A stretch of DNA of 64,000 nucleotides from Cymodocea nodosa (taxonomy: Eukaryota > Streptophyta > Magnoliopsida > Alismatales > Cymodoceaceae): NCBI GenBank assembly GCA_036874045.1, contig CM072335.1, forward strand, positions 14,776,001-14,840,000, written 5' to 3'. Position numbers and translations under genes: made by a program. Each line of letters starts with the position of its first letter. Positions within the stretch are counted from its first letter, which is position 1. The notes beneath the pieces were generated by a model. That model searched no databases and had not been told where the DNA came from. It worked only from the letters and a program-made list of their open reading frames with translations. Positions 1 to 64,000 of the stretch are shown piece after piece.

Positions 1-2057
1 CAATTTAGATATTAATTCCAATTTGTACTTTAACTGCAAGTGCACAGTGTCTATTGTATCAGTGTGCAAGTACAGGTCGATCCCATAGGGAATTGTTGAA
101 GAACTTGAGAACTGTTCGTTTGTTAATAATCAAATTTATATATTCAATAAGCTCTCTATTGAATTACAGTTAACTCAACAGACAAAGTTCATTTAGTTAT
201 GACAAATTCAACGGACTAACCTCATGGACTTAAGTTAACTCCACGAGCCTGTCTTTTCTCTTTAATACTACTATTTACAGAGGAATTCGGCTAACCATTG
301 GGCAATTCCATAGATTGTAAATAACATCAATTAAACTCTTTAATGTTAGTTAACATTGGATTTATCATTAAGCAACACATTCAGATAATTCAAATAGTAA
401 CCATTAAAATCTTTAAATCTTTTAAACGAACCAATTTAAGTAAACTGTGAAACTAAAACAACATAAAACAATCACAACACTGACAAAGATAACATTAATC
501 ACGATACAACACAAACAATACAACACCCAAATACAACATACAAACATAGATAAATTGTTTTTGGTCTTTTTGTTTTAATATGAACATGGAAATGGGCGAA
601 AGGTGAAATGTAAAGTAATCTTACTTGACAGTAAATACTTCCGACACTACTTGCAACGCGATTACACCACTGAAAATTAAACCACTTACAATTCTGTCTC
701 CTCTCCCTATAGAATCGCGAGTCCAGAATTGCAAGATGATCTCCTCTTCAGCATACAAGCATCAACCCGAAGTCAAGGCTAAAAGCTTTACGATCTCCTG
801 AAATATGAGTCGGCGCTTGGTGAAAATGGCTTCCCTTCCCGCAACGCGATCACTCCTCACAGTGATTGTCAAGCACTGTGTTTGGCTCGGAATCGACCCG
901 ACATCAGTCAAGTATCCTCACAGACCTTCGATGGTTGATGATTATGGTGGTGATGATGATGGTTGGTGTGGAACTTCAGAGAATTGCGACACTGATCCTC
1001 CTCTACACACACTGTCCACCCATCGATCACACACTCTTCTTTTTTTCTTCTTTTCTTTTATATTTCTTCAGTAGTAACTGCTTCTACTTGAATGGTCGGT
1101 TGGATTTCCTCCATTCGTATCAACAGCAATGATTTCTTTCCTTGCGCAATACGTGCAAACGTGGTTTTTCTCTTCCAACTGTTTGTTCTTGCAACCACTA
1201 CAGTGGCATATTAGAAAATATATAGTTCATGGAGTTATAGATAACTCAACGGACTTTCTTCGTTGATTTAACTATAAAACACGTGTATAAATTTAACTAT
1301 CCGATGCTTAGGTGCATTTCGAATACTTATAAATTTAACTATCCGATGCTCAGATGCATTTCGGATAGTTACAGATAACTCACCGATATATAACTTAAGT
1401 AAATCTACTAGATCTCGACACGTGCCAGTAGTAGTTTAATCATAAAATAACATTTCGGAGAGTTACGGAGCTAACTATCTGATGCTCAGATGCATTTCGG
1501 ATAGTTAGAGATAACTCACCGAAAATCCACTTAAGTCACTTTCCCAGAACATGACATGTGTCCTCAGCTATTTTATAAATAAAAAGAGATTTCGGAGAGT
1601 TACAAGGCTAACTATCCGATGCCCAGCTGCAATTTCGGATAGTTATAGATAACTCACCGAAAGTTCACTTAAGTCATGCATTATGGTTTCGACACGTGTA
1701 CTTCAGGAAATAATAAACTATTCTCTCAAAACATAATTGTTCGGCAATTTAAACATAACTATCTGATACATGTTCGGTCTATTAAACATAACTGTCCGAA
1801 TATGTTCGGTATGTTAAACATAACTGTCCAAAATATCAGAAAATTCAAATACTTAAGAATTTCACAGCCTGCAACTTACCGATAGTTCAGAAATGTACTA
1901 AATTAACATTAATTCCCCCAAATTAAGCAGATTCTTCAATTAAAGCATATAATAGTGCAATTATAACATAATGGCTTAATTCTCATATGATAAGATAAAT
2001 ATTATGCAATTAACCATCATTTAACCGTTAATAATATGCACTTTTTCATTCTAAACA
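1..2057 (-). repeat. Athila-type LTR (left copy, L1)
   Basis: Aligns by eye over its whole length, same orientation, with 48182-50214, the LTR of the Athila-1 element. The minus-strand 5' end is TGTTTAG at 2057, and position 1 is close to the LTR's inner end, so the internal part of this element lies to the left of the window. It abuts copia A inside that element's reverse transcriptase frame, so it inserted into copia A. The part 1215-1860 holds the repeated dyad, ACTTAAGT and CACGTG modules described in the findings. Short reading frames here, for example at 805-1132, are not genes. Confidence 0.85.
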
Positions 2058-5000
2058 TGTAGCCCCAAACACAATATCATCAACATAGATTTGAATAATC
2101 AACATGTGCAAATCAAAAGTTTTGATAAACAAAGTGTTGTCTACTTTGCCTATAATGAAATCATTACTAGTTAAGAACTTTTTCAATTTTTCATACCATG
2201 CCCTAAGTACTTGTTTTAGACCATATAAAACTTTGTTTAATCTGTAGACATGATCTAAATTGACTTCATCTTCAAATCCGAGGGGTTGCTTGACAAATAC
2301 TTCTTGTATTTCTCCATTCAAAAAAGTACTATTTACATCCATTTGAAATAGTTTTATCCTCATACTACTTGCAAAAGTAAGCAACATTCTGATAGCTTTA
2401 ATTCTAACTACAGGTGCAAAAGTTTCTTCATAATCAATACCTTCTTGCTAATTATATCTTTATGCAACCAGTCGAGCTTTATTTCTAAGTATGTTTCCTT
2501 TTTCATCTAATTTATTTCTGAAAATCCATTTAGTCCCAATGATGGATTTTCCTATAGGTTTCTTCACTAATTCTCAGACATTATTTTTCTGGAACTAATT
2601 TAATTCTTCCTGCATAGCCATTGTTCATTAATTACCCTTACAAGCTTATCTACTAATTTTGACTCAATTTCTGACATAAATGCACAATAATTGTAAATAT
2701 CTTGTGTTTTGCTTCTAGTCTGTACCCCTTTGGTTATATTTCCAATTATTTGTTTCATAGGATGGTCTGATTTGAATTTCCAACTATTTTGATTCTGATT
2801 TGATGCTTGGGATCTAAATTTCTGCTTACAATTATCTTTTTCATAATTTTCATTTTCACTTTCACTATCAATCTTCAAATTTTTGAAATTCTGTATCAAA
2901 TCTTCATCAAACTGAACATTTATACTTTCCTCTACTATTCTATCTTTAGCAAAATATACTCTATATGCTTTGCTTCTAGATGAATATCTAACTAGTATGG
3001 TAGGTTTAAATTTTGAATCAAACTTGTTTTTAGCATCTCTAATGTTTAATACAAAGTATTTGCATCCGAATGTCTTAAAATATCTAATATTTGGTGTCTT
3101 ATCAAACCAAAGTTCAAATGGTGTCTTATTCTACATAGATCTGATGAGTTCTGTTGGAGATGTGACAAATTGTACCAACAATTTCAACTCAAAGAAATTT
3201 TGATAGATTAGTGGCATTCAACATAGTTCTAGTCATTTCTTACAATGTTCTATTCTTTCTTTCCACAACTCCATTTTGAGCTAGAATTCTAGGACAAGAG
3301 AATTCATATAAGATTCCAAAAGTATTGCAAAGATTTTCAAATTCATAATTTTCAAATTCTCCTCCATGATCACTTCTGATTTTCTTCACTATCAATTCCT
3401 TCTAATTTTGAACTCTAATGCAGAAATTTTTGAATTCATTGTATGTCTCATTTTTATGTGCCAAAAATATTACCAAAGTTAATCTAGAGAAATCATCTAC
3501 AATAACAAGAGTATATTTTTGACCCCCAAGACTTGATATTTGAGTTGGGCCAAAAAGATCTAGATGTAAAAGTTCCAGTGGCTTTTTGGTGGTAATCTCA
3601 TTTTTGCTATGTAAAGAAGTTCTCTTCTACTTGCCTAACATACAATCACTACACACCTTGTCTTTCTTAAATTCAAGTTTGGGCAATCCCCTAACTAAAT
3701 CATTTTTGGATAACTTTCTAAGAATCTTCATATTGACATATCCAAGTCTTTTATGCCACAACCAATCATCTTCACTAGATACTACTAAGCAGAAATTATT
3801 TGCAGAATTTTCACATGAAAAGTTTAATGTATATATTGAACAATTTCTAAAATCAATAAATTTTATTTCATTTGTAGCTTGATCAGTGATGTAACAATTT
3901 TCAACAGTAAATGAAACATTATAACATTTATCACACAATTGTCTTACACTTAATAAGTTTTGTTTTAGTCCATTAATATGCAAGACATTCTCAATTCTTA
4001 ATGTTATATTTCCTATTGCAGTAATTTTACATTTTTCATTATTACCAAATTTAACTAAATCAAGAAATTTTTTCTTACCTATCATATGCTTTGAGCATCC
4101 ACTATCCATAATCCATTTTGTTGTTTGTGCTTGAAGCTCCTTGTTATCCTACAATTTATACTAAAATTAAGGCTTTTGGTACTCAAATCTTCTTACGTCC
4201 AATAGAGTTAATCCTTAAAATATTAAATTTATTATAATCACATATGACCCGATCTTCTTCTGATAGCAAATACAGTAGTGTCATCTCTATATGATCGAAT
4301 CATGCCACCACAATAAGGTATTTCCTATAGTGTAGCATACCTTAGGCCAAATTTAATTCCATTTAATCGTTTAGATCCTATGATTTTATCTAACCCTTTT
4401 TGACCTTATGTAAATTTGCAAATAATACTTTTCAAATCATAGATTTCAGTTAATAAATTTTTATTTTCTTCTCTTAACTCATAGTTATCACAGCTATATT
4501 TATCCATGTTAGTTTTCAAATTTCTATTTTCAACTAGAGCTTTTTCTAACTCAACAAAAGAATCTTCTAAACAATTATTCAAACTTTTAATCTCTTTCTT
4601 ATATTCTCTATATTTAACATATAGACTATTTACTGTACACAGAAGACTATTTACATCTAAGTCATCATGCTCATTTTCTGAACAATAAGAAGTAAAGCAT
4701 ACCTCTTGTGCTGCAAAGCACACGTTGACTACAACTTCATCTTCAAAATCTAAAGAACTATTTAAGGAGCTATTATCATCCCAAGTAGCTTTAAGAGCTA
4801 TTTTCTTTTTCTTTTTCCATCTTTTCTTCTTATCCGTTTGATCCTCTTCTATTTGTAATGGATAGAAAGTCTGTATATGTCCTTGCCTTTTGCATTTAAA
4901 GTATGTAAGGATTGTTCTTTTGGAGGAGCTGGTCTTATTATTTTTCTTCATGAATTTTCTAAAATTCCTTGCCAACAGTATAATCTCATCATCATCTAAG

Positions 5001-5702
5001 CTCAGAGCTTCTTCTATTGAAAGAAATGCAATTTCCTCTTTCTTCTCAGCTTTCTTTTCAACAGTTCCTTCCTATTCCTTCTAGTCTTTCATCTGAACCT
5101 TGTGGGCTAGTAGATTGCCCAACAACTCTTCAACATTGTAGTTGTTGAGGTCCTTGGAGTCTTGAATGGAGGTGGATTTTTGTTTCCACTCAACAGTTAA
5201 ACTTCTCAAAATCTTTTGTACATGTTCACATGAAGAGAATTCTTTTCCCAAGCCTTTAAGACTATTAATAATCTCAGTAAATCTTAAAAACATTTCAATT
5301 ATGTTTTCATTATCATTCATTTTAAATAATTCTGGTTTTCTCAACAGAATGTTGATTTTTATGTCATTTACCTAGCTTGTACCTTTGTATGTAACTTGAA
5401 GGATTTTCCAAGCTTCATGTGTAGATTTACATGTAGAAACTTTATTATACTATTCAGTTGTTAGTGCATAGTATATAGCATTCAACATTCAACCCTCAAG
5501 CATCCAACTAGATGATTCTCTCATCCTCCTTAGTCTAGTCCATAACATTACTAATAGGAAGTATAGTTTCAAGAACGACAATCTTCTAGAGTTTTACATC
5601 AGAACTCCTAAAGAAACACTCCATTCTATTCTTCCAATAATTATAGTTAAAACCATCGAATAGAGGTCTATGAATGTTTTGTCCCTCAACAAATTGTGCC
5701 AT
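2058..5702 (-). pseudogene. copia A gag-pol remnant
   Basis: The start codon at 5702-5700 matches the gag starts of copies B and F. Recognisable in order: UBN2-type gag (about 5702-5081), a zinc-knuckle region near 4910-4860 with first and last Cys replaced by Tyr, a coiled-coil segment (4840-4406), protease with DSGCSKHM (about 4115-4080), the GAG-pre-integrase segment, integrase core (about 3590-3230), and reverse transcriptase with YVDD at 2076-2087. Many stops and frameshifts split it. It shares a TAG (near 4336) and a stop before the protease (near 4160) with copies B and F. It encodes no working protein as it stands. Confidence 0.85.
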
Positions 5703-5740
5703 TAAAATCTAGATGGAATTAACCAAGCTCTGATACCAAT

Positions 5741-7064
5741 TGTTAGAATCAATAGACTCACCAGAGGGAGGGTGAATAGTGTGTGTAAATTTGACTTCTT
5801 TTAGAACTTAATTTGTTGATTCAATTTATCTATGAGCTAAATTAATCAATATGCATGCAAAATAGTAAATAATAATGAACACAAGAAAATTTTTAGGTGG
5901 TTCACCAACTTGGCTAATCCATCTCCAAGATTCACTTGAGCTTCACTAAGTATATGAATACTTACAAGACTTGCTTTCAAGTTAAAGCAAGAACCAACAC
6001 TTAAGCTTTCAGGTTGAAGCTCAACAACCAAGCTTTCAGGTACAAGCTCTTAACCAACAGTGAGTTTTCAACTTTAAACTTTGAAACAGAGTTTGAGCGC
6101 AGGGAGCTTTTGTGCTACAATGAACTTGAGAACATTTTTGTATTTTGCAAAATTGAGAGTGTTGCTGGAATTTTTGAGTAGCTCACAATATTTGATAATT
6201 GTTATCACAAGTTTTTCTTTACTTATCATATTTATACCAAGAGGTATAATGATCAAATTCACTTCTAACGGATGTTTTCTACTGTACTTGCTGTGTAGTC
6301 AATCCCAAAAATAATAAGTTATCGTTTTGTATACTGTCCAGCTTATAACCTTCCAATTCCCTTTGATTTTTGGATGGTTAGCTATGTAACTTTCCAGAGG
6401 ATAACTGTAAATCACCAAAAATCCACTTAAGTCCTTATCTGTGTCACATGGGATTTTAAGTCATACACGTGAAGTGTCTTAAGTTCGAATGGTTATAACT
6501 GTTAACTTACCGAAACTCTTCAACTTTTAGATAGTTAGCTACAATAACCTCCCAATTCATCTTCTAAGTTTCCGACTGCTTTCTTATTTCTACACATGCA
6601 TAATAGGATAACTTAAGTTTTGAATAGTTAAATCTATAACCTTCCGAAACTTCTTCTAAGCTTCCGTCTAGATTTTTGCATGTGGGTAATTGAATGACTT
6701 AAGTTTCGAATAGTTAGATTTCCTAACTTTTTGATTTCCTTGAACTTCTAGATAGTTAGCACTTTAACTCTTAGATCATTCAACCAACTATTTTTAAAAC
6801 TCTCCGAAGTATTTGTATTTTCAAATAATTATTTTTCTAACTATCCGATGATGTTTCTCCTAAGCCTATAATTCACCGAAGATTCATTTCTTTTAAATAC
6901 TTAAGTCTAATAACCTTTCGATTTCCTATTTCTCTTGCAGTAATTTCTAAACTATCTATATCAACTTATCTGTCTTCTAAACTTTTGCTGAATTGTCTTA
7001 TCTGTGAAATACAATTTATTTCCTCATATAGATTTTTACATTATCAAAATACAAGAATCCTAAT
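5741..7064 (-). repeat. copia A 5' LTR (degenerate)
   Basis: Ends at the primer-binding side in TGTTAGAATC on the plus strand (5741) and at the outer side near 7064, where the plus strand reads as a decayed version of the family terminus (ATTATCAAAATAC then a degraded TTCTAACA). Shorter than the about 1760-bp LTRs of B and the solo copy, with degraded dyad modules between about 6340 and 6900. Confidence 0.8.
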
Positions 7065-7066
7065 AG

Positions 7067-7515
7067 TTTTAACCTTAAAACCTTTGTTATGGTTGGTTCT
7101 AACTTATACCTAAAAACTCAATTGTGAACATTGATTCTTACTTCGAACTAAAATAAGTATTGTATAAATGATAAAAATAATGAAACCTAAGCTAAGTTTA
7201 AAAGTGAAGTAACTATTAGTGATAAATCACTTAAAATTTCTCTATATGTTTTTACTTAGTTTTTATTCCCTACTATGCATATTATCATTTATCTTATTGT
7301 TGATTTGAACTTCAACCTCAAAACCTTTGTTGTGGTTGATTCAAACTTGTACTTGAAAGTTTAATTGTAAACATCAATTCCTACTTTAACCTAAAAGTAA
7401 ATATTGTATAAGTGATAAAAAAGATAATAAAATCTAAACTAAGTTTAAAAGTGAAGTAACCATTATTAGTAAATCACTTAAAATTTCTCTTTATTTCTAT
7501 TTGATTTTTATGTTA
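7067..7515. repeat. tandem duplication, period about 244 bp
   Basis: The stretch starting AACCTTAAAACCTTTGTTAT near 7070 recurs in the same order near 7314 (CAACCTCAAAACCTTTGTTG). Shared landmarks are a TTGTATAA-TGATAAAAA block, AAGTTTAAAAGTGAAGTAAC and ATCACTTAAAATTTCTCT. The two copies differ by many point changes. No coding signal is seen. Confidence 0.75.
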
Positions 7516-7519
7516 TCCT

Positions 7520-8419
7520 TTATCTTGTTATGATTACTAAATTAATTTATCTTACTAATTAGATTAAAAATTTATTTAAAAAGAACACACTTTACCATTC
7601 ATCTTCCCACTAATAAATCATACCATCCTAACAAGATTATATAGGCCGATGCATTGAAAAAATATACTTATGTAACAACAATACATTTTTAATATTAAAA
7701 TGATTTCAAGTAGTGGCAATATATTTATTTTTTTATAAAATAGATCAGCAAAAGGTGGTCACTAGAATTTGAATCATAATAAAGAAAACAAATCTCCGTG
7801 ATTCTTACAAACTCAACTACTTAAATTTGAATAATTACAATATATTTGTGAATGTCCGTCCGGATCAAGCTCGGTCTAAGAAACCCAAAACCATAAGAGT
7901 TTTCAGCAGCCTAGACATCTAAGATCACGCACTTCTGCAACAGGTCGAATAAGCTCCCATGCCTAAGCTAGAATGCTAGCATTTAGACTAATATAGCCTA
8001 CAAAGGATGACAAAAAAAGGTAAATTCGATTCCCAATAGAAATATTAATATCGTCAAAACAGAATCAGCATAAAATACAACTCGTTTCAATAGAAGAATT
8101 CTCTTTTACAACTACCCAATAAAATGAAAGCAACTTCAACCAAACTGAGACATGGAAATTGGGACGAGAAATGAAAACGCCATTGGACGAGAAGTCAAAC
8201 AGAAGTATAACAATTAAAAATCGTAAGTAATGGCATCTCACACAGTTGACAAAACTGTAATATCATAAGAAATCTGAGTACAAACATTAGGTTGGATGGA
8301 ATCCATACTAGCGATTGTTCTTTTCGTTTAAACGACCACTGCAATGATCCAATATTGAGATTATAAACAGTGGTTGAAAGGCTAATGCAGTATTTATATC
8401 TTCCATTAGCTCATGAAAA
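7520..8419. other. intergenic DNA and 3' flank of the SDF2 gene
   Basis: AT-rich, with no coding or repeat structure I recognise. The part nearest 8420 should hold the SDF2 3' untranslated region; an ATAAATA on the minus strand near 8390 is the closest poly(A)-signal-like sequence, a weak call. Confidence 0.4.
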
Positions 8420-11400
8420 TTAAGAAGTAACTTGCTTGATATGCCCATTGACGGGAAGATACACCCCCTCTGCTGCCAGCCAGACATTGTCAGCACGCTT
8501 CTCACGAACGCCACATACCTGCACATGTATCAAAATGTTATAGAGATTTAACAAGAATTCAGGATGAAACAAATAAAGTTAAAATCAAGCAATTATATGT
8601 GATATCAATTTCCAAATGTCAACAAAGACAACCCTTGCAGCATGATGGGTTGGTTCTAGATAAGTGTTCCCCTAACATAAAATTATAGTGGATATATCAT
8701 GTAATTGTAATGAGATTTTATTGAGACCAGAACGAGCCCGTGTGTGAAACATGAACCTTCATACAAACACCAACTTTACCTCTTGTTGTCCCCCTGCAAT
8801 GCGAGAATATTTCTTATCATGACTGTGTAGATAGCCACCAGTGTCAACATGTTGCAGCCTTACCCTTTGATCTTGCTTCCAGATCTTCCCACTACCCTCA
8901 ATATGAAGCCTGATAAAATGTTAAGTTCATTCAAAATAAATAACCAACTGATTTTTGGAAAATTTAGCTTCATCCAATATAAGAAGATTTTGTGTCCCAC
9001 CGCCAGAAATCTCCAGTATCTGATTCATCATCCCCTCCAAAGCAACTAATCTGCAGATATCAATAATGTCAATCATGAAAAAGCATCCCAGATTAAAACT
9101 ATGCAATATTCAAAACACCAGAACACTTAGAAATGATGATAAGCTAAAGATTGTCAAGTCAGAATGTACTGCACCTATGCCTCAAAAGTGCATTTAGTGC
9201 AGGGGACAACTGCATTAGGAAAAAAAAACTCACCATCATAATATCAACTTTTCACACTATAAGGAGGTCCAACAAGTGAGTGTTGGAACACAAGAAATGA
9301 GGTAAAAGTGCAATTGTTATTATAAGAAAATATAAGGTCTCTATCTATAAGCAAACATAAGGCTAGATAAAGAGGACAAAGCACACTTAAACAATGTAGG
9401 ACTAAACTTACAATACACCTAAAACCCTAATACATTACTTCCTCTAACCAAGGATTTAAAAATCAAGACCAATTGTGAAATTTCACCGATCCATCTTGAA
9501 TTTCATTTTGATTGAACCTGATACCTCATAAAATATGGCATACTTGATCCATCATCAAAAATCTGTCAGATCAATAGATTGTTCAATCCAAAGTATTTTT
9601 TGATCAAGCCATACAAAGAAGGGTTCTCTGCAAAGCTTTCGCTAATTGCCTATCATCAAAGCCTTCAAAGGGTTTGATTTCCATTACCTAGATCAGTCTT
9701 GTGGTGTGCACATGCTCCCAAGAAAAGAAATTGCCCTATGAGCAAAAAATACAACAAATTGTCATTTAACATTTTAATGGCCATACCAATAGACCAACCG
9801 AGATTGCACACTGAAAAATACTGTTTATGATGATCGATAGCTCAATGTTAATCATAGATGTTTAGGCTAGGTGGCATTATAAGCCATGCATTTGGCAAGG
9901 GTTTGTGGGACTTCTGTAAAGCTTTTCTCCAACAAGCTTTCCTCTCCTCCAATGTCTATCATAATTTATGGCATACTTCTTGCACGCTTTTCAATGAACA
10001 ACAAGCTTTCCAGCAGTCAGACAATTTCTGGGCTTTGCACTCCTCTCCAATGGGTCCAACAAATTAAGGCATATTAATATTTTTTTTTAAAGGGTATTGA
10101 TATATATATATATTCATGTTTATATTTTTTTGATATTTATATTGTTAACAATTTGATTTTCCAAATATTGTTTTGATAATTTAATATGTTATAATATTCT
10201 CCATACTATTATAGTATAAAATGGTTAAATATATCATAAATGTATATAATATTTATATATAAATCATAAATAAAAATGGCACCTAGGACCTGAGGCACCA
10301 AGGCATTCAAGGTGCCTTGATGCCTTGATGAGTATGATGATGGTAAACTAAACTCTATTTTGGCAAAAACTAAGATTGCATAGTGTAAGAATGACTGGAC
10401 TAAATGACATTAAAAAATAAAGACTAAAGACATTTTTAAACAAAAGATCAAGGTAATTAGTATTAAGCCCCAAGAATGTACTCTAACAATGAGAACAATA
10501 ATAACTTATTGAATGCTGATAAAAGTTCATATTTTTTTACGTCAGCATGGCTAACTACCTCAAGGTTACCAGATATAGGAGAGGCATGCAAATGGCTATG
10601 CAACCATCTCCGAGTTCTCATATGCTGTAATCGAAAGATGGTCCCACTTTTAATAACACCACCTTGTTTGGAGGAAGTATCAGGAACCGGCTTTACAATC
10701 TACAATATTCAAGATCAGATCAGAATCATCAGAATTTATAAAATAGATCTTACAAGATGATAAGAGATTGTTGCCAATGATCTAGAACCAAGTAACAATA
10801 CATGCCATCTGTTCTAATGAGTTAATTGCATGGGCAGAATGTAAAAAACATGCACTCTCACACATGCATAAATATATATACTGTTAGAAAACATAATACC
10901 ACATGGATTACTGAAAAAGTCAATATGAGTAAATATAAAAAAGGACATCTTCACTCCTTGCTAATTGATTTTAAGTTGGATATCCATATTTTAATACAGT
11001 ATCAAAGTAAAAAGATCTTAGTAGGACCTAAAAAAATGCTACAATAAGGAAGTGTTAGAAAACATAGCTTCATGTGGACTAACAAAAAAGTTAAAATGAG
11101 TCAATATAGAGAGGACCCTTCCATTCATTGTTAATTAATTTTAAGTTGGATATCCAAATTTTAATATAGATCTACATACAAGTATATATAAGTATTTTGA
11201 GAAATGGACAGGAATGACTAATCTGATCATGAAACATCAGCCTTACCAGTCCAACAACCTCTTGCCGGACCATTTTTACAGTGTCTGGGTGACTGGTTGG
11301 ACCAGATGGTCTAACTGGTAAAATTCGGCAACCTCACTGGTCTAAAAAATCAAGTAAATAATGAGTTCATTGAGATTCATTGATTTTCTTTTGTATTTTT

Positions 11401-14400
11401 TAATAATAAGTAATTTTCTTGAACAAACATTGTTTTTTTGAATAATAAGTATTTTCAAATGATCAATGGTTTTTATCATTTTCATTGTTTTTAGTTTTTT
11501 ATCATGATCTATGTTTTTGCAAATAATCAGTCTTTTATAAATTTACAAAAAGATTCATGATGGCATGACAAAATTTATTATGATGTTAACCACAAACCTG
11601 GTCAACAGGCAAGCAATTTTTTTACTAAACCAACCAAAGATTTTTCAGAGCTAGCAGCCAGTTTTTACCACTTGATGTTCTTGTGATTTCTCTCAACTTA
11701 TAAGGAGTTATTTTGCAAGCATGCTTACTTGATCCTTAGAAGTTGTTGAAGACTGCTGTGCCCATTAGCAAGCATAATTCCCACGTTTTGACCTCATAAG
11801 GACATGTGAGAAGTGGAGGTATCACAACAGGAATTGCAATTGTATTGTGTAGTGTGATGAGATGGAAGGCAATACCTTGATAGGAGTTTGCCCAATAGTA
11901 CCAAGAAAATCTTGATTTTTAGCAGGATTGGAAGAAAGTTGATCAATGGCAATTGGCAAGATATCACATCTCCATGGGACTTCTATGAAAGGGTAGTAAG
12001 TTATGCATCCCACAGGGAGGGGATCACATAAGATGGATGAGAGAGGCACATTCATCCAAAGCGGTTGGGCACTTCAGAATTAATAAAGCAATTGCTCAAT
12101 TAGGGGCTATATTTACTGGCCAAAGCTCTCTACAAATGTAGCTCAGTATATCCAAGGATGTTCATTGTGTAGTTAGATGAAACCCAGCAATCGAAAGATT
12201 AGTTTGTACCATCCTTTATGCGATCATGGGAGAGCACTTCCATGGATTTTGCAGGAGGCTTATCAAGGACATGATCATCTATCCATGGTAGTCAATAGAT
12301 TCTCAAAGATGGTGCCATTGATTCCATGCCAGAAAATGATCATTAGTGCAAAGATAGCAAAGTTGTACTTCCAGAAAGTATGGGTGATTTTCAGACTATA
12401 AGTTCAATTGTTTCAAATAGAGACAACAAGTTTCTAGAAGTATTCTAGAGGATACTTTGGGGGGTAATGGATACAACTTTAAAGCGTAGCACTTCATACC
12501 ATCTACAAACAGACAACTAGACAAAGGTTGTGAACAAAACAATAGTTCACTTACTATGGAGATATAACATGTAACATCCTAAGACATAGGATGATAGTTT
12601 ATTATATATATAGTTTGCCTTCAATAGGTTTTTCCATGAGTCTATATGGAAGACACCATTTGAAGGAACCTTTTTCAAATCTCCTCCATGCATCTTCTCC
12701 TAGCCAATACCCATAGTTTGATCTAATCAAAACTCGTTGGATTCTCACTCATGTAGTCAATAGCCATAATGCATCATTAGTGTAGTCACTAACTAGTTGT
12801 GCAAAGGGTGATGTCACATCCTGTTAATTCTTATGTTGCCAACACTAGAGAGGTGATTCCATCTAGTAGAGAATTAGCAACCTTGGTTCAATAAGTCCAT
12901 GCGATCTAAAGGCAGTTGGTCAAAGAATGGTTGACATCAACATCATTCAACAAGCTAGGCACCATCGATGTTGTATGGGTTGTGTTGTATGGGTATTTTA
13001 GTCTTTTTACTGTATAGGGTTTTACCCTATACATATCCCATTATAAAATTAATGTTATCAAATGAAGTGATTTCTTTGTGTAATCAAAACCTGTTGGATT
13101 CTCACTCTCATATGGTTGATGTCATTAATAGCCAAGATGTTGACCATAAGCATTCTCGAGGTTGTCGATTCATTTGCACCATTGGTGTGGTCACCAACTA
13201 GCTATGCAAGGGGTGTGCCATGTCCTATTAATTCCTATGTTGTCAACACTAGAGAGGCAATTCCATCTAGTGGAGAATTAGCAACCTTGGTTCAATAGGT
13301 CCATGTGATCTAATGGTAGTTGGTCAAAGAACAATTGACATCGATGTCATTCAGCAAGCTAGGCACCATTGATGTCATCTAAAAATGATCATCAAGGTAA
13401 TGAGCTCCTCATCTAAGAAAGATCATTGTCAATGTCATCATTTAGTTGAGACTCAAGTGCTACAATACCAAAAAAAACAACTATAAGTGGTGAATTGTTT
13501 GTACTATTTGTGATGGCTACATGTGACACCTTTTTTAAAGGTTTTATACCAACTATAGAAAAATTGAATGGAAAGAATTACATAATATGGGCACATAATT
13601 TTGAAACAATTGTCGTTGCTCATCATATGTTGAGTCACCTTATAAAAGATCCATCAAATGTGAAGGATTCGAACTTATACAAATTAGTTGCAAATGATGC
13701 TACCGTTACTTTGTGATACATGATAGTATGAAGCCTTTTATGGCTTATGGAGTTACAATGATGCATCCAACAAAAAAACAAATCTAAGACTCACTCCCAA
13801 AGACCAATGGTTATGAAAAAAAACATTGCAAAAATCTTTCAAATGTATGAACTTTTTACACTCAAGCAAGGTGATCAAACACCACATGACTTACAACATC
13901 ATACAAGGTTTGATAAAGGAGTCAAATACCTATCACAATAGGGAGGAGTTAGCTCTTGCATCATATTTGTCTAGTTTAATCATGAGGCGTCTACACAAAT
14001 ACATGGCCAAATTCTTGGAACTAATCAAATGCTAAATCTAGAAGAGACATTTGCAAAGGTCATGAGGATTTCAATGCAACCATAATCCCCAATTGACAAT
14101 GGTTGTAATTTCTTCCCATGGTCACAAAGAGGGAAATGGAAGTCATGAGGGTAAACAATCCATACGTTGCCAGCATTGTGGCAAGATTACTCACTATTTA
14201 GAAAAATATTGAGACAAATTTGGTAAACTTCAATGAACACGTGTTGCTGTAAAGTCCTCTCAACCTTCAACCACTACTTCCTCTAGTGTTGTCACCATCT
14301 CTCAAGATGAGTACAATCATCTCCTACAATCATAAGAATCAAGTTCCACAGCTATGAGTGCTCAAATTTCTACCTCAAGTATTAACAACCATGTTATCTT

Positions 14401-16775
14401 CCTTGTTTTCACAAATAACTCCTAGGTCATAGATTATAATACTTCTTTACATGTGTTCAAGTACATCTACCCTAATTCAAAAGATGTCCTCAATTTTCAA
14501 TATATCCATGGTTACCATGGTTGATGGTCATTTATGTTCTCTATTTGGACAAAAGAACATTCAAGCCTTCCCTTAAATCAAACTAAACAAAGTCCTATAT
14601 GTACCTAACTTTTCTATAAATTTATTATCCATTAGTATCTAACTTGGTTTTTTGTTTCTTATTTTAATTGTTAGTTAGGTTAACATACTCATACTTCTTT
14701 TCAGCACCTTCGTCTTATGTCTAATAAGAGTCCTTTTGATATTATTCATTATAATGTTTGGAGTCTAAGTCATGTCACTTCTTTTTTGAGTCATTGCTAT
14801 TACCTTATTTTTGTTGATGATTATTTTCGTGTTTTTGGGTCTACTTGTTGAAAAATGATTATAAAGTTGTTGATGTGATCAAAAACCTTTTAGCTAAAAT
14901 AAAAAATTTCTTTTTTTGTTACTCCTAAAATCTTGCATACCAATAATGCTCAAGTTTGTTCAACAAGATGTGCAAAATATTTGCACTTCTCTTGGGATTA
15001 TTCATCAAACCACTTATCCACACACTTCTTAACATAATGGTGTGATGGAGCATAAACATAGCATATCATATCCTTAATGTTACTCATACACTTATGATTC
15101 AGATGCATGAACCCAAGCATTTTTGAACTAATGTTGTTCTTTATACTACATTCCTTATAAATTGCATACCCTTCACCCCCTTAGGTCATGACATTCTAAT
15201 TCTTCATCTTTTTCTTGAGATTGATCTTCTCCCTTTATCACTTAAAAGTTTTTCATTATGTGGCCTTTGTCCAAGATATTTCTCCAAGCCTAGATATGTT
15301 GTCTTTAAGGCCATTAAATATGTTTTTGTTGGTTATCCTCAAAATCAAAAAAAATATCAACTCTATCATCCACTAACCTAAAAGTACTTTGTGTTTGCTA
15401 ATGTCACCTTCTTCAAGTCTAAATCATATTTTAAGAGCTCTCCTCCTACTACTTGTCCTCTACCATCTTCTCCTATTCCTTTACAAGGTCCTAACCAACA
15501 AACTATACCAATTGAGACTAACTCATTTGCAATAACATCTACATGTCAACAGCCACTGCAGGTACATATTCATCAATGGCTACCTTAACCATTTTGGCTC
15601 TACCCTCCTCTAACTCGATTGTAGATTCAATGTCCTCTCACCTCACACCAAAATTAGACCTAGCTATTGCTCTTTAAAAAGGTAATTGCACTTGCACCTC
15701 ACACCTTTTATCATAATTTTTTTCTTATGATAACCTCTCTCCTACCTTTCACTTGCACCTCACACCTTTTATCATAATTTGTTTCTTATAACAACCTCTC
15801 TCCTACCTTTCATAATTTTACTATATTTGATTCCTCCAAATCTTTACTCAAGAACTATCATGAAGCTTTACAACAATCTCATTGGAAGGCAATCATGGAT
15901 AAAGAGATAGGAGCACCACAATCATGTCACATGTGGAATCTAGTTCTTTGTCTTGATGGGGCAAACATGGTCTTTTGTCGATTGGTGTTACAAGCCAAAT
16001 GAGACAATTGATTGCTACAAAATCTACATCTAATTATTGTATTTATGTAGGTAGTAATATTGTTACATGGAGAACTAAAAAGCAAAACATTGTGTTAAGG
16101 TCCAATCCTAAAGCAAAATATCAATCTACAACACACAACTAATGAGGTAATGTGTCATAAGTCTCTTTTGACTAAGTTGAGAGGTAAAGTTGTACCACCC
16201 ATTAATATGTATTATGATAATCAAGTGACTATCTTCATTACTAGCAATCTAACTTTTCATAAGCGTATTAAGCACATAAAAGTTGATTGTCACTATATTC
16301 ATGAATTGTTACTTGTAGGAACAATTAGCACTCCTTACACCAAGTCCTCACAACAAATTGCAAACATTTTTACAAAAGGATTGAATGTCAATGTCTTCAT
16401 AGAATTATGTAATAAGCTAGGAATGCATGATATATATGTTTCAACTAGAAGGAGAGTATTTGGACTTATGTCATTGTTATGTTGTACATGGGTATTCAAG
16501 TAAATGGATCTAGAAGGGAGTAACTCCCATATATAAGTCTTGTAATTCCTCTTTTGTGAAATGAATAATCACCTTCTTCTCCATAGTTTTCATAGTTGGA
16601 TTCATTTTTATATCAATGACTTAGATGAAGCCTCACCAAATGTTAAAGCGAGGGAGGATGTAGTAATGACTAGTGATGTACTCGATATGCCCCTCATATG
16701 TATGTATGTTTGTTTGTGCAAGCATACATGCATTGGTGTACCCACATGCATGCATGTGCATACACATGTATGTGC

Positions 16776-16816
<41 letters not shown>

Positions 16817-17678
16817 TGTGTTTGCAAATATATATAAACATTGTAATTATCAGAATAATTAAATAAAGTAATTTATATTTCAAGATACAATTTTAAAAAA
16901 CATCCTTTTTGTGTGTGTGTGTGTATATATATTACAATGAAAGTTATAAACAAGAAGTTGCTTTGATTTATGACTTTTGAAATGCAATCGGAATTGATGA
17001 TATTTGACTCTGAGAACAAGATATCGCAACTTCACTTTACAGTATGCAATTTGGGAATAGAATCGTTTGGTAGATTTATAGTGCAAGATAGCTCCAAAAC
17101 AAAGTTTAAAAATATCATGATGCCATGGTGATTTTCGTTAATAATGGTTAGGTAGTAGATTTTTTTTTTTTAAGGTATGGGCTACGAACTCAATCACTGA
17201 AGAAAACAACCCATACCCAAAAATTACCATGCACCATGTCAATTCAAGATCATTACGAACAAAGGTAAGGAAATGCAAATGCTCAAAAGTTTCAGATCAT
17301 GCGAGATAAATTAGTAAAGATAGAAAAACAAAAAACAGCATACCCAGTAGCTGTTAGAATCGTCTACATTTGGGAAACCTGTGACCGATTGCTGCCCGCT
17401 CCCAGACCCGTACGGCACCTCGTGCGAATGCAACCGAAACTTCGTCCTCTCGTGCATCAATTTGATCACTGATCCGTACGTGATCTTTACCCAAAAAAAC
17501 TATTTTGGTTACAAGAGAAGAAAGGGCCAAAAATTAACTCATTGAGATTAAAGCTTTGCAGTTCAAATACATCAACGCCCTCGGTCGCGGGTGCAGCACG
17601 TGCAGGCAAGGGGGAGCCGTCCTCGGCGTCGAGGGAGAGGTAGAGGACCAGCGCTAGCGTGAAGAAGGACAGCGCCAT
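8420..17678 (-). CDS. SDF2: SDF2-like ER protein with MIR repeats, six exons
   Basis: Exons on the minus strand: 17678-17571, 17484-17344, 10699-10559, 9050-9001, 8909-8780, 8518-8420 (TAA at 8422-8420). All five introns are GT-AG (86, 6644, 1508, 91 and 261 bp), phases agree and the joined product is 222 residues, close to the 218 of Arabidopsis SDF2. It has an N-terminal hydrophobic signal peptide (MALSFFTLALVLYLSL) and then three MIR repeats, each with LHSH (near residues 53, 118 and 175), near the C-terminus VCGVREKRADNVWLAAEGVY. In Arabidopsis SDF2 works with ERdj3B and BiP in ER protein folding, is induced by ER stress and is needed for EFR receptor biogenesis. No frame break is seen, so the gene looks functional despite transposon debris in intron 2. 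An in-frame ATG at 17948 would add 90 residues; I prefer 17678 by homology. Confidence 0.93.
10299..10327. repeat. short inverted repeat in SDF2 intron 3
   Basis: Arm CAAGGCATTCAAGG, spacer TG, arm CCTTGATGCCTTG; the arms pair except for one missing base. It sits in otherwise AT-rich intron 3 (9051-10558). It could be the core of a small foldback element, but no terminal repeats or target duplication are evident. Confidence 0.55.
10865..11170. repeat. imperfect tandem duplication in SDF2 intron 2
   Basis: The block from GTTAGAAAACATAATACCAC (10883) through AATTGATTTTAAGTTGGATATCC (near 10965-10985) recurs from GTTAGAAAACATAGCTTCATG (11054) to AATTAATTTTAAGTTGGATA (near 11135-11155). No coding content. 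Confidence 0.65.
11990..12730 (+). pseudogene. Ty3/gypsy integrase fragment (chromovirus-like)
   Basis: One frame around 11997-12116 reads GSKLCIPQGG...MREAHSSKAVGHFRINK, the segment before the gypsy integrase zinc finger. After a frame change YWPKLSTNVAQYIQGC follows. Then come the integrase core pieces MVVNRFSKMVPLIPC (near 12280) and a TSYHLQTDN-TKVVNKT stretch (near 12490-12545), and an FAFNRFFHESIWKTPFE piece (near 12615-12665). Several frameshifts and stops make this an old, dead fragment. No LTRs could be paired with it. Confidence 0.75.
12733..13385. repeat. direct repeat, about 250-300 bp units
   Basis: The unit at about 12733-12975 (AACTCGTTGGATTCTCACTC ... CAAGCTAGGCACCATCGATG) recurs at about 13087-13380 (AACCTGTTGGATTCTCACTC ... 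CAAGCTAGGCACCATTGATG). About 110 bp of different sequence lies between. The spacing just upstream of a copia gag fragment suggests repeats or decayed LTR material of that element, but typical LTR ends were not found. Confidence 0.6.
13480..16503 (+). pseudogene. decayed Ty1/copia gag-pol in SDF2 intron 2
   Basis: A copia-type gag N-terminus is readable at 13537-13716 (KLNGKNYIIWAHNFETIV). A nucleocapsid-like region (near 14170-14210), integrase pieces (about 14700-15160) and reverse transcriptase scraps (near 15890-15960) follow. The RNase H end is best preserved, with TSNYCIYVGSNIVTWRTKKQ near 16020-16085 and HIKVDCHYIHELLLVG (16276-16323). It is of a different copia lineage from A, B, C and F and is riddled with stops and frameshifts. 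A 3' LTR-like sequence may start near 16470 (TTATGTTGTACATGGGTATT). Confidence 0.75.
16783..16820. repeat. (TG)n microsatellite
   Basis: An almost uninterrupted TG run with one TTTG interruption; a shorter TG/TA run lies at 16910-16930. Reading frames of repeated Val-Cys or Thr-His here are products of the repeat, not genes. Confidence 0.9.
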
Positions 17679-18006
17679 GAGGAACAGGAAGACCAGGAAC
17701 CAAGTCCTCTGCCAGAAGGGTAGATCTGGATCGGAACTCTTTTGGTACTGAGTCCTTACACGCTTCCTGTCATGAGCTAGGGTTTGAGACGACGACGGTA
17801 ACTGGGATTTGGTAGAGGAGTAGGAGTTGGACGATATGTGACGGCGGCTGATGCTCTGGGAAGCCACGGTGATGACTGGACCGATCGGAGTGGCGGGCTG
17901 AAATGGCAGGTGAGAAAACAAGGGCACTCCACCTCGCGTTCTTCCCACCGACGACGACCGAGAGGTCTGGCTTTGGGATCTCGTAACGGGAAGAAGTAGA
18001 GAGGTT

Positions 18007-18014
18007 CCACGTCA
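18007..18014 (-). promoter_or_regulatory. UPR element (CCACGTCA / TGACGTGG) upstream of SDF2
   Basis: The minus strand, which is the gene's sense strand, reads TGACGTGG about 330 bp upstream of the chosen start codon. This is the core bound by ER-stress bZIP factors (plant bZIP28/bZIP60-type and animal XBP1 sites). Its position before an SDF2 gene, a known ER-stress target in Arabidopsis, fits. Whether it lies upstream of the transcription start is not shown by the sequence. Confidence 0.6.
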
Positions 18015-18035
18015 TGGAAGCGAATGATAGTCTCA

Positions 18036-18042
18036 CACGTGG
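18036..18042 (-). promoter_or_regulatory. G-box CCACGTG upstream of SDF2
   Basis: CACGTGG on the plus strand, CCACGTG on the gene strand, 22 bp from the UPR element. It is a general bZIP/bHLH site, and the close pairing with TGACGTGG makes it more credible. CACGTG is also common in the transposon LTRs of this window, so on its own it would be weak. Confidence 0.45.
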
Positions 18043-18059
18043 AAAAGTACACGAAAATA

Positions 18060-19085
18060 TGATAATTATAAAAATATTTTTATTTATTTTAGATAAATTA
18101 TATAATAAATATTATTTTATGTTAATGTGGTTATTGTTAATTAAATTCAATATGTTTTTCATATATTAAATTTTGAATGTTAACTATAACTGATAATTTT
18201 AGTAAATCATAAAAAAAATAAAAGAAAATCAATAGCATAATTAAGAAATTGTTTAACAAGAGAAACTTAAACTTCTTACTAAGGTTAAAATATTAAAAAA
18301 ACATTGTAGAGGCACACTTACAGTTTTACTCATGGATTTGGTGAATTATCAAACTAAAGGATCGTTAAAGGGGCAAATTAGGAAATTCATAATTTTTGGC
18401 AAGGTTAACGGTAAAGTTAAAATTTCACCAATCACAGCAACTACCAATACCGATGTAAATTTTTCTACCTTAGGGTATTTTGAAGATTTCTCTTAAGATA
18501 CTTGGTCAAATGGTTTGACCAAGCATATGATTCAAATCTACTAAAAGAGAGGAAAAAGTCTATGACCATTGGAGAGCATAATTCCCACATCTTTAAAGTG
18601 AGAAACTTCTAAGAAAGTGCTTGTGCACATTGCCCATTAAGGAAGGAAACACAAGAAATACTTGAAACATTAGAAAATAGAAATAAAAAATCTTAAGGTG
18701 TTTGTACACAATTATAAAAATATGATGAAAAATATAATTTCTAATAATTTTTATAATAGTAAATAATAAGTACTACCAACTTGAAAAGTAATATTTTAAA
18801 TAATATAATAAATTAATAATATTTTAAGTAATATACTATATAATATAGTATAACATGCATTATTTGAAATAACTTTTCATTACAAACATAATTCATTATA
18901 AGTAATCTTTAATAAAATTAAACATGCTACATATTATTTCCTACTCACATAAAATACATAATTTATTCTTGTTTCTTATTAGTTAATCATTTTCTTTGTT
19001 CTACACTCATATTATTACTATAATATATGTTTTTTTCCTCAACATTATAAATAGGTTCCTCAGATATATTAACATTTTGTTGAAC
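18060..19085. other. AT-rich intergenic DNA
   Basis: Very AT-rich, with no coding stretch, no recognisable repeat and no RNA gene that I can see. Confidence 0.5.
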
Positions 19086-19089
19086 TAAT

Positions 19090-19490
19090 TTATTTGCTAG
19101 ATCTTCAAGTAAGTCTTCTCAATCTACTCTTCTAATGAAATTATGCAGAAAAAAATACTAATACAATCTTAACTTGTGTTTCAAATGAATATGGCATATA
19201 ACATCATAAAATTACAAATCGATGTTTAATCACTTTAAATGTACATTCAATTACATTTCTCAACTAAGAGTGTCTATAGTTGAAATTCTTTATCATATTA
19301 TTTAAAACATAATCCTTATTATATTCTAATAAATGATATCGTACATTACGAAACAGAGAAATAAATTCTAGACAATATATGAAGTCTATGTTTACCAAAT
19401 AATACTTACCTACATAATATACATAACATTTAGTACTTTCCAAAAATCTATATTTATTTTAAAAAATAATATACATTAAAGAAATATCAT
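19090..19490 (-). pseudogene. PIF/Harbinger (HARB1-like) transposase fragment
   Basis: One minus-strand frame reads GKYYLVNIDFIYCLEF...LFRNVRYHLLEY, then NFNYRHS-LRNVIECTFKVIKHRF, then MPYSFETQVKIVLVFF. This matches the C-terminal part of plant HARB1-like nucleases (the GKYYLVD, NYRHSxLRNVIERTFG and PFxTQVxIVxACxxLHNFI blocks). The catalytic E of the LRNVIE block is kept, while the D of YYLVD reads N. Several in-frame stops make it a dead fragment. It directly abuts the end of the Athila-1 remnant; no terminal inverted repeats were found. Confidence 0.75.
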
Positions 19491-19519
19491 ACCAAGTGGG
19501 ACTTCAAGTTGAATTGTTT

Positions 19520-20762
19520 TATTTAATTCAGTCAAATCTGCAAAGTCATTTTTGTCCAAATGGCTTTGTTCAGCTTCTTCTTCATTTTCTGTTATTTCTT
19601 CTTCCTCCTGTCTACCAATCTACTCTGTCATTGTTCTTTCTGATTCTGTGGTAGATTGGGATGGAGTCACGAGCAATTTAGTTTCTACCTTAATTTCTGT
19701 TTCTTCTTCTTGTACAGGTTGTAGACTAATTCCAATCTATTTTTCTTCTCTTTGTTCTTGAATTCCAACCTGATTTTCTTCTTTTCTTTGCTCTTGCTGT
19801 TGCTACTCCTACTCCTCCTTAGAATTAGATAGCAGGTTTATAAAAATTGGCTCCACAGGCCCTATTGATACTGGTACTTCAGATTTAATCTCCTTTTGAT
19901 ATTCAAGCACTATCTCTTTTCCTTTCCTTCGTCTGATTAATTGTGTCTGGTCTTCCTCTTCTTCTTCTGAGATTAAATCTAAAAACAAAGGCTCTACATG
20001 CCTTGGAGCCACAGGTACTAGCTCTTCATGTTTAATTTTTTCAATATTTTCTGGTCTCAAAGGACCAACTTCAGCTTCTCTTGCAGCAAATCTAACAGTA
20101 GTTCTGGTAGTAGCTTCTTGATGCTGTTCTACTTTAATTTTATATTGGGCTTACAATTTTTCTGCAACCCTCCTCTTGCGTAGTGCATCAAACACCATAT
20201 GTGCTTTGGCTACTACTAAATCTTCTAGTTCTCCTTGGTTTTTTCCAACTTGAACCAATCCTTGAAATTCTCTTAATTCTTCTTTAGTCGAAGGCTCCAA
20301 TATTTTTGCTCGTGCCAACAGCTTAAATGGTAGAATTGAAGGTCCTAGTTGTTGTTCCTCAAGAACAGGTCTTTCAGCAGTTGGCTCCTTCTGTTCTTCC
20401 TCTGCTTGTTGTTGCCACCTTATTGCACCCCTTGCACGACCAACAATGCGCTTTTTGAACCATAATCTAGCTTTGCGCTGGATTAGCTCTAGGGCTACTT
20501 CATTGTTCAACCTGATTTTTCTTTCTTTGTTTAAAGCAATTTCTGTTGCTACTTTTATTTTTGTTTCTACTATTTGGGGTATTTGTATACCCAAATCAAC
20601 CAAAAATTTCCTCAAGTTGAAGAGTTCTGATTCTACCTTTTGTAGCTCTTTTTCTCTTGTCGTGTTCCAAATCTTCTGCCGCATGTGCCATTCCTCTAAC
20701 TCTTTCAGAAATTATGATGTATCAACCGCATCTTCCCAAAACTCGGGTGTCATCTTCCTCAT
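19520..20762 (-). pseudogene. Athila-1 extra ORF downstream of integrase
   Basis: Starts at ATG 20762-20760, about 530 bp after the integrase end, at the place where Athila elements carry an additional (env-position) ORF. The product is charged and Glu/Gln/Lys-rich with likely coiled coil, and no signal peptide or membrane helix is seen. Main readable blocks are 20684-20151 (MRQKIWNTTREKELQ...) and 20060-19809. Breaks include TAA near 20714 and TAA at 20153-20151, then several near 19800. I see no similarity that gives it a function. Confidence 0.65.
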
Positions 20763-20945
20763 CGTAGAGTTACACAACAACACGGAATCGCTCTGATCTC
20801 TACTATTCTAAGTTCTAAATGGTTTGCCAGATAATGCCCCTAAAACCCTAGGTTTTAGTTTAAATAAGCCCTAAGTTTAGGCGGGTAATCGGGTCATTTC
20901 CCGAACCAACTCTTGCTCTCTCATCTATGGTCTTAGCTATAGTAC

Positions 20946-20973
20946 TCCATTGAGTTACAGTTAACTCAATGGA
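20946..20973. repeat. perfect 12-bp inverted repeat, 4-nt spacer
   Basis: Arm TCCATTGAGTTA, spacer CAGT, arm TAACTCAATGGA: 12 of 12 pairs. It lies inside Athila-1 between integrase and the extra ORF. A related imperfect copy follows at about 21009-21038. It shows the same AGTTA...TAACT core as the dyads in the LTRs. Confidence 0.85.
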
Positions 20974-21289
20974 ATAAGCTTATTGACTAACTCAAGACTC
21001 AACGGAGTAAGTTCGTTGAGTTAAGTGTAACTCAATGGACTTCTCGTACAAACAGATATAATAAATAAAAAAAATACTTAAGATAGTAGTTTTTTTCTTC
21101 TTCTTTTTTTACCGATTTAACCGATACTATGTTTCGGTAAAACCAAATTTGTTTACTGAAAATTAATATAGATATTTTTATGTTCTGGTCATACCGATGG
21201 ATTCGGTTGGTTGAACCGCAACGATTTTTATATTTTAATTTTTTTTTAATATGTAAATGAAAATAAAATAAAACTGATTTCTTACTAAG

Positions 21290-21925
21290 TAAAGCTCGAG
21301 TAGTCCTCTACTCTGACTTCCTCTATAATTCCAAAGGAGCTTTTTGGTATTTTCAGAATAGGTCTAAGTCTTTGTCCATTTACTTTAAAGATATTCTGAT
21401 TTTTAGGATTTTCAATCTCAATAGCTCCATAGGGATAAATATTTCATACTATGTAAGGTCTTGCCCATCTAGATCTTAATTTTCCTAGATGGTTATGGAG
21501 TCTAGCCATGTAAAGATATATTTCTTGTCCTATTTCAAAGCTTTTTGGAATAATTTTTCTATCATGCTAGAATTTCATTTTCTCTTTTTCTCTTACAGTC
21601 TTCAAATAAGCTTCATTTCTAAATTCTTCTAATTCAATTAATTGCATTTTCCTATTTTGAGTAACTTGATTTAAATTAGTGTTCAGAGTTTTTAATGCCT
21701 AATAAGCTTTATGTTCTATTTCAGCTGGTAAATGACAACTTTTTCCATATACTAGCCTAAAAGGTGACATACCTAAGCTTGTCTTATAAGTAGTTCTATA
21801 AGCCCAAAGTGCATTTATCAATCTATTAGCCCAATCCGTTCTAGTAGGATTTACTACTTTTTTTAAGATTAACTTAATTTATTTGTTAGCACTTTCTACT
21901 TGTCCACTTGTTTGCGGATGATATG
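21290..21925 (-). pseudogene. Athila-1 integrase C-terminal part
   Basis: Minus-strand reading YHPQTSGQVESANK..., then [40 protein letters not shown] and a C-terminal domain ending near VEDYSSFT. The third catalytic residue of the DDE triad is the E codon at 21896-21894. A few stops interrupt it (for example TAA and TAG where Glu and Trp codons are expected). It is cut at 21925 by copia B; the first two catalytic Asp residues lie beyond 43950. Confidence 0.85.
21920..21925. repeat. left target duplication of copia B (GATATG)
   Basis: GATATG precedes the 5' LTR of copia B and recurs at 32896-32901 just after its 3' LTR. Removing copia B and one copy restores the Athila integrase reading. Six bases match where copia usually makes five, so one base may match by chance. 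Confidence 0.8.
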
Positions 21926-22240
21926 TGTTAGAACCCGAGTATTTTGATAATGCAAAACCTATGTGAGGTAATATATTATATTTCACAATTAAGTCTATTC
22001 TGCATTAGATCAGAAGGTTGTTAGAACAATTTCCATGCAGATGAACAGAACAAGAAGGTTCCAAATGATAATACTTTCAAGATACAGCAAAATCGGATAG
22101 TTACAGGTTCAAGTATCCGAAGAGTAAAACAGCAACAAGATTATCGGACAGTTAGAAGGATAACTATCCGAATTTTTACAAAGCCTTCAGAGAGTTATTT
22201 AATCATACAGTGAAGGGAATTGAATGATCGGATAGTTAAG

Positions 22241-22575
22241 GCACCACCCTGTTGTGCCAGCTGCCAACTCCGGCGTGTCAGCTTAGTGGTACTCATCAAG
22301 CCACAACCTTGATGTCTAGCTTCCCAACTGGTAGACGGTTCCTTTTCCCCCAATCAATGAAGAAGGGAGAATTTGCTTCTTCCGAAGAACCGGAAGCCGG
22401 GAAAAGAAACTTCTCTGCTCCGAAGAAAGATATTGGGGTTCCCAATGCTTCTCCACGCCCAACGAGATGCGTCAACCTCGGGATGCTTTACTCCTAACCC
22501 CACGACGGTTCCGAGACGGAGCTTAACCTGAGTCTCGGTTAAGAACGGCGATGATCTACGTTTCACACGGCGCAC
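22241..22575 (-). other. nad7 intron 4, 5' part (group II)
   Basis: Begins GTGCG at 22575, the group II 5' consensus, directly after exon 4, and runs to the insertion edge at 22241. Only the 5' part of domain I would be present. Confidence 0.8.
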
Positions 22576-22819
22576 GATTCCATGGATAGTTTCATTCGAC
22601 ATCGTGATGGAGGACATAGCTTACGATCATCGGCTTTGATCATGCCTCCCGGCATTTGCTCCGGACATTGCACAATGATCCTCACACTTTGTCGCATCTC
22701 TTCGATACGGATACAGTAACGATCATAGCGATCTCCTCTGGTACCTACTGGTACGTCAGGATCCGATTGGTCATGAACATCGTAAGGTGCTGCTCTTCGC
22801 GAATCCCAGCATACCCCAG
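22576..22819 (-). pseudogene. nad7: nad7 exon 4 (mitochondrial, in NUMT)
   Basis: 244 bp, the usual size of plant nad7 exon 4. It encodes [18 protein letters not shown] (first codon shared with exon 3) to [10 protein letters not shown], part of the 49-kDa-type subunit of respiratory complex I. The reading frame is intact. Residues such as S in CWDSRR and in QSDPDVP are Leu in the edited protein, so these are unedited genomic C positions. In the nucleus it has no plausible expression: partial gene, group II introns, no flanking exons. Confidence 0.93.
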
Positions 22820-23866
22820 GTTGGGATGGGTAGGCCCACCACTGGACTTGCACTGGGGCCCGGGCCAAGTCAGTGGGGGGACCCTGTCGGGCTCCTTCCC
22901 CCCCAAAACAAACTGTACGTGGGAGTTTCCCTTCATACGGCTCGAATCATTCTCACTCAGATGCCCCGAGAGACATCCTTTCCTTTGGAGAGTCATTCCC
23001 TCTACCCAACAAGACCCCCGGGTTGGTTCACGCGCGCGTAAACGAGCACCGACCGCGCGGGGAACTATGACCAATAGAGTCAGACACAGAGCTTTGTTTA
23101 TTCCGAATCCGATAGATGGAAGAGGGCTTTCTTTCTCTGAGGGCGCGGGACGCTCGCTCCGTCCGCGCCTGCCTTCCGTACCACCACAGACAGGTCGTTC
23201 TTGGGCAGATCCCGCTCCCGGGGGACCCGGCCACCTATTTCATTCGACGTGGAGGGGCCCCTTGACCTCTACCTCCCGCCCGATTCGATCGCTCTCCTCT
23301 CCTTAAATATAGCTTGCGAGCCTAGTTCCTCTCCACCTAATAGCTTGCGAGCTGATCTGCTTTGATCCAGGAGAAAGCCCAGTCAGCCACCTGAAAAAGT
23401 GCGGGTGCTTTACGTTAGCGGACCTACAGCTCGGCCTTCGCTTTTTGAGGCTTCCTCTACCCACATCTCTATGTGCCCGCAGCACTTCCATATGGAGAAA
23501 GATGGGCTTACCATGTTCCATCAATAGCACCGGAACTACGCTGATTTTGGCGGACCGTGCTCCACCCCGGTGAACTCATGCGGTTCCGACGTGCCCAGAG
23601 GCCAGAGGCGAATCCGTTCACGGTCCTACGGACCAACACCATTCGAAGGTGGATGGCCCGCCCCGCATAGTCATGTTTGACTGGGCTTACACACATTCGC
23701 TCACGTCACGCTGTCCCCCCTCAGCTCACCCTAGACCCGGGTACGTCGTCTCCAAGGCTTCACACAAAATCTTCACTGACAACATATGCATGCTTCTGTA
23801 GGGTCAGGCAGAACCTTGCCTGATGGGAACTTCCCCCATATTGCTATCGATGTCTTCATGTCGCAC
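22820..23866 (-). other. nad7 intron 3, complete group II intron
   Basis: Starts GTGCGAC at 23866 and ends in AC at 22820. Domain V is recognisable at 22943-22910: 34 nt, starting GAGCCGTATGAAGGGAAACT and closing by complementarity. It lies 90 nt from the exon, leaving room for domain VI. No maturase frame. The long reading frames on either strand here (for example 22656-23306 plus) are chance frames in a GC-rich intron. Confidence 0.88.
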
Positions 23867-24333
23867 GACCTCTTAACATTACACCACTGAATCCCCAATC
23901 CTTTGCTTGCTGTGCAGTGACAGTACCAATATCGCATAATCGTTGTTTCCAGATACGGTTGCCGGTTGACATCTCTTCTAATTCGTCGATACGAGAAGCA
24001 AATTGTTGTGTGGAGGAATCAATATCTCGACATAAGCCAAGAGGCAGATCTTGTGCCACTCCACCAGGTCGTATGAAACTGGCATGCATCCTGGCTCCAG
24101 GGACTCTTTCATAGAATTCCAACAATTTCTCCCGCTCCTCAGAAGCCCAAAGGAACGGAGTTGATGCTCCCACATCCATAGCATGAGTAGTTGAAGCAAG
24201 TGAATGATTTGAAATTCGAGTTATTTCACGGAATAAGACTCGTATATATTGAGCTCGTAATGGTACCTCGCAATTCAAAAGTCTCTCTACGGCTGAAGAA
24301 TGAGCGTGTTCTTGGGCCATCGTAGAAACATAG
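23867..24333 (-). pseudogene. nad7: nad7 exon 3 (mitochondrial, in NUMT)
   Basis: 467 bp, the usual size of plant nad7 exon 3. Encodes [19 protein letters not shown] through GFSGVMLRG with no stop. Several Ser or Arg codons sit where the edited protein has Leu, Phe or Cys ([30 protein letters not shown]), consistent with unedited C-to-U sites. The exon ends GGTC and exon 4 starts CTGGGG, which together give the Gly-Pro-Gly junction. Confidence 0.94.
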
Positions 24334-24854
24334 ATAGGGTCGACGACGGAACGAACAACGAAACTTTACGACAGCTTTTTCGTACACGTTCACTTGCATC
24401 ACATACACAAGTGCTCTCTGAACCGTGCAATAAGGTCACCCATAACACGGCTCTCCCACTTGAGTGACCTGGGACCCAGGCCATGCCCTTGCCATGATAT
24501 TGGAAAAATGGCAGCCTTTTTTTCCCGCCCCCGCCGGAAAAGGGAGAGGTCTGGAGCCCTTGATCCAAAGGAAGGGGTGTGGAGCAGAACAGTAGCAAAC
24601 GACATTAATGATTGTTCCCAATCCATTCGTCTGTAATTTGATCGGCCCCAGTCCCTTCCCTCTCCCCATTCTCCAGTCTCCCGCACTGCTCGACGTGTGC
24701 GACTCCGTATGAGGACCTCCTTCCCTTCTGCTCTGCCCACTCTCCGTTCACACGGTTATCAAAGCAGAGGAAGGGTGGGCAGCAGGTACCACGAGCCCTC
24801 TGTCCCACACATCGGTACAGAAGCGACGTGTAGTTCACCGGTTCCACTGAATGC
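24334..24854 (-). other. nad7 intron 2, 3' part (group II)
   Basis: Runs from the insertion edge to exon 3. A 34-nt domain V is visible at 24453-24420, starting GAGCCGTGTTATGG and closing CACGGTTC. The 86 nt between it and the exon would hold domain VI. Confidence 0.8.
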
Positions 24855-26127
24855 GGAGTTAACTATCCGGAAGCTTAAAGGATTTTTCGGAGAGTTACAG
24901 GTATAACTATCTGAAAGTTAAGTCATTCAATAAGCCACATGCAGAAATACAGAACGGAAGTTTAAAGGGCTTGTCGGAGAGTTAGATAACTATCCGAGTT
25001 TTCTTTTCGAAGAGTTAGATAACTATTCGAGTTTTTCGGTAAGTTACAGACATAACTTTCCGGAACTTAAGTCATTTTATTACGCACGTGTAAAATGGAG
25101 AAGCTAGCAGTTGAAAGCTTTAAAGGGAAAATTGGAGAGTTAGATAACTATCCGAAATTTTCAAAGAGAGTTTCGATAAGTTACAGTTTAACTATCCGAA
25201 ACTTAAGTTATTGAAATTGCCATGTCCAAAATTCTAGACAGATGCTCAAATAGGTTTTCGGAGAGTTAGAAAGATAACTATCCGAAATTTCAAGAGAGTT
25301 TCGGTGAGTTACAACTATCCGAAACTTAAGTTATTGAATTTCCCACGTGTAGAATTCTAGAGAGTGGCTCATATAAGTTTTCGGAGAGTTAGAAAAATAA
25401 CTATCTGAAATCCTGAAGCATTTCAGTGAGTTATAGGGATAACCTTCCGAAACTTAAGTCAGCCCTTTATGCACGTGCTAAATTAAAGCAATCGGCAAGT
25501 ATATAACTGTTCAGTAAGTTACAATTATAAGTATCCGATTGGATGACAACTCACATTTAAATATTCTGGAATCCTACCTGGCAAAAAAGGTTAAGTGATC
25601 TTTCGGTGAGTTACAAAAATTCTTTAGAGAGTTACATAGCTAACTATCCGAAAGAACAGGAAAATTGGTAAGATATCTTGAAATGATTTTCTAAACGGTC
25701 ACTTGCCGTATTGGGACTTGAGGCTAATCAAGTACAGTAGAATACATCCGTTGGAGAAAAATATGATCGTTGTACATATCAGGTATATATACAAAATACC
25801 TGAAAACTTCTGTGTAGTTGGTTCTTGCTTTGACCTGAAAGCAAGTGTGTAAGTGTTGAAACACTTAGTGAAGCCCAAGTGAATCTTGGGGGTGGACTAG
25901 CCAATTTGGTGAACCACCTAAAAATTTGCTGTGTGTTTCTTGTCTTTGCTGATTTGCATTCTCTTAGTTTAGTTCATTACATTTCTGTTGAATCATTCGA
26001 TTCAACATCAAAAGAATTTTAAAACTACACACGTTCACCATTCACCCCACCTCTAGTGAGTCTATCGATCCTAACAGTTGGTATTAGAGCAAGGTTAATC
26101 CTTCATAAGATTTAACCATCTGGATTT

Positions 26128-29100
26128 ATGGCTCAATTTGCTGAGGGACAAAACATCACAGACCTCCTCTATTCAATGGTTCCAATTATAACTATTGGAA
26201 GAATAGAATGGAGTTCTTCCTTAGGAATTCAGATGTTAAACTTTGGAAGACTGTTTTTCTTGGAACTACACTTCCAACTAGTGATATTTTGAACTGGTCT
26301 GAGGAGGATGAGAAAATCATCCAATTGGATGCTAGAAGGCTGAATGCCATTTATTGTGTACTAACTGCTGATCGATATAATAAGGTATCTACATGTAAGT
26401 CTACTCATGAGGCTTGGAAAATCCTTCAAGTTACTCATGAAGGTACAAGCCAAGTTAAAGATACAAAAATTAGTATTCTTTTGAGAAAACTAGAACTGTT
26501 TAGAATGAATGATAATGAAAACATAACTGAAATGTTTTCTAGATTTACTGAAATCATTAACAGTCTGAAAGGCTTGGGAAAGGAGTTCTCTTCATGTGAA
26601 CAGGTACAGAAGATCCTGAGGAGCTTAACTATTGAGTGGAAACAGAAGTCCACATCTATTCAAGATTCCAAGGATCTCAACAATTACATAGTTGAAGAAC
26701 TATTGGGCAATCTTTTGGCTTACGAAGCTCAGATGAAGGACTGGAAAGAGCAAGAAGGAGCTGTTGTAAAGAAAGCTGAAAAGAAAAAGGAAATGGCATT
26801 TCCATCTACAAAGGAAGCTCTAAGCTTAGACGATGATGAGATTATGCTGTTGGCAAGGAACTTCAGAAAGCTTATAAAGAAAAAGAATAAGTCCAGCTCT
26901 TCTAAAAGAACAGTCCCTACATGTTTCAAATGTAAAAGGCAAGGGCACATATAGACCTTCTATCCATTTCAGACAGAAGAAGATCAAGGAGATAAGAAGA
27001 AGAGATTGAAGGACAAAAAGAAGATGGCTCTCAAAGCTACGTGGGATGATAGCTCTTCAAGCTGTTCATCAGATTCTGAAGAAGAAGCAGCAGTAAATGT
27101 TTGTTTTGCTGCACAAGAGGTATGCTCTACTTCCTCTAGTTCAAAAAATGAGCATGATGATTTAGACATAAATAGTCTTCTATCTACTGTAGATAATTTA
27201 TATGTGAAGTGTAGAGTTTTTAAGAAAGAAATTAAAAGATTAAATCATTGTTTAGAAAATTCATTTGCTGAATTAGAATCAACTATAGTTGAAAATAGAA
27301 ATCTAAAATCAAACTTAGATAAGTATAGTTGTGATAACTATGAATTAAAAGATGAAAATAAAAATCTATTAACTACTATATCATATTTGAAAGATACTAT
27401 ATGTAAATTTACTCAAGGACAAAAATGATTAAATAAAATAATAGGATCTCAACGATCAAATGGAAATAAATATGGCCTAGGGTATGCTACACCATAGGAA
27501 ATACCTTATTGTGGTGAAGTGATTCGATCTTATAGAGATGGCACCACTGTGTTTGCCATCAAACAAAGATCAGGTCATATGTGGCTGCCAAGAGGCAATA
27601 GATTTAATGTTTTAAGGACTAACTCTACTGGACCCAAGAAGATTTGGGTACCAAAAGCTTTAATTTCAGTATGATTTGTAGGGAGACAAGGAGTTTCAAG
27701 CACGTTCAACTAAATAGATTGTGGACAGTGGATGCTCAAAGCACATGACAGGTAAGAAAAGCTTTCTTGATTTAGTTAAAAACTTAAGTTCAGGATCTGT
27801 TAAGTTTGGAAATAATGAAAAGTGTAAAATAACTGCAATAGGAAATATTATATCTGAAAGTGGTATAATTGAGAATATCTTGCATGTAAATGGTTTAAAA
27901 CAAAATTTGTTAAGTGTAGGACAATTATGTGATAAAGGCTATACTGTTTCTTTTACTGCTAAAAACTGCTACATTATTGATCCTACCACAAATGAAACAA
28001 AATTTACTGGTATCAGAAATTGCTCAATATATACATTAAACTTTCCATGTGAAAATTCTGCAAGCAACTCCTGTTTGGTAGCAATTGGTGAAGACGATTG
28101 AGTGTGGCATAGAAGACTTGGTCACATCAGTATGAAGAATATCAGAAAGCTATCCACGGGTGATCTTGTTAGGGAACTGCCTAACCTCACTTTTAAGAAG
28201 GATAGAGTGTGTAATGAGTGTATGCTAGGGAAGTAGAATAGAACTGCTCTTCACAGCAAAAATGTTGTGTCCACCAAAAGGCCATTAGAACTACTACATC
28301 TAGATTTGTTTGGTACTTCTCAAGTATCAAGTCTTGGGGGTCAAAAATATACCTTTGTTATTGTTGATGATTTCTCCATATTAACTTGGGTAATATTTTT
28401 GACACATAAAAATGAAACTTGCAATGAATTCAGAAATTTCTACATTAGAGTTCAAAATCAGAAGGAACTAACAGTGAAGAAAATTAGAAGTGATCATGGA
28501 GGGGAATTTGAAAACTATGAATTTGAAAACCTCTGTAATTCTTTTGGAATTCTGCATGAATTCTCTTGTCCTAGAACTCTTGCTCAAAATGGAGTTGTGG
28601 AAAGGAAAAATAGGACACTACAAGAAAAGGCTATAACTATGCTAAATGCCACGGATCTTCCTAAATTTCTCTAGGCAGAAGCTGTAGGAACAACTTGTCA
28701 CATTTCCAACAGAACTCACATTAGATCCACATTGAATAAGACACCCTTTGAAATTTCGTTCAATAAAACTCCAAGTGTTGGCTATTTTAAGACATTTGGA
28801 TGCAAATGTTTTGTTTTAAATACAGGAAATGCTAAAAACAAGTTTGATGCTAAGTCTGAACCTGCCATACTTGTTGGTTACTCCTCGAGAAGCAAAGCTT
28901 ATAGAGTGTACTTTGCTAAAGATAGAAGAGTGGAGGAAAGTATAAATGTTCAGTTTGATGAAGATCTGTTCTAGAATTTCAAAAAGCTGAAGATTAATAA
29001 TGATAGTGAAAATGAATACTTTAAAGATGATAACTGCAAGCAGAATACCATTTCACAAGTATCAGACCAGAATCTCAACCATAGATATCAGAACTATAAC

Positions 29101-30711
29101 AGTTGGAAGTTTAGATCTGATCATCCCGAGGAACAAATTATTGGAAATATATCAAAAGGGGTACAAACTAGAAGCAAAGCACAAGATATCTGTAATTTTT
29201 GTGCATTTGTGTTAGAAATAGAGCCAAAATCAGTAGATGAAGCTTGTAAGGATACCTACTGGACAATGGCTATGTAGGAAGAATTAAATCAGTTCTAGAA
29301 AAACAATGTGTGGGAACTAATAGAAAAACCTGCAAGAAAATCCATCATTGGAACTAAATGGATTTTCAAGAACAAATTAGATGAAGAAGGTAACATTCTC
29401 AAGAATAAAGCTCGATTAGTTGCTCAAGGCTACAATCAACAAGAAGGTATTGACTATGAAGAAACTTTTTCTCCTATAGCCAGGATTGAAGCTATCAGAA
29501 TGTTGCTTGCCTTTGCAAGTAGTATGAAGATAAGATTGTTTCAAATGGATGTGAAAAGTGCATTCTTAAATGGAGAAATTCAGTAAGAAGTGTTTGTTAA
29601 ACAATCTCTTGGATTTGAAGATGAACTCAAGTTGGATCATGTCTACAAACTGAGAAAGGCTCTATATGATTTGAAATAGGCACCTAGAGCTTGGTATGAG
29701 AAATTGAAAATTTTTTTAACTAAAAACAATTTTTCTATAGGCAAAGTGGACAACACTTTGTTTATCAAAACTTTTGATGTACATATGTTGATTGTTCAGA
29801 TATATGTTGATGATATAGTCTTTGGAGCCACTTTAGAAGATCTTTGTCATGAATTTCAGAATTTGATGAAAAATAAATTCGAAATGAGCATGATGGGAGA
29901 ATTGAAGTTTTTCTTGGGATTACAGATTCATCAAATGCATAATGGTATATTTGTCAACCAAGAAAAATACTGTAAAGAGATGTTGAAGAAATTTGGTTAT
30001 GAAAACATCAAATCCGCAAATACTCCAATGAGTTCAAACATTAAAATAGAAATGGATGATTCAAGTGTTGCAGTGGATCAAAGGCAATATAGAGGTATGA
30101 TTGGATCCCTGTTATACCTTTCATCTAGCAGGCCAGATATTATGTTTAGTGTATGCTTGTGTGCTAGATTTCAAGCATCACCAAAGGAATCACATTTGAA
30201 ACCAGTCAAATGGATTTTCAGATATCTACAAGGAACAAAAGATTTCGGATTATTCTACTCAACTAACAGTAGCTTGATTTTAACAAGCTATAGTGATGCA
30301 GATTATGCAGGTAGCAGATCTGATATAAAAAGCACTAGTGGTACTTGTCAACTACTTGGATATTCTTTAATCTCATAGTTCAGTAGGAAACAAAATTGTA
30401 TATCATTATCTACTACTGAAGCTGAGTATATTGCAGTTGGATTGCGTTGTGCACAAATCCTTTGGATGCAGCAAACTCTAGCAGATTACAGACTGAAAAT
30501 TCAGAATTCAATCATATTTTGTGATAACAGTAGTGCAATCAGTCTATCTAAGAATACAGTACTTCATTCCAGAGCCAAGCATATCGAGATCAGACATCAT
30601 TTTCTAAGAGATCATGTGGAGAAAGGGAACATTTCATTTAAGTTTGTGCCAACATAAAATCAACTTGCAGATATTTTCACCAAACCTTTAATCATATTAG
30701 ACGAAATCTAG
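26128..30711 (+). pseudogene. copia B gag-pol remnant
   Basis: ATG at 26128, with a 1-bp loss soon after compared with copy F. In order: UBN2-type gag (26208-26954), a knuckle CFKCKRQGHI followed by TAG (26952-26954), an Asp/Glu/Ser-rich coiled-coil stretch (27006-27428), protease DSGCSKHM near 27724, GAG-pre-integrase (28102-28250), integrase with LHLDLFG, RSDHGGEF and VVERKN (28300-28620), reverse transcriptase with YVDD at 29803-29814, and RNase H to about 30700. Stops include TAG at 29677-29679 (CAG in copy F) and TAG for Trp near 30377. A 16-bp loss removes the last part of the RNase H end found in F. Confidence 0.9.
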
Positions 30712-31130
30712 GAATATGTTCTTTTCAAGATCTTTAAATTTTATCAAGCTCACCATATGGGAGCTTGTTTTTCTGCTAACCTACTCGTGCAGGATACAGT
30801 CTATATCAGTTTTACAGAAAATCAGTTTTGTAGTCCTCACCTTTTTATATAATGACAAAAAAGGGGGAGAAGAATTTGGAAATTCGGTCACTTACAGTAT
30901 TTCAAGCAAGTACTGAAAGAGAATTATTAAAAGGAGAAGAAAAACTTAGCACACTGATAGGGGGAGAAGTAAGCTCATAGTCAGGGGGAGGAATTCCTTC
31001 TCGTCAGTATAGTTTTGTTTAATTCATGTTTTATGTTTCTCTCTGTGACTAAATGTATAGAAATACACTAGGGAGTGAAATACATGTAAATAATTGTAAA
31101 GGTTTTTGTTATTATCAAAAACGGGGAGAT
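30712..31130 (+). other. copia B 3' region with several polypurine tracts
   Basis: Purine tracts of the GGGGGAG type stand near 30849-30866, 30958-30969 and 30982-30992, and the one next to the LTR reads CAAAAACGGGGAGAT, ending at 31130. The last would be the plus-strand primer; repeated tracts here are typical of SIRE-like copia elements. No ORF. Confidence 0.7.
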
Positions 31131-32895
31131 TGTTAGAACCCGAGTATTTTGATAATGCAAAACCTATGTGAGGTAATATATTGTATTTCACAGTTAAGTC
31201 TATTCTATATTAGATCAGAAGGCTATTAGAATAATTTCCATGCAGATGATCAGATCAAGAAGGTTCCAAATGATAATACTTTCAAGATACAGCAAAATCG
31301 GATAGTTACAGGTTCAAGTATCCGAAGAGTAAAACAGCAGCAAGACTATTGGACAGTTAGAAGGATAACTATCTGAATTTTTATAAAGCCTTCAGAGAGT
31401 TATTTAATCAGACAGTGAAGGGGATTGAATGATCGGATAATTAAGGAGTTAACTATCCAGAAGCTTAAAGGATTTTTTAGAGAGTTACATGTATAACTAT
31501 CTGAAAGTTAAGTCATTCAATAAACCACGTGTAGAAATATAGAACGGAAGTTTAAAGGGCTTGTCAGAGAGTTAGATAACTATTCGAGTTTTCTTTTCGG
31601 TGAGTTAGATAACTATTCGAGTTTTCTGGTAAGTTACAGGTATAACTTTTCGGAACTTAAGTCATTTTATTACGCACGTGCAAAATGGAGAAGCCCGCAG
31701 TTGAAAGCTTTAAAGGGGAAATTGGAGAGTTAGATAACTATCCGAAATTTTCAAAGAGAGTTTCGGTAAGTTACAGTTTAACTATCTGAAACTTAAGTTA
31801 TTGAAATTGCCTCATGCAGAATTCCAAACAGATGCTCAAATAGGTTTTCGGAGAGTTAGAAAGATAACTATCCGAAATTTCAAGAGAGTTTCGGTGAGTT
31901 ACAGTTTAACTATCCGAAACTTAAGTCATTGAATTTCCCACGTGCAGAATTCCAGAGAGTGGCTCATATAAGTTTTCGAAGAGTTAGAAAAATAAATATC
32001 CGAAATCCTGAAGCATTTTGGTGAGTTACAGGGATAACCTTCCGAAACTTAAGTCAACCCTTTATGCACGTGCTAAATTAAAGCAATTGGCAAGTATATA
32101 ACTGTTCGGTAAGTTACAGTTATAAGTATCCAATTGGATGACAGCTCACATTTAAATATTCTGGAATCCTACCTGGTAGAAAAGGTTAAGTGATCTTTTG
32201 GTGAGTTACAGAAATTCTTCGGAGAGTTACATAGCTAACTATCCGAAAGAATAGGAAAATCGGTAAGATATCTTGAAACAATTTTTTGAACGATCACTGG
32301 CCGTATTGGGACTTGAGGCTAATCAAGTATAGTAGAATACATCCATTGGAGAAAAATATGATCGTTGTACATATTAGGTATATATACAAAATACAAACAA
32401 TGGAGATACAGAGAGTTATACTCCAAATTCCATTTACACTCAAGTCTGCAAACAGTGAAGCATATTCCAAAGATCTACTGCAGAAAAAGCTTTGTGCGTA
32501 AAACTCTAATTGAAGGATTAAAGTTGTTGGTTCGTAATTTCAACCTGAAAGCTACATACAGTGTTGGTTTGAGTTTCGACCTGAAAACTCTAGAGGTTGG
32601 TTTACTGAAGTTTTTACTTGAAAACTTCTGTGTAGTTGGTTATTGCTTTGACCTGAAAGCAAGTGTGTAAGTGTTGAAACACTTAGTGAAGCCCAAGTGA
32701 ATCTTGGGGGTGGACTAGCCAATTTGGTGAACCACCTAAAAATTTGTTGTGTGTTTCTTATCTTTGCTGATTTGCATTCTCTTAGTTTCAGTTCATTACA
32801 TTTCTGTTGAATCATTCGATTCAACATCAAAAGAATTTTAAAACAACACACGTTCACCATTCACCCCTCCTCCGGTGAGCCTATCGATCCTAACA
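31131..32895 (+). repeat. copia B 3' LTR (1765 bp)
   Basis: TGTTAGAACCC ... CGATCCTAACA, followed by the target duplication GATATG (32896-32901). It has a module array at 31470-32260. A TATATATA sequence near 32379-32386 is the likely TATA region, followed by the about 223-bp segment that the 5' LTR has lost. Confidence 0.92.
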
Positions 32896-32903
32896 GATAT
32901 GAT

Positions 32904-34530
32904 TGTTGAGTATTTTTGTTTTGATGATGTGTGCTGAATGAAAATAATCATATTTGCTCAATTACTATTGCTTGTGAAAAGAAATTAAAATCATCAATTA
33001 ATACAGAAAAAGCTTACTGATATAAATACTTGTCTGTATTGGATCTGAAGTTAATAACTAGTCGTTTCGTTGCATTAATTTCTCATTTAGCTAAATGTTA
33101 AGTTAACGTGTGTTTTTATTGAAAAGCATGATATGTTTTAATGTTATATCTTCTGTATCATGAACAGTGCATGTTTAGACAACTCGTTAAGTTAGAGTTT
33201 TGTTTGTATAGAAGTCATGTGAGAACTCGTTAAGTTAGAGGCTTAAAGGTTAAAATAGGTCACGTGATAACTCGTTAAGTTAGAGGCTTAAAGGTTAAAA
33301 TAGGTCACATGATAACTCGTTAAGTTAGTGAGTAAAAGAAGAGATGAACTCGTTAAGTTAGTGTTATACACGTGGTGAAATTATAAGTTACGAATGTTGT
33401 ATTGTATCACGTGAGGTGCTCATGTTTAACTCGTTAAGTTAACATAACTAAACGCATTGAGTTGCTATATTGAACACTAAGGCAACGCGTTAGGTTAGTG
33501 TTATAAACTTAAGTTGTTATTTTTGCACGTGGTAAAATTCTTATTATAAAAACATTTGTTTATTATTGGTTCGTTGAGTTATCATAACACAACGGAGATG
33601 GTTCGTTGAGATAGCATAACACCACGAACTTAGTTTGTTGAGTTAGCTACAGTACTTGTCACGTGAAATAGCACATGGTGAACTCGTTAAGTTAGAAACG
33701 TTAAGTTATATATATATACTTGTGTTACTCGTTTAGTTAACATTAAAGTAACGACTTCTTATTACACTAATGAAAAATTTTTGGACGAGAAAGTTTATTT
33801 TCAGGAAATTTTTCAGAGATCCAAGACTGATGATTAAAGAAAATTCGAAATATAAACGTAGGTTAGAACGTGTGTGTTTCGATGAAGGAAAAAGAAAAGA
33901 CGTGGAGAAGTGGAAAACTGGTAGTGGTTAAACGTGAAGGATATGCATGAAATGAAGATATAGCATAAAAGGCATAGAATTCTCGTTGATGAATTTATCC
34001 TTGCACACAAAACGAAAAATCTTTTCAAGGATCAAACCATCCCTACACATCAAAAGAAAAATCTTTTTCAGGGATTAAAAACACCTCTTCGGGAAAAGTC
34101 TCTCAAGTGGAAGAAAGTTCAGTGAAGCATAAAAAAGTAAGATTTTCGTCATTGAAGATTTGAAGTATCAGAAGAAAGCAAATTCGGTGAAGCATGAAAA
34201 GACAAGATATTCGTCACTGAAGAATTGCTGAAGAAGAAAAAGAAGAAGAAGAAAGATCTCAAATAGGGAGAAAAGTTTTAAATTCCACAAATTAGTTTTC
34301 TCTGTTTGTAGTTATGAAATTATTTAGATGATATATGGTATCGAAATATAATTGCATCTAAAATTTCTGAGGAGAATTGAATTGTATATTGTAATTGAAA
34401 CCTTGAATAAAAATGATTTTATGAAAACAATGTCTCGACTTGTTTTTGAGTTTTAAAGTTTCAATTATATTTTAGAAAATATTAAAAATACACAATTCAC
34501 CCTCTTTTGTGTAGCCATACATTCCTACAA
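32904..34530 (+). repeat. copia C 5' LTR (1627 bp)
   Basis: Near-identical by eye to 42382-43950, with an extra copy of the AACTCGTTAAGTTAGAGGC unit near 33225-33300. It holds repeated AACTCGTTAAGTTAG motifs, dyads near 33570-33596, ACTTAAGT near 33508 and CACGTG at 33536-33541. The TATA position reads GCATAAAAGG (33964-33973), one base off the TATAAAAG seen in the 3' LTR. Confidence 0.93.
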
Positions 34531-34729
34531 GTGGTATCAGAGCTTTGTTAATAATCTTTGATATAAAATCGATACCAACTTATTTAATATCATTGCTTAT
34601 TCCACCTTCCTTGTTTTTAAACAGAAATTAATATCTAAGCATACGTTTAACTTTCTTGATTTAAGGCTGAAATTGTTTTAAAGTTTTTAGACTGTTTAAA
34701 ATCAAATAGGTTGAAAAATCTAAGGTAAA

Positions 34730-37228
34730 ATGGCTATTGGAAATGGTAATTTTTCTTTATAGGAAGGCCAAAATCTTAATCGTCCTCCTTTATTTGATGG
34801 AATACATTTTGAATATTGGAAATATAGGATGACTATTTTTCTTCAAAGTATAGATCATAAGTTGTGGTTCATGATTTCTAAACCATATACTCCGTTAACT
34901 ACCCCTTATAATACTTGGACAATTACTGAAAAAGAAAATGAAACTCTGAATGCTAAGGACTTAAATATTTTATTCTGTGCATTGAGTTATGAACAGTTCA
35001 GTAAAGTGTTAGCATATAAATCTGCTTATGAGGTGTGGCATGTATTAGAAGTTTCACATGAAGGTACTTCTCAAGTTAAAGAGACTAAAATAAACATGTT
35101 GATTTATAAGTATGAACTCTTTAAGATGCATGAAGATGAAAATATTTCTGAGATGTTTTCCAGATTTCTTGATATCATAAACTCTTTAAAATGTTTAGGA
35201 AAGAATTTTGAACAGAAGGATTTGGTGAGGAAAATTCTCAGATCCCTAAGTTCTAAATGGTCTCAGAAAGTAACATCAATTGAGGAATCACGAGATTTAA
35301 ATATTTATACTATGAATGAACTTATAGGAAATTTAACAGCTTATGAAGTTCAATTAAATAAATCACTGAGTCACAACAAACTAAAAATGAAGAAAGAAAT
35401 AGCATTCGAAATTAATTCAGATTCTGATATATCTATTGATTCTGACGAGGATTTGATTTTGCTGACTAGGAAATTCAAGAAAGCATGGAAAGCTAGGAAA
35501 CAGCAAATGAACAAAAATGATAAACCCTCAACGTCAAAATCATTGAATGACAAGAATTCTTCATCCAGAAAGTATGTATGTTACAACTGTAAGAAACCTG
35601 GACATCTTTCTCCAGATTGTCCTATGAGGAAAAATGAAAAGCAAAGTAGGACAAATTAGAAGAAGACGGCTCAGAAAACTCAGAAAAAGTTTTACAAGAA
35701 AAAGACTTTGAAGGTCACTTGGGATGACACGTCTGAAGAGTCTGAATCTGAGGAATCAGCATCAAAATCTTCAGATTCAGAAGGAGAACAAGAGTTAGAA
35801 GACATTGCTCATGTGTGCTTCATGGCAGATGAGTCTGAGGTAATATCAGATCCTAAAAGTCATTCAGATTTCAACTTTGATGAATTATTATGTGCTTATC
35901 ATGCATTATTACAAAAACTTAAAGTATGTAAACTGGAAAATAAGAATATTAGAAAATCTTCATCCATTATGGAAGAAGAAAATTGTTTCATGTCTACTAC
36001 TTTAGAAAAGTTTAAATATGATAATGAAAATCATGCTAGAGATTTGTAAAAATTTAGATTTAATGAATGTATCTTGCATGAACAAATACAGAATATAAAT
36101 GTTGAAAAATTAAAGATAGAATCTGAAAATGAAATGTTGAGAAATAATATAAATGAACTTGAATTAGAGATAGAAAAATTAAAACTAAGAGAGCAAGATT
36201 TAAATTCTACCTTTGAGAAATGGAATTTAAGTCAAACTAAGTTAGACAAACTAACTAGTACCCTTGCGGTGTCTTATAAATTTGGCTTAGGATTTGATTA
36301 TCCTGAATATCCTGAATCTCAAGCCAATAAAGGATTTATTAGTTGCAGTTCAAGTAAATCTAAGACTAAAATTCCTTTTATTATGAAACAAGGTAATAAA
36401 TATGTAGAAGTAGGTACTTCAAGGGATGAATCATGTAGTAATAATATAAATCAATGTGATTTGTCAAATTGTACTTCTAACATGACTATAAATGTTTCTA
36501 AAAATCTTGTTTCTTGTTCTGGAAATTCAGTTTCTAATGTTTCTAAAATTTTAGACAATTGTAGTAAACTGAAAATTCAGAAACCTGAGCATGTAATTCA
36601 ATACACTGGTATTATACTAATTACTCATTCTACATGTTATAAAACAAAAATTCTTGTGCAGAAAAAGATTTTGTATGTACGGAAAGTGTTAATACAAGTA
36701 CAAAATCTTGGTATGAACTTACAGAAATGTATAAGCATGACCAAAATAAATTAACATCTGATAAAAATATGTTTGGTCTTGATTATACTACATCTGAAAA
36801 CAAAAAGAATGATTGCAAAAGCAATAATGCTATATGTGAGTATGAAGCTAATGATAAATCAATAGTACTTACAACTAATAAGAATATAAATGATAATGTT
36901 AAACTATTTTTAAACAAAAAGAAGAAATATGCATTTAATGAACTTGGTCCTCAACAAAATTGGGTACCAAGAAAAAGTTTTTCTTAATTTGTGTTGCAGG
37001 AGGAAACAACATCAAAATGGATCTTGGACAGTGGAGCGTCAAGTCACATAACCAAACAAAAAAAGTCTATTACAAAATTTACAAATACCATGAAAGGAAG
37101 TGTAACATTTGGAAACAAAAGCAAAGATAAAATTATAGGTATGGGCAATGTTCAAATAACTCCTACTTGTGTTATTTCGAATGTACTATATGTAGAAAAC
37201 CTAGGTTTTAATTTTCTAAGTGTCATAA
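34730..37228 (+). pseudogene. copia C gag and protease start
   Basis: ATG 34730. TAG at 34760-34762, then the UBN2-type gag domain (about 34780-35380) and a complete zinc knuckle CYNCKKPGHLSPDC (35579-35620). A long acidic coiled-coil tail runs to about 36750, interrupted by TAG at 35657-35659, TAA at 36047-36049 and a frameshift near 36600-36730. After WVPRKSFS comes a TAA, a splice-acceptor-like TTGTGTTGCAG, and the protease start WILDSGASSHITKQ (37018-37059). Protease breaks off after LGFNFLSV, where the internal deletion begins. Confidence 0.88.
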
Positions 37229-38047
37229 ATGGATAAAGGTATATTTTTAAATCAGGAAAAATATGTAGATGAAATGCTTAAGAAATTTAATTTTAATGAT
37301 ACAAGTATTCGAGGAACTCCTATGAGTACTACTTTAAAGTTAGATATTGATGACATAGGAAAATCTATAGATCAAAGAAAATACAGAAGTATGATTGGTT
37401 CTTTACTTTATTTGACTGCTAGTAGACCTCATATTATGTTTGCTGTGTGTGTTTGTGCTAGATTTCAATCTAATCCTAAAGAATCACACTTAATTGCAGT
37501 TAAAAGAATATTTAGATATATACAAGGAACTAAAAATTTCAGACTGTATTATTCTAAGGATAGTTCAATAGATCTTATAGGATATACTGATGCTGATTAT
37601 GTAGGATCTAAATCTGATAGAAAGAGTACCAGTGGCACATGTCAATTATTGGGAAATAATTTGGTGTCATGGTTTAGTAAAAAGCAAAACTGTATAGCAC
37701 TTTCTACTACAGAAGTTGAATATATTGGTGATGCATTGTGTTGCACTCAGATTTTGTGGATAAGGCAAACGTTAGAAGATTTTGGATTATCTTATGATAC
37801 AACTGAGATTTATTGTAACAGTAATTCTACAATAAATCTTTCCAAAAATCCTGTATTACATTCAAGAGCAAAGCATATAGAGGTTAGACATCATTTTCTA
37901 AGAGATAACGTAATTAAAGGTAAAATTAAATTAGAATTTGTGTCTAGTAAAAATCAATTTGCTGATATATTTACAAAACCTCTAGACGAAAATACATTCT
38001 GCAACATTAGATTAAATTTAGGTATTTGTAGGCTATGTGATGTGTAA
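37229..38047 (+). pseudogene. copia C reverse transcriptase end and RNase H
   Basis: Open for 272 codons: MDKGIFLNQEKYVDEMLKKF (end of the reverse transcriptase domain), GSLLYLTASRPHIMF, then RNase H with YTDADYVGSKSDRKSTSGT, ALSTTEVEYI and the C-terminal KHIEVRHHFLRD and ADIFTKPL. The YVDD-bearing part of reverse transcriptase and all of integrase are missing between 37228 and 37229, so the ATG here is internal, not a real start. Confidence 0.9.
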
Positions 38048-39605
38048 AATGCTTAAACTCCACATAAAAAGATAAATATTATTGATGATGTTGTTCACCT
38101 CATAGATATTATATACTTATTATAAATATCTAAAGTAATATCTAAACTGCTGCTTAAGATACTATGTATTTATTGTAAAATCATAGTAGTATCTTATTGA
38201 TTTTAAGTAGTTTATCAATTTTAATAGTTTTTACGATTTTAAGTGGAAGTGTAAATGAAAAACATTAAATACTTCTGACATTCTGAAATTTTGATTAAAT
38301 GTTTTCTTTGAATCAAGGAAAATACATATGATCATGCATAAATTTGACTTAATTGATTAAACTTGTAGAATAAGTTATATGTAACTCATCTTAAACTGTT
38401 AATCAAAAGTATAAGCTTATTAAAACTTATTCATATTCTCAGTACAATCATAGAAGTAAAAATTGTATGAGATTTGTGTTTTATTGCATCTGTATTAATG
38501 GAATACATATATACTATGCTTAAAATGAAAAATGCTTACAAAGTGAAAATTTTTGAGAGTTTATTGATCAGTTTGATCACGAGCCTTTTGTACTTGGGCA
38601 GATAGGTATGTAAGGATTGTTGTCTTGAAAAAGGATTCTTTAAATCTAGCAACCTAAGGTCCTGATCAGATCTGGGATTGTTGACTGAAAGCTCATTACA
38701 TGGGTACATTAGAAAGCTCTTGTATGATTCAAGCTTTTCAAACTAACTTTTAAAGAAAATTATCAATATTTACTGCTTTGAATAGAAAAATTTGTTTCAT
38801 TAATTACAAATATCTTTCAATCGCATATAGTTTATACCAATATGACTACTGATTTATTGAATCAACATTAGTACTTTTGAAAACGTTTATTTGAGATACA
38901 TTCTTTTATTCTCCTTGAATTAATTGAATTGAGTTAAAAGTTGTGTTTTGATTCATATACAGTAGGAATTGATTCTGGAAATCATTTTTGATGATGTTAG
39001 GATAACGGAAGTCTCTGAAAAGAAAATGTAAAAGTATAGTTATACTTAACATCTATTGTCACTACAAGTATATTGTGTATTTTGATTGAATATATTTGAA
39101 GTATATTTGTAGGGGGAGCATTAACAATGTCAAAAATAGATTAATATAATTTAAAATACAAATCTTAGTTAATTTGAATTAATGTCCTCTTAAAATCTTG
39201 ATGAAATAATTTAAAAAGACAAATAAACTATTTTAGATTCAAAGGACAAAATGTTCAAATAGTTTACAATGTTCTCAAGATTATGTTAAGTTTAACATGT
39301 GTGTTGTTTTCAGAACGTTTCAGTTGGAAGCATCTGAAAATTGGTGTACTAACTAGACGTTATGTTAGATAAGGTAACGTGTAAAACTGACTCTAGACAG
39401 CGTTTTACTCGTTAGGTTGGTTAACTCAACGAGTTATACTTGAATATTTTGGGTACCTTGATTGAATAAACTTTATTCAACATTTATTTAATTTCTAAAC
39501 CCGACTTCTCTTCACGTTGAGTTATATGCTTAAAAACCCTATTTAAACACTTATAACACGGGGACTTGGGTTATTTGTAAACTTTGTCAAGAAAATCTTT
39601 CCCGC
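38048..39605 (+). other. copia C spacer between RNase H and extra ORF
   Basis: AT-rich and without ORF. A purine tract TAGGGGGAGCA lies at 39110-39120, and a short stretch near 39405-39445 repeats the GTTAACTCAACGAGTTA motif of the LTRs. A diverged second copy of 38280-39180 lies at 53060-54060. Confidence 0.7.
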
Positions 39606-41897
39606 TTGTTGCTGTTACAACCTGCGACGATGGTCTCCATGTTCTACGAAGGTCGTGGCAGAGGAAAAGGCAAAAGCAGAAGAGATGCAAAAGGAAAAGA
39701 AATAGATAATGATGAAGTTCCACGTACTTGGTTCAAGAAAATATTTCGAGTGGACAAAAGGTTAGAAGAACTTTATAGAGATTACTTCTTTTCTCAGGAT
39801 ATATTAGATGAAGTTAGACAAGAACTTCAACATACTGATGCAAGTATTACATACATGGGTATTCGAAGTAAATATGATAGAGAATACAGAATGAAATGTG
39901 CTGAGATTGCATTTTTGGAACAGTATGCAAAATATTTGGAAAAAGGTGTAGGTTCATCAAATAGAACTCCTCAAACTCCTATAAACATTACAAGACTACA
40001 TGCATTTGAGGAAGAGCATGAATCAGCTATCCCTTCTCCTTTATATTCAAAACAAGTACAATCAGATATTGCTGTAGATAAAACAAAAGTTGATAGTCTT
40101 CGAAAGGCCGTTGCAATAGAAAGTGCCTTAGAAGAATTAAAGCTGAAAACTTTTATGGAGCAATTTGAAAAGAAAACTGCAATACTTGAAAAGGAGAAAC
40201 AAAAATGTTATAGAAAAAGGAAAGTCAGGAAAATTATGTCTAAGGAAACAAAGTCTATTGAAAAAGGAAAATCAGATGAAAATTTATTTCCAAAGGACAA
40301 TGTATGTCTAGACATTGTACCTTATTGTGCATCTGATAAACTCATCAGTTCCGAACACACTGAAACTGATGAAGATAATGAGACTTTATTTTCCTTTGCT
40401 AGAAAACTTGAGAAGAAATCCAAGTCAAATATGAGCTCAAGTTTTTCTATTAGTACAAGTCCCGATGATGCAGAAATTGACAAATCAGAGCATTAGGCAC
40501 CTGACATTGAACAAGTTATTGCAGATATAATTGACAATGTTGAGGCAGTAACTAGTTCAAAGGATGAATTGTCTGGAGTAGCAGATATTGAAAATGTTTA
40601 GACTCTAGAAGAGCTAAAAGTTAACCAGCCTTCTACAGAATCTATAGAAGCAGAGTCTGAGAATTCACAGCATGAATCAATGGAAATATCTATTGAACAA
40701 AATGAACAATTACAGACAAATACACCAACTATAGAATTTGTGGAAAAATTGTACTCTGAACATTCTACAGAGACTGAATAGAGGAATGTTGAGCATATTG
40801 ACAATGTTCCTAACACTGTTGAATCTGAAGAATCAAGCTTACCTGAGCAGCTTCAAGATAATATTTTGGAAGAGGAACAACATGACATTCATTTTGCAGA
40901 AGAGGTTCCTGAAGATAAATTAAACTCTGAATCACAGCTTCAGGTATTACCTTCTTTGTGTATAATATTAAAAATTCAAGGTAATGCAATTCATTTTAGA
41001 TCTGAAGAAGCATTGCAGAAATACAATAATCTGATTACATGTCAGATTCTACATGCTCGTCCAATAAAATTCAAAAATTTGATGGAAATAAGAGATCTAT
41101 CTAAGTTTCAAGGCCTCATTAAATTCTTGCCAGTAGTAACAAAATGGAAGCAATACATAGAGTTTATTGCAGCTTTTTATAGCAATCTGGTTAAGAATGG
41201 AAATTTTCTGAAAACTCAAATAAATGAATAGGAGTTTATGTTGTCTCCTGAGTTAATTTTTGAAGTTTTAGGATTAAAGAATGAAGGTGTTGTTGTTACC
41301 AACAGATTTGACATAATAAGACAACTAGAATGGAACATTCAGTCTTTATCAAAAATTCCAGATGTATATTTTGAAATGAGATTAATGGAAAATCTGAATG
41401 TAGAGGCAAGGTTTATTGCAAATATATTACATGCAAATTTATTTCAGAGAGTTGGACACAATATGGAAGTCAGCAGAAGTTGTTTATATGCAACTTATAG
41501 CTTGCTGAATAGAATTCAAATCAATTGGTTTGATGTTTTCACTTCTCAACTACAGCATATGAGTTCAAAGTTATTTTATGGTGATGTTGTATGTAGACTA
41601 ATTGAAAGCCAATTTAATTTATCCGACTGGCCCTATGAAACTAAATGCATGAGAGCATTTAGTGTCAAAGATTTGCAAAAATTCCAGGTCATGCATAAAC
41701 CTCAACGACAATAACAACAACAACCTGATACAGACCATATACAACAACAACAACAAAGTTATTCAGTTCAAGCAGAACAGCAAACCCAGCTACCTCCTGA
41801 CTTAGATGTAGTGCTTAACGACATCAGAAATGATATTAGGCATCTAGGAGATAAAATATGTAATGCTATAAGTGATATACTTAGGAGGGGTCGATAA
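39606..41897 (+). pseudogene. copia C extra ORF (plant-transposon-protein-like), 763 codons with five stops
   Basis: One frame runs from ATG 39606 (or 39630) to TAA 41895-41897 with no evident frameshift. It is broken only by TAG at 40494, 40599, 40779 and 41229 and TAA at 41712. The N-terminus is basic and Arg/Lys/Gly-rich, then come coiled-coil-prone Glu/Lys stretches and a long acidic middle (40500-40920). A folded-looking part follows (about 40950-41690; FYSNLVKNGNFL and LSPELIFEVLGLKN) that resembles in layout the 'putative plant transposon protein' domain (Pfam Transposase_32) often met in such ORFs. A Gln-rich tail ends in a short helical segment. No signal peptide or membrane helix, so it does not look like an envelope protein. 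Confidence 0.75.
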
Positions 41898-42073
41898 CTG
41901 TTTTTGTTTGTTTCTGAATACAAAATTTAATGTTTGTATTACTTGTTTGATTCATTGAACAATACATTTTTCTGAAAATGTGTTCAATTATTATTCTTGT
42001 TTACATAAATCGTAGTTGTAATTCTCTTATATACATATATATATTCTTTGTAATTATCTTTTTGATTAATGAC

Positions 42074-42086
42074 AAAAAGGGGGAGA
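42074..42086 (+). promoter_or_regulatory. polypurine tract downstream of extra ORF
   Basis: AAAAAGGGGGAGAA in a GACAAAAAGG context, a near copy of the tract at 42368-42380 that abuts the 3' LTR. It may act as an additional plus-strand primer. Confidence 0.6.
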
Positions 42087-42367
42087 AATATTATAAAAAG
42101 ATGATTATGATCTTAATTACATATATATATTATAAAAGGAGATGTTATTTAAATGGTTATTGTAATCTGATAGATGATAATTAGAAAACTGATACTTATA
42201 TAATTATTGACATCTAAGAGTTTTAGTTCTGAGAGGTAAAATTTACACAAACAATAGAAATAAGCTTAAGTGAACTTAGGTTTGTTGAATTAAAAGTTAA
42301 CCCAACGAAGGTGCTTTGTTGAGTTAAACATATTTCATAATTGATTTAATATGGTTTTGTCATCATC

Positions 42368-42380
42368 AAAAAGGGGGAGA
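42368..42380 (+). promoter_or_regulatory. polypurine tract of copia C
   Basis: AAAAAGGGGGAGA immediately before the 3' LTR (42382), the expected place for the plus-strand primer. Confidence 0.85.
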
Positions 42381-42381
42381 T

Positions 42382-43950
42382 TGTTGAGTATTTTTGTTTT
42401 GATGATGTGTGCTGAATGAAAATAATCATATTTGCTCAATTACTATTGCTTGTGAAAAGAAATTAAAATCATCAATTAATACAGAAAAAGCTTACTGATA
42501 TAAATACTTATCTGTATTGGATCTGAAGTTGATAACTAGTCGTTTGGTTGCATTAATTTCTCATTTTGCTAAACGTTAAGTTAACGTGTGCTTTTATTGA
42601 AAAGCATGATATGTTTTAATGTTATATCTTCTGTATCATGAACAGTGCACATTTAGACAACTCGTTAAGTTAGAGTTTTGTTTGTATAGAGGTCACGTGA
42701 GAACTCGTTAAGTTAGAGGCTTAAAGGTTAAAATAGGTCACGTGATAACTCGTTAAGTTAGTGAGTAAAAGAAGAGACGAACTCATTAAGTTAGTGTTAT
42801 ACACGTGGTGAAATTATAAGTTACGAATGTTGTATTGTATCATGTGAGGTGCTCATGTTTAACTCGTTAAGTTAACATAACTAAACGCGTTGAGTTGCTA
42901 TATTGAACACTAAGGCAACGCGTTAGGTTAGCGTTATAAACTTAAGTTGTTATTTTTGCCCGTGGTAAAATTCTTATTATAAAAACATTTGTTTATTACT
43001 GGTTCATTGAGTTATCATAACACAACGAAGATGGTTCGTTGAGATAGCATAACACCACAGACTTAGTTTGTTGAGTTAGCTACAGTACTTGTCACATGAA
43101 ATAGCACATGGTGAACTCGTTAAGTTATATATATATACTTGTGTTACTCGTTTAGTTAACATTAAAGTAACGACTTCTTATTACACTAATGAAAAATTTT
43201 TGGACGAGAAAGTTTATTTTCAGGAAATTTTTCAGAGATCCAAGACTGATGATTAAAGAAAATTTGAAATATAAACATGGGTTAGAACGTGTGTGTTTCA
43301 ATGAAGGAAAAAGAAAAGACGTGGAGAAGTGGAAAACTAGTAGTGGTTAAACGTGAAGGATATGCATGAAATGAAGATACAGTATAAAAGGCATAGAATT
43401 CTCGTTGATCAATTTATCCTTGCACACAAAACAAAAAATCATTTCAAGGATCAAACGATCCCTACACATCAAAAGAAAAATCCTTTTTAGGGATCAAAAA
43501 CACCTTTTCGGGAAAAATCTATCAAGTGGAAGAAAGTTCAGTGAAGCATAAAAAAGGTAAGATTTTCATCACTGAAGATTTGAAGTATCAGAAGAAAGCA
43601 AATTCGGTGAAGCATGAAAAGACAAGATATTCGTCACTGAAGAATTGCTGAAGAAGAAAAAGAAGAAGAAGAAAGATCTCAAACAGGGAGAAAAGTTTTA
43701 AATTCCGTAAATTAGTTTTCTCTGTTTGTAGTTATGAAATTGTTTAGACGATACATGGTATCGAAATATAATTGCATCTAAAATTTCTGAGGAGAATTGA
43801 ATTGTATATTGTAATTGAAACCTTGAATAAAAATGATTTTATGAAAACAATGTCTCGACTTGTTTTTGAGTTTTAAAGTTTCAATTATATTTCAGAAAAT
43901 ATTAAAAATACACAATTCACCCCCCTCTTGTGTAGCCTTGCGATCCTACA
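42382..43950 (+). repeat. copia C 3' LTR (1569 bp)
   Basis: TGTTGAGTATT ... GATCCTACA, followed by target duplication ATGAT. The TATA box TATAAAAG is intact at 43383-43390. Motif array 42655-43150. Confidence 0.93.
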
Positions 43951-46352
43951 ATGATGTTGCAATTTTGTGGTTTACTCCATATTTCTTCACTAAGGCTTCA
44001 AAACTTCTATTACAGAAATGAGTTCCTCTATCACTGATAATAGCTTTAGGTATTCCAAATCTGGCAAATATATTGGTTCTTATGAATTGTATTACCACTT
44101 TGTTGTCATTAATTTTTGTAGGAATAACTTCTATCCATTTAGATACATAATCCACCCCCAACAATATGTAATTAAATTGATTAGACATAGGAAATGGACC
44201 CATAAAATCTATTCCCCACACATCAAAAATTTCAACCTCAACAATAGGATTAAGAGGCATCATATTCCTCTTTGATTTTCTTCCTATTTGTTGACATCTT
44301 AAACAACTTAAGCAATATTTATGAGCATCTTTGAATAGTGTTGGCCAATAAAATCCACATTGCAGAATTTTTGCAGTAGTTTTCCTTGAACCAAAATGCC
44401 CTCCACAAGTTTGGTCATGACAGAAAGACAATATGCTTGGATATTCAATTTCTAGAACACACCTCCTTAAAACCAGATCAGGACATTTCTTAAATAAGTA
44501 TGGGTCTTCCCAATAGTAATATTTTACTCTTGAGAAAAACAATTTCTTATCCTGTCTATTCCAATCCTTAGGTGTTAAACCAGTAACTAAGTAATTAACT
44601 ATGTCTACATACCAAGGTATTGTGTTGATGGTCATTAATTGTTCATCAGGAAAATTATCTTTAATTTCAATATCTGATTTTTCTATTTGTAATCTTGATA
44701 AATGATCTGCTACTACATTCTCACAACCTTTTTTATCTTTAATTTCTAAATCAAATTCTTGTAATAATAATATCCATCGGATCAATCTAGGCTTAGTCTC
44801 TTTTTTTGCTATTAGATGTTTTAAAGTTGCATGATCTGTGTATACTATTACTTTAGCTCTAATAAGATATGATCTAAACTTTTCTAAGGCAAACACAACA
44901 GCTAATAGTTCTTTTTCAGTAGTTGTGTAATTAACTTGAGCATCATTTAAGGTTTTACTTGTATAATGAATCACTCTAGGAGATTTTTCTATCTTCTGTC
45001 CCAACACTGCTCCTACAGCAAAATTAGATGCATCGCACATTAATTCAAATGGATGGCTCCAATCAGGTGCTTGAATTATAGGAGTTGAAGTTAAGCTAGT
45101 TTTAAGTCTGAAAGATGCTTCCTTGCAATTTTTATCAAAGTTAAATGGAACATCTTTTAATAGATTAGTTAAAGGTCTAGCTATTTTGCTAAGGTCTTTA
45201 ATAAATTTTCTATAAAAACCAGCATGTCCTAGAAATGATCTAATATCTTTTACTGATTTAGGTTCTAGTAGATTAGAAATTACTTCTATTTTAGCTTTAT
45301 CTACTTCCAACCCTTTCTTAGAAACAACATGCCCTAAGACTATTCTTTGTTTAACCATGAAGTAACATTTTTCCCAATTTAAAACCAGATTTTTTTCCAC
45401 ACATCATTTTAATATTTGGTCTAAATCTTTTAAACAAACTTCATATGAGTTGCCATATACAGTAAAATCATCCATAAATATTTCTAAAAAATCTTCAGTC
45501 ATTCCAGTAAATATGCCTTGCATACACCTTTGAAAGGTAGTTGGTGCATTGCATAATCCGAATGGCATTCTCTTAAAAGCATAAGTTCCATTAGGACAGG
45601 TGAAAGTTGTTTTCTCTTGATCCTCTAATGCTACTGGAATTTGATTATAACCTGAATACCACTTTAGGAAAATGATATTTCCTAGTCACAACATTCAACT
45701 TTCTATAGTCTATACATACTCTCCAGCCTGATTGAATTTTAGTAGGTATCAAGTCTTGACTTTCATTCCTAATAACTGTTAATTCCGATTTCTTGGGAAC
45801 TACATGGATTGGGATAACCCACGAGCTATCAGAAATCGGATAAATTATGTCATTATCTAACCATTTCACTATTTCCTTCCTAACTACTTCTTTAAGGTTT
45901 GGATTTAATCTCCTCTCAGAAATTCTAATAGGTTTAGCATTCTCTTCTAAATATATGTGGTGACAGCATAAAATTGAACTTAACCCTTTTATATTAGTCA
46001 TAGTCCATCCTATTGCTTCTTTATAACTTTTTACTACATCTTTTAATTTAGCTATTTGATCCTCTTTTAAATCTAAAGCAATAATGATTGGACATGTTCG
46101 TTTCTCTTCCAGAAATATATAGGTTAATTCAGGAGGTAAATGTTTTAATTCTAAATGTTGCCCATCAGAAGCTAGAGCTCCTAATTGAACATCATCGTTT
46201 TCTAAATTAATTTCTTCCAAATCTCCTTCTATATTTATGCTTTCACTTTCCTCTAAAGTTTCAGAATTGATTTGCCTATTTAATTCTTCTTGAATCACAT
46301 CGTCTAACATATCTCCTTCATCCTCTAAAATGTCTATGGTATGTAAGGACAT
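43951..46352 (-). pseudogene. Athila-1 reverse transcriptase, RNase H and integrase (N-terminal part)
   Basis: Minus strand from about 46352: reverse transcriptase with VCIDYRKLN (near 45720) and the Athila-type active site FMDDFTVYG near 45455-45482. Then [20 protein letters not shown], RNase H ([29 protein letters not shown]) and integrase zinc finger (H...CLSCLRCQ). The core has GIDFMGPF and IISDRGTHF, the first two catalytic Asp. It breaks at 43951 after HKIATS and continues at 21925. It is the longest open stretch in the window (45400-43946). Frame breaks lie at 45645 and 45400. Confidence 0.92.
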
Positions 46353-46391
46353 TTCTAACTCCTCAAACCTTTCTGGTTTAAAAATGTTTAA

Positions 46392-46904
46392 TTAAGTATC
46401 CTCATTGCCATATGATAACTTCATTACTCCACTCTTACAATTTATAACAGCCCCTGATGTTGCTAAAAATAGCCTTCCCAAAATTAAAGATGTATCACTA
46501 TTTCTATGCTTAATTTGTTGGGAATCCAAAATTACAATATCAATAGGATATATAAAGTTTTTGATTTTAATTAAGACATCCTCTATTTTTCCTCTAGGGT
46601 ATCTTATACTTCTATCAACTAATTGAATAACCATACTAGTAGTAGTTAAGCCTTCTAATCCTAAGGATGCAAATGTATCACTTGGCATAACATTTATACC
46701 TGCACCTAAGTCTATTAAGGTTCTTTCTAGAATGGTATTTCCTATGGTGTATGATATAACAGGGATTTCAGGATCAGATAACTTTTTAGGAATTTGTGGC
46801 AAAAATAGGGAACTACTTTGCTCCGCTAAAAATACCATTCTAAGAACTTTTTGCTCTCTTTTCTTAGTACACCAATCCTTCAGAAATTTAACACAAGGTG
46901 GCAT
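46392..46904 (-). pseudogene. Athila-1 aspartic protease region
   Basis: 170 codons open. The active-site motif is LIDLGAGINVMP, the Athila form (DLGA instead of DSG/DTG), followed by the flap-like segment and LILGRLFLATSGAVINC near the end. It belongs to the gag-pol polyprotein upstream of reverse transcriptase, separated here by a stop. Confidence 0.85.
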
Positions 46905-47899
46905 TTTCTACAATAGATCTAGCAAAGGAATGTTAACTTGTACTTTTTCAAAAATTGCTCTGATTTTTTCTTATTTTTCAGGTATTGTTTGTTGTAATCT
47001 TTCAGGATAAGGTGCTAAAGATTGTGATTTAAAAGATTCTTTTTCTTTTAGTTGATTTGTTTGATCATTTTTAGCCTCATTAGCAGATTCAGATTGTTCT
47101 TCAGTGATTTCTAAATTTTCAACTATTACATTTTCATTATCATTTTGATTTTTACTCTTATCCACCTTCATATTATTTTCATTTTGAGTTCTTGGTGGTA
47201 TATCAGTTCCAGATCTTAATGTTACACATACATCTTCTAGATTTTCGTTACTCTCATGATGTTTTGTATATCATTTTCGTGATTATGATCTTCAATTGTT
47301 TTTAGTTTTAAAATGCATTCTTTAAATTCTCTTGCATTAGTATTTTCCTTTGGCTGTATATTTTGCAAATTATGCAGATCTATAACATTATAATTTTCAT
47401 TGTCCTGTTGTATAACTTGTATTTTCATTATATATTCGTCCAATGCTTTTAGTTTTCTTTCTAGATCATCTAATCTCATTGCATTCAATTTTTGATCAAT
47501 TTTCATTATGGTTTTTTCAGTTTCGTAAATTATATCCAATTTAGGTTCTCAATATGCTTCCTTATAGTTTAATTGGTTGACTTCTTGTTGCTGACACATA
47601 AAGTATTCTAGTTTGTCTAGGTTTTGCTCTATACTACACTCCAGTCTGTCATACCTATCCCAAACTTCAGTGTCTTTCAACATATTACACATTCTATACT
47701 GACCATCAGTTGGGTAAACTATAGGATTCTCATACTCGACTCTATTATATTGAGGATAATTCATTTGTTGTTCATGGGATATAGCCATCTACAAATGTCT
47801 TAGTTTCAAACAGTTAGAAATGTCGTGACCTTCAAAATTGCAGAATTCACATATGCTAACTATAGGTTTCAGAAATCTTTGAGCATAAGCATATGCCAT
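46905..47899 (-). pseudogene. Athila-1 gag remnant (zinc knuckle and C-terminal part only)
   Basis: Opens with an ATG at 47899, followed by a full CX2CX4HX4C knuckle, CEFCNFEGHDISNC. Further Asn/Gln/Glu-rich sequence follows, with stops (TAG just before 47788, TGA near 47547, more near 47237). The large capsid part that should precede the knuckle is absent: the primer site is only about 80 bp upstream. Confidence 0.75.
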
Positions 47900-47976
47900 A
47901 TTCTCAATTATAGAAGAAAACACACAACACTCTGGCTATTAAAATGAAACAGCTCTAATAGTTACTTATATGAATT

Positions 47977-48108
47977 CCCCGGCAACGGCGCCATAAAACT
48001 TGGTTGGTTCCTTAGCAACGGTGCCATAAAACTTGTTTGGTTACCTAGCACGACACCAGAAAACTTATTTGGATCTCTAGCAACGCACTAGAAAAACTTG
48101 GATTTGTT
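47977..48108 (-). repeat. Athila primer-binding site and tandem degenerate copies
   Basis: The minus strand reads TGGCGCCGTTGCCGGGGA at 47994-47977, the Asp-tRNA-type primer site of Athila/Tat elements. Next to it, moving into the LTR side, are three further units of about 33 bp with the same layout (AGCAACGGTGCCATAAAACT, AGCACGACACCAGAAAACTT, AGCAACGCACTAGAAAAACT on the plus strand), each more degraded. Confidence 0.8.
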
Positions 48109-50214
48109 AACTTCTGTTTTACTTAGTTAATTTATCTTTATGCCTATTCCTTTTTTAGAAGTAAACAAACAACCTTTCACACAAATTAAATATTAATTCC
48201 AATTTATATTTTAACTGCAAGTGCATAGTGTCTATTGTATTAGTGTGCAAGTATAGGTCGAACCCACAAGGAATTGCTTAAGAATTGAGAACTGTTCCAT
48301 TTTTAACAATCAAATTTATATATTCAATAAGCCCTCCGTTAAGTTACAGTTAACTCAACGGACAAAGTTTGTTAAGTTATGGCTAACTCAACGGACTAAC
48401 CTCGTGCACTTAAGTTAACTCCACGAGCCTGCCTTTCCTATTTAATACTGCTATTTACAGAGGAATTCGGCCAACCATTGGGCGGTTCCACAAATTGTAA
48501 ATAACATCAATTAAGCTCTTTAATGTTAGTAAACACTGGATTTATCATTAGGCAATACTAACATTCAGATAATTCAAACAATAACCATTAAAATCTTTAA
48601 GTCTTTTGAACGAACCAATTTAAGTAAATTGTAAAACTAAAACAAATATAAAACAATCACAACACTGACAAAGATAACATTAATCACGATACAAAATAAA
48701 CAATACAACATGCAAATACAAAATATAAACACAAATAAGTTGTTTTTGGTATTTTTGTTTTGATATGAGCATGAAAATGAGCGAAAGGTGAAATGTAAAG
48801 TAATCTCAATCGATAGTAAATACTTCCGTCACTACATGCGACGCGATTACACCACTTACAATTCTGTCTCCTCTCCCTATAGAATTGCAAAATGATCTCC
48901 TCTTCAGCATATAGGCATCAACCCGAAGCTAAGGCTAGAAGCTTTACGATCTCTTGAGATATGAGTCGGTGCTTGGTGAAAATGGCTTCCCTTCCCGTGA
49001 CGGGATCACTCATCACAGTGGTTGTTAGGCACTGGGTTTGGCTCGGAATCGACATCAGGAAAGTATCCTCATAGACCTTTGATGGTTGGTGATTATAGTG
49101 GTGGTGATGATGGTTGGTGTGGTACTTCAGAGAATTGCCGATGGTGATCCTCCTCTACACACACTGGCCACACCCATCGATCACACACTTAATTCTTTTT
49201 CTTCTTTTCTTTTATATTTCTTTAGTGGTAATTGCTTCTGCTTGAATGGTCGGTTGGATTTCCTTCATTCATATCAATGACGATGATTTCTTCTCCCTAC
49301 GCGATACGTACGATCGTGGTTTTTCCTTCCAACTGTCCTGTTTCTGCAACCGCTATAGTGGTATATTAGAAAATAAATAGTCCATGGAGTTACAAATAAC
49401 TCAATGGACTTGCTTCGTTGATTTAACTATAAAACACGTGCATAAATTTAACTATCCGATGCTTAGGTGCATTTCGGATACTTACAAACTTAACTATCCG
49501 ATGCTCAAATGCATTTCGGATAGTTACAGATAACTCACCGATATATAACTTAAGTAAATCTACCAAATCACGACACGTGTCAGCAGCAGTTTAATAATAA
49601 AAGAAACATTTCGGAGAGTTACAGGTCTAACTATCCGATGCCTAGATGCATTTCGGATAGTTAGAGATAACTCATCGAAAATCCACTTAAGTCACTTTCT
49701 CAAAACATGACACGTGTACACAACTATTTTATAAATAAAAGGACATTTCGGAGAGTTACACATATAACTATCTGATGCCCAGCTGCAATTTTGGATAGTT
49801 ATAGATAACTCACTGAAAGTTCACTTAAGTCCTGTATTATGGTTTCGACATGTGTAATTCAAGAAATAATAAAATATTCTTTTAAAACATAACTGTTTGG
49901 CAATTTAAACATAACTATCCGATACATGTTCGATATGTTAAACATAACTGTCTGAAATATGTTCAGTATGTTAAATATAACTGTTCGAAATAATAGAAAA
50001 TTTAGATACTTAAGAATTTCACAGCCTGCAACTTAACGACAGTTCAGAAATGTACTAAATTAACATTAATTCCCCAAAATTAAGCAGATTCTTTAATTAA
50101 AGCATATAACAATGCAATTATAACATAATGGCTTAATTCTCATATGATAAGCTAAATATTATGCAATTAACCATCATTTATCCATTAATATTATGCACTT
50201 TTTCATTCTAAACA
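48109..50214 (-). repeat. Athila-1 5' LTR (L2)
   Basis: Minus-strand LTR starting TGTTTAG at 50214 and aligned by eye with 1-2057. The inner end is not sharply defined because the primer-site repeats adjoin it. It holds dyad arrays at 48335-48400 and 49378-50040, including CACGTG sites near 49435, 49574 and 49712. Confidence 0.88.
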
Positions 50215-51170
50215 ACCATTGTGAAGAGTGATCGCATCATAGGAAGGGAAGCCATTTTCACTAAGCACCGACTCATATCTCAAGAGATCGTAAAGCTTCT
50301 AGCCTTGGTTTTAGGTTGATGTTAGTATGCTGAAAAGGAGATCATCTTACAATTCCTGATTCACAATTCTATAGGGAGAGGAGGCAAGATTATAAGTGGT
50401 TAAGTTTTTAGTAGTGTAATCACGTCGCATGTAGTGACGGAAGTTTTTACTATCAGTAGAGATTTTTACATTTCACCTTTCACTCATCTTCAAGAACATA
50501 TCAAAACAAAAATACCAAAAACAACAAATTATCTGTGTTTACATTTAGTATTAAAGTATTGTATTGTTTGTTTTATATTATGATTAACGTTATCATTGTC
50601 AATATTCTAAATGTTTTATGTTTGTTTAATTCAAAAAATAGAAAGTAGTTTTATTGTTTACTGAAACTAATTCGTTCCAAATACTTAAAGATTTTAATGG
50701 TTACTATTTGAAATATTTGAATGTTAGTGTTGCTTAATGACAAATCTAATATTAACTAACATTAAAGAGCTTCATTGATGTTATTTACATTCTATGGAAC
50801 CACCCAATGGTTGGCTGAATTCCTTAGTAAATAGTAATATTTAACTGAAAAGGTAGGCTCATGGAGTTAACTTAAGTCCACGAGGTTAGTCCATTGAGTT
50901 AACCATAACTCCACAAACTAAATCCGTTGAGTTAACTGTAACTCAACGGAGTGCTTAACTGAACACATATAAACTCCAATATAAAAATCAGAATAGTACA
51001 CAATTCTTACTCAATCTTTGTGGGATCGACCTGTACTTGCGCACAAATACAATATACATTGTGCACCTGCAGTTAAAATACAAATTGACCTTAATATTTA
51101 ATTTGTGTGAAAGGTTGTTTGTTTACTTCTAAAAGAATTTATTAATATAAGCATAAAAACAAATCAAAGA
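50215..51170 (+). repeat. partial Athila LTR in inverted orientation (L3)
   Basis: Plus-strand copy of the inner part of the Athila LTR: it reads as the reverse complement of about 49023 down to 48140, including CTAGCCTTGG, TCGACCTGTACTTG and GAAAGGTTGTTTGTTTACTT. It starts exactly where Athila-1's 5' LTR ends. It contains a perfect dyad at 50923-50950. Confidence 0.85.
50923..50950. repeat. perfect 12-bp inverted repeat, 4-nt spacer
   Basis: Arm TCCGTTGAGTTA, spacer ACTG, arm TAACTCAACGGA, 12 of 12 pairs. The corresponding site in Athila-1's LTR (48335-48362) has one mismatch. Confidence 0.9.
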
Positions 51171-53051
51171 AGTTTTCACAAACCGAACACTCTTCAATTG
51201 ATGTTGTCTTCTGAGCCCAAATTTTAGTTAAAGATCTAAGGATCTTTCTTACCAAGTCTTTTTCCTCGAATTTCTTGCTTAAAGATTTTAATGAATTTAC
51301 AATCTCAAGAAAACGAGAAAACATATCAGAGATACATTCATTTTTGTGCATTTTAAAAAGCTCATATTTATGCACTAACATATTAATCCTAGATTCCTTG
51401 ACCTGGTTAGTACCTTCGTTGGCAACTTCTAATGCATGCCATATCTCATATGTAGTTTGATATGCAAAAACTTTGTTAAATTGATCATGTGATAAAAAGC
51501 ATAGAACAAGATGTTTAAACCTTTAGTATTTAGTGTCATTCACTCCTTTTCATCAAAAGTCCAAGTATCATATGGAGTCATAACTAACACTATAGGATTG
51601 CTAATTACATGCCATAATTTAAAATCAATTAACTGAAAGAATACTTTTAGCCTATATTTCCAGTAATCGTAATTGCTACCTTCGAACATAGGAGGATGAT
51701 TAGTAATCTGTCCTTGAATCATAACTAAGATTTTAGTATTATCCATTTTAAATAGATGATCCTAAATAAATGATAAGAAAGACTGATTCCTAAATAGAGA
51801 AATGAAAGCTCTTAACTATGCTCTAATACTAGTTGTAGGATCATTGTATCACAAGAGGGGAGGTGAATTGTGTCTTTAGTAATTAAATTACCAACGGATA
51901 AAACAAGAGCACAAAACACTCGTAAATGAAATTCTATTCTTTATAAACTTTAAAGAAATAATTTACAATTTCTTTTCAACTCAATTCCCTTCTTATCGGT
52001 TTTGATATGATAAAATCTAATATACAATTCAAATGGAAAATGAAGTCCTTATTCTAATCTAATTTTGAATTTTATAAATCCTAATCTTTATGCACGTAGC
52101 TCCTTTTCCTCTTTTTGCTCAACTTCTATATCTCTTTTTCTCTAATTGTCAAATTTTCAGACTTCTTGCATTTGCAGCTCATTTTCTGAAATTGCTTGGA
52201 ATTCCAAACTTCTTTTGATGTTGGAGAATTTTTCTAGATTGGGATTGAATATGCAGTTGAATATTCAGACTTGATTTTTCATATTGTGATTAGGGATTGG
52301 GATGATCGTAATGCAGCTCGTACTCTCTATTTGTAGTCGAAACTATTATTTCACGTTCAACATGTTCCTCCACTTAATCCATAATCCACATACTAATTTC
52401 AAATTCAAATTATCCATAATTTCCACTATCTTTTTGAATTTCCACTATCTCCACTATCATTTTGAATTTCCAAAAATTCATATCGTAGATCCACCGAAAC
52501 TTTATCTTCTTGGAGATTTGTAGAATAGCTTCTAAGTCACTACTTTAGTCGAACACTTATCCTTTAAGTCTTGTAAAAACTTGAATACTTATCTGTAACT
52601 TTTTGAGTTTTTGCATCTACAAAACACGTGACTAAACAAAGAAAACTTATCTATTCGTTAGTCATTTTATAAAACTCGAACAGCTATATATCTATGCGTA
52701 TAAAAACTTGAATAGTTATCTAACTCTTCGATTTTCATTACCAAATACACATAGAAAACACGTGAAAACTTAAAACATTAAAAACACACATGTAGATAAC
52801 TTAACTATACGAGTTTTTAACATAACTCTTCGACTAAATCGAAATGTTAACTATTTGAAAGTTTAACTATCTGAAAACTTTAACTATCCAAAAATCCTTA
52901 ACTATTCGAAAGTTAACTATCTGAAATTTTAAATGAAACTTTTCGATAACTTGTTAATATTTAATTGCGTGACTATTATACTTAGAAAATATTATTTAGA
53001 CTTATTTATAAACTTTAATAAAGCATTCATCATCAAAACAAAATTCCTAAT
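51171..53051 (-). mobile_element. copia C-related fragment E: gag start and 5' LTR
   Basis: Minus strand: LTR 53051-51834 (inner end TGTAGGATCATTG on the plus strand, outer end a decayed form of the copia C terminus, CATCATCAAAACAAAA). A degraded primer site follows, then a gag start at 51746 (GQITNHPPMFEGSNYDYWKY). Gag sequence (YELFKMHKNECISDMFSRFL) continues to about 51175, where it meets the Athila LTR fragment. Stops interrupt gag. The LTR has its own motif stretch at 52600-52960 with AACACGTGAAAAC. Confidence 0.8.
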
Positions 53052-53059
53052 AGAAATCA

Positions 53060-53948
53060 GTATGCTTAACAGAAACTCAGAATTTGTTTGAAATCTTGAA
53101 AAATTAAATTATGGATTTTTAGATTAAATGAAATGCATATGATCAAGGATAAATTTAACTTGATTGATTAAATTTGTGGAATGATTTATGTGTAAATCAT
53201 ATTGAACTACTAGTAAAAAGTATGAGCCTATTGAGATTGATTCATATTTTCAATAGATTGTAGAAGCAATATTATATGAGATGTGTGTTTTATTGAATCG
53301 GTATTAATGAAATACACAAATACTATGTTGAAAAAAATTAAGGTTTATAAAGTGAAGATCTTTGAGAGTTTGTTGATTTGTTTGATCACAAGACTTTTGT
53401 AATTGAACATATAAGTATGTAAGGATTGTTGACCTGATAAAGGACTCTTTAAATCTGTCAACCTAAGGTCTTGACAAAACCTAGGATTGCTGACTAAAAG
53501 CTCATTATATGGGTACATTAGAAAGCTCTTGTATGATTCAAGCTTTTCAAATTAACTTTTAAAGTAAAAATATGTATATACTGTTCTGAAAAGATGAAAG
53601 TATTTCATTAAAAATATAGATATCTTTGAATTAAGTATGGTTTTTGTCTTTATAACTATTGATGTTTGAATCTAAATTAGACTTTTGAAGTTGTTTATTT
53701 GAGATATACTTCATTATTCCTCTTGTTTTAATCATATTAAGTTTAAAGTTGTGTTTTGATTCATATGCAATTGAAATTTATTCTAGAAGTTATATTGGAT
53801 AAATTCAAGATAACAAATGTTTTTGAGAAAAAATTAACAATATAGTATAGTTATTATCTATCTTATACAAGTATATTTTGTATGCTGTTGATTATTTCTG
53901 ATGTATATTTGAGAGGAGAGGAAGAATAATGTTAAAATAGATTGATGA

Positions 53949-54042
<94 letters not shown>

Positions 54043-54060
54043 TGTTAATTTGAGTTTAGT
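53060..54060 (+). repeat. copia C-type 3' spacer fragment
   Basis: Aligns by eye, plus orientation, with 38280-39180 of copia C, the non-coding part after RNase H. Shared landmarks include GGGTACATTAGAAAGCTCTT, TATGTAAGGATTGTTG and TTGTGTTTTGATTCATATGC/ACA. It lies head to head with fragment E, so it comes from another insertion or a rearrangement. No ORF. Confidence 0.75.
53954..54039. repeat. (AT)n microsatellite, about 43 units
   Basis: Uninterrupted AT dinucleotides inside the copia C-type spacer fragment; the matching place in copia C (near 39140) has no such run. Confidence 0.95.
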
Positions 54061-54207
54061 CTCCTAAGGATCTAAGGTGAATGGATATTTTTGCAAATGG
54101 TGCAAATTTATAAAGGAAAGAAATAGTCCTAGCATTTCATAAAGACCATTTTTTTTTAGTTCATAGTAGGTTTACTAAGGGACTAGCAAAATGTAAGTAT
54201 GGGAAAA

Positions 54208-54968
54208 GTGTTTAGAATGAAAATATGCATAATATTAGTGGTTAATTGTATAATATTTAGCTTATCATAAGAGAATTAAGTCATTATGTTGCAATTATGC
54301 AATTATATACCTTAATTGAAGGATATGCATAATTTCAAGGAATTGAATGTTAATTAAGTATTATTTATAAAAGATTGAAAACCTAATTTACATGTGATTT
54401 TATAGTATAAAACATAGAACCTTGTAATATTACTAAGGTATGTTTACGGAACTTCGTAAAGTTAGGAATTATTTAACATGTCCAATGATAAATGATTAGA
54501 AATTACTTCTTTTACATGGAAAATGTTAAATATTATATGAATATGTATTTATTTTATTGAATTCTAGAACTGAACAAGTTTGTTGAGTTAAGCTTAATCT
54601 CGTCTCTTAAACTTTTGAAAGACCTTAACTCACAAGGGTGTTGTGAGTGAACCTTCACAAGGTCAAGGTGTTTAGAATGAAAAAGTGCATAATATTAGTG
54701 GTTAATGAATGGTTAATTGCATGATATTTAGCTTATCATATAAGAATTAAGTCATTATGTCATAATTATACGATTATGTGCCTTAATTATAGAATAAGTA
54801 TAATTTCAAGGAATTAAACGTAATTAAGTATTATTTATGAAAGATTGAAAACCTAACTTACATGTGATTTTATAGTATAAAATATGGAACCTCGTAATGT
54901 TAGAAATTATTTCACACGTCTAATTATGAATGATTAGAATTTACTTCTTTTACATGGAAAGTGTAAAT
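54208..54968 (+). repeat. two partial Athila-like LTR starts in tandem
   Basis: TGTTTAGAATGAAAATATGC at 54208 and TGTTTAGAATGAAAAAGTGC near 54669 both match the outer end of the Athila LTR in plus orientation for about 170 bp, then share another sequence (AAAGATTGAAAACCTAA ... TTATAGTATAAAA). The second is cut at 54968 by copia F. Confidence 0.75.
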
Positions 54969-56788
54969 TGTTAGAACCCGAGTATTTTGATAATGCAAAA
55001 CCTATGTGAGGAAACATATTGTATTTCACAGTTAAGTCAGAGTAGCATTAGATCAGAAGGTAGATAGAACAAATTCCAAACAAACGAACAGATGGAGGAA
55101 GTTCTAGAAGAAACTACCTTAAAGTTATAGGAAAATCAAACAGTTACAGGTCCAAGTATCCGAAGAGTAAAATAGCTGCAAGACTATCGGACAGTTAGAA
55201 GGATAACTATCCAAATTTTCCAAAGCTTTCGGAGAGTTAAATAATTGGACAGTTAAGTTGGTTGAATGATCAGAGAGTTAAGGAGTTAACTATCGGAAAG
55301 AAAAAGGAAAATCGGAAAGTTAGAAAGGCTAAGTATCCGAAACTTAAGTCATTCAATAAATCACGTGTAGAAATACAGAACGGAAGCTTAAAGGACTTGT
55401 CAGAGAGTTAGATAACTATCCGAGTTTTCTTTTTGGAGAGTTAGATAACTATTCGAGTTTTTCGGTAAGTTACAAGCATAACTTTCTAGAACTTAAGTCA
55501 TTTTATTACACACGTGCAAAATGGAGAAGCCGGTAGTTGAAAGCTTAAAAGGGAAAATCAGAGAGTTAGATAACTATCCGAAATTTCAAAGAGAGTTTCG
55601 GTAAGTTATAGTTTAACTATCCGAAACTTAAGTCATTGAATTTCCCACAAGCAGAATTCCAGAAAGAAGCTCAAATAAGTTTTCGAAGAGTTAGAAAGAT
55701 AACTATCCGAAATCCTGAAGCGTTTCGGTGAGTTACAAGGATAACCATCCGAAACTTAAGTCATTGAATTTCCCACGTGCAGAATTCTAGAAAGAAGCTC
55801 AAATAAGTTTTCAAAAAGTTAGAAAGATAACTATCCAAAATCCTGAAGCGTTTCGGTGAGTTACAGGGATAACCATTCGAAACTTAAGTCAGCCTTTTAT
55901 GTACGTGCTGAATTGAAGCAATCGGAAAGTTAACAGAGGGTTACTATAGCCAACTATCTGACAATTATATAACTGTCCGGTGAGTTTCTGTTATAAGTAT
56001 CTGACTGAATGACAGCTCGCAGTAAATATTCTGGAATCCTACCTAGTAGAAAGATTTAAGTGATCTTTCGGTGAGTTATAGATTTTCTTCAGAGAGTTAC
56101 ACAGCTAACTATCCGAAAGGTTAGGAAAATCGGTAAGACATCTTGAAATAACTTTCTGAACGGTAACTTACCGTATTTGACTGGTGTCTAATCAAGTACA
56201 ACAAAATACATCCGTTGATAGAGAAATATGATTGTTATACCTTGGTATAAATATGAGGAGTTTAAGAAAGGAAAAAATAGAGATAACAGATATACCACAT
56301 ACAGTGAGCTACACTCCAATTCCAATTACACTCAAGTATGCAAACAGTGAAGAATATTCTAAAGACCTACTACAGAAATAGCTCTGTGCGCCAAAACTCT
56401 GATTGAAAGATTCAACCTATTGGTTTGTGGCTTCGACCTGAAAGCTACATTCAGTGTTGGTTTGAGTTTTGACCTGAAAACTCTAGAGGTTGGTTTACTA
56501 AAGTTTATACTTGAAAACTTCTATGTAGTTGATTCTTGCTTTGACTTGAAAGCAAGTGTGTAAGTGTTGAAACACTTAGTGAAGCCCAAGTGAATCTTGG
56601 GGGTGGACTAGCCAAGTTGGTGAACCACCTAAAAATTTGCTGTGTGTTTCTTTTCTCTCTGATTTGCATTCGTTTAATTTCATCTCATTACATTTCTGTT
56701 GAATCATTAGATTCAACATCGAAAGAATTTTAAAAACTACACACTTTCACCATTCACCCCCCCTCTAGTGAGCCTATTGATCTTAACA
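54969..56788 (+). repeat. copia F 5' LTR (1820 bp)
   Basis: TGTTAGAACCC ... GATCTTAACA. It has a module array from 55395 to 56120, with CACGTG at several points and ACTTAAGT in most units. The likely promoter TATAAATA is at 56246-56253, followed by the region that copia B's 5' LTR lacks. Confidence 0.92.
56246..56253 (+). promoter_or_regulatory. LTR TATA box of copia F
   Basis: TATAAATA in a GGTATAAATATGAGG context, about 540 bp before the LTR end, a reasonable place for the U3/R boundary. The corresponding place in copia B reads TATATATA. Confidence 0.6.
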
Positions 56789-56839
56789 ATTGGTATCAGA
56801 GCTTGGTTAATCCTTCATAAGATTTAACCATCTGGATTT

Positions 56840-58390
56840 ATGGCTCAATTTGCTGAGGGACAAAACATTCACAGACCTCCTTTATTCGATGGTTCCAATT
56901 ATAACTATTGGAAGAATAGAATGGAGTGCTTCCTTAGGAGTTCTGATGTTAAACTCTGGAAGATTGTTGTTCTTGGAGCTACACTTCCAACCAGTGATGT
57001 TATGAACTGGTCTGAGGAGGATGAGAATCTCATCTAGTTGGATGCTAGAGGGCTGAATGCCATTTATTGTGCACTAACTACTGATCAATATAATAAAGTA
57101 TTTGCATGTAAGTCTGCTCATGAGGCTTGAAAAATCCTTCAAGTTACTCACGAAGGTACAAGCCAAGTTAAGGATACAAAAATCAGTATCTTGTTGAGAA
57201 AACTTGAACTGTTTAAAATGAATGACAATGAAAACATAACTGAAATGTTTTCAAGATTTACTGAAATCATTAACAGTTTGAAAGGCTTGGGAAAGGAATT
57301 CTCTTCACGTGAACATGTACAGAAGATCTTGAGGAGCTTAACTGTTGAGTGAAAACAGAAGTCCACATCTATTCAAAATTCCAAGGATCTCAACAACTAC
57401 ACAGTTGAAGAACTGTTGGGCAATCTTCTAGACCACGAAGTTCAGATGAAGGACTGGAAAGAGCAAGAAGGAGCTGCTGAAAAGAAAACTGAAAAGAAAA
57501 AGGAAATAGCATTTCCATCTACAGAAGAAGCTCCAAGCTCAGATGATGATGAGATCATGTTTTTGGCAAGGAACTTCAGAAAGTTTATGAAGAAAAAGAA
57601 TAAGCTCAGCTCTACTAAAAGAATTGTCCCTACATGTTTCAAATGTAAAAAGCAAGGGCACATACAGACCTTCTATCCATTTTAGATAGAAGAGGATCAA
57701 GGAGATAAGAAGAAGAGATTGAAGGACAAAAAGAAGATGGCTCTCAAAGCTACGTGCGATGATAGTAGCTCTTCAAGCTGTTCATTAGATTCTGAAGATC
57801 AAGCTGCAGCCAATGTTTGTTTTGTAGTACAAGAGGTATGCTCTACTTCCTCTAGTTTAGAAAATGAGCATGATGATTTAGACATAAACAGTCTTCTATC
57901 TACTGTAGATAATTTATATGTGAAGTGTAGAGATTTTAAGAAAGAAATTAAAAGATTAAATCATTGCTTAGAAAATTCATTTGCTGAATTAAAATCAACT
58001 ATAGTTGAAAATAGAAATCTAAAATCAAATTTAGATAAGTATAGTTGTGTTAACTGTGAATTAAAAGATGAAAATAAAAATCTATTAACTATTATATCAG
58101 ATTTGAAAGATACCATATGTAAATTTACTAAAGGTCAAAAAGGATTAAATAAAATAATAGGATCTCAACGATCAAATGGGAATAAATATGGCCTAGGGTA
58201 TGCTACACCATAGGAAATACCTTATTGTGGTGGAGTGATTCGATCTTATAGAGATGGCACCACTGTGTTTGCCATCAAACAAAGATCAGGTCATATGTGG
58301 TTGCCAAGAGGCAATAGATTTAATGTTTTAAGGACTAACTCTATTGGACCCAAGAAGATTTGGGTACCAAAAGCTTTAATTTCAGTATGA
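56840..58390 (+). pseudogene. copia F gag
   Basis: ATG 56840, MAQFAEGQNIHRPPLFDGSN, UBN2-type domain, then a knuckle CFKCKKQGHIQTFYPF in which the fourth metal ligand is Tyr. An Asp/Ser-rich and coiled-coil segment (57719-58200) follows. Stops: TAG near 57038, TGA near 57129 and near 57351 (both for Trp), TAG near 57684. The shared TAG follows ATP near 58213, and gag closes at TGA 58388-58390 after VPKALISV. It would bind RNA and form the particle core if intact. Confidence 0.88.
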
Positions 58391-58399
58391 TTTGTAGGG

Positions 58400-61300
58400 T
58401 GACAAGGAGTTTCAAGCACGTTCAACTAAATGGATCGTGGACAGTGGATGCTGAAAGCACATGACAGGTAAGAAAAGTTTTCTTGACTCTGTTAAAAACT
58501 TAAGTTCAGGATCTATTAAGTTTGGAAATAATGAAAAGTGTAAAATAACTACAATAGGAAATATTACATCTAAAAATGGTATAATTGAGAATGTCTTGCA
58601 TGTAAATGGATTAAAACAAAATTTGTTAAGTGTAGGACAATTATGTGATAAAGGTTATACTGTTTCTTTTAATGCTGAAAATTGTTTCATTATTGATCCA
58701 ACCTCGAATGAAACAAAATTTACTGGTTTTAGAAATTGCTCAATTTATACATTAAACTTTCCATGTGAAAATTCTGCAAGCAATTCCTATTTGGTAGCAA
58801 CTAGTGAAGATGATTAGGTGTGGCATAGAAGACTTGACCATCTTAGTATGAAGAATATCAGGAAGCTATCCACGGGTGATCTTGTTAGGGGTCTGCCTAA
58901 ACTCACTTTTAAGAAAGATAGAGTATGCAGTGAGTGTATGCTAGGGAAGCAGAAGAGAACTGCCATTCACAGCAAAAATGCTTTTACCACCAAAAGGCCA
59001 TTGGAACTGTTACATTTGGATTTATTTGGTCCCTCTCAAGTTTCAAGTCTTGGGGGTTGAAAATATACCTTTGTTGTTGTTGATGATTTCTCCAGATTAA
59101 CTTGGGTAATATTTTTGACACATAAAAATGAAACTTGCAATGAGTTCAAGAATTTCTGCATAAGAGTTCAAAATCAAAAGGAACTAACAGTGAAGAAAAT
59201 CAGAAGTGATCATGGAGGAGAATTTGAAAACCTTTGTAATTCATTTGGAATTCTGTATGAATTCTCTTGTCCTAGAACTCCTGCTCAAAATAGAGTTGTG
59301 GAAAGGAAAAATAGGACATTACAAGAAATGGCTAGTACTATGTTAAATGCCATGAATCTATCTAAATTTCTCCAGGCAGAAGCTGTAGGAATAGCTTGTC
59401 AAATTTTCAACAAAACACACATTAGATCCATGTTGAATAAGACACCCTTTGAAATTTGGTTCGATAAAACTCCAAATGTTGGCTATTTTAAGACATTTGG
59501 ATGCAAATGCTTTGTCTTAAATACAAGAAATGCTAAAGACAAGTTTGATGCAAAGTCTAAACCTGCCATACTTGTTTGTTACTCCTCTAGAAGCAAAGCT
59601 TACTGGGTATATTTTGATGAAGATGGAAGAGTGGAGGAAAGTATAAATGTTCAGTTTGATGAAGATCTGATCTAGAATTTCAAAAAGTTGAAGATTAAAA
59701 ATGATAGTGAAAATGAATACTTTGAAGATGATAACTGCAAGCAAAAACTCAATTCACAAGTGTTAGACCAGAATCTCAACAATAGATATCAGAATCATAA
59801 TAGTTGGAAGTTTAGATCTGATCATCTCGAGGAACAAATTATTGGAAATATATCTAAAGGGGTACAAACTAGAAGCAAAGCACAAGATATCTGCAATTTT
59901 TGTGCATTTGTGTTAGAAATAGAGTTAAAATCAGTAGATAAAGCATGTAAGGATACCTACTAGACAATGGCTATGCAGGAAGAATTAAATCAGTACCAGA
60001 AAAATAATGTTTGGGAACTAGTAGAAAAACCTGCAAGAAAATCCATCATTGGAACTAAATGGATTTTCAAAAATAAATTAGATGAAGAAGGTAATATTCT
60101 CAAAAACAAAGCTCGATTAGTTGCTCAAGGCTACAATCAGCAGGAAGGTATTGACTATGAAGAAACTTTTGCTCCCATAACCAGGATTGAAGCTATCAGA
60201 ATGTTGCTTACTTTTGCAAGTAGTATGAAGATAACATTGTTTCAGATGGATGTGAAAAGTGCCTTCTTAAATGGAGAAATTCAGGAAGAAGTGTTTGTCA
60301 AACAACCTCCTGGATTTGAAGATGAATTCAAGCCGAATCATGTCTTCAAACTAAGAAAGGCTCTTTATGATCTAAAACAGGCACCTAGAGCTTGGTATGA
60401 GAAATTGAAAAAGTTTTTAACTGGAAACAATTTCTCTATAGGCAAAGTGGACAACACTTTGTTTATCAAAACTTTTGATGTGCATATTTTGATTGTATAG
60501 ATTTATGTTGATGATATAGTCTTTGGAGCCACTTTAGAAGATCTCTGTCATGAATTTCAGAATTTAATGAAAAATAAATTCGAAATGAGCATGATGGGAG
60601 AGTTGAAGTTTTTCTTGGGATTATAGATTCATCAAGTGCATAATGGCATTTTTGTCAACCAAGAAAAGTACTACAAAGAGATGTTGAAGAAATTTGATTA
60701 TGAAAACATCAAACCTTCAAATACTCCAATGAGTTCAAGTATTAAACTGGAAATGGATGATTCAAGTGTTGCAGTAGATCAAAAGCAATATAGAGGTATG
60801 ATTGGATCCCTATTATACCTTTCAGCTAGCAGGCCAGATATTATGTTCAGTGTATGCTTGTGTGCTAGATTTCAAGCATCACCAAAGGAATCGCACTTGA
60901 AATCAGTCAAAAGGATTTTCAGATATCTACAAGGAACAAAAGATTTCAAACTATTCTACTCAGCTGACAGTAATTTGATTTTAACAGGCTATAGTGATGC
61001 AGATTATGCAGGTAGCAGATCTGATAGAAAAAGCACTAGTGGTACTTGTCAACTACTTGGAAATTCTTTAATCTCCTGGTTCAATAGGAAACAAAATTGT
61101 ATTGCTTTATCTACTACTGAAGCCAAGTATATTGTAGCAGGACTATGTTGTGCCCAAATTCTTTGGATGCAGCAAACTCTAGCAGATTACAGACTGAAAA
61201 TTTAGAACTCAATCATATTTTGTGATAACAGTAGTGCAATCAGTCTATCTAAGAATATAGTACTTCATTCTAGAGCCAAGCATATCGAGATCAAACATCA

Positions 61301-61454
61301 TTTTCTGAGAGATCATGTGGAAAAAGGGAACATCTCACTTAAGTTTGTGCCAATAGAAAATCAACTTGTAGATATTTTCACCAAACCTTTAAATGAATCA
61401 ACTTTTAATCATATTAGAAGAAATCTAGGCATATGTTCTTTACTAGATCTTTAA
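58400..61454 (+). pseudogene. copia F pol: protease, integrase, reverse transcriptase, RNase H
   Basis: The frame opens after TAG 58397-58399, shifted by one base from gag. Protease WIVDSGC then TGA. GAG-pre-integrase WHRRLDHLSMKN and integrase LHLDLFGPS, RSDHGGEF and VVERKN (58818-59675) follow. Reverse transcriptase starts at NNVWELVEKPARKSIIGTKW and has YVDD at 60504-60515, directly after TAG 60498-60500. RNase H has YSDADYAGSRSDRKSTSGT and ends at FTKPLN...GICSLLDL, TAA 61452-61454. Stops are few for its length; most are TAG where copy B has CAG. Confidence 0.92.
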
Positions 61455-61495
61455 ATATTTTTTTTCATCAAGCTCACCATATGGGAGCTTGTTTT

Positions 61496-63257
61496 TGTTA
61501 GGATCGATAGGCTCACCAGAGGGGGGGTGAATGGTGAACATGTGTAGTTTTAAAATTCTTTTGATGTTGAATCGAATGATTCAACAGAAATGTAATGAGC
61601 TGAAACTAAGAGAATGCAAATCAGCAAAGATAAGAAACACAACAAATTTTTAGGTGGTTCACCAAATTGGCTAGTCCACCCCCAAGATTCACTTGCGCTT
61701 CACTAAGTGTTTCAACACTTACACACTTGCTTTCAAGTCAAAGCAAGAACCAACTACACAGAAGTTTTCAAGTAAAAACTTTAGTAAACCAACCTCTAGA
61801 GTTTTCAGGTCGAAACTCAAACCAACACTATATGTAGCTTTCAGGTTGAAACTACGAACCGACAACTTTAATCCTTCAATCAGAGTTTTCGTGCACAGAG
61901 CTTTTTTTGCAGTAGATATTTGGAATATGCTTCACTGTTTGCAGACTTGAATGTAAATGGAATTTGGAGTATAGCTCATCTATCTCCGTTGTCCGTATTT
62001 TGTATATATACCTGATATGTACAACAATCATATTTTCCTCCAACGGATGTATTCTACTGTACTTGATTAGCCTCAAGTCCCAATACGGTAGGTGACCGTT
62101 CAAAAATCGTTTCAAGATATCTTATACCGATTTTCCTGTTCTTTCGGATAGTTAACTATGCAACTCTCCGAAGGGTAACTGTAACTCACTGAAAGATCAC
62201 TTAACCTTTACTGCCAAGTAGGATTCCAGAATATTTAAATGTAAGCTGTCATCCAATCGGATACTTATAACTGTAACTCACCGAGTAGTTATGTCTTTCC
62301 GATTGCTTTAATTTAGCACGTGCATAAAGGGCTGACTTAAGTTTCGGAAGGTTATCCCTGTAACTCACCGAAATGCTTCAGGATTTCGGATAGTTATTTT
62401 TCTAACTCTTCGAAAACTTATATGAGCCACTCTCTGGAATTCTGCATGTGGGAAATTCAATGACTTAAGTTTCGAATAGTTAAACTGTAACTCACCGAAA
62501 CTCTCTTGAAATTTCGGATAGTTATCTTTCTAACTCTTCGAAAACCTATTTGAGCATCTGTCTGGAATTATGCACGTGGCAATTTCAATAACTTAAGTTT
62601 CAAATAGTTAAACTGTAACCTACCGAAACTCTCTTTGAAAATTTCGGATAGTTATCTAACTCTCCGATTTTCTCTTTTAAGCTTTCAACTGCCGGCTTCT
62701 CCTTTTTGCACGTGCGTAATAAAATGACTTAAGTTCCGGAAAGTTATGCCTGTAACTTACCGAAAAACTCGAATAGTTATCTAACTCTCCGAAAAGAAAA
62801 CTCGGATAGTTATCTAACTCTCCGACAAGCCCTTTAAACTTCTGTTCTGTATTTCTGCACGTGATTTATTGAATGACTTTACTTTCAGATAGTTATACCT
62901 GTAACTCTCCGAAAAATCCTTTAAGCTTCCAAATAGTTAACTCCTTAACTATCCGATCATTCAATCCCTTTCATTGTCTGATTAAATAACTCTCCGAAGG
63001 CTTTGTAAAAATTCGGATAGTTATCCTTCTAACTGTCCGATAGTCTTGCTGCTGTTTTACTCTTCGAATACTTGAACCTGTAACTGTCTGATTTTGCTGT
63101 ATCTTGAAAGTATTATCATTTGGAATCTTCTTAATTTGTTCATCTGCATGGAAATTGTTCTAACAGCCTTCTGATCTAATGCAGAACAAACTTAACTGTG
63201 AAATACAATATATTACCTCACATAGGTTTTGCATTATCAAATACTCGGGTTCTAACA
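61496..63257 (-). mobile_element. solo LTR of the copia B/F family, reverse orientation
   Basis: 1762 bp from TGTTAGGATCG to GGGTTCTAACA on the plus strand, i.e. an LTR reading on the minus strand, with no internal region beside it. Target duplication GTTTT at 61491-61495 and 63258-63262. Removing it restores the GCTTGTTTT/CTGCTAAC sequence seen intact in copia B near 30770. It holds a clear module array (62140-63060). Confidence 0.95.
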
Positions 63258-63262
63258 GTTTT

Positions 63263-63618
63263 CTGCTAACTTACTCGTGTAGGATATATTCAATATTAGT
63301 TTTACTATCCTCACCTTTTTATATAATGACAAAAAGGGGGAGAAGATTTTGGAAATTAGTAAAGTATATGTCCCTTACAGTATTTCCAGCAAGAACTGAA
63401 AGGGAATTATTAAAAGAGGTGAACAAATACTCAGCACACAGATAGGGGGAGAAGACAACACAAAGTCAGGGGGAGGAATCCCTCCATGTCAGTATAGTCT
63501 TGATTAATTCCTGTTTATTTGGTTCTCTGTGTGACTGAATGTATAGAAATACACTAGGGAGTGAAATACATGTAAATAAATGTAAAGGTTTTTTTGTCAT
63601 TATCAAAAAGTGGGAGAT
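63263..63618 (+). other. copia F 3' region with polypurine tracts
   Basis: Purine tracts at about 63333-63345 (AAAAAGGGGGAGAAG), 63444-63454 and 63468-63477, and CAAAAAGTGGGAGAT directly before the 3' LTR. Same layout as copia B 30849-31130. No ORF. Confidence 0.75.
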
Positions 63619-64000
63619 TGTTAGAACCTGAGTATTTTGATAATGCAAAACCTATGTGAGGAAACATATTGTATTTCACAGTTAAGTCAGAGTAGCATTA
63701 GATCAGAAGGCAGATAGAACAAATTCCAAACAGATGAATAGATGGAGGAAGTCCTAGAAGATACTGCCTTAAAGCTACAGGAAAATCAAACAGTTACAAG
63801 TCCAAGTATCCGAAGAGTAAAATAGCTGCAAGACAATCGGACAGTTAGAAGGATAACTATCCGAATTTTTCAAAGCCTTCAGAGAGTTAAATAATCGGAC
63901 AGTTAAGTTGGTTGAATGATCGGAGAGTTAAGGAGTTAACTATCCGAAAGAAAAAGGAAAATTGGAAAGTTAGAAAGGCTAACTATCTGAAACTTAAGTC
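63619..64000 (+). repeat. copia F 3' LTR, first 382 bp
   Basis: Begins TGTTAGAACCTGAG and aligns with the start of the 5' LTR (54969 on); cut by the window end. Confidence 0.93.

Follow-up and report, generated by a model that had tools for sequence, protein, structure and literature searches.

A motif array common to the LTRs of Sirevirus-type copia and Athila-like Ty3 retrotransposons in Cymodocea nodosa, and its apparent exchange between the two superfamilies

Long terminal repeats (LTRs) of Sirevirus-type Ty1/copia and of Athila-like Ty3 retrotransposons in Cymodocea nodosa carry the same kind of motif array, and their comparison indicates that LTR segments have passed from one superfamily to the other. 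The reading which we hold to be probable is that Sireviruses and Athila-like Ty3 elements have a U3 module in common, that segments were exchanged between Athila and the Sirevirus family copia B, that a chimeric form then spread, and that the module would act as an enhancer read by the host. The window, that is, the whole stretch of 64,000 nucleotides analyzed here, is judged by its content to be a nest of plant LTR retrotransposons, the features of which are collected in Table 1.

Table 1. Positions of LTRs, motifs and related features (window coordinates unless a locus is named)
Feature	Position	Strand	Remarks
LTR (TG...CA), Athila-like Ty3 element	about 48001-50213	-	From sequence; ends from fetched LTR pairs
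Motif array of Athila-like LTR (dyads, ACTTAAGT, CACGTG; period 136-138)	49435-49988	-	From sequence
Dyad TCGGATAGTTA CAGA TAACTCACCGA	49516-49541	+	Exact read
ACTTAAGT box, Athila-like LTR	49548-49555	.	
CACGTG box, Athila-like LTR	49574-49579	.	18 nt past ACTTAAGT; within GACACGTGT (49572-49580)
Dyad TCGGAGAGTTA CAGGTC TAACTATCCGA	49611-49638	+	31 nt past CACGTG
TATA-like box, downstream side of array, Athila-like LTR	49210-49216	-	Position 996 in sense from 50211; picked by position among six TATA-like matches in this LTR
Primer-binding-site-like TGGCGCCGTTGC (GGCGCCGTTGC site)	47982-47993	-	7 nt past LTR end
RNaseH-integrase ORF, Ty3 element	43946-45403	-	PF17917, PF17919, PF17921, PF00665
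Second Athila-like LTR copy, truncated by window start	1-2056	-	88% over 2069 aligned columns
Copia A (Sirevirus-type) LTR	31131-32895	+	Array about 31298-32246; ACTTAAGT-12-CACGTG units, period 128/136
Copia A 5' LTR, second part	24855-26077	+	First part about 21928-22241
Copia A LTR	54969-56788	+	PBS CAATTGGTATCAGAGC at 56787
Copia A LTR	61496-63257	-	
Copia B (Sirevirus-type) 5' LTR	32904-34530	+	TCGTTAAGTTA array; ACTTAAGT-11-CACGTG
Copia B 3' LTR	42382-43951	+	AGGGGGAG-AT-TG directly before
Copia C LTR	51834-53130 (upper end approximate)	-	TCGAANAGTTA dyads and CACGTG
Shared linker sequence	38187-39113; 53131-53946; L012:1917-2914; L035:4188-5137; L053:4304-5007; L054:4554-5026		

A dyad array of the Sirevirus RM type is present in the LTR of a Ty3 element. 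This superfamily, already named in the initial annotation, is assigned on the order of the Pfam domains, RNaseH and then integrase within a single ORF, together with the GGCGCCGTTGC primer-site-like sequence; the reverse transcriptase part at 45645-46391 gave no Pfam match. The lineage name Athila is that annotation's label, kept here as a provisional one which the GGCGCCGTTGC site at 47982 would fit. The two Athila-like LTR copies possess 12 and 13 half-sites, located at 224-753 and 256-751 bar one each near 1800, and a TATA-like match, among others, at 996 and 993. Both dyads read exactly as first quoted, with ACTTAAGT and then CACGTG close by as claimed. The span initially described as an Athila LTR, 49378-50040, does contain the array, but this is only part of a longer LTR lying on the minus strand; similarly, the left LTR repeats this order, as had been noted, although that copy extends well beyond the 1215-1860 originally given.

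At the 3' end of the Athila-like LTR, 33-bp tandem repeats (47975-48100) hold several degenerate primer-site-like copies. A partial inverted copy of the LTR abuts it head to head (48153-49026 versus 50211-51134, 80%). These inverted arms might be mistaken for a terminal-inverted-repeat transposon occupying 48153-51134, a candidate which was ruled out in favor of an LTR with an adjoining partial inverted LTR because of the Ty3 ORF, the primer-site-like sequence, and the contiguity of LTR and internal sequence in locus L021. A second type of dyad, TCCGTTRAGTTA..TAACTCAACGGA, occurs in the Athila-like LTRs at 48335-48365 and 1215-1250, the former near an ACTTAAGT.

Based upon their PPT and PBS, copia A and copia B are classed as Sireviruses. 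The 5' LTR junction CA-ATTGG-TATCAGAGC is exact at 5727 (minus strand) and 56787 (plus strand), and is found with one mismatch at 34528 and two at 26075. The copia B PPT, AGGGGGAG, is exact at 42372-42379 where it is followed by AT-TG, and has further copies at 42078 and 39111; that of copia A has copies at 30862, 30959 and 30983, the terminal one (31121-31128) showing one change. Copia C is assigned through an adjoining copia gag match at 51191-51715 together with a weak form of the junction bearing three mismatches (51820-51835, minus strand), which chance alone could yield; at up to three mismatches, 0.71 matches are expected by chance. A Sirevirus RM is taken to comprise eight or more copies of a dyad built around CGG-CCG, situated in the LTR's upper half ahead of the TATA box and rich in CpG. 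Two copia A LTRs have 14 and 16 TCGNNNAGTTA half-sites, 11 and 13 of which lie in the upper half, with a TATA-like match (among others) past the array and a CpG observed/expected ratio of up to 1.33. The copia B repeat TCGTTAAGTTA, being devoid of CGG, is a variant of this RM. A fourth family, copia D (L043 and L046), shows a PPT-AT-TG junction resembling that of Sireviruses; a 45-residue reverse transcriptase end found upstream of L046 is 57.8% identical to that of copia B. Copia D carries ACTTAAGT-18-CACGTG units (L043:330-1150, L046:260-1010) in the same sense as those of Athila, and may be closer than copia A to the source of the Athila array.

Read on the plus strand of the window, the Athila array consists of a dyad, ACTTAAGT, 18 nt, CACGTG, 30 or 31 nt and a dyad, repeated with a period of 136-138. 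In copia A the order is identical, the spacings are 12 and 31/32 nt, and the units recur with a period of 128/136, its sense strand corresponding in array order to the antisense strand of Athila. The dyads are of the TCGGNNAGTTA/TAACTNNCCGA type or the variant TCGTTAAGTTA, and CACGTG is presumably the G-box core. Counted by strand, the pattern TCGGANAGTTA-n2-12-TAACTNNCCGA is matched 30 times in the window, at 18 places, and is absent from all of 100 dinucleotide shuffles. If one mismatch is tolerated, the window has 196 half-sites, versus 3-12 in ten first-order Markov sequences. Genome-wide (374.6 Mb, 28 contigs) TCGGATAGTTA occurs 23518+23947 times against 91+134 for its reversed pattern, and ACTTAAGT-n4-30-CACGTG 12712+12856 times (25568) against 37+24 (61). 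Among the first 100 places listed for the latter, a non-random sample all from contig 1, the spacer is 18 nt in 65, 11 nt in 22, 12 nt in 11 and 8 nt in two.

In 19 ten-kb stretches hand-picked at scattered coordinates, five contain at least three half-sites; the total is 48 versus zero for the reversed motif, while ACTTAAGT was found 22 times (four reversed) and CACGTG 39 times (25 reversed). CACGTG by itself is unspecific, since 24 of these 39 are more than 300 bases from any half-site. A search for the dyad in viral contigs gave no matches; one in prokaryote genomes gave 10 stretches, which are taken as chance.

The resemblance was originally ascribed either to exchange between families or to convergence, the check suggested being whether flanking sequence or only the motifs are shared. 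Were it convergence only, the families would have built the same syntax independently, rewarded by one host factor and with no movement of sequence. The copia A-Athila pair, to which the original observation referred, lends this explanation support: the two have in common the motifs, the order in which these stand and a spacing of 30-32 nt beyond CACGTG, and the spacers of the units are no more alike than shuffles. In tests on all 17 units found by regular expression (9 Athila, 6 copia A and 2 copia B; none in six of the 17 stretches, namely L011B, L017, L025A, L025A2, L035x and L035y) the scores of spacers S2 and S3 of the six copia A units against Athila were reached by 191 and 222 of 300 shuffles. 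Four copia A units aligned with Athila units scored 69, 68, 67 and 62 against null values of 55, 57, 63 and 49, scores reached by 48, 67, 175 and 46 of 500 shuffles; their non-motif identity was reached by 242, 294, 369 and 411 of 500. With the orientation reversed, a copia A unit scored 47 against a null of 48.

Comparison of whole arrays speaks against convergence even here, as copia A and Athila show a weak similarity in the same orientation (z of 2.5-5.1) compared with 0.9-2.5 in the opposite one, a result which may partly reflect decayed motif copies missed by the mask. A common origin of these two arrays is therefore possible, the comparisons of units and of whole arrays pointing different ways. 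The same-orientation z against Athila also exceeded shuffles for copia D (3.2-6.4) and for those copia B forms which have an Athila-like unit (2.1-8.7), but neither for the copia B array of the window (-1.7 to 1.7) nor for copia C (-0.6 to 1.4). Values for the opposite orientation were mostly weaker, the exceptions being L017 versus copia B (3.0-4.4) and L021 and AthR versus the copia D locus L043 (2.8 and 2.5).

Convergence fails for copia B and Athila, and as a complete account we consider it unlikely. We kept the motifs fixed, shuffled the spacers 500 times per segment and compared alignment scores. Copia B segments in the Athila LTRs L012, L025 and L035 scored 158, 137 and 126, where the null means were 45, 39 and 40, and none of the 500 shuffles reached the observed score in any of the three. 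When identity in the aligned columns outside motifs was taken instead, the observed values were reached by 72, 19 and 217 of 500; this measure separates less well, its null being high because gapped alignment of shuffles retains few columns. These segments and that in L044 are the more diverged copia B forms (72-82%). The clearest case is L041, an Athila LTR with approximately 320 bp from a copia B LTR, corresponding to positions 145-295 (94.7%) and 528-681 (95.5%), with Athila flanks on both sides. Its right junction lies within an 11-nt half-site common to both families, and its left junction in no motif. In L039 and L040, copia B 524-631 is bounded on one side by a point a few bases beyond an Athila ACTTAAGT, and on the other the join falls exactly at CACGTG; as these two LTRs have different upstream flanks and are 94.8% identical, this chimeric form was copied. 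Three of the four aligned junctions are in or beside motifs, which occupy a large share of the array. In every case examined the copia B pieces are inserted sense to sense.

Conversely, some copia B LTRs hold an Athila-like unit, though its transfer may have run either way. Athila-like units in the copia B LTRs L018, L031 and L011 scored 77, 62 and 83 against nulls of 23, 26 and 26, again exceeding all 500 shuffles each, with non-motif identity reached by 51, 30 and 23 of 500. For the units of L018 and L031, none of 300 shuffles equaled the similarity of either spacer, S2 or S3, to nine Athila units. Of the six copia B LTRs in which the corresponding region was seen, four have the unit (L011, L018, L031 and L042, the last being a 3' LTR directly joined to copia B internal sequence), and the window's two are without it. 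L038 proved to be another Athila and not the 5' LTR partner of the copia B LTR L031. The unit L018:1385-1565 was matched at all 40 scored places, itself included (40 scored of 2417 candidates), at 95-100%, the unit alone being counted whatever its surroundings. Its spacers also resemble those of Athila, in opposite orientation, and since the orientation is opposite a DNA-level step is needed for its transfer to copia B. The unit could also have come from copia D (L043, L046).

With all six segments scoring above every one of 500 shuffles, and with segments up to 95% identical embedded in Athila LTRs, the alignments demonstrate, as far as sequence comparison can, that Athila-like Ty3 elements and the Sirevirus family copia B exchanged segments on several occasions. 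Flanking sequence is thus shared by copia B and Athila, and the similarity persists when more LTR copies are compared.

Sharing between the superfamilies extends past the LTR array, as about 0.5-1 kb of internal linker in copia B has 68-78% identity with stretches that immediately precede Athila-like LTRs. Upstream of the chimeric LTR L039 lies a relative that has a gag of Ty3 type (PF03732) and a 212-residue ORF (L054:1140-2420 and 3114-3749); a similar 218-residue ORF is present at L053:2863-3516, and neither of these two ORFs has a Pfam match. The pol pieces of the window found no counterpart in the 5 kb fetched, and the element upstream of L039 is possibly non-autonomous.

In the Athila, copia A and copia B 3' LTRs examined the arrays precede a TATA-like match, although with several such matches per LTR the position of the TATA does not fix the promoter. 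The CpG observed/expected ratio per 200 bases is highest in the arrays, reaching 2.05. The array is composed of U3 repeats of dyads, ACTTAAGT and CACGTG that precede the likely promoter of the LTR. From its position and syntax we suggest that it would function as a promoter-proximal enhancer recognized by some DNA-binding factor of the host, and we infer an activator shared by the families.

Alternatively, the dyads might act as hairpins of RNA or single-stranded DNA, for example as sources of small RNAs, rather than as protein-binding sites, a case that has been made for the palindromes of maize Sireviruses. Their symmetry would allow this, and PMC10760457 reports small RNAs from hairpin regions of maize Copia LTRs. 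The arms share the same central dinucleotide in only 8 of 113 dyads, where 28.4 would be expected were they independent (the copies are related and the counts therefore not independent). Arms that usually differ at the center disfavor hairpins as the selected feature, and the few fixed spacings between ACTTAAGT and CACGTG would suit a protein complex better, which makes this alternative rather improbable. VANC proteins of VANDAL transposons exemplify an anti-silencing logic. By analogy, an anti-silencing protein, either encoded by an element or co-opted, could read the array and be used by several families. CpG-rich arrays in many copies and several families agree with such a role; the 218- and 212-residue ORFs of L053 and L054 bear no Pfam domain to lend it weight, and we regard it as very unlikely.

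The chimeric LTR represented by L041 is widespread. A 561-nt probe crossing from Athila into copia B and back (L041:440-1000) was matched at all 40 scored places, itself included, out of 6031 first-look candidates; 38 matches were nearly full length and two began at position 50, the other 39 showed 89-96% identity, and they were distributed over many contigs. Nine same-strand pairs are spaced 11.0-14.5 kb apart. In the four pairs fetched (L055-L062) both LTRs hold both copia B pieces (91-96%). LTR-LTR identity within the pairs is 95.54, 95.30, 94.22 and 94.25%, and transitions account for 87/99, 91/106, 107/128 and 117/134 of the differences. All four have the TGGCGC primer-site-like sequence after the 5' LTR, the three whose sequence before the 3' LTR was read (all but L062) have a purine tract there, and blastn identified Athila internal sequence after the 5' LTR in three (not L061). 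Since both LTRs of four elements carry the copia B segment, one chimeric LTR form was spread by transposition. That the mixed LTRs are isolated products of nested insertion, gene conversion between neighbors or misassembly, with no wider meaning, is an idea to which a nest of elements lends itself, conversion between arrays being plausible there, yet it is scarcely credible in general and already refuted for the L041 form, which is present in both LTRs of the four pairs and whose recurrence at 40 of 40 scored places on many contigs misassembly cannot explain.

Between the LTRs of the four pairs, changes were observed at 44/719 motif positions, 105/2242 array spacer positions and 318/6057 other positions; no host-level conservation of the motifs was seen in these inserted copies. 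Since motifs and the remaining positions change at much the same pace, motif retention reflects which copies transposed and not protection in place.

For our preferred reading, a U3 module common to both superfamilies and exchanged between them, we would envisage that the motifs provide short homology for recombination and so move working arrays between families, and that an element gaining a working array stays transcribed, whereby the syntax would be kept while the spacers drift. Either template switching by reverse transcriptase or DNA-level conversion would be sufficient to place copia B segments in Athila. More tentatively, the superfamilies may draw upon a common pool of exchangeable enhancer cassettes in which activator-binding motifs double as recombination sites, binding and exchange reinforce one another, and array types evolve apart from the coding region; we put this forward as a conjecture somewhat more apt to be wrong than right.

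As regards known systems, the available text of Bousios et al. 2010 (PMC2829016) describes CpG-rich arrays of CGG-CCG dyads (RM) in the upper half of Sirevirus LTRs, upstream of the TATA box, and treats the RM, among the Ty1/copia elements it covers, as peculiar to Sireviruses. Copia A and, with its variant repeat, copia B, both placed among Sireviruses on PPT and PBS, resemble that description; the difference is that here a Ty3 LTR has the arrays, with ACTTAAGT and CACGTG at fixed spacings. As Sirevirus LTR arrays are already established, the copia side is of a known kind, whereas that paper does not cover the Athila side. Palindrome arrays in maize Copia LTRs, likewise comparable to ours, appear in PMC10760457 (citing Bousios et al. 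2016), in which, to the extent of its available text, Ty3 elements are generally without an obvious peak of such structures and exchange of LTR segments is not described. Recombination reshuffles LTR segments, and the recombinants proliferate, among grass centromeric retrotransposons (PMC4079200) and crapaud LTR subfamilies (PMC10787394), but the partners presented in those sources are variants or subfamilies of one family and not members of different superfamilies. Template switching during reverse transcription gave rise to composite elements among the complex insertions of Triticeae (PMC1950507); as presented there, whole elements were fused (Angela-like, Opie), whereas here a few hundred U3 bases were replaced. 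Searches of the open-licence literature, a body outside which most subscription papers fall, yielded no report of array exchange between Ty1/copia and Ty3 among the titles and abstract openings listed, nor in passages of related papers. The new part is the sharing of the array between Sirevirus and Ty3 LTRs, the Sirevirus arrays themselves being known.

The usual view is that the control regions of LTRs are inherited as part of the element. If U3 arrays do pass between Ty1/copia and Ty3 elements and the recombinants amplify, the regulation of an element can shift in one step, LTR-based classification of families mixes histories, and the common array indicates a host activator for which a direct search can be made. 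The data suggest that unrelated elements are able to swap switch-like parts.

ARAGORN detected no tRNA genes in the window. A GC-rich stretch at 22242-24854 (0.517 in 22001-24000) splits a copia A LTR and contains, at 22820-22945, a group II intron match which is the only Rfam match; these features suggest that the stretch is organellar DNA.
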